Shown here piece by piece: positions 1-64,000 of a stretch of DNA of 64,000 nucleotides (within the stretch, counting starts at the first letter, position 1; the number at the start of each line of letters is the position of its first letter). Source of the DNA: Cyclina sinensis (Eukaryota; Mollusca; Bivalvia; Venerida; Veneridae). The notes below the pieces were generated by a model that made no database searches, was not told where the DNA came from, and saw only the letters and a list, made by a program, of their open reading frames with translations. Both the position numbers and the translations under genes were made by a program. Where the stretch lies: positions 20,849,453 to 20,913,452 of the forward strand of contig JAAONU010000006.1 of assembly GCA_012932295.1 (NCBI GenBank), given 5' to 3'.

Positions 1-540
1 GAGCGAATTACCAACTATGTCACTTTATCAACCCAGGTGGGTCAAAGGCGGCACTGATTTGTTGAGGTGTTATTTTAAAATTCGTTTCGTATGATTTTAT
101 CATTTTGCTAAAATAATTAGCATTTAGACCTTACTAAAGTTAGAATGACCAACTCTGTCACTTTATCAACCCAGTACTCATTTGTTCAGGTGCTACTTTA
201 AAATTTGTTTTGTATGATTTTATCACTTTGCTAAAACAATAAGCGTTTATATCTTACTAAAGTTAGAATTACCAACTACTTTCTGGAAGGTAGTTTGGGT
301 TACGGACGAATTACCAACTGAGTTACCGTTATTTGATCATTCCATCTTGGCGAAGATAGTACTGATATGTTGAGGTGCTAACTTTATGTACGAAGACATT
401 TACTATTTTGTTTGAGATGTTAACTTCATGTCCGTTTATGTATATTTTTACATATTGCTGAAGAAACTCGTTTTTATATCTTACTTAAGACTGAACTACC
501 AATTGACTTATTTAAGAAGTTATTTGTAGTATGTAACTAA
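1..540. repeat. diverged tandem repeat, about 140 bp unit
   Basis: A unit beginning near GAATTACCAACT and CACTTTATCAACCCAG, followed by TTTGTT(G/C)AGGTG and a TCGTATGATTTTATCA-type stretch, occurs near position 5 and again near 150. Partial, more diverged copies continue to about 540 and again at 1070-1140. The ACCAACT core is shared with the adjoining minisatellite, so the two are probably one higher-order satellite. There is no coding signal. Confidence 0.55.
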
Positions 541-1012
541 AGTTCCACTTACCAACTTCTTTATGGAAGTAAGTTGGGAATTGAAGCGAATTACCAACTT
601 CATTATGGAAGTAAGTTGGAAATAGAAGCGAATTACCAACTTCGACATCCTTATGGAAGTAAGTTGGGAATTGAAGCGACTTACCAACTTCGACATCCTT
701 ATGGAAGTAAGTTGGGAATTGAAGCGACTTACCAACTTCATTATGGAAGTAAGTTGGAAATAGAGGCGAATTACCAACTTCGACATCCTTATGGAAGTAA
801 GTTGGGGATAGAAGCGAATTACCAACTTCGACATCCTTATGGAAGTAAGTTGGGAATTGAAGCGACTTACCAACTTCATTATGGAAGTAAGTTGGAAATA
901 GAAGCGAATTACCAACTTTGACATCCTTATGGAAGTAAGTTGGAAATAGAAGCGAATTACCAACTTCGACATCCTTATGGAAGTAAGTTGGGGATTGAAC
1001 TGGTAACCTGAT
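541..1012. repeat. minisatellite with 42/48-bp palindromic units
   Basis: About ten units of the form ATGGAAGTAAGTTGG, an AATTGAAGCGA-type spacer, then TTACCAACTTC. Units come in two lengths, 42 bp (linker CATT) and 48 bp (linker CGACATCCTT), both multiples of three. This is why several frames stay open through the array. Each unit holds CCAACTT and AAGTTGG in inverted orientation, so each could form a hairpin. The open frames are a by-product of unit length and are not annotated as genes. Confidence 0.85.
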
Positions 1013-2207
1013 CAACCTAGACGACGAAAAACTTGATCATATTGCTAAAGAAATTATTTGTACTATATAACTAAAGATCGATCAACCTTCTGAAAGGCTG
1101 GTTGGGATTCGAGCGAATAACCAAATGAGTAACCTGACGTGACTTATCAATATGGTGTTGGTGGTGGGGGTGCAATCGTAACAACTCGGCCATTTCCGAC
1201 AGCTTCGTATACAGACTTATTGAAATCGCCCAAGGTGTTCCGATTATGGGGGGGTTTGTGTTTCTAGCGCCCGTGTAAACAGTAGAAAATCCTGTCTGAT
1301 ATGCAAGAAAAACTGTTGTGTTGAGATGCTAGCTTCATTTACGCTTATGTATAAACTTAAACATATTGCTAATGAAATTACTATTTCTATACTTTAATCA
1401 AATAGGTTACTAGGTCAGATCAGTGCCTATAAGAATATTATACTGGTACCGGCAAAGTCGGGAATATCCGGCTCGAGGGTAACTGTTAAGCGGTAACGAG
1501 GCTCCGGCTCGAGGGCAACTGTTTAAGGCGGTAACGAGGTTGTGCCGAGTTACCCCTGAACAGTTACCCGAGAAAGGTGTCCGGCTGAAAAAAAAGAAAA
1601 AAAACATTATATTTTTTTCTAGGACATTCCTTCTGGTGTTTCGAATTGAGGATGAACTAAATTTATCTTCTCCCTGTTTAATGCACTGAATGAATGTACA
1701 TAATTTGCGATATTAGAACGAGAGTGATAAAAGATGAATGGTTAGTAATGTTTTTATTTCATTCGTAATGATCATGCGTTTATTAAAATTATCATTATTG
1801 TACGTGGGCATATGTATGTGGTTTTCGTATGCATTTATACATCACCGTATAAATTTAGTGACATCCCCGAAGGTCACATTTTCATTATAAATGATCCCAT
1901 TTGATGTTCACATGTCTAATCATGAACTACGTTTATGTGTATTCGTTGCTGCTGGTTATTTATGTTGTTTTAAAAATAATGACTACAATACGGATTTTCT
2001 CTTTACTCATTAAAAAAATGACTACAATAGATACTCAAAGGCTTTTTTCATTGCTCAACAATAATAGTCAGTACAGAGCGTTTTATTGTTGTTGCTGTTA
2101 GATTTAAATTTCAACGTTTCGTTAAAGATAATTGTTTTTTGAATTTTCTGAAAATGTTTGTTAGTCATAATGCTATTCATATCACATGATATCTGTTTAG
2201 TGTTCTT
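1013..2207. other. non-coding, short local duplications
   Basis: No supported gene. A short duplication around CCGGCTCGAGGG followed by AACTGTT and GGTAACGAGG is seen twice, at about 1469-1500 and 1502-1540. The rest is AT-rich unique-looking sequence. Confidence 0.5.
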
Positions 2208-3215
2208 GAAACAAAATAAATGAGTGCGTGACTAATTACAACAGTATTTTGTTTCTCTGAAATCACTTTTGGGGATTAGTAAATGTATTTTCCGTAAAGA
2301 TCTTATGATTTGTATGACGGACTTCACATGCATTGACACCAGTCATTTTCGAAAATAGTGCAACGGAGCCAAGATATTCTCAAAACAGAATGGAAAACAA
2401 AATGATTATGATTATATCTTTGACACAATAAATCGCACTAACCAGATCAATATATACTACAATTATTAGTTCCTCGAACTTTCCTTCATATGGAAATGAG
2501 GGACATTCCTGATAACAAATTATCTCCCTTACTCAGATAACATCAAAGGTAGACCAAATAGCACAATGGTCCTTTCAGTTGGAATCCTCTGACTTTATCC
2601 TTGTTTCTTATTGTGATGGTCTTGACTTTTAATTGTGAAAATTGTCACTTATATATTAAATAAAAAGTAAGGATTATCAAAAAACAAAGATAATGGTGTT
2701 AACAAAACATGTGCTAGACTTAATGTGTTATCTGACGACCACTGTTGCAATTAATTAGGCTTAATTATCACCATACCAAAAGAGAAAATAGCTATAAAGG
2801 CAGAGGAATCCAAATGGAAGGACCAATGTAATATCAGAGCGTATTCAGGGTAGATAATCCACTAATGTTCCCCATTTCACATTCAATTGAAACAAAATAA
2901 ATGAGTTGCGTGACCTATAACAACAGTATTGTTTTCTCTGCAATCACTTTTGGGGATTAGTAACTGTATTTTCCTCAAAGATCTTTTGATTTGTATGACC
3001 TGCTTCACATGCATTTACACAAGTCATTTTCGAAAAAAGTGCAACGGAGCCAAGATATCCCAAAGAAGAATGGACAACAATATGATTATGAGTATATATT
3101 TGACACAATAAATCGGACTTTTATATATTCGAGACAATAAATCGCACTAACCAAATCAAAATATGCTACATACTAAAATGCTAAATACTTACTCGAACTT
3201 TTCTTCAAATGGAAA
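2208..3215. repeat. direct duplication, two copies about 680 bp apart
   Basis: A segment of about 300 bp at 2208-2500 (starting GAAACAAAATAAATGAG and containing CACTTTTGGGGATTAGTAA and GTGCAACGGAGCCAAGATAT) recurs at 2890-3215 with about 10-15% differences. A small extra internal duplication around ACAATAAATCGCACTAACCA sits in the second copy. The sequence between copies is AT-rich. No conserved reading frame spans both copies. Confidence 0.8.
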
Positions 3216-3459
3216 TTTCACATTCAATTAAAGCCTAGTATTTATTCGACATCGGTTCCGTTGCCAGTACTTACTTCTCATATTCAACCCTCTCGATGAC
3301 ATTACATTAAGGTAGATTTTTGTTTTCCCAGCCTTGCCATAAGTTCTAAAAATATTGCAGCAATGTAGTAATTAACAGTTTTAAAAATTAACAGTTAATG
3401 CAGGTTTGGCTGTTTTATAAATGTGTTTAGATCTTTCAGCAAAAAGGGAGTAATATGAT

Positions 3460-5181
3460 TAGTGTTGTATCTATAGCGTGATAGCGGGGCGCTGCGCCCC
3501 GCCCTTTTTGAAGAGCGCCCTTCTGCCCTAAATCTCTAACACTCTGCCCTTTTCCCTCTAGCGCCCTTCTGTCCTTAATCATAAATGTTAATCACCACAA
3601 ATTCTGCCTTTGTTTATTCAGTGTCTATGTTTTCCTAACTTACTTGTGTATTCAAATTAGCAAGACACGCAGCGACGCATGTATACATACCCTACAGCGA
3701 CTGCCGAAAAATCAATAATCAAGCGTGCACTGCGTCCTTTTACCAATCAATTAGCGGATTAATGTCTGGATTGCCATTACAACAAAAACTTGTTATTTAA
3801 GGTGATGAATTGATTAGTTAAACAATACAGATGACAAATGATGTAGGTTTCGTTGATTGGGGATATAACAAGTGTTTGTCGTCACTATCGGTAAACACAA
3901 TAAAACTTCCGTAAAACGAAAGTTGGCTCAGTTAGAAAAGGAACGGACAAAAGCAGCGAAAACGAATCACTGTTTCGCCGATCTTAAAACAAGTCTGTTT
4001 CTAGCCTTTAGAAGTTAATTATATAACGTGTTTGTTTACAAAAAACTATACATGTGTCAATTTTCACAATTAAGCGTCCCAGATTGGTATCGGTTGTGTC
4101 AAAATGCACGTTTTTAGGACGCACGTGCGTTTTTGCGCCAAAACACAGGAAAGTTCGTTCGTTATAAATGTTAATAAGAAATAAACATTTCACCTATATA
4201 TGTAGTTTTAACAAGCGGACTGTTAAATGGTCATTTACATATCGAACTGTAATTGATAATTTTGTCAAATAAAACCGTTGATACAAAACCGAACGAGTAT
4301 TCCGATCCTAATTTACTTGAACTCCAGCGTAGCGCTGTTTTTGCCTAATATTTATTCTGTCTTGACTGTTTTAATGACCGAGGATACTTGTTGAACATAA
4401 ATCAAGAATAAATTAAATAAAACCTAAGAATAGAACTAAGCATTTGGCAAAATAACAATTGAAAATAAACGTTTATTCGCCGATATTTTTGTTAACTACA
4501 ATATGTAAGCCACGGCGCTTTAGAAATAAATTGATATATAGGACTGCAAAGGAAACATCTATTTGTCTTGATACCATTTTATTTTCTGTACAATTGATCA
4601 TTTGAACACTGCATATCACCATCGTGATAAGTGTATGATATTTCGGATAAGTTAATTTCGGTTACGATTTCAATTTATACAAGATTGTACTCTTGCTGTT
4701 TTATTGTCAGAATTAGCACATTAAAACATCAGACTGATTACAAGTAGATAAAACAGTCTTAAAAGGTTACTGTGCATTATGTTATAGTATGCTGTGTTAC
4801 TTGAATGTGTATACTGTTCAAATGCTAGCAATGATCTACATGATTGTATGAAATGGAGAGATTAGAAAAATAAAAGCTGTTAGAAGTTTCTTGCAGTATT
4901 TGTCTGTTTTCAGTTACATATGCTAGTACTTATACAATGATTAAAAAGTAAATTAAATAAAACAAATACCTGTATTTGATTCACACTTTACAACACTATA
5001 TAGTTTTAATGATAACAATAATAATTAAGAGACGATGCTTGGCATAATATAATGCATGGTGTATCGTGAAAAATGCCCTTTTGCTAGCAAAAGATGCGTA
5101 TTTGCCCCCTGCCCCTTTTTGGCAGCACCCTGCCCCTTTTTCACAGCACCATGCCCTTTTTTAATCCTGGATACAACACTA
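3460..5181. mobile_element. 1.7 kb inverted-repeat DNA element with 5-bp TSD
   Basis: The left end reads TAGTGTTGTATC at 3460-3471 and the right end reads GATACAACACTA at 5170-5181, a perfect 12-bp terminal inverted repeat. Both ends are flanked by ATGAT (3455-3459 and 5182-5186), a 5-bp target-site duplication. Just inside each end lie short pyrimidine-rich blocks with repeated GCCCTTCTGCCC or TGCCCCTTTTT motifs. The interior has no ORF longer than about 61 aa, so this is a non-autonomous element. The superfamily is not assigned. Confidence 0.8.
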
Positions 5182-5794
5182 ATGATGCAATAGTAAACGG
5201 TCATGATTTTTACATAAGTTCTGTAAACACGTCCTATATGGTTTCCTTGAAACAGATATATTATTAAAGCATCTAACGAAACACTTGATTTATTTCATCA
5301 TGCTCAAAGTATATTAATACTACGCCTGATTTTGATACAACTCATGGTAACGTCTTACTATTAGCCAATCAACAACCAATCATATAGTAGATGGCGGGGA
5401 TAGGTAAATACACACTTTTTGCTTGGACGTATAGATACTTTATCTCTGAATGTTCATAGTCATCCTGATTAAATTACTAACCTGGCATAGTTGCCTTCTT
5501 AGAATCAAGTACAGACTCAGAACTAAGACAGGCGCATTAACTGAAATGTGACCAGCTTCAGTAGTTTTGGTCAGATTTGATCGTTATGATATTAAAAACT
5601 TTTTTACGTCAAATAAATTTGATAAAAAAATATTATGTATAGACAATATGTATAATTATTTGAACAGTAATAATTTGAACATATGACGGTCTGTCCTAAG
5701 CAATGTTTTAAAATTTATTGTGAGACGATTACGCGTTATAATCCGATTTCTCCTCAGATATTCTGTTCTGGCAATATTTAAATGCACAGATACC
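5182..5794. other. non-coding interval
   Basis: AT-rich sequence between two mobile elements. I see no gene, RNA or repeat I can support. Confidence 0.4.
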
Positions 5795-6236
5795 TTAAAG
5801 GGGCTGTGCTCCAGATGACAAAAAACGAAAGTTTTCTTGTATTATAAATTTCTTGTAATATTTATGACTAATGCTTAAAAAATAAGTTACTTACAAAAAA
5901 TAAGTCAAATAATTACATTATAAATTGATTTTTTTTTCCCTTTCAAAGTGCTATACCGTAACGCGACGGTATAACTGTATCGTAAAACATTTAAAGTAAA
6001 TATCTGTAATATCACATGCGGCGATGGTGGTGACAGTAAAAGCGTTGGAAATATTTTGTTAACATGAGGGTCCAGAGTTCAAATCAGGCTGGAGCGAAAA
6101 TATTTATTTTATTCTATTTTGACTTTTATAATCAGTTTTGAAGTAAAATATTATGTTGTTATAATCTCACGGCATCTAAATATATAATTTATGAAAAAAA
6201 CAAATTTATGTCAAATCTGGAGTACAGCCTCTTTAA
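5795..6236. mobile_element. TTAA-flanked MITE, about 440 bp
   Basis: TTAA at 5795-5798 is followed by AAGGGGCTGTGCTCCAGAT. At the right end, ATCTGGAGTACAGCCTCT precedes TTAA (6233-6236). The reverse complement of the right end matches the left with few differences over about 25 bp. TTAA at both ends suggests piggyBac-like or Kolobok-like target choice. The interior includes a possible B-box-like GAGTTCAAATC at about 6075. No transposase is present. Confidence 0.7.
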
Positions 6237-7095
6237 CTAAATTAAGAACTTTATGATAGGAAAGAAAATTGAATTAAACTGAATAATAAACAAGTTAATT
6301 TGAGGTTATAATTGTACGTGGACGACAATGTTCGTTGATTTTTATAAATTGTACAGGTGAATTTAAGTTATTAACGTGACAAACAACACACACTTGACCA
6401 TCCCATAACCGGATATACGAGAGGACTTCAAAATGGTTGGAAGAAACATAGATTTATGCTTTAATAAATCTTAGTTTTAAGATAACAAAGATAAACAGAT
6501 GCATTGATCTTTTATCGTGCATGTACTCGTCATCCAAGTAAATATTTTTATGTACAGAAGAGTTCACAATGACTCTCAACATTTCAAAATAGCAAAAAAT
6601 CTATATGCACCGACAAGTTCGTTAAAACACACATATCATCAATCCTTTGTTTTTTTAATAAATTCAGTATGACGACATTTTTACTCCCTACGGGTAGAGT
6701 TGATATTGTAGAAATCGGTATAGACTCTCCCAGTCAGAAGCATGAACGTTCAACCATACTAGAGGATATATTTTCATTCATATCCAAAGAACTTTGCATC
6801 ACATGTGTTGTATCCGTGAATTAGATTTTTGACATGTTTTGATATTTTTATTCGAAAACAAAAATCAGCTTCTATATCAATTTTCACTGTTTAACAAGTC
6901 TTTATTGCTCATGTATTTCAATTTATATGTGCGTTCATCGGTGTCAGATTTATTTGTGTGATTAAACCTAAGGTTTTCTACACTGTGGTTTGTGCAAAAA
7001 CAAGAAGGCGGCTACCAATATTTAATATTTATGTCTTGTCACGTGACATTTTAATATAACAAATTATCATCTTGATGATACCGGCTTACTTCCTT
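6237..7095. other. non-coding interval
   Basis: AT-rich, no supported gene. A few short inverted or simple repeats only. Confidence 0.4.
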
Positions 7096-7438
7096 GTTTT
7101 ACAAAACACGAAGGTAAATAAACTGAAAACTCCATATACGGTAATGAAAGAATTACTAATGTTATGGTCCTGTCATTGTATTGATACAACCTCCGACAAC
7201 TGCGTCAGGGAATCAGTTCTTTGGCTCAGTAGTTAGAACCTTGGTTTTCGATGTGGAGTTTTTGTGGAGTTTTGTTTTACAAAACACGAAGGTAAATAAA
7301 CTGAAAACTCCATATACGGTAATGAAAGAATTACTAATGTTATGGTCCTGTCATTGTATTGATACAACCTCCGACAACTGCGTCAGAGAATCAGTTCTTT
7401 GGCTCAGTAGTTAGAACCTTGGTTTTCGATGTGGAGGA
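7096..7438. repeat. 178-bp tandem duplication with SINE head
   Basis: The segment from TGTTTTACAAAACACGAAGG to TTTTCGATGTGGAG is present twice with a period of 178 bp (for example GTAATGAAAG at 7141 and 7319) and is almost identical. The second copy runs on into a tRNA-like segment with A-box-like GGCTCAGTAGTTAGAAC and B-box-like GAGTTCAAATCTCG (about 7398-7460). This suggests a SINE with a recently duplicated 5' flank. Confidence 0.8.
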
Positions 7439-7654
7439 CCGGAGTTCAAATCTCGTTATCGGTGGTCTTTCTCAAATTGCATTGAATCTTTCTGTACGAA
7501 CTTTCATTTTCGTCAAATGAGGGCTCATATGTGATAACCCATCCTAGACTTAGTAATGATAACATTATAATTATAATAATAATTTAAAAAATCCTTCAAG
7601 ATTTCTGATATAAAATTACATCACCCTATTCCTCATCATAAATGATGATTTCTC

Positions 7655-7815
7655 TCAAGAGGGGGTGGTGATATGGTCAAGTGCACACCGACCTATAATT
7701 GTATAAATACAATCTCTGACAATCTTTGATCTGAGGTCGAGTCCCGCTACGGGTTGTCATACGAACTGTCGTGTTCGTAAGACTAACGACTGGGTAAGAT
7801 GGGCTATGGGCTGAC
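7655..7815 (+). repeat. tRNA-derived SINE remnant
   Basis: A-box-like GATATGGTCAAGTG at about 7670 and B-box-like GGTCGAGTCCCGC at about 7735, followed by a short conserved-looking tail (GACTGGGTAAGATGGGC). The cloverleaf is not complete, so it is called a SINE rather than a tRNA gene. Confidence 0.45.
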
Positions 7816-8286
7816 CTTTGTTGCTTATAGCATAAGAATAACTTTATGAACATGAAGAAAAAGTAAACTAATGCTGCAATTATAGCAAAATAATTGCACG
7901 GTCAAACGAAACAAAAAAGCCTAGGTGATAGAATGAGCCCAGCGATTTTATAACCAAGTTCCGTTATGGTCACAGTCAAAAAGCATATTCAATGTATGGG
8001 AGTTAAAACAAATCTTGATTGTACTTTAACACATACTTTTTCGTTTAAAGTGCTGAATTTTGCATGAAATAATCAAGATGGCCTTGATATCTAAACTTTA
8101 CTGTATTAAGTAAGAGCGAATTACTTCAGAAACCGAAAACGTCAAACTTAGATCTGTGTTTAATCCGCAAAATAAGCTTCTTTTATCATTCTAAAACTAT
8201 CGCGTTAGATTACAATACTAAATACACTGTTTGTTACTATTTGAGAAGGGGAGAGAAAAAATAATTTTAGTTTCTTGAAATGTGTT
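7816..8286. other. non-coding interval
   Basis: No supported gene. AT-rich flank of the minisatellite that follows. Confidence 0.4.
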
Positions 8287-9203
8287 AAGGTACGATGATG
8301 AAAACGCGAAGGTGCGAAGATAAAAACGCGAAGGAACGAGGATGAAAACTCAAAGATACGATGATGATAACGTGACGGTACGAAGATGAAATCACGAAGG
8401 TACGATGATGAAAACGCGAAGATACCATGATAATAAGGCGAAGGTACGAAGATGAAAACGCGAAGGAACGATGATGATAACGCCAAGGTACGATGATGAT
8501 AAGGCGAAAGTACGCTGATGAAAACGCGAAGACCCGAGGATGAAAACTCGAAGATACGATGATGGTAAGGCGAAGGTTCGAAGATGAAAACGCGAAAGTA
8601 CGATGATGATAACGCGAAGGTACGAAGATGAAAACGCGAAGGTACGATGATGATAACGCGAAAGTACGATGATGATAAGGCGAAGGTACGATGATGAAAA
8701 CGCGAAGACACGAGGATGAAAACGCAAAGGTACGATGATGATAACGCAAAGGTACGAAGATGAAAATGCGAAGGTACGATGATGATAACGCGAAGGTACG
8801 ATCATGATAAGGTGAAGGTACGATGATGAAAACGCGAAGACACGAGGATGAAAACTCGAAGATACGATGTTGATAACGCGAAGGTACGATGATGATAACG
8901 CGAAGGTACGATGATGATAACGCGAAGGCAGGATGATAATAACTCGAAGATACGAAGATGATAACGTGAAGGTACGAAGATGAAAACACAAAGGTACGAT
9001 GATGATAAGGCGAAGGCACGAGGATGATAACTCGAAGATACGAAGATTTAAACTCGAGGTAAGATGATGAAAACACGAAGGTACGATGATGATAAGGCGA
9101 AGGCAAGAAGATGAAAACTCGAAGATAGAATGATGAAAACACGAAGGGACGATGATGATAAGAAGAAGGCACGAGGATGATAACTCGAAGATACGAAGAT
9201 GAG
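8287..9203. repeat. 21-bp minisatellite, about 43 copies
   Basis: The unit is close to AACGCGAAGGTACGATGATG plus A, with variants CGAAGA, CGAGGATGA and CACGAAGG. Because the unit is a multiple of three, all three frames of the complementary strand stay open for 168-313 codons and encode a 7-residue repeat rich in S, F, Y, R and H. There is no splice, signal or domain evidence for a protein. The array is treated as non-coding. Confidence 0.9.
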
Positions 9204-9210
9204 CTCTCTC

Positions 9211-9325
9211 GTCGTCGCGTTTTCATTATCGCAGTTTCGCGTTATCTTTCATCGTATCTTTGTGTTTTCATCATCGTAGTGTCGCGATTTCGCGTTTCCA
9301 TCATCGTACTGTCGAGTATCGTGTT
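9211..9325. repeat. inverted block of the same 21-bp minisatellite
   Basis: From 9211 the same unit appears in the opposite orientation (for example TTTTCATCATCGTA, TCGCGTTATCTTTCATCGTA), about five copies. It abuts the direct array through a short GAGCTCTCTCGTC junction. The two orientations together form a large potential hairpin. Confidence 0.85.
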
Positions 9326-10067
9326 TCTAAACAAGTCATGCAAATGCGATGGCCCTAACCGAATTCCGTATAGGATAGCAACAAAAGTTTATCAACAAAT
9401 TCATTCGAGGCCGATTCACCAAACGTAATAGATTCCCATGCCCTACATTATGATGCGCTCACTTTTATTTATACTCCATATAACATACAGTCAACGTTAC
9501 CAATATAATTCTTCTATGTTTGCGATGACCGGTTTTATCCATGGATTATAAAAAGAAAGCTGCCGGTTTTAAACGTACAGGTTTTGTATGGTGATTAAGT
9601 ATTTTCTTAATTTGAAATACCTCCTCTGAAAAAAATGAAAAATCAAACGGCATATTGAGCAAACAGCTAGCGTAAGAACCGGTTTAGTAAAAATAAAAAT
9701 CATAAGAAGTAAATATTAATTAATAATGATAATATAACTACATGATCTGAAAATTTAAATTTGTCCTTGTATTGTAAAATGTCAGCATATAAGGTAAGTG
9801 AAAGTTAGTAATCGTGATGAAAAAGAAACAAACAAATTTGGATGGTTTTCATCTGATATCATATGAAAAAAAACAAGACAAGTAATCATTTTCCATCTGA
9901 GTAAATATGAAGAAATAACAAACCAATAGTTGATCAAAACGATAATTCGTCACTCGCGTTGCATTTATAAATGTAACAGCGCTTAAGAAACATACACCAA
10001 TAACGCAGCGCATACTGCTTGAGTGTTATATCAAGGTTTAATATCAAATAATATACAACTATAAAAA
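9326..10067. other. upstream region of the C1q gene
   Basis: AT-rich, no supported gene. A CTATAAAAAATG string directly abuts the start codon at 10068. It is too close to act as a TATA box for this start, so the true promoter is probably further upstream or beyond an unseen 5' non-coding exon. Confidence 0.4.
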
Positions 10068-10362
10068 ATGCTCGAAGGTAGTAAATGGTTGAGCTATGTT
10101 AGTGTCACGATGCTTTTAAATTTTAACATGTCTACGTCTATTCCAGTTGAATCGAACATGGAAATTGGAATGCTGAATATCGACAATTTAAAAGCAAGCT
10201 ACGCACAAGAAATAGCCGAATTGAAAAAAGAAATAAACTCTTTTCAATTACGTGTAACAAATCTGGAAAAGGGCATAGACAGGATAGAAAATGGTTTACT
10301 GCCTACAGTGGATAAAAGTAAAACAGCAGAAAACCATACAGTTCACAAGCTGAATAAACGAG
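10068..10362 (+). CDS. C1q gene, coding exon 1
   Basis: The ATG at 10068 opens a leader-like segment and coiled coil (98 codons plus one base). It ends CGAG before donor GTATGT. In-frame methionines at residues 15 and 21 are alternative starts. Confidence 0.8.
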
Positions 10363-11368
10363 GTATGTCATTTACATAAACATTGTATATACATTTCCTC
10401 ATTGTCTGTCTGCTTTCTTGGTTGTCGTCGAACTTTATCATTATTTTGTTCTCTTTTTCATGAAATTGTAAAGATATCGTATCATCGAAAGCTTGTTATT
10501 TAATATATAACTTTGTGATCGAATCTGTTAAACTCGGTGCGTTTATTCTTCGAAACAGTTTTTAACGTTATGTTAGGTCACAAAAGAAAAGCCTGAGAAA
10601 GTAAATGACATTTTCCAAAAACATTGAAACTGAAAACCAAAAAATCATGAAATCAAGGAAGTCATGATTTTATATTATAGGTTATATTTAATTTCAAAAT
10701 AGCTAAAGATAACACGTACAAAAATCGTACCTGTAAAAAAGAAATACATAATGTCCTATTTTTAGTACTTGTTATAACCTTGTTAAAGCGAATCTGACGT
10801 ATCTGACTCATTATTTATGTAGTGTACAAACGTTGTTCGGTATGGGGTAATTCTGAACATTTTTAGTGCTTGTTGTTTGAATGATATTCTGATAAGCAAC
10901 TTTATTACAGCGGTAGTGCGAAGAAGACGAAGACGTGCCCCAGAGGTTGCTTTCCAGGCATCTTTAAGCAAAGAATATGCCACATTCGAGTTGTACGATG
11001 CCATTATTTTCAACGACGTTATTACAAACATCGGAGGTGCGTACAACAAACATACCGGCGTTTTCACTGCCCCTGTCTCTGGCACCTACAGTTTTTACAC
11101 TAATATAGTTTCTGAAAGAGGACATTATGTTGAAGCCGCTATCCAAGTAAATAACAAAGCAACAGTTTCAGCGATAAGTGACCACAGACTCTCGCCGAAC
11201 TCAGACTATTTAGATATCTGGGACCAAGGCAATGCCGTAGCCATCTTAAGTCTTCGGAAAGGGGATAAAGTGAGTGTAACTATACAGTGGCCACAAGGGC
11301 GCCATGACATACATGGTGTTGGAAAATCCAGTTTCTCTGGCTCTCTTCTAAGAGCACACTACTGGTAA
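10068..11368 (+). CDS. C1q-domain-containing protein, two exons, 250 aa
   Basis: Exons 10068-10362 and 10911-11368 join in phase 1 across a GT-AG intron (donor GTATGT, acceptor TTTATTACAG) to give 250 codons plus TAA. Residues about 7-25 form a modest hydrophobic segment that may be a signal peptide. Residues about 39-75 are a heptad-like coiled coil (IAELKKEINSF, LEKGIDRIENGLL). Residues 102-107 are six consecutive arginines directly before the C1q domain. The C1q domain (about 110-250) shows PEVAFQASLS, GVFTAPVSGTYSF and the terminal SFSGSLLRAHYW. There is no collagen repeat. In bivalves this class (coiled coil plus globular C1q head) is a large expanded family of trimeric secreted lectin-like immune proteins. 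The ligand cannot be told from sequence. The family call is firm; the secretion call is moderate because the leader is weak. Confidence 0.9.
10911..11368 (+). CDS. C1q gene, coding exon 2
   Basis: Begins after TTTATTACAG. It carries the poly-arginine stretch and the whole C1q domain, with stop TAA at 11366-11368. Confidence 0.9.
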
Positions 11369-11443
11369 CTGTTAAAAAGGTTGTCTGAGAAAATGTATAA
11401 ACATTTCCTTAAAATTTATTGCACTTTCATCTAAATTATGAAC

Positions 11444-11449
11444 ATTAAA
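11444..11449 (+). terminator. candidate poly(A) signal ATTAAA of the C1q gene
   Basis: ATTAAA lies 76 bp past the stop codon. Further AT-rich candidates lie downstream, so the site is tentative. Confidence 0.4.
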
Positions 11450-12185
11450 TAAGCTACTTGTCCCTGCAGGTTTTTTTTTACTTTTATGCTGTTGCTAAAT
11501 ACCTCACTGTAATGCACTGTTACAAAGCGTACTAGCTGAGCTTTGTGCTGAATTATTTCATTGTTTCGTTCAGTGCATGTCTCAATACTTTGTTTTTCTC
11601 ATTGTTCATACATTTTTACCTGTCAAAAACATCAAGATGGTTTTGTATCTGATTTTTGCAGACGAAGATAATATCATGGTTTGTTTGTTTGTTTTGTATT
11701 ATTTTGTTAATGTTTAGAAAAGTGCTTTTAGATTTTTTAGTGTTACCTGTATTTGAAATAAGTTCTGTAATTGTAAAATAATTGATCTCAGACATACTGG
11801 TTTAGAAGGGGTTTTTTTTTTAACTGTTTTGTTATTTTTCTTTTCAAATTGGAATTACAATGGAAAAAGGAAAAGGGAGAGAAAACAATTGCTTTCGTGA
11901 ATCTATAAAATGTTTCATTCAATTACTTTACCATCTACCCTGTGTGTTAAGAATATAAAACGATTGGACCTCTTCCAGTAAGTAGCAATTGAACAGATAT
12001 ATCTTAAAAGTTTAAGGTGAAGAATGTAGAATCATTTTAAAGCTGACTTACCGTGTGGCAGTAAATAACACGAGAAACAGTCACTTTAAGCTCGTCTGTT
12101 TCAAAGAAAATGTCGAGCTATTATGATCGCTGGGTCGTCGTTGTCGTTGGCGTTCTTGTGCAAAAACTTTAATGTAGCCCATTAC
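11450..12185. other. non-coding interval downstream of C1q
   Basis: Possible longer 3'UTR, with T-rich tracts near 11470 and 11810. No supported gene. Confidence 0.4.
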
Positions 12186-12189
12186 TCAA

Positions 12190-12870
12190 ACATATTAAAA
12201 GGTATCAATATGATACCTTGAATGCTTGCTTATTATGACAAGAGATATTTGTAACACAAGGGGCATGATTCTGAAAGCTATGGGTTTTTTAGTTATGCCC
12301 CTTTTTAACTTACATTTTTTGTCAAAATTGCTTATTAAGTTGAATGATTTCAAAACTATCAAAGAATTTAATATGAAACTTGGACTGCTAGCTTACCATG
12401 ACAGGGGGCCATTGTTACACAAGTGGTATTGTTCTGAAAGCTATATGTTTGGAGTTATGCTCCCTTCAACTTACAAAGTTTGTCAAAATTGCTTATTAAG
12501 TTGAATGATTTCAAAACTATCAAAGATATCAATATGAAACTTGGACTGCTTGCTTATCATGACAAGAGACAGTTGTAACACAAGGGGCATTATTCTGAAA
12601 GCTATATTTTTAGAATTATGTGTTTTTAACTTACAATCTTTGTCAAAATTGCTTATTACGTTGAATGATTTCAAAACTATCAAAGATATCAATATGAAAC
12701 TTGGACTACTTGCTTATCATGACAAGAGGCACTTGTAACACAAGGGGCACTATTCTGAAAGCTAAATTTTTGGAATTATGTCCCTTTTTAACTTACATTT
12801 TATTTGTCAAAATTGCTTATTGAGTTGAATGATCAAAGCTATTAAAGGTACCAATATGAACAATCTTCAG
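12190..12870. repeat. tandem repeat, about 161-bp unit, four copies
   Basis: The unit contains GCTTGCTTATCATGACAAG, TTGTAACACAAGGGGCAT, TCTGAAAGCTA and AATTGCTTATTAAGTTGAAT. Copies start near 12226, 12388, 12548 and 12710. Short ORFs in both strands arise from the repeat and are not genes. The flanks (AGCTATTATGATCGCTGGG on the left, CAAGAACTGTAACTATGGCCC on the right) look like parts of the same dispersed element. Confidence 0.8.
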
Positions 12871-13159
12871 TATCTTGACATGAAAGGTCAGAGGTATATA
12901 GACTTCCTTCAGGAGTTGTGCACAAGAACTGTAACTATGGCCCCCAATGTCGACATGTAAAACAGATGAGCGTTGGCGCCGCTCCGCGGAACACTTGTTT
13001 CATTAGTTTTGATGTACTTTAAAAATATATAATTGACGAATGTGGTTCAGTGTGCTTTCCAATGCCTGTGATAATTGCATTTTATTAAGTTTGCATTATT
13101 TTATTTTATTACAATACATACCTTTTTATATCATTGATATAAGTTTTATCTAGTACATG

Positions 13160-13200
13160 TATGAGTGCGTGCGTGCGTGAGTGCGTGCGTGGGTGCGTAT
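13160..13200. repeat. GTGC-type microsatellite
   Basis: Imperfect run of GTGC/GTGAGTGC units. Confidence 0.85.
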
Positions 13201-14233
13201 AAACATATAAAACATAGAAGAGGCCGATCTATTGAAACGTTTTGAAACTATACATGTTCAGTTAGTTTGCTACATATGTTACAGGCTTTTCAATAATTGT
13301 ACAGGACAAAAAATTACATTTCATTGCTATTCTACTATAATCAGAGTTATTTGCTGTAAAACAATTTGTTTTCAAAGGGAAGCCATTAAATTCAGATCAT
13401 ATAGATACAAGGAAATATATCAAATCGTACCAGATAAGGGTGTATTAATCGACGATATCAAAACTTTGGTAAGGGTTGACAACGTCAGATAAACCCTTCG
13501 CTCTTTCAAACCTTGGAAAATATTTTCGTATTAGAGTTTATAACAAAAAATTATTATCAACAATGAACCAGTAAATACTTGTCAAAACTTATTTATCTGC
13601 TTTATAACCATGTTAAGATTAAAACCGAATAATTTGGAAAAACACAGTGCTACATTTTATGTGAATGATGGGAATACATGGGCTACATAGTATGTGTGCG
13701 TCATGCTGTCCTACTGATTCTGATGTGCTACAAAAAGATGCAAGGGGAGCGGTCGCACACACACACACACCCATCTTTTGCTTGAAGAGGAAAATAAAAA
13801 TATTATGATAAATTATTAAGTTTTCGGACATTGGCAAGTATTGAACCTACTTAGTAATCGAATGGCCTATTTCCAACAGTTTAGGCCGTAAACAAACAAA
13901 AAATGTTGAGTTTAATGCTAAAAGTGTCAATTTTATTTTCAATGATGTGAATAATATATCTAGTTATATTCATAATATATTTATTCCATTTGGCATATTT
14001 TTTTTCGTGGTTAAATGTTTTTATAATTTATTTTCAACTGTATTAATGTTCTTATTATTGCATTATTTTCTGATGCAATTAAACTAACAATTACGAATTC
14101 TGCCCTAAAATTTTATAACAGCAATACTCTTATCCAATGACAAACTTCCTTTTTTAGCTAAGGATTTTGTATCTAACAATTTCATAGGTCAAAATCGATT
14201 TTAATACAGCTACGCCGAATAATGTAAAATACG
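13201..14233. other. non-coding interval
   Basis: No supported gene. A short AC run lies at about 13755-13770. The rest is AT-rich. Confidence 0.4.
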
Positions 14234-14522
14234 AGGAGCGGATGTGGTCCAGTGGTAACGCGCTGGACTGGTAAAGCAGGGGTCCCGAGTTCGATCCCCC
14301 GCTCCTCCACTAACATTACTAATAGTCTTTCGGATGAGACTTTAAACCGAGGTCCCATGTATCAGTGCTATACACTGAGCATGAAAAAGAACCAGGGGTG
14401 TCTCTGGAATGGGATGCTTTCTGTATCTTGCACTACCCCCACAACATAAAATAACTAATCTCTTCAGGGGGCGTCGGTCATATGGGCTACCGGTACCGAC
14501 GTTAAATAAGCTTAAATAGATA
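14234..14522 (+). repeat. tRNA-derived SINE
   Basis: The head at 14234-14310 has A-box-like TGGTCCAGTGGTAACGCG and B-box GAGTTCGATCC, with an acceptor-like GGAGCGG/CCGCTCC pair, but the anticodon and T stems are mismatched. The body contains CTTTCGGATGAGAC and TTAAACCGAGGTCCC, a block that resembles the conserved central domain of metazoan SINEs (from memory, domain name not assigned). The tail ends TTAAATAAGCTTAAATAGATAG. A tail-only relative is at 36500-36590. Confidence 0.75.
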
Positions 14523-14524
14523 GA

Positions 14525-16849
14525 TGTAAAATACAATCCACAGACCCCGCGATACGATTGGCTCTGTAAAACTTTTAGGTAAACAAATCATGTCCAATGC
14601 GTAGCCAACATTATTTAAGGAATCTTGGTAACAATGAGCAGAAATATTGTATCAAATTAAGATCCTTTTTTTTAAAAAAACAAAGGAACGAAAACCGGGG
14701 GTAAGCGCGCGGTCAATCCACAGATTTTGTTGTTTTCCGGTTAATAAACATATATTGAAAAAAAAAATATATGTAAACATAAAGAATAAATCAAATCAAA
14801 CTTTCTGGCAAAATTTCAGCCTTTTATATGCATTTTATTAGCGAAAATTAAGATAATACCGAATTTAAGTCACCGCAAAGGGATGGCACATAGGCATACA
14901 TTTTCCTCGATATTTCCCCTTCCGGTTGATATATTTTCAAATCTGCACGATCTATTGAGAAAAGTTCACTTAAAAGAATTTTTAATTTTGAAACATTTGA
15001 ATGAAAGAATAGGGAAATACAATGAGCCAAATTATTGTCACATTCAATCAGCCACCCTTTCAAGCGTTTGGCTCTATTTTTTAAAGGTTATTCTTTAAAA
15101 ATAACACTTCCTATATGTAGCTAAGATTATGAAAAGCTTTTCTGTAAATATAGCCGAAATATTTTATCAAATTAACATTTTATTGTCAACCGAGGGGAAG
15201 TGCGCGATAAATTCGCAGATACCGTTTAAAGCCAAAAAGGTTGGATGATGAAAAATTTTGAAAACGTATCTCTTTACACTGATGAGATGTTTTAAGTTAC
15301 TTAAACCGTGAATAGATGAAGAGTAAGATAGAGACGTCAATGATCAGGACTCAGATTTGATCGTGTACTATTCTGCAAATCATATTTCTGCAAATCCTGA
15401 TACCAAACTCTTTCACAGTCGCTGGTAATGTCATTCAAGCGAGTGAAAAAGTTTTACATTTTTTTATTTCCCCAAAATATCTGATGAAATGTAGAGAAAA
15501 TAAGTAGAAAAACGGCTTTCCCGGACTACGATATTTGGTAAAATGCGGTTATATATGCGAGCTATCCTGAATAGACGGACGAACAGAAAATTTATTATAT
15601 TTACGTTTTCATTTTCAGTGATCATTCAATAAAACATGAGCTCTAGAACAATGTAGATCATATGAGGTAAATAATAATCATGCACGCTTAAAGCATTCGA
15701 CGGATGAAAGCAAAGGGGTTCCGTATGCGTATTTATTATTATATGACAGTTAAAACCTTTTGTGACAGTTAGCTGAATCATATGGACATAGTCGTCGGAT
15801 CCCTTTAACAGCTGTCGGAGATGTTGATATGCAGTAAGCCTATCTTCAATGTGAATTAAAGAAACTAGACCTGTAGCCTCAATATCCTGGCACAAAGACA
15901 AGTACCCGTCACTTGTCACACAGGTACAGATTTATAATCATGAGGACATGCCTTTGAGCAAATTGATTGAAATATTTCTTAAGAAAACCTCGAGATCAAG
16001 CTTGACATGAAAACGTGAATGTTACATTTCAGTCTCATTTCTTTTTTCTGGCTGAGCTATAGAGGTGGTGTGCTACCGGGGCCACTTAGGGCCTTTGCGC
16101 CTCCAGTCGCACCACCTAGTTGAAGTTATATCAGACTACGGCAAGTAAAATCCTTTAATGCTATCAAAAGACTTGTGTTATCCGCCACACGGTCGTGAGT
16201 TCATCTCGTTTCCATATTCATTAACTGTTTCTCCTATCAAAGTCTAATCTGATAGACACATCCCCAGCCCTTCTCTATTTGTAATAGCTATTCCAGTATG
16301 ATGTAAAGGAAAGAAAGAAAGAAAGTTCATAGAAAGTTGTACAGTGTTACTTCACTCAAAGAGATTTTATGTACAAACATCAATGGGTTTTATACACTAG
16401 TGTCATAAGGTAAACATACCTATATGTGATTTTCGGCAATTATGTGATTGTTTAAATATTGACTATGAAAGCGTCAGATTTATTTAGTAATTATGTAAAC
16501 ACTCATATACATGCGGAGTCTCATCGATAAATATTTGCACCAATGTAAAATTTGAACCCCTAGACTCTGGTTATGATTAAAATGAATTGAACCTTTTGTT
16601 TAAATCCAAGCTCGTTAAGAAAAATCCTCACACATTTGTAATCCAAATAAAATGCACGAAATTTTCTTCCTTTCTGATTTTCTTAAAATGCTATACATGC
16701 ATACGAATTGCATAAAGTGATTTTCTGCTGCTTTGAATTTTCTACTGAATTTAGTTTTCATTTTTCTTAAGTGTTGTATATGTATGGGAATATGTCATTT
16801 TTTGGTCGACGTGGATGTTAATTTCTAGTATATGGCAATTAATATGAAA
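14525..16849. other. non-coding interval with a diverged duplication and a hairpin
   Basis: Segments around 14630-14740 and 15160-15225 are diverged copies of one sequence (AAATATT..ATCAAATTAA.., AACCG.GGGG.AAG.GCGCG). A 10-bp stem, AGGTGGTGTG at 16063-16072 and CGCACCACCT at 16108-16117, could form a hairpin. A short GAAA run lies at about 16310. No supported gene. Confidence 0.45.
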
Positions 16850-17131
16850 TTATATCTAGGAAATATTAGTCTTTTTAGCGGACATGTTCCGATTTTAGCA
16901 ACAAAGGTATTCTCTGCACGTGTATATTCATATTAAATAAACGCTCACCAATGACTCATAGGTTTGAAAATATCAAAAGCTTACAGAATACACAAAGACG
17001 TTGTGGTCACAAAATTGGACCAAACAGTCGATTCACCGTATACCAGGGTTGACACACCCGAGAAGGGATATTAACTTCAACGAGTTTGTTCTAAAAATCT
17101 TCAGTAAAAGAAAAGTGTAAAGTGCATAAAA

Positions 17132-17238
17132 ATGGAATTTTGTAGACGAAATTTGTCTAGACAGTACGTACAACTGGTCGCGGTAGGATTTTGCGTTATG
17201 TTGTTACTGCTAATGTTTGAGGATTTCTTTGACATAAG
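17132..17238 (+). CDS. NXPE exon 1, signal anchor
   Basis: The ATG at 17132 opens 35 codons plus two bases ending in AG before donor GTAAAA. It is basic at the N-terminus (CRRNLSRQ), then has a hydrophobic membrane segment. The phase matches exon 2 exactly, which supports this distant exon across a 5.8 kb intron. Confidence 0.75.
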
Positions 17239-18379
17239 GTAAAACCATGTATATGGATATATTTTCATAAATTTTAATTCAATTTGATTTGCAAATATTA
17301 ATTTCTAATGCAAGACCAACCGATTAGAAGAAAATAACAACTGGAAATGAAACCACACCTAAAGTCCTATATAAAAAAAAAGAGAAAACAATGCTATCCT
17401 TCCTTTTTTTTGTTCTTTCGAAAAATAACAAAAAACATTTTTTAATCAGCAAGACAGGCTTTAGTGTAACATCCAGCTACATCTGTCGCGGCCAATGAAA
17501 CTCAGGTGTTTGTGATTATCAAATAATGTTTTCATTTTTAAGTGATATTTAACAGTATGTCTTTCCAGAGGAGACATTTAAAAAATAAAGTTTGAACTTT
17601 GGACTTCATTAATTTATTAAGCGGTGTCAGAGGTGTTAGGTCTTGACAAAAATCTCAGAAATGCTCTGATATTTAATAACAAAAAAGTTACCAGCGCGCA
17701 ACGGTCCGGCAATGTTTTTGTACTGAAGGGTCTTGAACATACTTCCAAGGGACCGTCACTGGATTGTGCTTTTTCTTTGGAAATATAAGTTCATTAGATA
17801 TACGGAATGTCAGTAGCATAAATTACTGCATTGTTTCATTATTACATTCATTTATATTCTACACCTAGGTAGGACGTACTTGCTTATTGTAGCGGAGAAT
17901 AATAGAAAAAATTAAAACTAAAGTCGGTTTCTTCGACGTGAAAAAAAACCGATTTCTCCAGACTCCATTTCACGTGACAGTTATGACTTTTCTTAACGTG
18001 CACGTTATTCTCACCTCTCTACCGCTAAGAAAAAAAAATAATAATGGTGCTACGCCATTACTGGAACTGTCATATCACGGCATAGTTACAACTTTCCCAG
18101 CTATAATCTATAATTTATAGCAACTGCACTACGAAAAAAGCAACTGCTGTCTCTCTGCCGAAAAGATAAATATCACATAATAACACAAAAGCAGTAAAGA
18201 GAGTTGAGCTACATGAGCTACGTCTAATTCATTCATTCATTCATTCATCCATTCATTTCATTCATTTTCGGAAGTACAACAGAGCGGAATTCAATATTGA
18301 ATTGTCACGGAAACGCCGGGCTGTCACAGTGTGCAACTCAAACGACGTTCCTTCCAACCGCAACTTTAGAACAATAGTA

Positions 18380-18387
18380 TGACGTCA
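18380..18387. promoter_or_regulatory. consensus CRE palindrome TGACGTCA, copy A
   Basis: A perfect CREB/ATF-type site in a block conserved between duplication copies A and B. Conservation is seen in sequence; function is inference. Confidence 0.45.
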
Positions 18388-18800
18388 GCCCTTGGAAACG
18401 GCAAAGTTACGGCAGAATTACGTCTTTCTTGCCAACAGTCACTATTCTTGCCAACAGTAAACGATGGTGTGACATCACGTCCTTGATATAGTCACGTCAG
18501 GGCATCATATTTACCAGATCTGCCACGAGTTTTCGTTTCATTTAATATGAGTGGTCTTAATTGTACGAGTTATCTTAAAACGATGAAAACGAGGCTCGGC
18601 CGAGTTTTATCATTTTCTAATAACAAGTGTAATAAAGTCCATATTCCATGACCACGAATATAATTTTCTATTTATATCATAGAAGTTTTGTAAGTTAATG
18701 TTGACAGAAATGCACAAAAAACTTTGTTTTGTCCGTATACGCGCAGACTACTTGAATAAGCCATTAGCGTATTGTTAATGTCGTTGATTATCAATGACAT

Positions 18801-18808
18801 TGACGTCA
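18801..18808. promoter_or_regulatory. third TGACGTCA site
   Basis: Another perfect CRE-like palindrome about 100 bp left of the Polinton-type element, beyond the clearly matched duplication block. Confidence 0.35.
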
Positions 18809-18905
18809 CTGTTATTACACTAGTGTTATATCAAGAATATTACACGCCTTTACTACACGCCTACGACGTCTTCTATGATCAACGAGATTAGAAAAATGTT
18901 ATTAA

Positions 18906-18911
18906 GCGAGC
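18906..18911. repeat. 6-bp target-site duplication, left (GCGAGC)
   Basis: Identical to 21500-21505 on the far side of the element. Six base pairs is the length expected for Polinton/Maverick integration. Confidence 0.85.
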
Positions 18912-18953
18912 AGTAGTATAAAACTGGTGGGTGGATCACCACTTTTGTGGTGA
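18912..18953 (+). repeat. left terminal inverted repeat of the Polinton-type element
   Basis: It ends in GATCACCACTTTTGTGGTGA (18934-18953), which is itself a hairpin: a TCACCAC/GTGGTGA stem with a short loop. Confidence 0.85.
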
Positions 18954-19257
18954 TTTGCCCTTTGGGTTACTGCGCATTCGTTAAAGGGGAAATTAACGTG
19001 ACAACATGTCTGTCATGACTGCCAGGAGTTATCTGATTTTTGTTAGCACTAGCATTCCTGAAAGTATGCTGGACTCTCTGAAAGTGTCATAGACAGTTTA
19101 AAATGAGTTGAAACATAAAATTCTTATGATCCACTTTTTCATGGCGAAGTCTCTTTGTTTACATCGGATAATAAACATAATGGTCGCTATTTAACCGAAA
19201 TGGACTTTTTAACGAAACTGTCATTTTATACGGAATGATTGCAAGTATAACATCGCT

Positions 19258-19749
19258 ATGGATAATAAAGAAAAGGAGAAGATTTTAGAGCAATATTATT
19301 TTAATGAGAAAAATACAGCTGAGTATGCCGGTAGCAAGAAACTGTTTGAAGTTCTGGATAAAAAGTATCCCGGATTATTTACGATTACTGGCATAAAACA
19401 ATGGCTTAATAATCAAAACGCTTACTCGCTTCAAAAGCCGAGAAGATATAGATTTAAGATGGCAAATGTAAGGGTGACGGCTATCATTGAGCAGCTGGAC
19501 ATAGATCTTTTGTCAGTGACCAATCTCGCTGAGGAGAATAACGGTGTACAATTTCTGCTTTGTGCTATAGATATTTTATTGAGGAAACTTTGGGTGAGAC
19601 CACTGAAAAACAAAACGGCAAAGGAAGTTTTGAGTGCTATGAAAGACATTCGCGCAAACATTTCTCCGAATAAAATACAGAGAGTTCGGGGAGAATGTAT
19701 TTTAAGGTTACTAAAACGTCGTTACGATTTATATTGCCTTTCCTTTTAA
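19258..19749 (+). pseudogene. truncated Polinton-type (retroviral-like) integrase
   Basis: The 163-codon ORF resembles the N-terminal half of the DDE integrase of Polintons, the family that includes the worm protein F54H12.3. Recognisable are the N-terminal helical region (residues 1-60), the motif GIKQWLNNQNAYSLQKPRRY, a likely first catalytic Asp in QLDIDLL, and the block AIDILLRKLWVRPL before KNKTAKEVL. Around residues 135-145, where the second catalytic Asp is expected, the sequence is degraded. The frame then runs into unrelated residues and stops. The third catalytic residue and the C-terminal DNA-binding part are absent, so it is not expected to be active. Confidence 0.8.
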
Positions 19750-19769
19750 AAAGGAAACGTTATTATCAA

Positions 19770-19922
19770 ATGAGTGAAAAGGTGTGAAAAGGAGTGAAAG
19801 AGGAGGCATGAGGAGTGAAGGAGGAGGCATGAGGGGTGAAAGAGGAGGCATGAGGAGTGAAAGATGAGACATGAGGAGCAAAAGAAGAGTGAAAGAGGAG
19901 ACAAGAGGAGAGAGAGAGATGA
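19770..19922. repeat. purine-rich tandem repeat
   Basis: Repeats of GTGAAAGAGGAGGCATGAGGA-like units (about 21-22 bp) with one strand almost all purine. It lies directly after the broken integrase and may mark the internal deletion junction. The ORF on the complementary strand is a shadow. Confidence 0.8.
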
Positions 19923-20234
19923 GCGTTAACATAATGACAGTTTTGTAGGTGAATAGGTTACGTCATGTATGTACAAAAACAGAGTGATATACTAGGGATA
20001 TAGAATAGATTCAACAAAGAAAAACAGTTTGATTGTTTTATTGATATCATACGTTTCCCATTAACATCCAATACTAATAATGTTTCTCTATTTTTTCACA
20101 TTTTAATGGCTTAGCATAAAAGCTACTGAAGTAAGATGAATTGTCATAATTGCCACATAAAACTCCTCCAACGCTTTATTTTGTAACAATCCGTGATTTT
20201 TTTATTTTTAAACGTGTATATAACTTAAGATCGT

Positions 20235-20435
20235 TCATATCAACAGTTTGCACTTAGGTGTCCATCTGTCTCGAGATAATGTTTTAAAAAACGGAGGCTG
20301 AAGCATTGCAATTGTTTTTCTCATTGCCTTTAAAAGTTTATTTCCCGAAGTACTCGCAGTCGTCTTACAGCAGCCGTAACTATCTGTTTCGGGTTTTACA
20401 CTATCAATCCGAGCCTTCTTCTTGTTCCATGACAT
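20235..20435 (-). CDS. short basic ORF, possibly the tail of the zinc-finger gene
   Basis: 66 codons beginning MSWNKKKARIDSVKPET. It lies just downstream (minus strand) of the zinc-finger ORF in a different frame. A third frame between the two is also open for about 30 codons and looks protein-like. Together these hint that one gene has suffered frameshifts. No recognised domain. Confidence 0.3.
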   Translation of the reverse strand: MSWNKKKARIDSVKPETDSYGCCKTTASTSGNKLLKAMRKTIAMLQPPFFKTLSRDRWTPKCKLLI

Positions 20436-20468
20436 CCTCTCTTTCCAGCTCTGGAATTTGGTAAGTGT

Positions 20469-21026
20469 CTAGGACCTTGTCAAAGAGAAACTTATGCCGT
20501 ATTTCAAAGTTTCGTCCTTGACATACCCATCCGTATCGATCAGCTGATTGACTGTCTTCTTTATAGATTTATAGATAGGATCTTTTTTCATTGCATCAAA
20601 CCACACCAATTTACTGCCGAAACTGTTCATCATTGCTTTCCTGTAGGTGCTTTTCATATTCCTGAAAACTTTTTCTTTGGCTTCAAGTTCACTAATGTCA
20701 TTATCTTCTCCCATAAGGTCATTTACCTTGGAGTAATACTGCGACTGACACTTTTGAAACGATTCATCTACAATGTGTCTCCAAGGATCGATCTCCATAG
20801 ACTCCTCTGAAGTGACAAATGTATCGTCACTGTCGTGACTGTGGCTAGACTCATTGTCATCTATGGGCCCAAAAATATCCTCTTTCACTGATACGTCTGA
20901 CATTGCGTCTTCATCTGAGTCTGTATCTGAATGTGCCAAGTTTTTATGTCGTAACATATTATCCTTTCTCCCAAAAGTCTTTAAACAAATGTCGCACCGA
21001 AACATCGTCTTCGCCGTGTTAAACAA
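20469..21026 (-). CDS. C2H2 zinc-finger protein of the Polinton-type element
   Basis: 185 codons. Near the N-terminus is one classical finger, FRCDICLKTFGRKDNMLRH with a second His four residues on (C-X2-C-X12-H-X4-H). It is followed by an acidic Ser/Asp-rich stretch (about 32-85) and a helical C-terminal region (about 90-175, FQKCQSQYYSKVNDLM). The last residues look out of frame relative to the adjoining open frame, so the 3' end may be frameshifted. It lies on the opposite strand to the integrase. Host-like zinc fingers are seen in some invertebrate Polintons; the role is unknown. Confidence 0.55.
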   Translation of the reverse strand: MFNTAKTMFRCDICLKTFGRKDNMLRHKNLAHSDTDSDEDAMSDVSVKEDIFGPIDDNESSHSHDSDDTFVTSEESMEIDPWRHIVDESFQKCQSQYYSKVNDLMGEDNDISELEAKEKVFRNMKSTYRKAMMNSFGSKLVWFDAMKKDPIYKSIKKTVNQLIDTDGYVKDETLKYGISFSLTRS

Positions 21027-21051
21027 GAATGAGGAGGAGTGAGGAAAGCAT

Positions 21052-21414
21052 TCAACTTAATACTTGTCCAGTAATTGCGATGTTGTCAAGTTCACCGGTG
21101 TTCTGTTTCGGTTTTCTTCCAGTAGATGGCGGGCCCTGTCTAGGTTTCTTACTCTTCTCGGTTTTATCGCCTATTTTTGAATTCTGACGTTTGCGTGTTG
21201 CACCGGTGGGTTGTATTTCTTTCTGGCCAATAATTGATACATCGTTAGGTTTAGCTTGACGTTCAAGCAAACTTTTATCTATAGCGGTTGTCTGCTCTGC
21301 CGGTAGAACCATTCTAATATAAATTTCAGACTGAGATCTCTGACCTCTATGAGACCTGATCCTCTTCATCTTCCTCTTACTTATCCTCGTAATGTCTTTA
21401 TCAAATAAGTCCAT
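21052..21414 (-). CDS. basic hypothetical protein next to the right terminus
   Basis: 120 codons, starting 85 bp inside the element's right end and reading inward. It is rich in K, R, Q and T, with basic runs SKRKMKRIRSHRGQRS and KTEKSKKPRQGPP. It lies 25 bp upstream of the zinc-finger ORF in the same direction, as expected for two genes sharing one promoter. I do not recognise a family. Confidence 0.5.
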   Translation of the reverse strand: MDLFDKDITRISKRKMKRIRSHRGQRSQSEIYIRMVLPAEQTTAIDKSLLERQAKPNDVSIIGQKEIQPTGATRKRQNSKIGDKTEKSKKPRQGPPSTGRKPKQNTGELDNIAITGQVLS

Positions 21415-21438
21415 GTTTCTAAATCACGTCTTGACTCT

Positions 21439-21499
21439 TCACCACAACAAGTGGTGATCCCCCCCCCCCCCCCGCCCCCACCCATAGTTTTAAACTACT
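21439..21499 (-). repeat. right terminal inverted repeat with a poly-C expansion
   Basis: The reverse complement matches the left terminus apart from an expanded C run (about 21459-21473) and one extra base in the hairpin loop (TCACCAC-AACAA-GTGGTGA). Confidence 0.85.
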
Positions 21500-21505
21500 G
21501 CGAGC
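21500..21505. repeat. 6-bp target-site duplication, right (GCGAGC)
   Basis: Identical to 18906-18911. Confidence 0.85.
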
Positions 21506-21559
21506 CTCTGGTAATATAAGCATTATCCCTGCACGAGTACGACTAAGAGCTTAGAGATT

Positions 21560-21930
21560 TTGAAATTTGTATTTTGCAGTAGACGTCTCAGTACCAAGTT
21601 TTTTTCAAATTATGTCCCTGCAGTCAAAATTGGTCTCGGTGGACCTATATGTGTACAATGTTTAACCTTTGTAATCTTTTTAGAAACCGTAAGCTCTAAC
21701 CTTGATATTTGGTATGTTGCACTGTATGGTTGCCTTTTTCAGAGATTGTCTAAATTATTTCCTTATAGTTAGAACTGACCATGCCTGGTATCCCTTGTTT
21801 TACATTGAGCTGTGTAGGAAAAACTTTGAAAATCTTGTTGTCTGAAACTGTATGATTTAGAGTTTTTTTATTCTGTATGTAGCATTGTCTAGTGGATATA
21901 ATATTGTAGGCAACTACAATCGCCATATTC
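21560..21930. repeat. dispersed repeat related to PCL intron 2
   Basis: Shares GCATTGTCTAGTGGA and AAAACTTTGAAAATCTTG-type strings with the tandem units at 45990-46880. It is a diverged member of the same dispersed repeat family. Confidence 0.65.
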
Positions 21931-22214
21931 AAAGCCCACATACTGTACCTTTTGATTTATAATGTACACGTTTTTCTTTCATATGACAATCTTTACCACT
22001 AACAGGGTGTTATGTTAACATTTTCAAGAATTTATATGCAGATAACTGATACTTGCAACCTATTTTTTCCACTGTTTCACTGGTGATAAAAGTTTGGATG
22101 TGCAGTATAATCAAATGTACTAAAAATATTTCACACTATAGTGTGAAGCAGTATCATGTGCCGCGCTAGATAACTGATGAGAATATCTAAGTCTTTTGTC
22201 GATAGGGATCTTAG

Positions 22215-22870
22215 TTTCTTACATATGTCTTTAGAAAAGATTGATCTTTTAAGCCGACATTTTCCGGTTTGCTTTTCTGATAAGCAGCCCTTGGATATAT
22301 TCATATTGAATAAACTCGCATCAATGACTCAGAAGTGATCAATGTTTGAAAATTATCAACAGCTTACAGAATACACACCACAAAATTGGACCTATCAGTC
22401 GATTCACAGAGTAAGAGAGTTGACACACCCGTGTAATGTCAGTTACCTAGTTTTTCATACAAGATATATTGACTTGAACGACTTTTGTTTCAAAAAAGAC
22501 ATCAGAAAATAATGAGAACTTGCTGTTAAGCGCATAAAAAATGGAATTTCCATTCATTCATTCATTCATTCATATATTCATTCATTTATTCATTCATTTA
22601 TTCATTCATTCACCGTGGTACTTCAGAAAGAAATTCAATGTTGAGTTGTCACGGAAACGCTAGGCTGACACAGTGCGTAACTCTAACGACGTTCCTTCCA
22701 TGTACGGTAACTTTAGAACAACGGTGTGACGTCACGCCTTGGAAACGGCAACACCAATCTGTTACATTGCGTGAGAGTTACGTCGCTCTTGCCAACAGTC
22801 ACCATAGAGCGTAAATGATGGCGTGACATCACTTCTTTGATAAAGCAGGACATCAAATAACGTATTAGTT
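22215..22870 (+). repeat. segmental duplication copy B, broken first exon
   Basis: Matches copy A (16850-18540) but jumps from AAAAAATGGAATTTC straight into the CATT microsatellite. The ATGGAATTT start is kept and the rest of exon 1 is lost. It lies 175 bp upstream of NXPE exon 2. Confidence 0.85.
22727..22734. promoter_or_regulatory. consensus CRE palindrome TGACGTCA, copy B
   Basis: At the same relative place as the site at 18380 in copy A. The surrounding GTGTGACGTCACGCC is fully conserved as a CRE, although flanking bases differ. Confidence 0.45.
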
Positions 22871-23045
22871 ACGAATTTCCTTCCAACGGTAAATACAGAG
22901 AGGAGATAAAAGTGCGGTACATTCTTTTTCATTTCTTTACGCCTTTCTTTCTTTTTCAGTCCATTATTCTTCTTTCTTTCTTTCTCCTTTTTTCTGTAAT
23001 CTGAAAATATTTGTTTACTTTATTAACAGATGTGCATTTTTTCAG

Positions 23046-23331
23046 ACATCGGCTTCGCGATATTATCTCAAACAAACCACTTGCGACGACTGAACCCATT
23101 ATAGTATACAAAAGATGTTCAAAAATCCCAAGAGCTCCTAAAGGCAATTTGTGGCCGGAGGAACGGTTCATACATGACCCAGAAGTGAAACATGTCCTTG
23201 ACCTTGCTGATCCACGGAATTCAAAAGTTTTGATTGACGGAAGTGACGTCGCTAAAGTAGGAGATACAGTGCGGGTGAAAGTACAATTGTATGATGGGCA
23301 CGGTGTCCGGAAGAAAATGGGTGGCGACCTT
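23046..23331 (+). CDS. NXPE exon 2
   Basis: Acceptor TTTTTTCAG, donor GTAAGT, phase 2 in and 0 out. Encodes the start of the lumenal region (KRCSKIPRAPKGNLWPEERF, DPRNSKVLIDGSDVAKVGD). Confidence 0.85.
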
Positions 23332-23655
23332 GTAAGTATTTGTTTATCTTTATGCGTAGCCTGTAGTTTTACTGTTTACTGGGAAACCCTTTACGTAAAG
23401 GCAAAAACCATTCATGTAACATATTTATAATAAGACAAAAGATATGCGGTATTTCTTTTTATTTATTTTTTTTTCAGAAACTGAAATATAGCATAATAGC
23501 TAAATCCCCAAATCCCGCAAAAAATGCAGATATCAGTTTAGATTGATTGTAAATTCATTGTTATTTCTTACTTCTAACATAACAAATAAAATGGAAAAAC
23601 ATGTCTTTAAAATGTCTTTTAAATGATAAAAATTTATTTGAACATAATTCTGCAG

Positions 23656-23828
23656 CTTCGAGTATGGATGAAAGAGCCATCACTTGGTGCCAGCTCTGTA
23701 GCCGAAGTTATCGACAACGACGACGGAAGTTATTCTGCCATTTTTAAGGCATTCTGGGAAGGACAACCGGAAATAATTGCAGCCATTATATCACCACGTG
23801 AGGTGATTGCAACAGCTTTTAAACGACG
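23656..23828 (+). CDS. NXPE exon 3
   Basis: Acceptor ATTCTGCAG, donor GTTTGT. This donor was chosen because it gives the phase that matches exon 4. Encodes LRVWMKEPSLGASSVAEV and the DNDDGSYSAIF strand motif. Confidence 0.8.
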
Positions 23829-24227
23829 GTTTGTAACGAACTGTTTCGATGCTTGCAACAGTAACACTTATTGTCTTATAAATCTTTATTAAAAAGAATT
23901 GTTCTTGATAATTCTGCTAAAAGTCATGTCTGTCAAAGTAGTTCAAGAGAAAATTCTAGCGACGCGTGCAGAAGGAAGACCATATGAAAAATCGAAGTCA
24001 GCAACTCATGGACAATGCTAGAAAAATAAACAAGCAAGAACTCCAAGAGTGGGAATATATAGCTCGTCAAGACTTCAGATAAACTTAGTAGCACAAGAGT
24101 TGATTAGTTCTTTGCAATATGCTGTAACGTTCATGATAGATAAAAAATGATAAAGGAAAAGCCATTCCTGAACTATCAGTTTACACATATGGCGAGATTC
24201 AGACAGATAATTTGAATGTTAATGCAG

Positions 24228-24398
24228 GTACCTGTGCCCACCAGTGCTGATGAACACGGCCATTTTCATACACCCGTCAGAGCCATCCATAGTTGAAGAG
24301 ACACCATGTAGCTACGACAATCATGTACCAGGGTACGCCGAGTTGTGTAACTTTACGCAGGAAAACTATGGACGACCATGGTATTGTGGAAAACCTAG
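24228..24398 (+). CDS. NXPE exon 4
   Basis: Acceptor AATGCAG, donor GTTTGT. Only the frame starting one base in is open. Encodes TPCSYDNHVPGYAELCNFT and GRPWYCGKP, the Cys-rich NXPE signature. Confidence 0.8.
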
Positions 24399-25017
24399 GT
24401 TTGTTAAATAGATATGACGAAAAAAAACATTGTAAAATGTACTGTACGTATAAGTGTATGTTCGTGTATACAATGACGTTTTGTCGTCGTTCATACATTA
24501 ATTCACTTGATGTTTTGAGATCTGACGATGGTCCTCTTAAATACAAGAGACGAATTTCACCCCGGTTCTGATAATCGCGAAGATCATTTTTTTAAAGGCT
24601 GTCAGATAACGCAACTTTCGTCACTCGTAGTCCGCTTTGATTCTAAGCCGTGCTTTGACGAAAATGCTGTAAAATATTTTCTTAAAATTCTATTTAAAGT
24701 TCATTTCACCTGGAATGCAAGATTTCCAAGCGGTGATATTGTGTGACTTAAATGAAATAATCATGAAATAATACAGACACACATATTTTATTCATGTAAA
24801 GACAATCTGCACTGTAGTTGTAAAACAGATATAGCTGTTATTCCGTTAATTGTGTTTGTACGTAACATATTAAGCAGTCTTGCTTTTCGTCACAACAGTT
24901 GTGGGCCATGTAAGGACTTCTTCCATGTTTCCAGCAAATATTATCGGATCTGGAGCGATAAAGAAATGTAATTAATGCATTCCATACACGTTGACTACAT
25001 TCATATTAAATTTGCAG

Positions 25018-25128
25018 ACATGCGCGGCTCATGTGCCAAGACTGGACAATGGTGGCCGATCAAAATCTCTGGAACAAAGGCCTCGAACAGAAAACAATGT
25101 CAGATATGTCGTATGAACTTATGAAATT
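25018..25128 (+). CDS. NXPE exon 5
   Basis: Acceptor TTTGCAG, donor GTAAGT, phase 2 both sides. Encodes RLMCQDWTMVADQNLWNKG. Confidence 0.8.
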
Positions 25129-25515
25129 GTAAGTGAATCAAATTATATTCTATAACGTAATACATGATAACAATTAGCTAATTCACAGATCTGCTGTAAT
25201 TCTTTACGCTGTGTTTCTTCTACTAGTATTTGATTTTTGAAAACATCCTCTTAAAAAGTACGTCTAGAAAGTTGCAGCACTCCTTGAAAACGCTTTTGTA
25301 GATGACATAGGACAGTAAAGGTAAAGAAGAAATTAAGCAGAGGAAGACGTCAGGCATAGAAATTGGTTAAAAGGACTAATCTGAAGACAGTGTCGGTCGT
25401 CACAACCCGTTATCATTTACATTTTCAAATACAGAAGAGTCGTGTAGGGCCGTCAGACATATATAATTGTTATGAGGGGGTAAAAATCGATTGATTTCAT
25501 TAAAGGTTGTGTTTT

Positions 25516-26292
25516 ATACCCCCACTACCTACTGGTAGGGGGACTATACTGGAATCACTTTGTCCGTCAGTCGGTCGGTTGGTAAGTCGGTATGTCTGCC
25601 CTGAAACTTCTCTGGGGTCGAATTTCACTAAAAGTTACAAGAATTTTTAAATAACTTGGCACAAATCCTTGCCTGGGTGAGACGGTGTGTCGCGCGAAAA
25701 ATACATGGTTCTATTCAAAAGGTCATGGTCATACTCTGAGGTCAAAGGTCTAATTGAATCCTATAATGTCTGTCGTGCTACCTGAAAGTTCCCGGTCATA
25801 CTTACATGTCAAAGGTAGAAACCGGGTACTGCTTTGTTTGTCCAGGCTCAAACTTCACCGTGGATTGCTAGATTCTTAAATACTAACTTAACACAAATGT
25901 TAACCATATAGAGACGATATAACGCGTACAATAACCAAACTTAAAACTTGTCCATATTTTCGTGTCTTGACTATAAGTGTGCCATGCATGGAGGAATTTT
26001 GAAATAAGCTGGCACAAATTGCAAATGTCCTTATCACCTATCACCGCCAATAAGTAATAAAATGTCATATCAACTTTTATAAAATTTTACAATTCAGTCT
26101 TTTATTGCGGATTTACAATAACAACAACATAAATATTTCTCTACAAGAGTATAAAGGAGAGAATTGACTGGGTTGAAAATCTTCAAAGTATTTCAGTCTG
26201 TTTTACTGACATTTTTGTAATCCATCATTTAGTTCTTATTGGATATTTTCCCCTTTTGCCCCTGACAAGGCGGTATCAAATTGTGGGGGTAT
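25516..26292. mobile_element. 777-bp dispersed repeat with ATACCCCCAC ends
   Basis: The left end ATACCCCCAC (25516-25525) is the reverse complement of GTGGGGGTAT (26283-26292). TTTA may be duplicated on both sides, but the flank is low-complexity. The interior has CTGGTAGGGGGACTATACTG, a CCGTCAGTCGGTCGG run and repeated AGGTCAAAGGTC-type phrases typical of abundant mollusc repeats. It lies in NXPE intron 5. Confidence 0.6.
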
Positions 26293-26362
26293 TTATCAAA
26301 TTCAGTTATAGCTCTAGTTTGCAATGATTTCAACTATACTTTATAAATTTCTTTGTTTTCAG

Positions 26363-26415
26363 AGAGTATTCTGCTAGGAAAATATCTTCAAATTTGACAT
26401 TAACGGTTGTAAAAG
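26363..26415 (+). CDS. NXPE exon 6
   Basis: Acceptor TTGTTTTCAG, donor GTATGG, phase 2 in and 1 out. Encodes EYSARKISSNLTLTVVK. Confidence 0.75.
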
Positions 26416-26676
26416 GTATGGGATTTATTACATTATTGCGACAGTAATTCAGCCAGTCAATACGTATAAAATAAAGTGATTCACTGTAATGAGGATTTTT
26501 TCCTAAAAAAGGAACAGAACTTCGTGTTTTACAAACTTACTTGATACAAAATCATGCGCGGCGGATTTCAAGGGTTTTATGTAGAATGTATTCTACAAAA
26601 TTATGCATCATCTTTTAGTGACATTAAATATATTTTCCTGTTGTCGCTTTCTTTATCTTTTTTATATATTTTTCAG

Positions 26677-27344
26677 AAAACGGTAATCAGTCAGTATATG
26701 TCCCGTCACAGAAATGTGGTGAAATCAGCAAGTCAGCATCCTGGAAACTCGCTTCACCGACTGGCTTCTTTTATCGTCACAGCTGGACTTTCAGAACATG
26801 TCGAACTACTTTCAATCCAGTTAAATTAGAATCCTGTCTCAGGAATACAAACTTAATTCTTATTGGTGATTCGACAACTAGGCAGATATTTTCAAAAATA
26901 GAACAGTTAGTTTCATGCAAATGGGTCACGGATAAATGGTCAACGAGCGGAAAACATAGACCAGCCACGTGTGTCAATTCTGCACTGAATTTCAGCCTCA
27001 CTTGGAAACTTCACCCGCTTCCGTTTTGCACACGGAATACGCCAAGACATTATTTTAAATCTTTCAGTGCCTACATTAATGAAATTGATGACCACAGCAA
27101 AACAGTATTTCTACTTCATATGTATGCACATGTGTTGAACCACCATTCTCACGTGTTTTACGAGACTTTGAAAAATATGAAACTTGGAATAACAGATCTT
27201 CTTAGCAGAAATAAAAACGCTCAAGTATTAATCAAAGGACCACATGCATACTCCTTTTCAAAATCAGAAGATCACGTGATCTGGATGCCGGATGCTTATG
27301 CAGACGTTTATCAAAAGTTTTTATACAATGAATTTAAAGACATT
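26677..27344 (+). CDS. NXPE exon 7, 5' part up to the insertion
   Basis: Acceptor TTTTTCAG. Carries the PC-esterase core: the IGDSTTRQ block, CKWVTDKWSTSGKHRP, the YINEIDDHSKTVFLLHMY strand, and ITDLLSRNKNAQVLIKGP. The open frame ends at GAC ATT, where the transposon begins. Confidence 0.85.
27338..27344. repeat. 7-bp target-site duplication, left (AGACATT)
   Basis: Identical to 34732-34738. Both copies belong to the coding sequence of NXPE exon 7. Confidence 0.9.
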
Positions 27345-27551
27345 GTAGCAACGCTATATGTCGCAACGCCGCTATATGTCGCAACTAACGCTAAATGTCG
27401 CAACGCTGACGCTATATGTCGCAATCAACGCTATATGTCGCAATCGCCTACCGCTAAATGTCGCAACGTTGCCGCTATATGTCGCACAAAAATCGATTGC
27501 CGCTAAATGTCGCAACCCCTTGACGCTAAATGTCGCACTTGGTAGGAAAGT
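27345..27551 (+). repeat. left terminal inverted repeat, nine 13-bp motifs
   Basis: Nine copies of CGCTA(T/A)ATGTCGC separated by spacers of about 2-20 bp. The fifth motif base alternates between T (five copies) and A (four). The array order is the same in the right terminus. Such sub-repeats are commonly transposase binding sites. Confidence 0.9.
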
Positions 27552-28084
27552 AACAGATGGAACTGAAACAAAAAGTAAGTGTTAAAACATTTAAAGTTTA
27601 TACCATTTACACATGAAAACATATCCTAGTAAGCAAACAAAAGTTGTATTTTGCGGTCTATGGCAAAAACCTTGTATGGCCATAGAAACGGTTTTTGATA
27701 AAAGGGATGGATTTGGTTCTCAACCACGGACCAGGTGTGAGATCAAACTTTCTCTTTGAGGATGTCTTTCTCACAAAATGCATCAACAAAAACATTTGGG
27801 TATACATGTATATTTGTTATATTATTTGACATAACTGAGCAAACCGCTTGTTAATGCTAAGGGGGAACTATATCTTAATATATATTTTATATTATACCTG
27901 TTCATAATCTGACTAGATAGGCTTTACTACATGTAAGTATTAAATAATACCCAATTGATCTGTTGATCGATATTCGTAACTATGCGGTGTATTGATTTAG
28001 GTTTATGACAGAATTGTTATACTTTCATAACTTTTTATATTTATCTCAATATTTCTTTGGGAACATTAATGAATCAATATACTA

Positions 28085-28186
28085 TGGAATTGCCAAATGT
28101 TGACTGCCTACTGCTTACTGTCAACTGCTTACTGTCAACTGCTTACGGCGTACTACTTATTATTCACTGCTTATAGCATTAAAATA
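28085..28186 (+). repeat. partial MITE copy (TGCTTACTG repeats)
   Basis: Matches the left part of the MITE at 28754-29070 (ATGGAATT.C, GTTGACTGC, TACTGCTTACTG, CACTGCTTATAGCATTAAAA). The translated repeats TAYCLLSTAYC are an artefact. Confidence 0.65.
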
Positions 28187-28189
28187 AAA

Positions 28190-28276
28190 ATGGACGACCT
28201 ATTACAACTATATTGGTCAAAAAATTATTCAGTTGCCGAAATAGTTGCCGGTCTGGAGGTCAAACACAATATAGTG
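28190..28276 (+). pseudogene. short helix-turn-helix-like fragment, 29 codons
   Basis: ATG at 28190 opens MDDLLQLYWSKNYSVAEIVA followed by a KHNI stretch, then runs straight into a SINE. The pattern (short acidic-hydrophobic helix, then SVAEIV and a recognition-like segment) resembles the N-terminal DNA-binding start of integrase- or transposase-like proteins abundant in bivalves. It is too short for a firm call and is clearly truncated. Confidence 0.3.
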
Positions 28277-28279
28277 CAG

Positions 28280-28440
28280 TGGTATATAGGCCACTTCCAA
28301 CAGCCTTGCTGTTGGGTAAGCCCTTTAGCGATGTGGTTGAGGTGTCCGCCTACGGACCAAGAGGTCTGTTGTTCAAACCCGGTTGGACCCTTGGTATTTT
28401 TCTGCCTCCTAATTTACTTTAATGGTGTCAGAAGTGTTTG
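28280..28440 (+). repeat. tRNA-derived SINE copy 1
   Basis: Starts TATATAGGCCACTTCCAACA. A-box-like TGTGGTTGAGGTGTCC and B-box-like GTTCAAACCCGG, then GGACCCTTGGTATT and a CTCCTAATTTACTTTAAT tail. Confidence 0.75.
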
Positions 28441-28524
28441 ACGGACTCATGCGGTAAGCAGGGAGTGTCATTCAGGAGAGCTGGCTAGCTCTGAAAAGAA
28501 GTAAAGAGGGGAGGAGTGTAGTGG

Positions 28525-28690
28525 TTGTAGGTATATAGGCCACTTCCATCAGCGTTGCTGTTAGATTAACCCCATTAACGACGTGGTTGAGGTGTCCGTC
28601 TACGGACCAAGAGGTCTGTGGTTCAAAACCCGGTTGGACCCTTGGTATTGTTCTGCCTCCTAATTTACTTTAATAGTTTACAGGTACATA
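28525..28690 (+). repeat. tRNA-derived SINE copy 2
   Basis: Same family as 28280-28440, about 10% different, same orientation, 245 bp downstream. A third, more distant relative lies at 32145-32280. Confidence 0.75.
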
Positions 28691-28753
28691 TATATTCTTA
28701 GAACAACATTTAAAGGAATTCGCTGATAAATTAATAAATGCATGGACTATAAC

Positions 28754-29070
28754 ATGGAATTCCATAAACGACAGCCAACTGTTGACTGCTTACTGTCTAC
28801 TTCTGACTAACTACTGCCTACTGTTAACTGCTTACGGCTTACTGCTTATTGTTCACTGCTTATAGCATTAAAAGTACCAAAACCTAAATAATTATGCGTG
28901 TCTGTGCAATAAATCGTTGTGTCTGTGCAATAAATCGTTGATAACTCGGTCGGAATCCTTTGGCTGATACATTGCAAATAAATACGCGCAACGCACGGTA
29001 GGCAGTAAGCAATAGTGTAAGCAGCGCGCAGTAAGCAGTCAACAGTTGGCTGTCGTTTATAGAATTCCAT
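28754..29070. mobile_element. 317-bp MITE nested in the 7.4 kb element
   Basis: The left end ATGGAATTCCATAAACGACA matches the reverse complement of the right end (TGTCGTTTATAGAATTCCAT) with one difference. The inverted arms extend about 45 bp through CAACTGTTGACTGCTTACTG. The target duplication is not clear. Confidence 0.7.
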
Positions 29071-29495
29071 AATATACTGTATTATAATCAAACATTTCCA
29101 ATCGATCTTCGTAATGCACAATCACTACACATGAAAACTTGGACGTAGCTTTGTTTTATCCAAAAATCTTTAAAAGGCCCTTTTGAATATAAATACATGT
29201 ATATATTTAACTCATTTGAACTTAAAATGATAACACACAAACTGCACTAAAACTCTAGTGCCATATCATGTTTTATGTAGTTTTACGGTTACACTAGTCG
29301 TTTATGAATATTATTGTTCACTTAATCATTACAGTATCAATTAGCATTATTTGATTTCAATATACTTGTTCTTGTTGGAAAATATGGATTAAAATGATTT
29401 GCACAAACTTGAGTTTATTTTTTTGATTTGACTTTGTAATCATGGTACCTTACCACATTATTAACTGTATAACAGTAACGTGTATTTTATTTCTT

Positions 29496-30362
29496 GCGGT
29501 ACCTTGTGCCGCCGCATTGCGGCCTTGCTGCATAAACTGGTTCAAAGTCGTTTATGCGGTGATTTTCTCCGCATTAAAGAAATACTTTTTATGCGGCACA
29601 AAGGTACCCTGTCACCGCATAAAAACAATTAAAATGTTTAAGACTTTTTTGTATTAGTGACGGGGTGTTTTTTGACGTTAAAAAATAAAATAAAAACCCA
29701 TTTATCTCCTGCTAAGGTTATGTAAATGTGCAACGTGTTTATGTGTCAATCAAAATTGAATCGGCGTATGACATATTTTTTTACCATTTATTGGACTGAC
29801 GGACATTTATGATCATTCGTAACGTCATTTTAAACATTTTTAAGAGATAATTGTTAATTATAGGCCATGCAAGTTTGCTCGGTTGTGTACTAAATTTTTA
29901 TTATGTCGTGAAATTGATTTCGCTAAATCGTGAAAATTTGCCGCCGCATTTGTCGGAACAGGCGCGCAGGTTTTAGAGGCATATCTAGGCATACCAGTAA
30001 CTCGATTTTGTAAATGAAAGAAAATTATAAAATAAGATTCTTTTACTTTAATGTGTTAGAACCGTTCTACGGTAGTCTACAATGGAATCCCTGTTTAAGG
30101 GATAAATTATTATCGAAAGTTGTTGAAATATTAATACTTTACTTTGTTTGGCTTGAAAATATATAAACTCAGGTTCAACCTCTTTATGTGGCAAAAAGGC
30201 ACTGTTGCGCCGCATAAAAGCAATTTTCGCTTTATGCATTGCGCCTAGCCGCATAAACGTGTTCACCACTATAATGCGAGGAAAATCACCGCATCAATGA
30301 CTTTGAACCCGTTTATGCGGCAGGGCTTCTATGCGGCGTCACAGTGCCTTTATTCGGCTGCG
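29496..30362. mobile_element. foldback element with GCCGCATAAA sub-repeats
   Basis: Inverted arms at 29496-29630 and about 30170-30362 share GGTTCAAAGTC, ATGCGGTGATTTTC and CGCATTA, and several copies of GCCGCATAAA/TTTATGCGGC. The centre is AT-rich. A further GCCGCCGCATT lies at about 29941. No coding capacity. Confidence 0.65.
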
Positions 30363-31714
30363 AAACATCCAAGTCTTATATGATTTTATATAACACACAT
30401 GATTTACTGCGGCACTACACGATTTATTTTGCGAGTTCCCAATAAAACCACAAGTAAATAAAAAATGTCTCGTACATAATTTTAACACTTTGGGGCACAT
30501 TTTAAATTTCTCGCATTGTTGCAAAACATTTTTATTTTTCATTTTTGTCAAATGAAAAGAAAGTATTTTCTCATGTCCGTAAACATCCAATGGACTGGAC
30601 GATTTCAGATTTTCATGTATAGGGGGTTATGGAAGGGGATATCCGCCAGTGTATGCATACTGCTGTATGACAATTGCATATTGCTTTGTTTAATTCGTTA
30701 TTGTAATCTGCATTTCCCCGTGCCTTTGAGTTTATTTCCTCTGCTTGTTGCAAATATCTTGCAGCTTTTGCAACTCGATGTATGTAAATCATACAATTTT
30801 TAATGTAAAAGGAAAGTGCATATTCGGTTGTTATTCGATTGTGTATAACCTTGAAATGTTGATGCTTATAAGTTCTTACTACTTTTGACGTGGTTCTTTG
30901 TGACTATATATGGTTTAATACACACATAAGCTTTTAAACATCTATTATTTGCTTTCGGTAATTTCGACGTTGAATGTTTGTTTCAGAAGACTTTTAAAGT
31001 ACACGATTCAGCCTGGACTCTATGTTTTGCACTCAGTTATGTGTAATGCTTATTAATGTATTAAAACAAATTTTCATATTCACTTAAAGATAGCAGTTAG
31101 CACAAAGCAATAGCAAACATGAAACTAACCGAATGCATCTGTAACATGTATTCATATAACGCTGGGAACCATTTTTTTCGGCAGTTTCCGTAAAAAGGTT
31201 AATCATGAACGGTGTATTGACTAAAAAATACCAGGCAAACTAGTGCAATCCAAGACGGGCAATACAACAATTGCTTTTTCAGAAGTTTATTTCGTTGAGA
31301 AATTTGCACTTTCCTCCCGACATAAGTACTCCAGGCACCTACATTTTCACTGACCGACTTTCCGTCGTCATCACGTACGTTAGTAAACTCGTAACAATAA
31401 TTTTCTCTTTTTGTATTCTATAAAACTAAAAGTAGCAAGAGCATAAGCTGACCAATGCAAATAATCTGTCAGCTACATTAATCATAAATTTGGCTTTCTG
31501 TATTTATTTCATCAATAAAAAAGTAACAAGGTAAGAGTTGGCCATTTCAAAAAGTCACTGAGGTACAAGTTGACCATATTAAGTACAAGCTGAAAACTTT
31601 GTTATTCATTTTTTTTGCATGCTATAAAGGCACGTTCCCAGTTGAAAAAAAATCGCACTTTTTCCAAATTTTGATAAATAATTTCTCAAGAATATATATA
31701 ATGCTACAATTTTC

Positions 31715-31812
31715 AGTATATTAGACTGTGCAGCCCACCAGGACTCAAACTCCATACACTTGGAACACTGTTCCGCTGATCTACTGTCTGAGCTACCCAG
31801 CCTCATACAGGT
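31715..31812 (-). repeat. tRNA-like SINE head, minus strand
   Basis: On the minus strand, A-box-like GGGTAGCTCAGACAGTAGATC (21 bases, 31785-31805 region) and B-box-like GAGTTTGAGTCCTGG. The cloverleaf is incomplete. Confidence 0.5.
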
Positions 31813-32144
31813 TATCTTCCCTCTTAAGGAACAGTTCTGAACAGTTCTACACACTTAAGCATTTTTGATAAAATCACTCATTTTAATGTTCACTCAAAAA
31901 CAAAGCTTAATCATAAAACATACAAAATGACATTTAAAACATTTTCATGACATTTATTTTCCAATTAGCTGAAAAAATACTAGAAAATGACAAAGACTCC
32001 TGTTTTTATAAATTCATCTCAGAGTTAAGTCATTCAACCAGTTCCGATTGACATTTTGACTACTCAAATGGTGTCTTAAACTTATAGACATATTTATCTA
32101 CAATCAGTGTCTCTTTTACATGTTTTAAAGACCCTGCTACAATG

Positions 32145-32280
32145 TAGTGGTTTAGGCCACTTCCAACAACCTTGTTGTTGCCAACAGTGTTGGGGCTTCA
32201 TGAAAGCGGTTGGGGTTCAATTCCCGTGAGAACCCTTAGGTTTATTTTGTCTACTTATGTACTTCAACAATACTCTCAGT
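32145..32280 (+). repeat. SINE relative of the 28280 family
   Basis: GGCCACTTCCAACAACCTTG, then GGGGTTCAATTCCCGTGAG as a B box, then a CTTAGGTTTATTTTG tail. The A-box half is degraded. Confidence 0.5.
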
Positions 32281-34014
32281 CATATAGACGCTATGCATAA
32301 TTTATATTTTCTTTATATTTGTCCTTCATTCCGTTAAGAAAGGGTGATTTGCCCAGAAAAATGGAAAAGTTTTCTCAAACCAAATCGGTCCACAGACCAC
32401 ATTGTTTTAATATAATCCTATTATACATTTATATAGTATTTTCATAGATGTTTAAAAATGATGTGAGACGTGGCCTGTGTCCGTGAATCTGTTAAGCAAG
32501 CTATAATATAAACAAATAACCAGATTTCTACCTTTAATCTTCATTATTTGACCCACTTTTCCGAGAATTTCAATTGACAATATAAATTATAAATGACCTC
32601 AAGTCAAAACTTGTACTTATGTGTAGATGGGAGAATTTTACCACTGAAAAAGAAACATTTACTTATTCACTTATTTCGCCATTATTTAGCATTTCATCCA
32701 AAATACACGACGGGCAAGTAATTACTATTTCACCGTAAAACCACGGAAAACGCCGAAGGTCAAATTTGTTCTTCTACAGTTATCTCCCGTGTATAAGAAT
32801 TTGCGCTAGAATCTTAAATTCTTTACTGGTTCCCTACGAAGTTTACATTAACATGATGCTTTTAACAACCGATTGACGATTATACTAAGTTTATGCATCA
32901 TGTTTAAATACCTCTTTTTCTGAAGTTTAAACATATTTTTCTATCGTTCATGTTGTTAATGATTACCTTCTGGAATATTAAATTTAAACAACAGCCATGT
33001 GGCAGCAAACAAGAATGATGTTGAATAAAAAGCCGATACATTCAAATTAAGAAACATTAAAGACTTAAGTAGTTGTTAACTACATGTCACATTCAATAGC
33101 AACAAAGTCAAATGAATTTACAAATACATAGTTTTCAGTCTATAATTTTACAGATAAACATTTCAAGATCACAACGGTACAAGAAATGTTAAACCACGGA
33201 CTCTAAATGTGCAAATAAGAGTTATTTGAATATGGGAATGAATTGTAACAATAGCAATAGGAAACACGAAAAACAAATTACTTATAAATAGAATATATGC
33301 AACTTTATTGAAGTTGTCAATAAGTAGGACGCATATGAAAGTAAATTACATAAAATTGTAATTTAGCAGTAGACATACAGTGGCGGATATCCCCTTCCAT
33401 AGGGGTAGGTAATCGAGACTAAATATCATGGAACTAGACAATAAAGCTCAGGAAATGATGACGCATAGAATCTTGTTACCTGACCTGTCTGGATCTAAAG
33501 GGGCACTGTTTTGTATTGGACAAACACGCAAAATGTGTTACATTCTCATAATACAAAATGTATATCTGAAACTATCCATCAAATTTTTTTGCCTTAAAAC
33601 TAGAAAACAAGTTCGTTACGAAGAAATGTATATTTTTTATATTTAACGCATTAAAGTTTTTGATCAGACCCGTTACAATCAAATAAACCGTGTGATAAGG
33701 AAATATTTTACTATTATAATTATACTATAGTAACGATTCCCCTTTAACCCAGTAAAATGTTAAGATCAGATTGTAATTTATAACTTCGTGGTGTAACATA
33801 GTAAATACATTTTTTTGTTTTTTACATGCTGTTAAGCAATTTGGTAAAACTCAACAGCTGCCTTTTAAATAACAGTTTTTCATGCCTTTCCATCAAACAA
33901 TTGTTTCGCAGCCATTTTACGCTTGTATAATTATATATATTATATTAAAGTATCACGTTTCTGTTATACCTAGTTGATGTTATTGTGACGTGTGTGCTTT
34001 TCATTGGTCAGAAA

Positions 34015-34345
34015 ACTGTTTGTGGTGCTAAGGACAATGTTTCAAATAGACCGACGGTGCGGAATGCCTGGGTTACATACAAGTTGTTTGAAATTTGTTC
34101 AAATTCGCATAATAAATGATAAAGTTATGGAGCGGACAAGAATTTGACCTTCAAGTGTGACCTTGACCTTGACACGGTAGGGACCTTGATGCTGCATGGG
34201 ACACAATATCTAATGCCGGTGAACATTTGTGTGAAGTTTGATCAAATTAGCATAATAAATGAAAAAGTTATGGAGCGGACTCGAATTTAACCTTTGACCT
34301 TCAAGTGTCCCGCTACCAACTATTTTGATGTTTGTTGTCCGTTCC
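34015..34345. repeat. dispersed repeat with internal duplication
   Basis: CATAATAAATGATAAAGTTATGG and GAGCGGAC..GAATTT.ACCTT occur twice about 150 bp apart, with phrases such as GTGACCTTGACCTTGAC. This is a common style of mollusc dispersed repeat. Confidence 0.6.
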
Positions 34346-34524
34346 ACTGTATTAAATAGTAATAAGACACATCACGCAGTAACGATATGAATTCACGCGG
34401 CTTATATTTAATTTCATTTTGTTACCGATATAACCTCTGTTAATGCGATATATGTATTTGTGAAAGGTAGTTTTGTTACAAATATAAATGGAAACCAATC
34501 GGTCAATGTGCCTGATCTGATTTG

Positions 34525-34731
34525 ACTTTTCCACCAAGTGCGACATTTAGCGTCAAGGGGTTGCGACATTTAGCGGCAATCGATTTTTGTGCGACATATA
34601 GCGGCAACGTTGCGACATTTAGCGGTAGGCGATTGCGACATATAGCGTTGATTGCGACATATAGCGTCAGCGTTGCGACATTTAGCGTTAGTTGCGACAT
34701 ATAGCGGCGTTGCGACATATAGCGTTGCTAC
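34525..34731 (-). repeat. right terminal inverted repeat of the 7.4 kb element
   Basis: Reverse complement of 27345-27551. The only differences I see are near the inner edge (GGTAGGAAAGT versus GGTGGAAAAGT). Confidence 0.9.
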
Positions 34732-34738
34732 AGACATT
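34732..34738. repeat. 7-bp target-site duplication, right (AGACATT)
   Basis: Identical to 27338-27344. Confidence 0.9.
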
Positions 34739-34870
34739 AATGACAGAGTTGTGTACCTTGACAGTATGGATATGACGGTAGGAACAGAACAATGGCATAT
34801 ACATGCAGAAGACTATATAATTCAGGCGGTGGTAGAGAACATGTTTGATCGGGTTTGCAATTTGCAATGA
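34739..34870 (+). CDS. NXPE exon 7, 3' part cut off by the insertion
   Basis: 43 codons plus stop TGA at 34868-34870, in frame with the 5' part when the insertion is ignored. Encodes NDRVVYLDSMDM, WHIHAEDYIIQAVV and a terminal FDRVCNLQ, matching the C-terminal PC-esterase block that carries the Asp/His residues. Confidence 0.85.
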   Translation, partial: NDRVVYLDSMDMTVGTEQWHIHAEDYIIQAVVENMFDRVCNLQ

Positions 34871-36499
34871 TAAAATGGCATTTTGTTAAAGAAATACACT
34901 CGTTTGCTAGACACAATATTGAAATTTATTATGTTTAACAGAATATTTATGTCTTTCGGCTGAGTGAGTCCGTTTTTCCTTAAAGATATGTTTTATTTAA
35001 TCAAACATGGGGACTGAAAGATTATTTATAAATTACGAAATTATTGATGATATTTTACAGACAGATTTTATATATTCAATTTCATTAACCTTAAGGATGG
35101 AACGAATGCTGATAAACTGTTACGACCTTGGTCTTTACACTAAGTTTAATTGTATCCCTGTTTTAATGGGCTTAAATGAATAAAAAAAATAGAAAAAAAT
35201 CATTTAAAAGTGAATATACAATTAGTCACGGTGTAACATAAAATTATTCCAGTACACCTACAGTAGAAGTGCCTAAGCTTACAATCTTAGTGAAAAATAT
35301 AGCTACTACTTTGATAAAAAAGAGAGATTATTCTGAGAAGAATATGTTGCTACTCAAAGTCTTTATAACTTTTATTTATGTACATGACTTTAATATCATA
35401 GAGTATTAACCAACAAGACAGTTAGCAAATTAAACTTTTTAGTCATCCCTCGAAGTGTCATTGTCGTAAAAGCTTATGCGGAAAAAATCTCTGCAGTTAG
35501 AAGCCCTGTTGTGCAATATATACCTGCCATAATAGACGTGTGTCAAAGACTGGCTTGTTGCTAAGTTACACGACGCTTGAATCAATAATAATAGGGAATA
35601 GAGTTAATTTACAACTTTTGAAGATAAACGTAAACTCTAAATACGACATGATTTCCGTGACACAGAACGATCAGTTCTAAAGAAAGAAGATAAACAAAAT
35701 AATTGGAACTATCAGTTTCTGTAATATCGTGGCATTTCACACGTAAGTTGTTTTTATATGAAATCAGCATCTATTGGACGCTTTAAATGTAACTTCTTAG
35801 CAGTCTGTTATGTCTCATCTATTATATCTCCCCCTAAAGTTCTGCTAACAGTTTTGCCTATGTTTATTTTATCATAATAATTTGTTCTTTCACTTTCGTT
35901 TTTTCGTCAGATGTTTTTATAGGGTTAACGCACGTTTTTTCGTGTTATAACATCTGCAGAATCCCAAGGGATGGTTGGTGCCCGAGCCCGTAGGGCAAAA
36001 ACAAGCGATTTATGCTAGAATATATAAAAACGTTATAAAAAACAAATACGAATAAAGTAAGTGATGATAATGATGGAGAGGATGTTGTCGTTGATGATGA
36101 TGCATGAGATGATGTTATTGCTGCTGCTGCTGGTGAAGTTGATGGAACTTCGATAGGAACGAAAACTCTTGCAACACAACTCAAATTAGTATCTTCTTGA
36201 ATAAGCAGCCTGTGACTCGTGAGAAACAAATTTAAGCTAATACCTTTTATGTTTGGTACTAAACCTTGAGCTTCTAGTTGGCAACTGCTTTGCCTTTTCG
36301 ACCAGTACAAACCAAGATCAGCCCGAATATACCTGCAATCTGATCATATAGTTTGTACTTTCAATTTTCAAATCATTATTTTTTTCAGTTAAAATCATAT
36401 AAATGATCAATTTGACTGAGCAATCAAGTTCTATCATCAGCGTAAATTTTTCTTTCGACTCTGAGATGGAATCCTACATGTACACAGAACCAGATGTCT
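34871..36499. other. 3' flank of NXPE, non-coding
   Basis: Probable NXPE 3'UTR followed by intergenic sequence. GCTGCTGCT and GATGATGAT runs at 36060-36135 make a low-complexity minus-strand ORF that I do not regard as a gene. Confidence 0.45.
35179..35184 (+). terminator. candidate poly(A) signal AATAAA of NXPE
   Basis: The AATAAA hexamer lies 309 bp past the NXPE stop and is followed by an A-rich tract. Confidence 0.4.
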
Positions 36500-36590
36500 G
36501 TTGAATGCAATGCTTTCTGTATCTTGCCTATCCCCAACAACCTAAAATAAATAAATACTTCCTATGGGCGTTTAACACGATACAGGTTAA
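36500..36590 (+). repeat. SINE tail fragment
   Basis: ATGCTTTCTGTATCTTGC, then a CCCCAACAACCTAAAATAA-type stretch, matches the tail of the SINE at 14234-14522. The tRNA head is absent. Confidence 0.6.
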
Positions 36591-38460
36591 AACTATTGCT
36601 GTATTTAAAGAAATAGTTAAAACTACTGACTGCAGATCAATATACTTCATAAACTATACAAATACTTTATACTTGTTTCACCTTCTCATACTTAAAGCAT
36701 CGTCAGATACCCACTTCCGGTCTGTTAGTTAATAATCTCCATTCAGATACAATGAAGTGATAACGGAACTAGGTACCTTGGGTGTCTGATGATAACAGTC
36801 CTTGTTGTTGTTGTTGTTGTTGTTGTAATAGAGAACGACCTCATTCATACTGATACTCATTTTTATCGTAACTAGAAAGTAGTACTTAAGGAAAGGCTGG
36901 TTTTCAATTACTTATTGTGTATCACCCTGCGAAGATTAAACAGAAAACAAGTCACGTAAACTTTACATGGTAACTACAATATAGCAACGCACTTTACCTC
37001 ATCGGCACAGAAAGGGCCGTAAGGTGTATAGTCCGTCCGCCTGTCCGTCTGTCCATCCAATCTTACTAAGACTACAACACAGGGTTAGTTTAAGAGTAAG
37101 CATCATGCATCCCGAGTTCCTTCCGAAATACGGCTAACGGGGTTAGAAAAGGACGAATATGTAACACTAACCTTGGACCGGTGGGGGTATTCCTTCAATC
37201 TATCCTCAAATGATATTTCAATAGAGTATTTCATTAGATTTGAGATCGTTGTTAGCTTCTACGAAAGGTTGTGCAAACACGTGCCAGTTACTCATGGGCA
37301 ATGCCAATCGATCAGTACTTTGAATTTTGGGAAACTGCAGTTTGTGGCCCGTTGAGATGATAAAAGCTTAAATAAAACGTAAATCTCATATGGATTGTAA
37401 CAATGGTTCACGTCTTCACTTCGTATCTCCTTCGTTGTATTCATTAGTTGTAATAAAAATACTAAATGGTTTTAAAGGGACATGCCCTACAATTAATCCA
37501 TGAAATAGCGCATATCTATTTTAATGGCCCATTCGCTTTAATGTAAAAAGTAATCGTTAATTAAAAGAAGAGTGTTCATTTTTTTCCTTTAGACTTTTAG
37601 ACACTTAGAGTGAGTACATCTGGGACCATGAAATGGTACCACCCAAATTAGAATTTTTGTCCGACACCTTGACATCCCATAATAATTCATTCAGTATCAT
37701 TCACAGCAACACGATTTGAAAGAAAATGGAATATTGTAGATTTCAGGGTATGCTTCTTTAAGCATTTTAACAATCTGTCTGATATACACAATCTCCCTAC
37801 GATTAGCATAGCGGTTCTTAAAATATGATTTTAAACAGATTGAGCCTTTTGTGTATTTATTTTCGAATCCATTAACAGTCAGTCCAAGTCACATTGTATG
37901 TTTAGGTTCATATACGTAGACGTTCGTGTATCTGATGCAAAGCTCAGGATATTACAGAAGTACACATTTTTATAGCTTCCTATATCGAAGGATAAAAGCG
38001 AAAAGATTATAAATATTACTGAATAAAAAAGCAGAAAGATATACTTTTTGCCTTCACTCCACGGTATGTCCGTACTGGAAAATTTATGGATCAGTCTTGA
38101 GATGAAATAAGACTTGTCGAATAGGATAGACGGGATACATATAGAAAAGACGGAACCAGTTCATTAATGAATCCATGAGCAAACACTCGCGACAGCTGAT
38201 TACATGCTGATACAAACGTTATGCTTTGGCTTTTATTAAGTAAACATTGCTGCATTTAGTCACGTAAAGTAAGGCTTGACTTGATGTGAAAGATGTTGCA
38301 AACCTAGTTGCATCTGCACCCAAATTTCTTACTTGCTTAGTGATTTAAAATGTAAGTAGATTTGCTCTTTTGTTCTTCCATGGGGTGGAATATAAGTTGG
38401 ATTTTGGGTCGGTATTTGCTTAAAGTCTGTCTTGGTTTTCTCAGTCTTAAACAGAAATAG
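36591..38460. other. intergenic, simple repeats only
   Basis: A TTG run lies at 36802-36826 and a short CCGTCCG run at about 37030-37055. No gene I can support. Confidence 0.45.
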
Positions 38461-38650
38461 GTAGAGCAGTGGTCATTGGGTTAGAGCGCCGGACTCCCGA
38501 TCCGGAGGTCCTGGTTCGAATCGTACCAGGGGTGGGAGTCTACAGTGTCTGTCCGCATTCCTAGCTTTCGGCACGAGTACTGGTTTGAACCCAGGAAGCA
38601 GTCATCGAGATGGATAATCTTGCTTCCCAATCGATGTCAAATAAGTTTAA
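38461..38650 (+). repeat. tRNA-derived SINE
   Basis: GTGGTCATTGGGTTAGAGCG (A box), an anticodon-like stem CCGGA/TCCGG with loop CTCCCGA (CCC would read Gly), and GGTTCGAATC (B box). The T stem is mispaired and a non-tRNA body continues to TGTCAAATAAGTTTAAAC, so this is a SINE and not a tRNA gene. Confidence 0.65.
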
Positions 38651-38948
38651 ACTAAAAAAGAATAGTCCGACAAACTGGTTGCTTTGTGAAGCGATATTTG
38701 ATTCTGTGCAAAAATGACTCAAATGGTCCAATGCCTTTCGGTATGTTCAGGACTGTGTCACTAAACAATAAGATTCTAAGTAATTAAAATCTTATAATAC
38801 TATAATAATCATTGGTGTTTTATTTCACTACATGAAATACCAGAGACCCCAAATGGTTATTAATGCCGCTGTAAGTCTCCCTTGTAGATGCATGTTTTGA
38901 TGTTATAACTAGTGGCTTTGATCTGACATCATTTGGTGATACAAACTC

Positions 38949-40801
38949 TATGGTGGCTGATTTGTGCCATTCGTGTTTTCGCCCCGCGACCCCACCAAGC
39001 GAAAAGTCGAGAATTAAAAAGTTAAAATGGCGGGGGCGCGGAGCAAAAACACGCTAATTAGCGGGGGCGCGGGGCGAAAAGTCGAAATTTAATTGTTAAA
39101 CCGCGGGGCCGCGAAGCGAAATATTTATTGTTATAGGGCGCTAATTAGCGTGCTGTTGTTCGCGCCCCCGCCAAATTATACTTTAAAAACTCGACTTTTC
39201 GCTCCGCGCCCCCGCAAATTAGCGTGTTTTCGCCCCGCGCCCCCGCCGTTTTATTTCTTAAATCTCGCTGCGCGACCCCGCGGGGCGAAGTTTAATTTCT
39301 TAAATCTCGCTCCGCGACCCCGCGGGGCGAAGTTTTATTTCTTAAATTTCGCTCCGCGCCCCCGCTAATTAGCGTGTTTTCGCCCCGCGCCCCCGCCGTT
39401 TTATTTCTTAAATCTCGCTGCGCGACCCCGCAGGGCGAAGTTTAATTTCTTAAATCTCGCTCCGCGACCCCGCGGGGCGAAGTTTTATTTCTTAAATCTC
39501 GCCCCGCGCCCCCGCCGTGTTATTTCTTAAATCTCGCTGCGCGACCCCGCGGGGCGAAGTTTAATTTCTTAAATCTCGCTCCGCGACCCCGCGGGGCGAA
39601 GTTTTATTTCTTAAATCTCGCCCCGCGCCCCCGCTAATTAGCGTGTTGTTCTAACTATTGCCATGAACATGTTCATATACTAAGTGAAATTATATATATG
39701 TACATAATTATGCAAATAGAACAATTTTCAAACATCGAAGAATATGTTAAATATGTACTGCAAATATTTGTGCATAATATATGTAATCACAAAAATATAT
39801 GCATTCATTTCTTATTGTAAAATTTGACTTAAACTTTATAGAAAATAAATTTCTAATTACCTCCCTTTATTTACATGAAATGTAAAATTCGGTAATATCT
39901 TTATAAATAATACTTTTTGGAACCTACAATATTGATAAATCCTTATTTGAGCATCATATTTATGATTTAAAACCGTAAATAAAAAATTGTGTTAAAGGAT
40001 CTTTAAAGCTATAATTGTTAAAATTAGTTCTCACTTGGCTAAAAATTCCTCATAATTGAGGAATTATAGGTTTATATGATTAAATTATTTTGAAATAAGA
40101 CAATCTTATTAATTTAAACTGATATTATTTAAAATATGTAAATTCACTAAAAAACAAACTGCGCATGCCCTACAAAAAACCGGAAGACGAAAATTAAGAA
40201 AAAAACTTCTCGCCGCGGGGTCGCGGGACGAGATTTAAGAAATAAAACGGCGCGGGCGCGGGGCGAAAACACGCTAATTAGCGGGGGCGCGGGGCGAGAT
40301 TTAAGAAATAAAAGTTCGCCCCGCGGGGGCGCCGAGCGAGATTTAAGAAATAAAACGGCGGGGACGCGGAGCGAAAACACGCTTATTATCGGGGGCGCCA
40401 AACGAGGTTAAATAAATGTATAAAACGGCGGGGGCGCGGAGCGAAAACACGCTAATTAGCGGGGGCGCGGGGCGAAAACACGAGATTTTAACTACAGAAA
40501 CGGCGGGGGCGCGGGGCGAAAACACGCTAATTTGCGGGGGCGCGGAGCGAAAAGTCGAGTTTTTTAAGAATAATTTGGCGGGGGCGCGAACAACAGCACG
40601 CTAATTAGCGCCCTATAACAATAAATATTTCGCTTCGCGACCCCGCCGTTTTACAATTAAATCTCGACTTTTCGCCCCGCGCCCCCGCTAATTAGCGTGT
40701 TTTCGCTCCGCGCCCCCGCCATTTTAACTTGTTAATTCTCGACTTTTCGCTTGGCGGGGTCGCGGGGCGAAAACGCGAAATGGCACAAATCAGCCACCAT
40801 A
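38949..40801. mobile_element. 1.85 kb GC-rich foldback element with 6-bp TSD
   Basis: The ends TATGGTGGCTGATTTGTGCC and its inverse are flanked by AAACTC on both sides (38943-38948 and 40802-40807). The inverted arms are long (about 38949-39650 and 40190-40801). Each is built of GGGGGCGCGGGGCGAAAA, GCTAATTAGC and TTATTTCTTAAATCTCGC modules. The centre (39651-40189) is AT-rich. The arms are far more GC- and CpG-rich than the rest of the window. ORFs through the arms are repeat artefacts. Confidence 0.88.
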
Positions 40802-41039
40802 AAACTCATTATTGACAAACTTAAGTTGCTTCTCTAGTATCAGCTAACTATATTGACCTAAGGGTTGACACTGTGAAACCCGTGGACCTCTAGACGATAC
40901 AGATCTGAAGATTGTTTTTTTTTATGCCAGATGCTCCATCGGTAACACATTTCTAATCTGCTCCAACGTTTCATAACTGCATAAGTGTAGCAGAGGTATA
41001 ATACGGCACTTCTACTTCCTTTGCCTATCAGCTAGCTGT

Positions 41040-41235
41040 TATGGCGACGTGGTAGAGTGTCCACTTAGCAATCGAAGGTACCTGAGTTCAAACCCAGCTC
41101 GGGGGAGGTGGATTTTTCCGGATTAAATTTGGCACCCAACGTAAAATAACTCACGAGTGTAGATGCAATGACACCCTTAGAAAGTCCCATGTGTGCAGAC
41201 ATTCAGTGCTCCAGGAATTCGAGGACGAATTCTAA
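41040..41235 (+). repeat. tRNA-derived SINE
   Basis: GGCGACGTGGTAGAGTGTCC (A box) and GAGTTCAAACCCAGCTCG (B box), with a body running through CACCCTTAGAAAGTCCCATG. Confidence 0.55.
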
Positions 41236-42082
41236 AAAGTCGTTTACAAAGATCGGCCAGAGCCATTATAATTAATATAGACCCACTTTCAGTGCTTGGT
41301 ATAGAAAGAATAATATAAAGATAAAGAGCTTCACCGCTTCATGTAACTGAATATAATTTTTATAAGCATTGTTCTTTAGAGCACACGAAAAACAACTAAG
41401 TGAAAATGGGTCCGAATGTATCGGGAGTCAAGTTTCAACTCTGACGAGTGTATTTTTCACAATATGTAATTATCACGGTCACCGGAATGAAAATGAAAAC
41501 AGGTGGTTTTTTAAAATAAAGTGTTATTCTTTCATTAGTTTCAAGGAATTCTAAAGGTGATTATGGTAAAAGACAAAGAATTCATTGTTTGAGACATTTT
41601 TGGCTTAAGCAGCAGAGATTCCCAACGGATTCTACGTAACATTTATTATTAGTAGTGAAGGGATAAATTGATGGCGGGAAAATATTTTTCCGGAACAGGG
41701 CTTACGATTTTCCTCTGAAATCGCTTAAAAGGAGTTAAGACAGCAGTGTAAATAAATAGAATATCATTTGTGATCAATTACAAAGCCCCAGCCTAATATC
41801 CGTGCTTCCGATTTTAAACAAAACACTGTCTTGTCTAAAGAATAGTCTGACATTGATCTCATTTTCTATTCAATTTGCCTTAAATTGAGACAAGCAGTAG
41901 GTATAGTTGAAATAATCCAGCAGTCAGATTTTGGTTATAGAATTATATCCATTTTTTATTACTCCATTTCATTTATTTCTTGCCTGTTGATAACATGAAC
42001 GTGTGACCTGGAAGCAAATTTATATCCAAAATATTTATACCTTTTTTTTTTCGGTGAGGAAGGCAGTTAAAATGATTTACTG
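41236..42082. other. intergenic interval
   Basis: No supported gene. Short ORFs only. Confidence 0.4.
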
Positions 42083-42857
42083 ACAAATCGGTAACAAGAC
42101 AACTCAGTAACATGATTTTATATAGTAAAAAAACGGAGAAATCGGTAACAATAGAAATATTATATGAACCCAGAAAGGTGATAAAGTAGGTGTGAAAAGG
42201 CATTGCTAGGGTACCCTGCTTGTCATAGAAAGGTGCTAACAACACGTGTCGGTTGTTAAAGAATTATTAGTTTGTCTCAGCAGCTAATTATATAATTTGT
42301 GTTTCTCATGCAATTATCATTATTAAAATTATTGAAATTTATTCTATAATATTATAATTATAGTTACTTTTTCGCACTGATAACGATATCGAAGGTAGTA
42401 ATGTAGTCAGTACAATACAATAGATTTTATTTGCCCACAAACATTTTACAATGTTTATTGCAATATATGCTTAACAATGGTGAGAGTAATGGAAGCAGTA
42501 GTCAATGATTACGGCTTGATCTTTTATTTAAATCAGTTTATAGACTAATAACGGCAATGTAAAATATAAACACATTTAAAATATACAAAACTTTTACAAT
42601 ATACCGCAACACATTGAACGCTTCAATACTCAATATTTCAATAACTAATATTTATTTAAATACACCTGTATATTCATAGAAATTGCTAAAAAAAAAACAC
42701 AAATTAAAATGATCTCGCTCATCTAAGGTGCTATTCACACCTACTCTATCACTATGTCAACTATATGAAATTACCAACAATATTTCTATTGTTACCGACT
42801 TCTCCGTTTTATTACTATATAAAATCATGTTACCGATTTGTTGTGTTACCGATTTGT
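42083..42857. mobile_element. inverted-repeat element with ACAAATCGGTAAC ends
   Basis: Arms 42083-42203 and 42731-42857 are inverted copies (shared: ACAAATCGGTAAC, ACATGATTTTATATAGTAA, AACGGAGAA.TCGGTAACAA and AGTAGGTGTGAA). The right arm has an extra tandem GTTACCGATTTGT. The centre is AT-rich. No clear target duplication. Confidence 0.7.
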
Positions 42858-43645
42858 TCGGTTACCGTTAAAATTTAAGTCTAAAATAAATGAAAGCTCA
42901 TTAATTTTTGGCAGTTTGCCATCATACAAAACTTGACTTCAACAAGACCACCTAAAGAAAAAGTTAATAGAAAATAAAACTTGACACTGTTATGGTAAAA
43001 CTATTATTTCGAAGACTTACTCACCTCATGAAGCATGGAAAGTATATTGTCTCAACAAGCTAGTGAAAACAAACAACACTAAACAAATCAGAGACCATGA
43101 AATTTGCAAGAAGAGATTAACTCCATACTGTGAGCAGTACAGAGTTCACTGAAACAGTTTGGTATCATCATAGAATGTTCATGCATTAAATGTAAACCAG
43201 AAATTATTTCGTCTTCTACTAGTTTTTAAGTTCATCTTATTACTGCCAAAAAGCCAGTACTGCCTTTATACCAGGCAGGCACATTCCAGGAACATAAAAA
43301 CTGTTAAGATAATAAAGTAAACAATAATTTTACTAAAAATCAATTTTTACTAATCTGTTAATACATAGAGAAATAAGAATTACTTTGCAATTTATTTTGC
43401 AGCATATGTAGAGAAAGCTTGAAATTGTTGACAGACTGTGATGCCCTGGTTTTTTTTGTGCTTTTTAAGCCTGTAGACTAATTTTGTTCCAGATTCACTG
43501 AAGCAGTTGCAGTTTAAAGAAAAAAGTGAAAAATGAAAACAGATTAAGCCTTACAGTCTCAGTGTTTATTTTGCAGATCAAAGTTAAAAGGTGATTTTCA
43601 TGAAGATATGTTGTAGTAAGAATGCATCTTTTTACATTTTATTTA
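42858..43645. other. upstream region of the PCL gene
   Basis: The non-coding first exon and promoter were not identified. A second acceptor-like string, TATTTTGCAG, lies at about 43566-43575 and could define an alternative 5'UTR exon. Confidence 0.35.
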
Positions 43646-43662
43646 GATTGATAGAGAAAAAA
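43646..43662 (+). other. PCL 5'UTR part of exon 1
   Basis: Seventeen bases between acceptor TTTATTTAG and the ATG. The frame is open upstream, so a spliced upstream coding exon cannot be excluded. Confidence 0.5.
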
Positions 43663-43835
43663 ATGACAAGCACTTTTACACGACTTCATCAGCGAGCAGC
43701 GGAGGAATATGTGAGAACAATAGAGGAAAAATATTGTATGAAAGTCCAGCAGAAACTGGATCATGATTCGTCAATGGGAGGGACTCTAGAGAAAATGAAG
43801 GTGTGGAAATCAGAAACTACCCTTTCCCCTACAAA
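43663..43835 (+). CDS. PCL: PCL coding exon 1
   Basis: MTSTFTRLHQRAAEEYVRT onwards, helical. Donor GTGAGT, phase 2. Confidence 0.75.
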
Positions 43836-46800
43836 GTGAGTAAAAATGTTATATTTATACATGCTTCTTAAACTAATGGGATCCTAATTTTCTTATATAA
43901 TATTTATCATCTGATAGTTGACTTACTCTTTAACTTGTTCTCTGTTTAGGTCAGAATCGGATACCACTCAAAATGGAAAACTGTCACCAAGAAAGCATTA
44001 TTCTCCAAATGGAACTCACTTTACCTATGAAAAGGCCAAGCTTAAAGCTCTGTCACAAAGAAAGGCTGCTCTGTTGAAAAGACAAAGCCTGAATGGTAGT
44101 TTCGCCAATGCTGGTCAAAAACTCAAAATTCGAAAAAGGAAAATAGCAGAAGATGGGTACTTAGAGCACCGTCCCAAAAGAAAACGTATGTACCATTTAG
44201 AAGGTGCAAGTAAGTCTGATGTTTATGATGCCCGTGAAATAATTACTGCCAAGCGTGCAGAAAGGCTTGAAAATGAGAAAACTGCAGTTACTAAAGATAA
44301 GCTTGAAAATCAGGAAGAAAATGGAGAGAAGCAGAGAAACCGCGAGAAATTGAAAATAAATTGTATGAACAGACTCGGTACAGTTCCAAGTAAGTTAGAA
44401 AGTCATCTTAGTATGTATGATAATTCGGCAAGTATAGACACTTCCTCTGTGAAAATGGTAGATCAAAACCTCAACCATATAACAGAAAGTATTACTAGAG
44501 AAAACTTAAAGGAACTCTATTCCAAAAAAGTACAGGAGGTTAATCATACTAGCCCATTTAAGGGCAAAATGAGTGCTTTCGAAATTTCTGTTTTAAAAGG
44601 AAAGCAAAATCTGGAAAGGAGAAAAAGTATTGAATCTTCTACACTGAGGTCTTCTCCAAGGATGAATGCCAATGTGCCTAAACCAGATTACTGTGAAAAG
44701 AAGCGAAAAAAAAGTAGGCTGTCTTTAGCATCATCTCTGGATGGAGACTTGGAACAGTTTAAGAACTCTTTGGGGCGAAAAGTAAGGAAGAATCACAAAA
44801 GGACAAGGACAGTTGATGGGACTGGTAACTTATCACCCAGCTCATTGGAGAACAGTATTGTTGCTGGAATACCAAAGAGGAGAAAAACCAGAGAGAGTGT
44901 TACTGGCAAGTCAAATATGAGAGCACCAGCTTTAGACGTAAGAGACAAACCTATCAGTTTCAGGTGAGTTGTCCTGTAAATACCCTTGCTTAGGACACTC
45001 AAACTTTGGCTTAGATAGATCAACCGTGATTAAGGTTACAGTTAAGAACTTACTTTAGATTACTGAAGTCTAACATTGAATGTTGGAATGCTCAAATCCA
45101 AGAGAAGTGTTGTTGTAAGAAGTAGGTAGTCCTTCTTCATTAAAAAAATGTGTTCTTAACCTTTTTATCAGAGTTGATGAAACTTAGCAGGAATGGCCCT
45201 TGCATGAAGTTCAAAGAATTCCATTTTATGCAAAATCCTGGTTATTATGGATAGAAGAATGAAAAACTAATAGATTCCCTGTCAGCAGGCAAGGAGTTTT
45301 TTTAATAAAGTGCACAGGTCTTGTTGACCTCTATGAAGTTTGCTCAGAGTATGTCCCTTGTTAGCTCCACCTTCTGAAGAAAAATGTGGAGCTATTGGCA
45401 TGACCCGTTGGTTAACCCTTTTGTTTAGGCCCATTTTCTCAGAAACTATCAAAGCTATTTACTTCTAATTTAGAATACTTGTTCACTGTCAAAACGTAAC
45501 ATCATTTCTAAAGGGCAGATAACCCTCAAATTTATTTTTGCAAAGTTATGCCCCTTTCTCAACTATGAATTTCTTGGTTAACCTTATTGTTAATGTCCAT
45601 TTCTCAAAAGGTGTCAAAGAAATTTCCTTCAAACTTGGAGTGCTTGATCACCAGCAAGACCCTAAAAAGATTGTTGGTACCCATGTACCTTGGGTCAAAA
45701 TTAGCCCCATCCAAGTCCCGAAATATTTTTTCATTATTTTTTTTAGCTCACCATTAGCACAAAGATTCTGATTGGTCTTTGTCCGTCCTATGTCCGTCCG
45801 TCGTCAACTTTTCATTCGAACGACATCTCTGAAACCACTGGGCCAAATTAAATGAAACTAACCTGGGATGTTCCTTGCATCAAGCTCTACCAAGATTGTT
45901 CAAATGGTTCTGGTCCATTGCATTTCTGGTTCACTGGAGCTAAAAATAGATTTAAAAGGTTGGATCTTTAAAAAGAAATCTTCTCCGAAACCACAAGGCC
46001 TGGAGCTTTGATATTTGGTATGAAGCATCATCTAGTGGACCTCTACCAAGTTGGTTCAAATTATGACCTTGGGGTCAAAACTGACCCCACCCCATATGAC
46101 AGTTGATTTTACATAGATTTTTATAGGGGAAAAACTTAAAAATCTTGTCAGAAACCACAAGGCCTAGAGTTTAGACATAACGTGTGCAGCATTGTCCAGT
46201 GGACCTTTACCAAGTTTGTTCAAATCATGGCTACTGGGTCAAAAATGGCCCAGCCCCAGGGGTCACATGTTTTACATGGAGTTATATAGGTAAATCTTTA
46301 AAAAATCTTCTTGTCAGAAACTGCAAGACCTAGAGTGTAGATATTTGGTGTGTAGCATTGTCAAGTGGATTTCTACTAAGTTTGTTCAAATCATAGCCAC
46401 TGGGTCAAAGTAGGCCCTGCCCCGGGGGTCACTTGTTTACATGTACATAGAGTTATATAGGAAAACGTTTAAAAGTCTTCACATCAGAAACCAAAAGGCA
46501 TAGAGCTTAGATATTTTGTATGTAGCATTGTCTAGTGGACCTCTACCAAGATTGTTCAAATAATGACCCCTGGGTCAACAAATGGCCCCACCCCACAGGT
46601 CACATGTTTTACATAGAGTTATTTAGGAAAAACTTTTGAAAAATCTTCTTGTCAGAAACTGCAAGGCCTAGAGTTTAGATATTTAGTGTGTAGCATTGTC
46701 TAGTGGACCTCTACTAAGTTTTTGTCACATCAAAGCTTTTTGATCAAAATAGGACCTGCCCCGGGGGTAAGAAACCAAAAGGCGTACAGCTTAGATATTT

Positions 46801-49800
46801 TGTGTGTTGCATTGTCAAGAGGACCTCTACCTTTTGTTCAAATCATGACCCTGGGGTCAAAACTGGCCTCACCCGGGGTGGTCATTTGATTTGTATTTCT
46901 ATACACAAATACTTATATATAATAGGGATAACTTAAAAAACTTCGCTGCACTGAAACACCAAGGGCTAGACTTTCATTTGTTTGTTGTTATATCCCCTCA
47001 CCTTTTCCATTCAATAACAGGAGTACCATTTCACCCAAAGCCTTCAAACTTCATAGAATGATTGCTTTTACTAAATAGAAGAACCATATTGTTTTTGGGG
47101 TTATTAGGTCAAGGTCACAGGGTCCTAGTCACTAGTGAAAAGTGTTTCTGCACAGTAACTGCAAGTTCACAGGAACCTGTAGAGTAAAACTATTTCTGCT
47201 CAAAAATTTGAGTACCATTACACCCAGAGTCTTCAAACTTACTGCAAACTTATTCAAACTTGTGAACAGCAAACACCCATCACAAACAATAACGATAAAA
47301 GAACATCTTGCATAAATAACCCACATCCACCTCCTAGCCTAGAACTCCACTATTTACTTACATGGGATGGGTCGGTACCCCCTCCCATCATGTGCCATCA
47401 TCTCCCCACATACTTGACTCACCCCCACCCCCAACACCCACTCAGATTTTTTTAACTTGGGCCTCTTGTTTGACTTAGCTTATAATTTTTTATCCAGCAC
47501 TGAGAAAAGTGGAGCATACTGGACAGGTCTTGTGTTACTTTTGGCCCCATCCAAGCATTAACTAGCAATATATATTGGAAAATACAAGGCCTAGTGTTCT
47601 AAAATTTTGCACTTAGGGAATGATGTATTACCTACTTATGCAGGTTGAATGGATCTCCAAAGCTAAAGAGTCTACCCACACGACTTTCACTTGACAGTTT
47701 ATCAGGGACCACAGATCACCATCAGGGAGCTTTTCACAAACAGATAACAACCAATAGAATCTCAGGTATGAAACTGATTTCAGTACTGTTAGTGTAGGTT
47801 TATTGTAAATTCTATGCATCACTCAATAATATGTCAATATGTCACAGACTTTGAGAAAATTTTATCAGATCAAACATTTTTGGTTTCATTGATATATGGT
47901 CATGAATCTCTTTGTATTAATCAAGTACATGTATCAATAAATAAAAAAAAATCATCTGTTTTTACCCTGTCTGATGAAGTATTCTTCAAATATATTTTTC
48001 AGGTACCCTTGTTCACTTTGAAATATGTATTGCCAGATTTTCTTTGAATGAATTCTTCAGTAATTTGTGATTAAGAAAAAACTTGATTTAAGATAATAAA
48101 AAATAATTCTAGTTTAACAAGATGGGAAATTCTGTTAAAAGACAGCATAACTAATGATGTTAGTCTAAAATTTTAGTTAAATCATGGCTTCTTATTCAGA
48201 TACTGATCTTTTGATAATTATGCCAAAAACTGTATTTATTATTTTTATCAATGGCTAACAGTCTTCTTCAAAAAACACTGTTTTTCAGGAAAATATTGCA
48301 CCATTACAGTTAAAAAGTTATGAATTATATACCTCTAAAACAATATTTACAGGTACATATTTACAGGTACACCTCCAGTTAAAAAGTTATGAATTATATA
48401 CCTCTAAAACAATATTTACAGGTACACCTCCAGTTAAAAAGTTATGAATTATATACCTCCAAAACAATATTTACAGGTACACCTCCAGTTAAAAAGTTAT
48501 GAATTATATACCTCCAAAACAATATTTACAGGTACACCTCCAGTTAAAAAGTTATGAATTATATACCTCCAAAACAATATTTACAGGTACACCTCCAGTT
48601 AAAAAGTTATGAATTATATACCGCCAAAACAATATTTACAGGTACACCTCCAGTTAAAAAGTTATGAATTATATCTAAAACAATATTTACAGGTACACCT
48701 CCAGTTAAAAAGTTATGAATTATATACCTCTAAAAAATATTTACAGGTACACCTCCAGCATTGTATTCAGCATCTTTCATGTTTACCGATGTCACATCTT
48801 CATCATTCTTAAGCAAGCCACTTGAACGTCCAAATACACTCCCGGTGGAGAAATGTGCTAGTCCAATGAAATGTGAGACCGCAACTGACAACATTTGTTA
48901 CACTAGAGCTACTGAGACAGCAAAGACGAAGAATGAACAGTTGAGTAAAATTAGAAGAAAAAAGAGTCTTGAGGAGACAGTGAACATGTTACGTCGGAAC
49001 ACAAGTACAAGGTCTCGGGACTTCAATCTTGGAAAACCGTCTCAAGCTTGTTCAGAAAGCCGTGCATCTCGGCGATCATCAAGATCCACCACGCCCAACA
49101 TGTCGCCTGTCAAGACTGAAATCCCTTCTCAAAATATTACACCATGTTCTTCGCCAGGTAAATCTCCATGTACTACACCAAGTGGTACACCAAAGTCGAG
49201 GAAACACCAGAAGAAGAAAAAATATCTGTTTTCACGAAATGATGAGGTGTTAGCTAGATGGCATGATGGACTATACTATCTAGGGAAGATACTAAAGGTA
49301 TTGATGTAATTTGACTCTAGATTCTTGAATAGCATCATTAACAAAATGACTTACGGTATGAGTGTGTGTCTATGGTAAAGTCCCAAGCCTGTTATTGGAT
49401 CACTGAAAATGTCATGAAATCGCTCGAGGACCATTCCAGTAAAATATTTATCCCAACCCAGGAAAGCAAAATCAAGAAATTCTGTTTGCCAGGAGTGTGA
49501 TGGCCTGTTTAAAAGAATGGGTCTTTTCTTGGTAGTTGGTCTATTTGAAAGTGCCTTTCTGGGGTGGGATATATGTTGTACTGGTATGGCCCTTTGTATG
49601 TTTTCCTTTTCTTAGAAGAAGAAAAGTATTTCTGTTCTTTAGCCCCGCCTGTTGAAGATAGTTTAGAGCACTATAATCAGTTGTTGTACATCTTGGATTG
49701 GGGTGTTTGAAACTTGTCCCAGTATGACCACAGTTATGGCCCTTTAAATAGTGAAAATGGGCATTTAAAAAAAGTCTAAGATTTAAGTTCAGTGCCCTCA

Positions 49801-52800
49801 CTTGTTCAGCAGCGGGAAATGATTTGCTTTTGTCTGTGACACTGTCTCTCTGACAAAGGCACAAGGAGGGGTGTCCTGTGCGCATGTTTCTAGTTTGAAA
49901 CCTGAAACAGTGTTCTGGCTCTGCCAAGTTCCTGCCAGATGGAGTTGCCAAAGGGCTTGACCACCTGATCTGGACCTCAAACACATGAATGTTACTTTGT
50001 CTTGCATATGTATGGGAATAATTTTATAGCAAAAAAAAACTTTTCATTGTTCTGTTTTCTTCAGTATCACCACATTGATCTTTACGACATATTACTGATA
50101 TCATCATAATGTCAGACTGACTGTATCCAATGTGTTTCTAACATGGGTGATGATGCTATAAAGACGGATCATGTATTCAAGAATAATTCATTCAAACTGG
50201 TATTCCATTACAAAATTAATGGATTCTTTATTAATATTTCAGATAGATGAAAGATCCCATAAATGCCTGCTTAGATATGAAGATAACTCAGAATACTGGT
50301 CCTTGTTTAAGGATATTCACAGAGGTAGGAATGAGTGCATAGGTTTCATTTTAACACCCTGATTCACTTTTCACATGGATAAGTGTTTGAAATAACTGTA
50401 TTTCATATAATATCGTAGTTGTAGTTTTTCAGATATTGATTTTTGATTACTTATATTTCAAAATATTGACTATTGACTTTTCCATCTTTTGATGAGGAAT
50501 GCAAAGAGTTTGGTGAAAATGAAATTCCTTATTACAGCTTCAAAACATATTCACTGTAACCCCTTGAAATATTCTTCAGAGAACTGAAAGCTCTTAGGTA
50601 AAACCCATATTATAATAGAAGATTTATAGTTATTTGAGATCTTTTTTAAACAGAAATTACCTCTAAAATCTTAAGTTCAATAGAATTAGTCAGTTTTCAC
50701 ATATTGTATTTCCTCATGTATATTTCAGTACTGAAGGAGGAAGAGATGACATGCTGTGTGTGTTTGAGTGGCGTATCCGAACCACCCAATGAGATTGTCC
50801 TCTGTGAATACTGTCTTCAAGGTAAACATACAACGTGTCTTAAAACATAACTACTGTAAACAAATGAAGTTTTATCAAATATAATTACTATAAACATACA
50901 ATGTTTTACAAGACATAATTACTGTAAACAACTTGTGTATAACAAAACAAAATCATCGAAAGTGAACTATGTGTTACATGATGTAAATTACTCTATTTAC
51001 CATGTGTTCCTGGACACAAAGTGAACAAACTTTGTGTTACACTAAAAGATTACTTTAAACATACTGTGTGTTACCAGACAAATTTGCTACAGTACAGTTC
51101 TGCGATATGTACACATTTTGTGCTTCCTCCGCGATCGTGGTCAGTGCGAATTCTGAAAATCACGGAGTTTCTCCTTGAAAAAACCCGCTCAGAATCTCCG
51201 CGATTAAAGTTCACGCACAATCTCCGCGATTCTCCGAGTGTTAGAGCGTTTCCGCGGAGATTCATCACCAGAGTTTTAACAAACTATTTCCTATTTAACG
51301 GTGAAAAAAAAAAATTATTAAATTTATACACTTGAAATCCTTTCATCAAAAACAGTCAGCAATGTGTGATGAAATTACCATAACGTAACTGTACATTTTA
51401 CACCTGTCAATTATGTGACTACGGTATAATTCAGTCAAATACATTTATTTATGTGATTTTTTAAACGCTTGTTATTATTTAGTAAATCGATTAATACTTT
51501 TTTGCTAAGCGCCGAGACGATACAGATGCAGTTTAACACGTGTTGTTCGGAAATCGGTCAACTCATTTTCTGAAAATAAGATCAGCTTTTTCTGACGCAA
51601 CTGCATTGAATTGTCATTCTTTTCGTAAACAAATAGGAACGTTCGTACACAAATGCATCAGAATAAGAGCGCATTTGTTTGTATTTTCACTTTTTAAATT
51701 AGATATATTTATTTTCGCAGTTTGATTATCATTAGTAATTTATTTGCGCGGCACCGATTTAAGATTTAAAAATAAATAAATTGCAGCAATTAAAGTTGAC
51801 ATGATGTCAGGTAGGTGTGAAAATCTATTCATTATTGGCTGTCTTTCTTTTCTACCCTCGTTTCACGCATTCGGTATTAATGTTCGATTCTAAGGAAACA
51901 AAACCTTCTGTTCAGTCAACAAAGCCATCATTGCCTAAATTTAAAAATATCCACATATCTGTTAAAGATATTAATTATCTTAATAAGAAAATGTAATCAC
52001 GGGAAAAGCATGCTACATGATTGTAATTCCAGCTTTAAAGAGCATGTGGTGTCTGAAGCTTTTAAAGTGAGGTGAATATCATTTTCGGAAAATAACTGTC
52101 GCTCAGTGTTAAAGGTCAAAAGTTATATTCAGGAACCAATTAGGGGTTGAGACGCATTGTATCATGCGTGTACAGAACATAGGTCATGAGATCAACACAT
52201 GGTCTTGTGTCTGTCAATAAATTAATGTGTCAAAACATGTGACGAAACGAAATATTACTATTAGGCATCCTAAAACATGAAGATAAAAAGAGTAAGTAAA
52301 TATAAAATTTCACTTGTCATATATACACTTCAGTCAACTGAATGCATAAACAAATCGCGGAGATCCGCGGAGGATTGATAATCTGCAATTTCACAGCAAA
52401 TACCGTCACTAACCAGACAAAATTCGTCTCCGCGACGCCTCCGCAATTTAGGGCGTTTCTCAGAGATTCTCCGCGATTTTCCTCCCAAGGTCCGCGGAGT
52501 TTAAGAGAAAAATGTACATATCGCGGTAGCTGTACTGTAGATACTTACCATGTGCCTTAAGACATAATTTTTATATTAAATTTACTGTTTACTATAATCT
52601 TATTTCAAACTACCAAACATAAATATCTTGACTTTAATTTTATTTTTAGATTTTTTGTGATTAAGCATTTTTACTAGGTTTGGTTACTATCCACAAATGC
52701 TCATACATTACATCACATATCTATTTTTATTTTGAGAGTTAAAAGTTTTTGAGGCAAAATTTAGAATCAAAGGAAAGAATATTGTGCCATATTACCTAAC

Positions 52801-55800
52801 TAATATTATATGAAGGAAGTATTGTATACATAGCTCGTTTCAGACGGTATGAGCTAATTCTGCTTGTAGGTTACCACCAACAGTGTCACAGTCCACATAT
52901 AGGGTCTGGGAAGATAGTAGACCCAGATGAACCCTGGTACTGTAGGAAGTGTGTATTTTTCCTTCATGCAAGCAGAACGGGGAAGGCAGCTAAAGACAAG
53001 AAATGGGGTATGTTTAGGAGAGAAAGGTTGGGTAGAGGAAGTGTTAAGATTGCTGGATTTTGTATTGAAGTTTTATATCATTGTTATGTAGGACTTTAGT
53101 AAAGATGGAAACTGTCGAGATCAGCAGAAACTTAGTTTATCTGTCCCATTTTTCAGTATTTACTCAGTCTAAAGAAGGTCTCTCCTTTTTATGCTCCCCA
53201 AAGAGAGAGCATATAGTTGCCGCTTTGTATGTCTGTATGTACATCCGTCCAGCCACATTTTCTTGTTCGGAACATACCTCTGAAACTACAATAAGTATCA
53301 ACAAGAAACTTTGTAGGTAGATAGATCTTATTAAACAAAAGTGCAGTGCATAAGTACCATAACTCTGCATTGCCTAATTTTTGAGTTATTGCCCTTTGTT
53401 CATTTTTACACTTTGAACTTTGTCCGGGACATAACTCTGAAACTACAAGAGGTATCAAGAACCTCTGGTTTACCTGTCACCAGCCTACTTCAGTGACAAT
53501 GACACTGTCTGGATAGGACTGCCACTGTCTGAGTTGATAGAAAAAATAAAGAATAAAATGTTACCTGTCTTACATTCTTCATTGCATATTTAAACAGTTA
53601 TAACCTTTTTCAGCAACTACCAATAACATAATAACTTTATGCTGAACTTGGCAAAGACTTTATGGACATACTATTCTGTGTCCAAAACCTATTTGGGGAG
53701 CTTTACCCGGTTGGACCAGCTCTTGTTTGTATGTGCTCATGTAACTTGTTCCAGGCTTTCAAGAGGGATATTTTGTTATTCACTACAATCTGTTCTTCAT
53801 ATTTGTAACCACTTTTTCAAAATCCTGTAAGAACAACTTTTTGCATATTTTTCTTGCAACACAGAGAATTTATTTGGTTGTTCTAGATGAAGAGATGAAA
53901 AAGATGAAGTTAACCTTACCCTATAACCTGGCCACTCTTACCTGGGACCAACAACATAAGAATAATATAGAAGCTACCTATTGTTACTGTGGAGGGCCAG
54001 GCATGTACGTGTTCAAGTTACACTGTTTTACATTTGTTATATTCCCCTAGTCCGATTTAAAAGCCTTTTAATCTTTTCTGTAATGTCTGACATTTAACAA
54101 AACAGGAGACTGATTAACTGAAACAAAACTTTACATTAAGGGCACATTTGTCTTTGATTTGATTAAGAAACTTTGGGGTTAGGTTCAGTGTGTCAGGTGA
54201 AAGGAAAAAGAGCAGTGATAAGAAAGAACTCGTGTACCTTACTTACAATAATGAACGTGAATATTTGTGATTGGCTTACAATAATGAACGTGAATATTTG
54301 TGATTGGCTTACAATAATGAACGTGAATATTTGTGATTGGCTTACAATAATGAACGTGAATATTTGTGATTGGCATACAGAAAAAAAAAAATCTAGTCTT
54401 GATAAGCCTTTCACTTTTACACTTCAAAGAGATTGTATTAGAATTTTCTTTCGAATATCTTTTTCAGCTGGTTTCAAAAGATGTTGCAGTGTTGTAGGTG
54501 TAAACAGTGGTACCATGAAGGTAGGGACCATCTCAAAATTCTGTTTTATGGCCATGAAGTTCATTATTAATTCAGATGTGCGTCTTTGAAGGCTCACCAT
54601 TTAGCACATCAGGTCACATGTATCTTTATATCTTCAATGTTATTTTTGCTTAGTTTTAATTGCTATGAAAAGAAGCTTAGGGCCTAAAACATGTATCACA
54701 GCCCTGGAAAGCACTTCCATAATGTACAAACGTTCTTTACAATATTTTTCCCCATCCCCCAGATTTATAGTGCTTTCCATGAGTGGGGTATATATTTTAC
54801 TGGAATGGCCCTTACAGGTGATCACTTGATACTAGAAACTTATGATATACTATTTTGTTACATTTATAAGTTTGTTTCTTATACATGTAGCTATGACAAT
54901 TTCCATTGGTGTGCCTAAAATCTTCATGCATTTCTGTATTTCTGTACCCACTAGATCAAGTGAAAAGTCTCTCTCAGAACAGATGTTCTATCATGAGAAG
55001 TTCATTTCTTTATTTCAGCATGTATGCAGTGTCTAGAGCACCCATTACTTTATGCTGACAGTTTCTACATATTTGTGTGTACTCCGTGTAATGCAGGCAA
55101 AGAGTACATCAAACGTCTTGATGTGGAATGGTTCGTTTTTTTCCATACTGTTCACGTTATGATGTCATTATTCTGATATACATATTTGTAACATGTGATC
55201 TTTCTGAGTTAGTAAACATTTTCTTCCAAAGTTGGTACATTAATTGGAATAGTTTGTCAGAGATAGGAAAGGAAAGAAAAAGAAAGGAAACTTAAAGTGA
55301 CATGTTCAAAAAGAACAAAAAATTTATGGTCACGAAAAATGTTTGAAACATGATATATGTTTAGAAAAATTGTAGCTTTCACCAAATAATACAATACTTT
55401 AGTTTTCTTCGAACTATACAAGAAATTATCGAACAAAGTTTGACCGAAAATTTAGAAAAGACTGGGCTAGTCAAAAAAGATTTTATCATTTTGCAACTAT
55501 GTTCAATAGGAATGAAACTGTTATATGCAATCATTTAATTTAGCTATAACTTAAACAATTTTTGTTTTTCTATGATTAGAAACAATTGGCTTGTGTATAT
55601 TTCAAAATGGTAATGGTCACTTTGAACACATATGTCACTTTAATCTATGTTATTATAGCTGTGTTTTCATCTAGGAAAATAGATTTTGACAGTAGATGAT
55701 GCTAATCTAAAGTAATTGTATCTTGAAATAAGAAGCTGTATATATAAAATATATCTGTATTCAATCTTTTTCTGTGTATGCATAGAACATACTGATGTGA

Positions 55801-58800
55801 CAGAAATACTGGTAATGAGAGAGTGATGTGGCTTAACACAGCAGCAAATATACATCCGAAGTCAGACTTCCTGCCTGCCTGCAAACAAAAACTACAACGA
55901 TCTAAATGAAATGATTTATTCCTTACCTATTTTCATCTTCCAGTCACTAGTAACAGTCTATTCTGTTTTAGTATTTTCCAGAACAGTAACCAATGATTGT
56001 TATATTTCAGGGCTGATTTGATCCATATTGGATTGTTTAACCTGGCTGTGATGCAAAGAAGGAAGTATTTTGATCTCCACACTGAACTCATGCCCTGGCT
56101 CTCTGAGAACTGGGACAAACTTCAAGTTACCAAGGTTACATTCTTTACCTACATACCTGTCATTGTTATTGAACAGCTTTGACCATGGCCTTTGAAAAGT
56201 TTTTACATGAATTTGATTTTCACCTAGTTTATTTCTCTTCATTATGTATTCAGTTAAAAATTTGCATTGTTTTATCTACAATATTCACTCTCAGTTGTGG
56301 AAGGCATTGAAAGGTTAAAAAAAAAGACACATGTAGCTATGAATAATTCATGATCAAACAATTCTAATGAAACACATATTTAAAAGAAAAAAATCATCTG
56401 TGTTTAAATAAATTAAACACAATGAAAAACCATCATATGTTGTGTAATCTTTACTGATTCCAATTTCAGTATGAGGGTCTGAGTGAAGCAGAGAAAGAAA
56501 TGGAGGTAACAAATGCATTGGAGTACAATAAAACAAGGTATTAAGAGTTAGTTTTCCTACTTGTCTGTTCTCATTAACCCTTTGGTTAGTGTATCTGACT
56601 GTAAATCAGGAGATTGCGGTTCGATAATTGGTCGGACCGTAGGTTATGAAAGAGATATCACACATGAGTTCAGTTACATGTACTTACATACGTTTGTAAA
56701 CGTGGATTCAGAAGAGGCTGGTTGCATTCTGTTTTGCTCCAACTTTTTCTTATGAGGTCAAGAGTACTGATAAAAGGGTCATCGATTTTAGCCATGTAAG
56801 ACCTTGGACATAAGGTTTCAAATCTGATTTAAATACTTTGTTAAAATCATAAAATGTCAACATCAATGATATCTCTTTTTACAGAGGCTGTTTGGTTTCA
56901 AAGCTGTTTTCTACCAGTAGTGTTGTATTTGTTAACTGCCTGTAGATTTAATGTAGTTTTGAAAGGCTAGTATTTAAAAAAAAAAATCAGCAAATTTACT
57001 GTCTACCATGAAAACATTGTTTCTCTGTGGATTTTTGTTGCTTTCATTAAGTGAGGATGAACCTTAAGTTGGAAACTGAATTGTATTTAAATGTGTAGAC
57101 CTCATCTATATGCAGAGGATGTTTATTCAACACACATCAGAAATTGGAACAGAGATGGATGTTTTCTTCTCTTTATTTTGATGTTGTTTTTTTTTTTTTT
57201 TTTAAGATTTCGTATCTGAGAATGAGGTGGTTCATTAGAACAGTTTGAGAGACTTTATAATCCTCCATGAAAATTTTTGAATAAACCAAGTTTATTTTTA
57301 TACACTAACTTGGCAGTGTTTTCTAGCTGTGTCAAAGGCTCGCAGCAGTGTCGGGGAGCATCCATCAATGGTACTGATCTTCTTTTGATTTTAGGGAGTT
57401 AAAAAGGATATGTAGCTGCTATATTAAAAGTTACCTGTATGTTCTTTGTCTAGGTTCTCAAGCGGAAATGAGGTACGGAAGAAACAGACGCTGTGGGGGT
57501 TACGTGTTCGAGTCCCACCACCACGTATACACATTACACTTCCTTTCACTGGACTTGTCACTGATGAGCTGATGAACAAACTGAAGATCAAAGGTCGAAG
57601 GTCCAAGGTGGTCATGCCTGTTGAATGGTAGGCAATGGAAAGGCCATTAAATACTTTTTTAGCTTACCTAAGCAGATGTTCTTAGTGAGCTACTGGGATC
57701 ACCATGTCCATTGTGCATCAACATATAACTTCAGATGACATCTCCTACCTAACCTCAAGGCTATTTTCAACTAAACTTGTAAAAAATGTTCCTTGAATTG
57801 CCCTCCTCAAAAACTTTTCCTCTCCATTGCACTTACAGGATACAAAAGCTAAAAAAAGAAAAAAAACTCAATAACGACATTTTGTCCTATACTGAAAGGT
57901 CATTTTCCACCTAATTTCAGAAATGTTATATAGCCGTCTATTACATTGCTCAAATGGTTCTGCTGTGTTGCTTAAATTTACCGCAAGAGCTAAAAATAGA
58001 TTTTCATCAGAATTTGGCTTCAAACGATTTCTCCTCACAAACTACAAGGCTTTTTCAACCAAACTTGAAAGAAAAGTTCCTATATTGCCCTTTTATAAAA
58101 TTGCTGAAACTGTAGTGCGCCTTTGTACCAAAGAGCAACAAAAGCTAAAAATAGAAGAAAAATCTTATCCAGAACTGATAGAACTTTTCCCACCAAATCT
58201 CACACAGATGTTCCCGATACAGCCTTCTATCAAAATTGCTCCAATGGTTCCACTCCATTTCACAAAATGGCAGTTAGAGCTAAAAATAGATTTACATCAA
58301 TATTTTACCTTGGTTTAAAATTGGCTTTGCTAGAGGGGTTCTATTTGTACAAAATATAAGATATTTGAAAACCTTCAATGCAGATACTGTAATATTGTGC
58401 TTCTGAAGTTTGCTTAACAGCAGACCCATAGTTACTCAGGTGAGAAATCCAGGGCCATCATTCCCTCTTGTTTCCCAAAAGAACATTTTACCATCTGATT
58501 ATGTAAATATCCATGATGACTACAGTGAGCTGTAACATCATAGTTGGTATGATAGAGATGAAGTTATGCAAGGCTGTAATGATCAAATTCAGTAACCAAG
58601 TTATTAAAATAGAATTCAGCAGTATGTTTCATGGTATAAGATTTCTTGCTGTAAAACCCCTATATTTGCCCTAAATTTTGCCTCAAGCTTCAATTGTTTT
58701 GGATGAAACACTTCCTAAATTTGTTCAAAACTTGGTAGATGGAACATAATGTGTTACGATCAGGTTTTCTTTGTTATGAAGTATAAAGATAGTAGTTAGT

Positions 58801-60691
58801 TTCCTTAGAGCACATACATAGAAAACATCCTTTCTTATTTTGTGTTTGATCACTTGACTTTGCACTTTCTGTCATAAAGCAGTTCTGAAGAAGACATTTT
58901 TAATAGCTCTGTGGTCAAAAATCTGTACACTGCAGTTTATAAAGAAGGTAATTATAAGTTAACATAATTTCTTTACCAATGCTAACCAATATTTATATAT
59001 TTTGCAGTAAGTCCCCAGTGAACAAGTTACATTACAGTCCAATACATCCTTCTGGTTCAGTGAAAAAGAGACTTGATTCGGAAACATTAGATCAGGTAGG
59101 TATAAACTTGAGAAGTTACCGGTAACTTTTTCTTACTGCTTGACAAGTTATAAAGTAATTAACAGCCATTCAGGTTCATATTTGTGCCCTCACCAGGGGC
59201 AGGGTGTACACTAAGACTTACCCTTTTGTGACCCCACCAGGGGCAGGGTGTTCACGAAGACTTAGCCTTTTTCGTTAGTCCGTCCTTCCATCTGAAACAT
59301 TTCTGTTACACGTAGCTTCTAAGGTTTTCCAAATGGAATTACAAAACCTTCAATTAATGCATGTTGAGTTGTTGTGCACCTGAGGTTTTGTTTGCACCTC
59401 ATCGCAGTATGGCCGAATTAACGACCCTTGAGATAGTAAAATGGGTGTTTTCAAGTTTGTGTCGCATTTAGCTTCTTAAGTATTTGAAACGAAATCACGA
59501 AATCTTTCCATGAATGGTTGAAATGTTAAGTTGTTATGCATCGGAGGTTTTGTATGCAGCTTGTCAAAGTATGACCACATTTATGGCCCTTCATATGGTA
59601 AATATCGGCATTATAAAATTCTTAGATTTAAGTTCAGTGGTTATGCCCTCACTTATACAGCATGTAGCAGATAAGATTTTCTTTTGTCTGTTCACCTGTG
59701 ACTGTTGTCTGTCTGTCCGTCTGTCTGTCTGTACGATCTTTCTGACATAGGCTCAAGGTGGGGGCACCTGTGTCCTCTGGACACATCGCTAGTTAAAAAC
59801 TATTTTTAACTAAACATCAGTTGGAAGTATGCAAGTGATATTATTCCTCCTTGATAACGGCCTCCTAGGTTCAAACTGGTTCTGATGCAAGAAGTGTATC
59901 ATGCTGAAAGTCAAATGGAAACTGTCATGATTCAAATGTGCAACCTCTGGATCAGGATTCCAGTGTTGTATGACCGCTGCATCAGTTTATAAGTATAGTG
60001 ACTTATCTGCAGTTTTCCTTTGATATTTAGTCTTTCACTTCAATTCCAGGGAGAGGCAAAGCACAGTCCGTCCAAACAAGGTGGCTCACCATTCAAGGTC
60101 AAGGTGAAAAGACCAAATAAGAACCTTTCATTCCTGGATAGTCTCATTCCAGAGGAGGAAACATTGACAGGTCATTATCATCCATTTAAAACAGAAATTG
60201 AACAAGACAATGAAAAAGCTGAACAGAATATACGTTCAAAAATCTGGAACAAGTTTTTAGAGACTTTTGACTGCAGAGATGATTCTGAGAGTAATTTTGG
60301 CGTCAGTGACTTTGTATCGGATGATCCTCCGATCTTGGAAAAAGTTGAACCAGTTGTGCCTACAAATACTTCCAATGGTACCACCCCACCCATGCCAGAA
60401 ATTCAGGAGAAGAAATTGCAGCGTAAATCAGTGCCGAAACTTGAAAAGAACAATGGAAAAAGATCTAATCGACCAAGCCGGAAATCCACACAGCGTCTTA
60501 GCACACCTGTAGATCAAGCTATAGAATCTGGGAAAGAGGATGATTTTACTGTGAAACACATTAAGACTGTTGTGGGTGGGAACTATTACTGCTGTTATGA
60601 CAACAAGACTGGATATGGGCGGGGTTTTGCAGTAATGGGTCGGCGTGTAGATGGCGATGGAGAAGTGGAATACATGGTGAAGTGGGACTGA
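43663..60691 (+). CDS. PCL: Polycomb-like protein (PHF1/MTF2/PHF19 family), 15 exons, 1183 aa
   Basis: Fifteen exons with GT-AG introns join without a phase conflict to 3,552 nt. Residues 1-590 are basic, Ser-rich and apparently unstructured, with nuclear-localisation-like runs (RPKRKRM, EKKRKKSR). Then come Tudor (592-645), PHD1 (656-706), PHD2 (757-805), the EH winged-helix region (to about 935, with NEVRKKQTLWGLRVRVPP) and a C-terminal chromo-like segment (about 1135-1183, FAVMGRRVDGDGEVEYMVKW). This order is diagnostic of Polycomb-like proteins, the subunits that define PRC2.1: Tudor binds H3K36me3, EH binds CpG DNA and the C-terminus contacts SUZ12. By alignment with PHF1 the aromatic cage is W608, Y614, Y632, Y638, with tyrosine where vertebrates have phenylalanine. 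Vertebrate members are about 570-600 aa; the long N-terminus is more like fly Pcl in length. The start at 43663 is the first Met after a good acceptor. An upstream in-frame start in an unseen exon is possible. Confidence 0.93.
43950..44963 (+). CDS. PCL: PCL coding exon 2, long basic region
   Basis: Acceptor TCTGTTTAG, donor GTGAGT. 338 codons rich in K, R, S and N, without recognised domains. Confidence 0.85.
45370..47480. repeat. dispersed and tandem repeats in PCL intron 2
   Basis: Units of about 165-170 bp repeat about five times between 45990 and 46880 (ACAAGGCCTAGAGTTTAGAT, GCATTGTCTAGTGGACC, CTACCAAGTTTGTTCAAAT, TGGGTCAAAA). They are preceded by AGCTCCACCTTCTGAAGAAA and a CCGTCCGTCGTCAACTTTTC block. 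This is an abundant clam-type repeat. ORFs here are shadows. Confidence 0.75.
47644..47765 (+). CDS. PCL: PCL coding exon 3
   Basis: Acceptor TTATGCAG, donor GTATGA, phase 2 in and 1 out. Encodes LNGSPKLKSLPTRLSLDSLS. Confidence 0.8.
48305..48746 (+). repeat. 55-bp tandem array copying the exon-4 splice acceptor
   Basis: About eight units, period 55 bp in the regular part, each containing AACAATATTTACAGGTACAC then CTCCAG. The array ends exactly at the authentic exon-4 acceptor (ATTTACAG at 48739-48746), so each unit carries a copy of the intron end and the first 12 bases of the exon. If a decoy acceptor were used, the frame would meet TGA after eight codons (GTPPVKKL then stop). Confidence 0.9.
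48747..49297 (+). CDS. PCL: PCL coding exon 4, first half of Tudor
   Basis: Phase 1 in and 0 out. Ser/Thr/Pro-rich linker, then KKKKYLFSRNDEVLARWHDG and YYLGKILK with cage residues W608 and Y614. Donor GTATTG. Confidence 0.88.
49540..49990. repeat. dispersed repeat in PCL intron 4
   Basis: Contains GTATGACCACAGTTATGGCC, AGATTTAAGTTCAGTGCCCT and TCTGACAAAGGCACAAGG. Closely related to 59500-59790 and in part to 54690-54820. Confidence 0.7.
50243..50324 (+). CDS. PCL: PCL coding exon 5, second half of Tudor
   Basis: IDERSHKCLLRYEDNSEYWS onward, with cage residues Y632 and Y638. Acceptor ATTTCAG, donor GTAGGA. Confidence 0.9.
50729..50821 (+). CDS. PCL: PCL coding exon 6, first half of PHD1
   Basis: EEEMTCCVCLSG and NEIVLCEYCLQG give the first zinc ligands. 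Acceptor ATTTCAG, donor GTAAAC. Confidence 0.92.
51087..52540. mobile_element. 1.45 kb inverted-repeat element in PCL intron 6
   Basis: The left end CTACAGTACAGTTCTGCGAT and the inverse of the right end CTACAGTACAGCTACCGCGA share about 35 bp (both contain GCGATATGTACA). Inside each end lie repeated CTCCGCG motifs (for example TCTCCGCGATTCTCCG), while the centre is AT-rich. No transposase. Target duplication not seen. Confidence 0.7.
52870..53007 (+). CDS. PCL: PCL coding exon 7, second half of PHD1
   Basis: GYHQQCHSPHI and EPWYCRKCVFF complete the C4HC3 finger. Acceptor GCTTGTAG, donor GTATGT. Confidence 0.92.
53180..53720. repeat. dispersed repeat in PCL intron 7
   Basis: TATGCTCCCCAAAGAGAGAG, TTCTTGTTCGGAACATACCTC and CATAACTCTGAAACTACAAG are phrases of a dispersed repeat. 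ORFs on both strands are shadows. Confidence 0.6.
53887..54004 (+). CDS. PCL: PCL coding exon 8, start of PHD2
   Basis: DEEMKKMKLTLPYNLATLTW, then TYCYCGGPG. The donor at AT|GTACGT was chosen because it gives the phase needed by exon 9. A GC-AG donor three bases upstream is the alternative. Confidence 0.82.
54242..54373. repeat. 33-bp tandem repeat, four copies
   Basis: CTTACAATAATGAACGTGAA followed by TATTTGTGATTGG, four near-perfect copies in PCL intron 8, about 95 bp before exon 9. Confidence 0.9.
54468..54520 (+). CDS. PCL: PCL coding exon 9, PHD2 core
   Basis: WFQKMLQCCRCKQWYHE. Acceptor TTTTTCAG, donor GTAGGG. Confidence 0.9.
55019..55130 (+). CDS. PCL: PCL coding exon 10, end of PHD2
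   Basis: ACMQCLEHPLLYADSFYIFV then CTPCNAGKEYIKRLDVEW. Acceptor ATTTCAG, donor GTTCGT (non-optimal), phase 2. Confidence 0.9.
56011..56134 (+). CDS. PCL: PCL coding exon 11, EH region
   Basis: ADLIHIGLFNLAVMQRRKYF and MPWLSENWDKLQ, strongly family-like. Acceptor ATATTTCAG, donor GTTACA, phase 0 out. Confidence 0.9.
56470..56537 (+). CDS. PCL: PCL coding exon 12, EH region
   Basis: YEGLSEAEKEMEVTNALEYN, corresponding to the SERYEHVLEAL helix of vertebrate members. Donor GTATTA. Confidence 0.85.
56577..56640 (+). repeat. tRNA-Tyr-like fragment in PCL intron 12
   Basis: TTTGGTTAGTGTATCTGACT and CTGTAAATCAG (loop with GTA), then TTGCGGTTCGATAAT. It has no proper acceptor stem, so it is a pseudo-tRNA or SINE head. 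Confidence 0.45.
57454..57627 (+). CDS. PCL: PCL coding exon 13, EH DNA-binding loop
   Basis: GNEVRKKQTLWGLRVRVPPP, then KLKIKGRRSKVV. The basic loop R891-K892-K893 aligns with the CpG-contacting IKKKK loop of PHF1/MTF2, with fewer lysines. Acceptor TTTGTCTAG, donor GTAGGC. Confidence 0.9.
57655..58475. repeat. dispersed repeat in PCL intron 13
   Basis: Begins TTAGCTTACCTAAGCAGATG and ends near ACTCAGGTGAGAAATCCAGGG. It contains two or three internal copies of a unit with CAAAAGCTAAAAATAGA and TGGTTC.GCT. The ORFs inside are shadows. Confidence 0.65.
59008..59095 (+). CDS. PCL: PCL coding exon 14
   Basis: KSPVNKLHYSPIHPSGSVKK linker. Acceptor TTTTGCAG, donor GTAGGT, phase 0 out. Confidence 0.85.
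59180..59790. repeat. dispersed repeat in PCL intron 14
   Basis: CTCACCAGGGGCAGGGTGT occurs twice (about 59190 and 59232), followed by GTATGACCACATTTATGGCC, a GTCTGTCTGTCCGTCTG run and ACATCGCTAGTTAAAAAC. Same family as 49540-49990. Confidence 0.7.
60050..60691 (+). CDS. PCL: PCL coding exon 15, C-terminus and stop
   Basis: 214 codons including TGA at 60689-60691. Charged linker (FLDSLIPEEETL, VPKLEKNNGKRSNRPSRKST), then NYYCCYDNKTGYGRGFAVMG and RRVDGDGEVEYMVKWD, the PCL C-terminal chromo-like domain. The protein ends right after the conserved VKW. Confidence 0.92.
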   Translation, partial: GEAKHSPSKQGGSPFKVKVKRPNKNLSFLDSLIPEEETLTGHYHPFKTEIEQDNEKAEQNIRSKIWNKFLETFDCRDDSESNFGVSDFVSDDPPILEKVEPVVPTNTSNGTTPPMPEIQEKKLQRKSVPKLEKNNGKRSNRPSRKSTQRLSTPVDQAIESGKEDDFTVKHIKTVVGGNYYCCYDNKTGYGRGFAVMGRRVDGDGEVEYMVKWD

Positions 60692-62600
60692 GCATCGAGT
60701 GGAAATAAAACATTGTGATATTCATGTCAGTCTTATTTTAAAAGGAGAGTTGATGTGATGAGCTTTTGAAGAAAAGATTCCTTGATATTCCTTGCACTTT
60801 TAGGCAAGTTTGTCTAGGCATTGTGTGCTAGTGTTTTGAAAGAGTGATTTAGATGTGAAATACAGAAAGTATGTCCATAGCAATTACAAATGACAGCATG
60901 TGATGAAGATAGTGATATTTTTGTGGAACATATCTGTTATATACCGATAAGATTTTAATATTACATGTAGCTCAATACTGCAGCTGAGAAAACTTCATAT
61001 TTTCCTGAAGATTTACCTTGTTGTCATGACAAAGTGCTCAAGGTGAGACTGTAATCTGATATAATTGGAGTCACTGACTGCTTGCTATAGCCTGTTATCT
61101 CACCTTTGATTACGTGTTTACTCTGCAGAGCCTTGGTTATATACACATTTGTCATAGAAATATGTAACCATAGATGTGACATGGGGCCTATATTGGTCCC
61201 GTTTGTTGATGATCTCTGGTGACCTTTGTGAGACAGTTGGCAGACATCTTGTATTTCTTTACTGTTTGTCATATTGCGTGACTAAATTAAATTTCTATAT
61301 TTAAGTTGTGAGACTAGTTTGGACAAGCCTGAAACATTGAATCAAAGTCATTATTTAAGATGCTTAACAGTCAAGGTAAATGCTGTTTTATATATGTTCA
61401 GAAATCATGATTTGAAGTAACAAACACTTTTTGTTTATGATTAAACTATTCAGTGAAAGACTTACAATATTCAGCATAATTCGTTGGTTTTGAAACTTCT
61501 ATTTTGGAATCATTCCTTTTTCTAAAAATACACAATCATGCTAGTTGATTTTTTGTTTTAATCAGGTGACTGACCATTAGAATAATTTTACATGCCATTA
61601 ACCATAGTAACTATCTGAGAGCAGTTGTAATGGACTGGTTGGTGAAATTAAGGAACGTTATTACTATGTGAAGCCAGTTTTCATTGGCTAATGAGATTAA
61701 ATGACTGAACTTGATTATATGTGAGACCAGTTTTTTACAGAGTGAAAAAAATCAGTTGACCAAGTATGATAACTATGTGAGACCACTTCGGACATTCTAA
61801 AAATAGCTAATGACTCATTCTTGGTATTAGTTTCTTCAGTTCGGTTGAGGGGCTGTAATATGTTGCTACATGTGAAGCCTTAGATAATTTTATCATTTTT
61901 GAAATTCATTATGATTCCACATTCAGAATCTTTATTCAAATTGTTTATTTCAAAATCCCCTTTGTGAAGCGACTGTGATGTTTGTGGGTTTTTTCTTTTC
62001 CGTTTTAAGGAAAAACATTAATTTTACCAAAATTCATGTAGGTGTGAGAAATTGAAAAAAAGTTACTTTTATTAAATACTTACAGATCAGATGTTTTGAA
62101 GAAAGGAGAATTAGAATAAGCAAGGTCTTTATTTAAATGTTTGGCATGGAACTGGTCACGTTAGATGTGTTTTCCGATCTGAATTCTCTTAGGTCTGAAT
62201 TTTGTGAATTGTTATTTTTGTATCTTTTGTTAGTTAAAATAACTTAAGTAGGACTGTTAACATGTGCATTCTGTCCACAGGTTAGACAATTGTCTAAATG
62301 TTTTATAATGGTGGTTTATTTTACAAGTTCATATGTTGAATACATTGATTTGAAAAATAAATTGGATTTAGCCTGGATGAAATTCTTTGGTTGAATGTAG
62401 AATATTTTTGAAAAATTTTCTATGAAAAAAAAGTTCTACAAAAAAAAAGTAATTTAAACACTTGTAGTTAAAAGAAAAGGTTTTGATAATGTCGAGTGTT
62501 GCTGTAATTGAATATACCGTACTGTTACTGCACTGCCAGTTTCTTGATGCAGATTGTAATGACTAATGTAATAAAGGTTTATTTTATCTGGGAATGGCCA
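60692..62600 (+). other. PCL 3'UTR (probable)
   Basis: No coding. Diverged TATGTGAGACCAGTTTT-type motifs recur at about 61306, 61611, 61665, 61718 and 61770. Confidence 0.5.
62570..62575 (+). terminator. candidate poly(A) signal AATAAA of PCL
   Basis: AATAAA within ATGTAATAAAGGTTT. A second hexamer lies at 62633-62638, and an earlier one near 62356 is also possible. Confidence 0.4.
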
Positions 62601-62639
62601 GTTTCATATTGTGTCTGAGGAAGATGGATGGTAATAAAG

Positions 62640-64000
62640 ATAAATTATTGGGGAGAGGTAGGTGGGGGAGTAATCATGACCAGTCTGTTAGTTATACAGT
62701 ATAAATACTGGTGTTCTTACAGTCTCAGTCAGGTGGGCAAACCATCTTTCCTGGGAAGGACTAGTACATGAGTCCCATCCTTTGTAAGAAACTGCCAACT
62801 TTCTCTCTTAAGACAGTTATTTTCACCTTTGCCACTAGTGCAGTTCATGATCTGCCTGCAAATCTGTGTAGTCCACCAATGACCGACATCCAGTATCGAG
62901 GATTAAAGTCTTACACAATAAGTACAATATGTCTTTAGTGGGATTCTGGCAGTATTTAGCAGATTAGTAAAATTCAACCTTTCCAGTCTCTAGCGTGACA
63001 AACAGGCTACCGTCTCACCCCATTGCTTCCAAGTAAGTCGGGTTTTCACTTTCCCCAAAAAATGTGCTAACCAAAGTGTGTATGTTTTTATTCTTTTTGT
63101 TTTCTCACAGGCAGCTCATTTAAAGTTTACTTTTCTTTTATTTCATCTTATCTCTTTCAACACTGATTTGTAATTGTAAATAACTCTGGTATGATTTCAT
63201 GAAGTAGATTCTTTTTGTATTTGGATTTTTAAAACCGGTTTATAAACGTGATATTACATTTTTGATACTGCCTTAGAAATATTTTCCTATGTGAAAACAA
63301 AAGAAAACAATATTCCTGCTAGTGAATAGTTAGGTAGTGTTATTTGTTTTTTCCACCTATCATACTTTTAGAGTAAATACAGCTGGGACGTGAACAGCAT
63401 TTTGCGATAGAAGAATTACGATGCATTACCAGATGTTAGGTCCAATCAGTACTGTTTGCCTGTAATGAGACACGTTAGAGTAGAATCTGCACAGAAATAG
63501 ATAAGGTTTGCGGATGAGTCCAAGAATTATGTTTCGACTGGATTGTCAAATTGACATTCATATATAAGTGCTTTGTTTTATATGTTTGCGGTAATGGTCA
63601 TTTTATACAAGTCTGACATGGCTGACTTTCAGATGTTATAGTCAGCATGTGTTGATACAACGTTGTATTTTAAAGTCTTCAACATTTAATAGCAAATGAA
63701 TTTAGGAATGACAATATTTTTACCACACGTCAGCAGCTCTAGATTTAGTATAACTCATTTGAATATAACATTTTGGCTTTGTCAGTGAACGCTTATGATG
63801 GAATTTAGGGCTGCTTGCTTGCGACTTAAATGACATGTCGTGGAATTAAGCACATACATCCCGCACAGGAATTTATTGGGTTATTCTCTGTAAAATGAAA
63901 AATAGTTGATAATGTATAAGAACAAGTGTTCAAAAATTTATCCTTGGGATATACAGTAACTAGCAAAGTGTCCCTTAAAATAAAAATAGGAATATATCGA
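62640..64000. other. downstream of PCL, no gene seen
   Basis: No ORF of note and no recognisable repeat beyond simple T-rich tracts. Confidence 0.4.

Follow-up and report, generated by a model that had tools for sequence, protein, structure and literature searches.

An NXPE gene of the bivalve Cyclina sinensis is interrupted by a 7389-bp transposon copy. Very probably this copy is non-autonomous, belongs to a cut-and-paste family that amplified recently in this genome, and depends on an integrase-type transposase acting in trans. The copy (27344..34732, TGTAGC...GCTACA) was analyzed within a window of 64,000 nucleotides of contig JAAONU010000006.1, to which all positions refer.

The insertion in the NXPE exon is real. 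On the forward strand the exon (NXPE4_C, PF24536) is open up to the element (26628..27343) and continues behind it to a stop codon (34738..34870). The left part covers positions 1-182 of the 220 in the NXPE4_C profile; once the insert is removed, the match of the exon extends over positions 14-220 (E 2.9e-40). Among 11 NXPE homologues found, seven were aligned (P0008 and P0011-P0013 were left out) and all seven read straight through the insertion site, confirming the suggestion of the first-pass annotation that an otherwise open exon had been split; without the insert, this exon is a conserved one. Comparison of the joined exon with viral contigs revealed no relative. Besides NXPE, C1q domains were also matched. 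Since other copies of the element have the same termini, each with its own duplications, an assembly error as the source of the insertion is very unlikely. It is highly improbable that the element acts as a new, introner-like intron and leaves the gene functional: GT...AG is present at the borders between the exon parts, but splicing exactly at these borders leaves 5 extra nucleotides and results in a frameshift and an early stop, so splicing at the borders was rejected.

The element is bounded by terminal inverted repeats (TIRs) of 208 nt each, the left one at 27344-27551 (forward strand) and the right one at 34525-34732 (reverse strand). Two mismatches, at positions 200 and 202 of 207, are the sole differences, and identity thus extends over the outer 199 bp, slightly further than the at least 197 bp noted before. 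Each end carries nine copies of the motif CGCTAWATGTCGC, resulting in 18 matches in the window compared to 0.93 expected from shuffled sequences, and no further match was found in the window outside the two ends, even with two mismatches allowed. In the left TIR, the nine copies of the 14-bp motif CGCTAWATGTCGCA are spaced by 18, 19, 21, 19, 23, 21, 28 and 23 bp from start to start, and the motif starts follow no clear helical phasing (p 0.11). Within TIR columns 1-192, substitutions were counted at 16 of 5946 motif sites and 14 of 3255 spacer sites, which is not a significant difference (p 0.25). Given this lack of significant extra conservation in the motifs, their role as binding sites stays putative.

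To find further copies, we queried the 903-Mb genome with the TIR. This yielded 200 candidates, and all 40 that were scored were 99-100% identical over 207 bp. Twenty stretches were fetched, chosen by TIR identity, and 17 of them had both ends. In the resulting 18 complete copies, including the focal one, the left end is always TGTAGC and the right end is GCTACA in 17 cases and GCTACG in one. The target-site duplications are 5 bp long in 11 copies and 6 bp long in seven, and none of them is CCGG or CCGT.

The focal duplication is GACAT (27339..27343 and 34733..34737, forward strand). It had been read as the 7-bp repeat AGACATT, but this turned out to be a coincidence, because the adjoining T and A belong to the element (T in 18/18 copies, A in 17/18); of the remaining 17 copies, 10 have duplications of 5 bp and seven of 6 bp. 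An assignment to the P, hAT, MuDR, Dada or Kyakuja type on the basis of a 7-bp duplication is therefore practically untenable, and in our view refuted by the copies. Apart from the focal site, which taken by itself can be read as AGACATT, a longer reading is also allowed by L066, and three copies allow 8 bp, but all 18 fit 5 or 6 bp with terminal T/A (one right end with G), whereas most misfit 7 or 8 bp. In the available text on Galileo of the P superfamily (PMC4168063, PMC3573991), long TIRs with internal tandem repeats, proposed as secondary transposase binding sites, are described together with 7-bp duplications of the consensus GTANTAC; the repeats resemble the arrays reported here, in contrast to the duplications (5/6 bp here, with the terminal T/A assigned to the element instead of a 7-8 bp duplication) and to the transposase, which is of another class. 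The family transposase described below is integrase-type, which argues against all of these superfamilies, and Dada as well as the described Kyakuja families are without TIRs.

All 48 distinct ends that entered the count have near-identical TIRs (alignments shorter than 190 bp were left out), although choosing copies by TIR identity inflates this apparent conservation. Because the TIRs are near-identical throughout, their identity cannot date the focal insertion. Of the earlier case for a recent event, the argument from identical termini thus falls away. The insertion is nevertheless probably recent, for which the low divergence between copies and the intact flanking exon provide the better basis: the interiors of 14 of the 18 elements (L052, L054, L058 and L059 were left out) diverge by 1.2% on average, and the focal copy differs from its nearest sibling, L050, by 0.48%.

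Comparison of the copies also revealed how the focal element is composed. The common copies are 4.6 kb long and are without a central block of approximately 6 kb that holds a transposase gene. One of them, L049 (4660 bp), matches the longer copies L048, L061 and L063 up to or from a single junction (1915|1916), where L061 and L063 carry about 6.0 and 6.2 kb more. The junction sequence was located by eye at approximately 29220..29221 in the focal copy, which consists of the 4.6 kb element, with an interior common to the other 4.6 kb copies, and a nested element of 2774 bp (30628..33401, TATGG...CCATA, with GGGGT at both sides). Comparison with the other 17 complete copies showed this nested element in L050 alone; L050 is 99.26% identical to the focal copy over the whole length, nested element included, which indicates that the composite moved as a unit. 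The focal interior (27552..34524) contains 18 stop-to-stop ORFs of at least 60 aa, and none of them matched a Pfam family above the cut-off, in agreement with the earlier observation that no transposase lies inside.

The first-pass annotation had postulated that something supplied in trans recognises these termini and had suggested a search for an ORF-bearing copy with the same ends. This search was successful, as a gene for an integrase-type (DDE) transposase lies in the central block of three longer copies, which makes the encoded protein a candidate for the trans-acting factor. L048/L036 on C14 is 11.46 kb long, has the family TIRs and is flanked by GACAC, with the transposase frame split. 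L063/L067 on C7 (44648360-44660265) is 11.9 kb long, has both TIRs, is flanked by TACAT (5 bp) and contains an uninterrupted frame of 895 codons. L061 on C10 has an open frame of 693 codons; its left end shows eight motifs in L068 and is without the exact outer 28-mer. An rve domain (2.1e-9) and an OTU domain (6.6e-8) were detected in the transposase, shared by P0014 and the L061 frame, and the 895-residue frame contains the residues D186, D249 and E284 as well as the OTU Cys/His boxes. Its best PDB match is the foamy virus integrase (5.2e-12). The best library model is NCBIfam IS481 (1.8e-27), with the IS3 model far below, but the 96.6 bits are under the curated cut-off of 224, and since NCBIfam covers prokaryotic families only, this match does not place IS481 nearer than Ginger. 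Patterns for H2C2, GPY/F and YPYY were not found in the 895 residues, a frame that may miss an upstream exon, and there was no zinc finger among the Pfam matches up to E 0.1.

Based on the features compared rather than on a phylogenetic tree, the family is best filed with the integrase-class DNA transposons (Ginger / IS481-like). Within this class, several placements were considered. That it is Ginger1 in the strict sense, with an OTU-bearing Gypsy-integrase-like transposase, TGTNR termini, long TIRs and a relaxed target duplication, appears rather unlikely. In its favor, TGTAG fits TGTNR at the left end of 18/18 copies, the 208-bp TIR falls within 40-270 bp, Ginger1 transposases have an integrase core with either OTU or Ulp1 at the C-terminus, in line with the OTU domain here, an OTU-bearing Ginger1 is listed from Aplysia, and non-autonomous relatives share the same ends in both cases. 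In the available text of Bao et al. (2010; PMC2836005), however, Ginger1 is described with 4-bp CCGG/CCGT duplications, an H2C2 finger, GPY/F and YPYY motifs and lengths of 2.6-7 kb, in contrast to the 5-6 bp duplications, the lack of these three patterns in 895 residues and the 11.5-11.9 kb observed here. According to the same source, Ginger2/TDD elements also have TGTNR termini and long TIRs, with 5-bp duplications in TDD-4/5; their transposase combines an H2C2 zinc finger with a DDE core that is free of GPY/F and YPYY, the duplications of animal Ginger2 are 4 bp long, and an OTU domain is not mentioned for Ginger2 in that text. The family studied here does not fit Ginger2/TDD, since no H2C2 pattern was found in the 895 residues and 7/18 duplications are 6 bp compared to 4-5 bp.

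A branch of the IS3EU/GingerRoot lineage with TG..CA ends and an OTU domain is a possible but tentative placement. As far as described by Kojima and Bao (2023; PMC10045372), this lineage is without the HHCC motif and makes 6-bp duplications. TG..CA ends occur now and then in GingerRoot, and relatives in animals are suspected. Elements with IS3EU-type termini are also present in the window. On the other hand, termini in the lineage are mostly TA..TA, and always so in IS3EU, and 5-bp duplications are not described for it in that account, whereas the family studied here has TG..CA ends and duplications of 5 bp (11/18) as well as 6 bp, and the IS481 model outscores IS3 by far.

Similarities to the IS481 family comprise the best core model, the absence of the HHCC motif and the TG..CA ends; most IS481 elements make 6-bp duplications, and IS481EU is described from parabasalids, with TIRs mostly shorter than 50 bp and duplications of about 4, 15 or 25 bp and with no OTU mentioned (both as covered in PMC10045372). 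IS481 was not assigned, due to the score below the curated cut-off, and neither was IS481EU, given the 5/6-bp duplications, the 208-bp TIRs, the OTU domain and an animal host. Polinton/Maverick elements have AG..CT termini, unlike TGTAGC, and 11/18 duplications are 5 bp here instead of 6 bp. The family could conceivably represent a separate animal superfamily, derived from IS481 and independent of IS481EU and Ginger1/2, in which an integrase-type transposase free of a zinc finger would have been united with an OTU protease and with termini of ordered nine-site arrays, and in which staggers of both 5 and 6 bp occur within one family, a proposal we put forward with reserve.

The exact TIR motif strings had no match in the literature searched, and viral contigs contained neither two-motif patterns (0 matches) nor relatives of the transposase. 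As a protein query, the reverse frame of the TIR had no matches; the forward frame matched P0001 (a 714 bp contig) and P0002 (JGI, 937 bp), which have their inner flank in common. In GTDB genomes, the strict two-motif pattern had 0 matches and a relaxed one recovered eight loci (L001-L008), with a rough expectation of about 2, which were rejected as bacterial transposon ends and regarded as chance or unrelated. By eye, L002, L003 and L005-L008 resemble local repeats of a longer unit. A Mutator-family transposase (PF00872) lies near L003 and a resolvase near L004, both without a longer array, and L001 lies upstream of a DUF4143 ATPase gene, with the motif absent in eight plasmid homologues (of 506 matching records).

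The longer members (11.5 and 11.9 kb, the two measured) encode a DD34E transposase with an IS481/Ginger-like core and a C-terminal OTU protease domain. We infer that this transposase recognises the 208-bp TIRs in trans, possibly through an ordered array formed by the nine motif copies, to which it would bind. It would cut at TGTAGC/GCTACA and join the ends to the target with a stagger of 5 or 6 bp. The 4.6 kb copies may descend from one internal deletion of approximately 6 kb, by which the transposase gene was lost. A copy of this kind would then have received the nested 2.8 kb element, and this composite presumably moved on, with the NXPE exon among its destinations, where GACAT was duplicated and the open frame truncated.

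Taken together, the longer copies point to the likely class of enzyme that mobilises this large non-autonomous element, which would otherwise have stayed anonymous, and the copy with the open transposase frame and its 4.6 kb derivative form a natural pair for testing integrase-type transposition in animals. The mixture of 5- and 6-bp duplications is relevant to how integrase-like transposases set the target stagger, and the movement of the composite with its nested insert shows that extra cargo is tolerated in the interior. For the host, the focal insertion may represent a recent loss of function of an NXPE gene.

Inverted-repeat comparison placed the left terminal inverted repeat (TIR) of the non-autonomous transposon in the NXPE exon at window 27344-27551 and the right one at 34525-34732, each 208 nt long. 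The first-pass annotation had described 207-bp termini identical over at least their outer 197 bp; the identity holds and reaches 199 bp, with mismatches at positions 200 and 202 (of 207), while the length had to be corrected. Nine copies of CGCTAWATGTCGCA were counted in each end, matching the earlier count. Among the nine left-end copies the A/T position is the sole variable base of 14, and the spacers of 4-14 bp differ freely. The window holds 18 motifs, compared with 0.93 expected in shuffles, and all 18 lie within the two ends. A test for constraint on the motifs, over 48 distinct ends of the family, counted 16 substitutions at 5946 motif sites and 14 at 3255 spacer sites, not a significant difference (p 0.25). 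Near the inner end, bases unlike those of the query occur at TIR position 201 in 20 of these ends and at position 203 in 21, which is consistent with a left/right difference unerased by gene conversion.

The target site had been read as a 7-bp duplication, AGACATT. At this site alone that reading and 5-bp GACAT are indistinguishable, because a T precedes GTAGC and an A comes after GCTAC. When the window was scanned for TIRs with adjoining duplications, without reference to this finding, the element was reported as TGTAG...CTACA with GACAT. Searching the window's own genome (902,855,857 bases, 154 contigs) with the TIR gave 200 candidates, of which 40 were scored, each with 99-100% identity. 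Of twenty stretches then fetched, 17 contained complete copies. Together with the focal copy, these showed a left terminal T in 18/18 and a right terminal A in 17 and G in one; 11 have a 5-bp duplication and seven a 6-bp one. Since T/A bases flank them, a few copies, the focal one among them, can also be read as having 7 or 8 bp duplicated. Two integrase-bearing copies are flanked by GACAC and TACAT, both 5 bp as read from the flanks. The genome copies thus settle the matter: the focal duplication is 5 bp, not 7.

The interrupted exon encodes NXPE4_C (PF24536). The part before the element covers profile positions 1-182 of 220, and the exon freed of the insert and one duplication covers positions 14-220. 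There were eleven homologues (best 70-71% identical), and all seven that were aligned are uninterrupted at the insertion site, in line with the proposed disruption of an otherwise open exon. Read into the element, the NXPE frame runs on for 53 residues to a stop, and the predicted product would therefore lack the end of the domain. Removal of the insert as an intron with GT..AG borders was rejected, since splicing there would leave 5 extra nucleotides and shift the frame.

Among the complete fetched copies, 14 measure 4.1-5.7 kb and three 7.1-8.6 kb; no integrase resemblance was found by eye among their ORFs of at least 110 aa, some of which were also covered by a profile scan. The remaining three stretches have long frames on one strand. 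L048 (contig C14) spans 11.46 kb with both TIRs, and its coding sequence is divided among three reading frames. L061 (C10) has 693 open codons, and L063 (C7), with both TIRs and TACAT flanks, has 895. The latter is the kind of ORF-bearing copy with the same terminus for which a genome search had been suggested. In its product, Pfam recognised an rve-type integrase core at 2.1e-9 and, at 6.6e-8, an OTU cysteine protease domain with Cys and His boxes. Catalytic D186, D249 and E284 are present, the E following the second D after 34 intervening residues. Among solved structures, foamy virus integrases matched best (5.2e-12). A pattern search of this product found no H2C2, GPY/F or YPYY. NCBIfam matches were IS481 (1.8e-27; 96.6 bits, under the curated cut-off of 224), IS3 (1.4e-9) and IS21 (1.8e-6) for this product and IS481 (6.6e-27), IS30 (1.7e-9) and IS3 (5.2e-9) for the L048 core piece; since NCBIfam is without a eukaryotic Ginger model, these scores do not rank IS481 above Ginger. 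In tblastn, phage and plasmid records yielded five weak core matches each; where a gene is annotated at the match, it is named integrase or transposase in the phages and IS3 or IS481 in the plasmids. At its C-terminal end the transposase frame (L063:1090-3774) runs into a minisatellite, which encodes tandem short acidic/histidine-asparagine repeats.

Judged by published descriptions, this is a DNA transposon of the integrase class and of Ginger / IS481-like type. It fits broad-sense Ginger as outlined in PMC10741241 (TIRs of 40-270 bp, TG..CA ends, duplications of 4-6 bp) in TIR length, ends and duplication range. The OTU domain, the TGTNR ends and the length of the TIRs are features in common with Ginger1 as described, but its duplications are not of the 4-bp CCGG type, and no zinc finger, GPY/F or YPYY was found. 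IS481EU and IS3EU/GingerRoot are described as having no HHCC motif, and likewise no H2C2-type finger was found here, but the element has TIRs of 208 bp and an OTU domain, and its duplications are of 5 or 6 bp. Given these mixed matches between descriptions, we file it in no single family.

The short copy L049 (4660 bp) matches L061 on either side of one junction, 1915|1916, where L061 has ~6 kb extra including the transposase frame. L063 shows this junction with 6.2 kb extra and L048 its right side, and 91-100% of L049 is covered by other compared copies. The short copies therefore look like one founding internal deletion, later multiplied. The focal copy (27344-34732, 7389 bp) consists of a short copy in which a 2774-bp element (30628-33401) is nested; this inner element has TATGG...CCATA ends and a perfect 21-bp TIR. 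GGGGT borders it on both flanks and may be what is left of a 6-bp IS3EU duplication after loss of one G. The same end type occurs in a foldback-like element at 38949-40801 (1853 bp), which has GC-rich repeat-array arms and a perfect 6-bp duplication, AAACTC; its ends and duplication are the reported signature of IS3EU. The 2774-bp insert recurs in L050 (C7), which matches the focal copy at 99.26% identity from end to end, whereas coverage of the focal copy by the remaining 16 is only 56-62%. Element and insert therefore transposed together on at least one occasion after the nesting event.

L052 and L054 share extra sequence uncovered by other compared copies and may be a second composite lineage. 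In the 8.6-kb copy L058, one ORF (L058:5482-7030) contains a MULE transposase domain (1e-6). Relative to the focal element, the ~4-kb extra block of L058 lies at positions 1845-1853; the alignments on its two sides share 9 bp there, as would be expected of a Mutator-type duplication.

Elsewhere in the window, an ORF at 10823-11365 has a C1q domain (PF00386, 9.3e-19), and 43918-60691 holds apparent exons of a Polycomb-like gene, in which Tudor_2 and Mtf2_C matched weakly and under the cut-off. Within 19213-21423, ORF 19213-19749 resembles an integrase N-terminal region by eye and had no Pfam match up to E 0.01 and no IS481 match; opposite-strand ORFs follow, one with a weak C2H2 finger. By resemblance, these are possible remnants of a large mobile element. 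At three bacterial loci (L001, L009 and L011), short direct repeats were seen by eye just upstream of some DUF4143 ATPase genes; they vary by host and are possibly operator sites.

Two predicted peptides from a protein collection, P0001 on a contig of 714 bp and P0002 on a JGI contig of 937 bp, encode the same TIR and inner flank, placing the family in at least one other public assembly. Pairwise substitution divergence over 14 copies averaged 1.2% for the interior and 0.5% for the TIR, and it was 0.48% between the focal copy and L050. With the caveat that TIR identity was the basis on which copies were sampled, this supports a recent burst and agrees with the recent insertion first suggested.

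The ends, duplications, partner gene and the block missing from short copies are all seen directly in the genome copies. The best-supported mechanism is cut and paste, in which an integrase-type transposase would act in trans on both 208-bp ends, the stagger being 5 or 6 bp. One account of Galileo, of an unrelated superfamily, proposes that tandem repeats in its TIRs hold secondary transposase sites (PMC3573991). The motif array here may have a role in transposition. The trans-supplied factor anticipated by the first-pass annotation thus has a candidate, the integrase-type gene in copies with family TIRs, whose enzyme we infer to act on the family ends.
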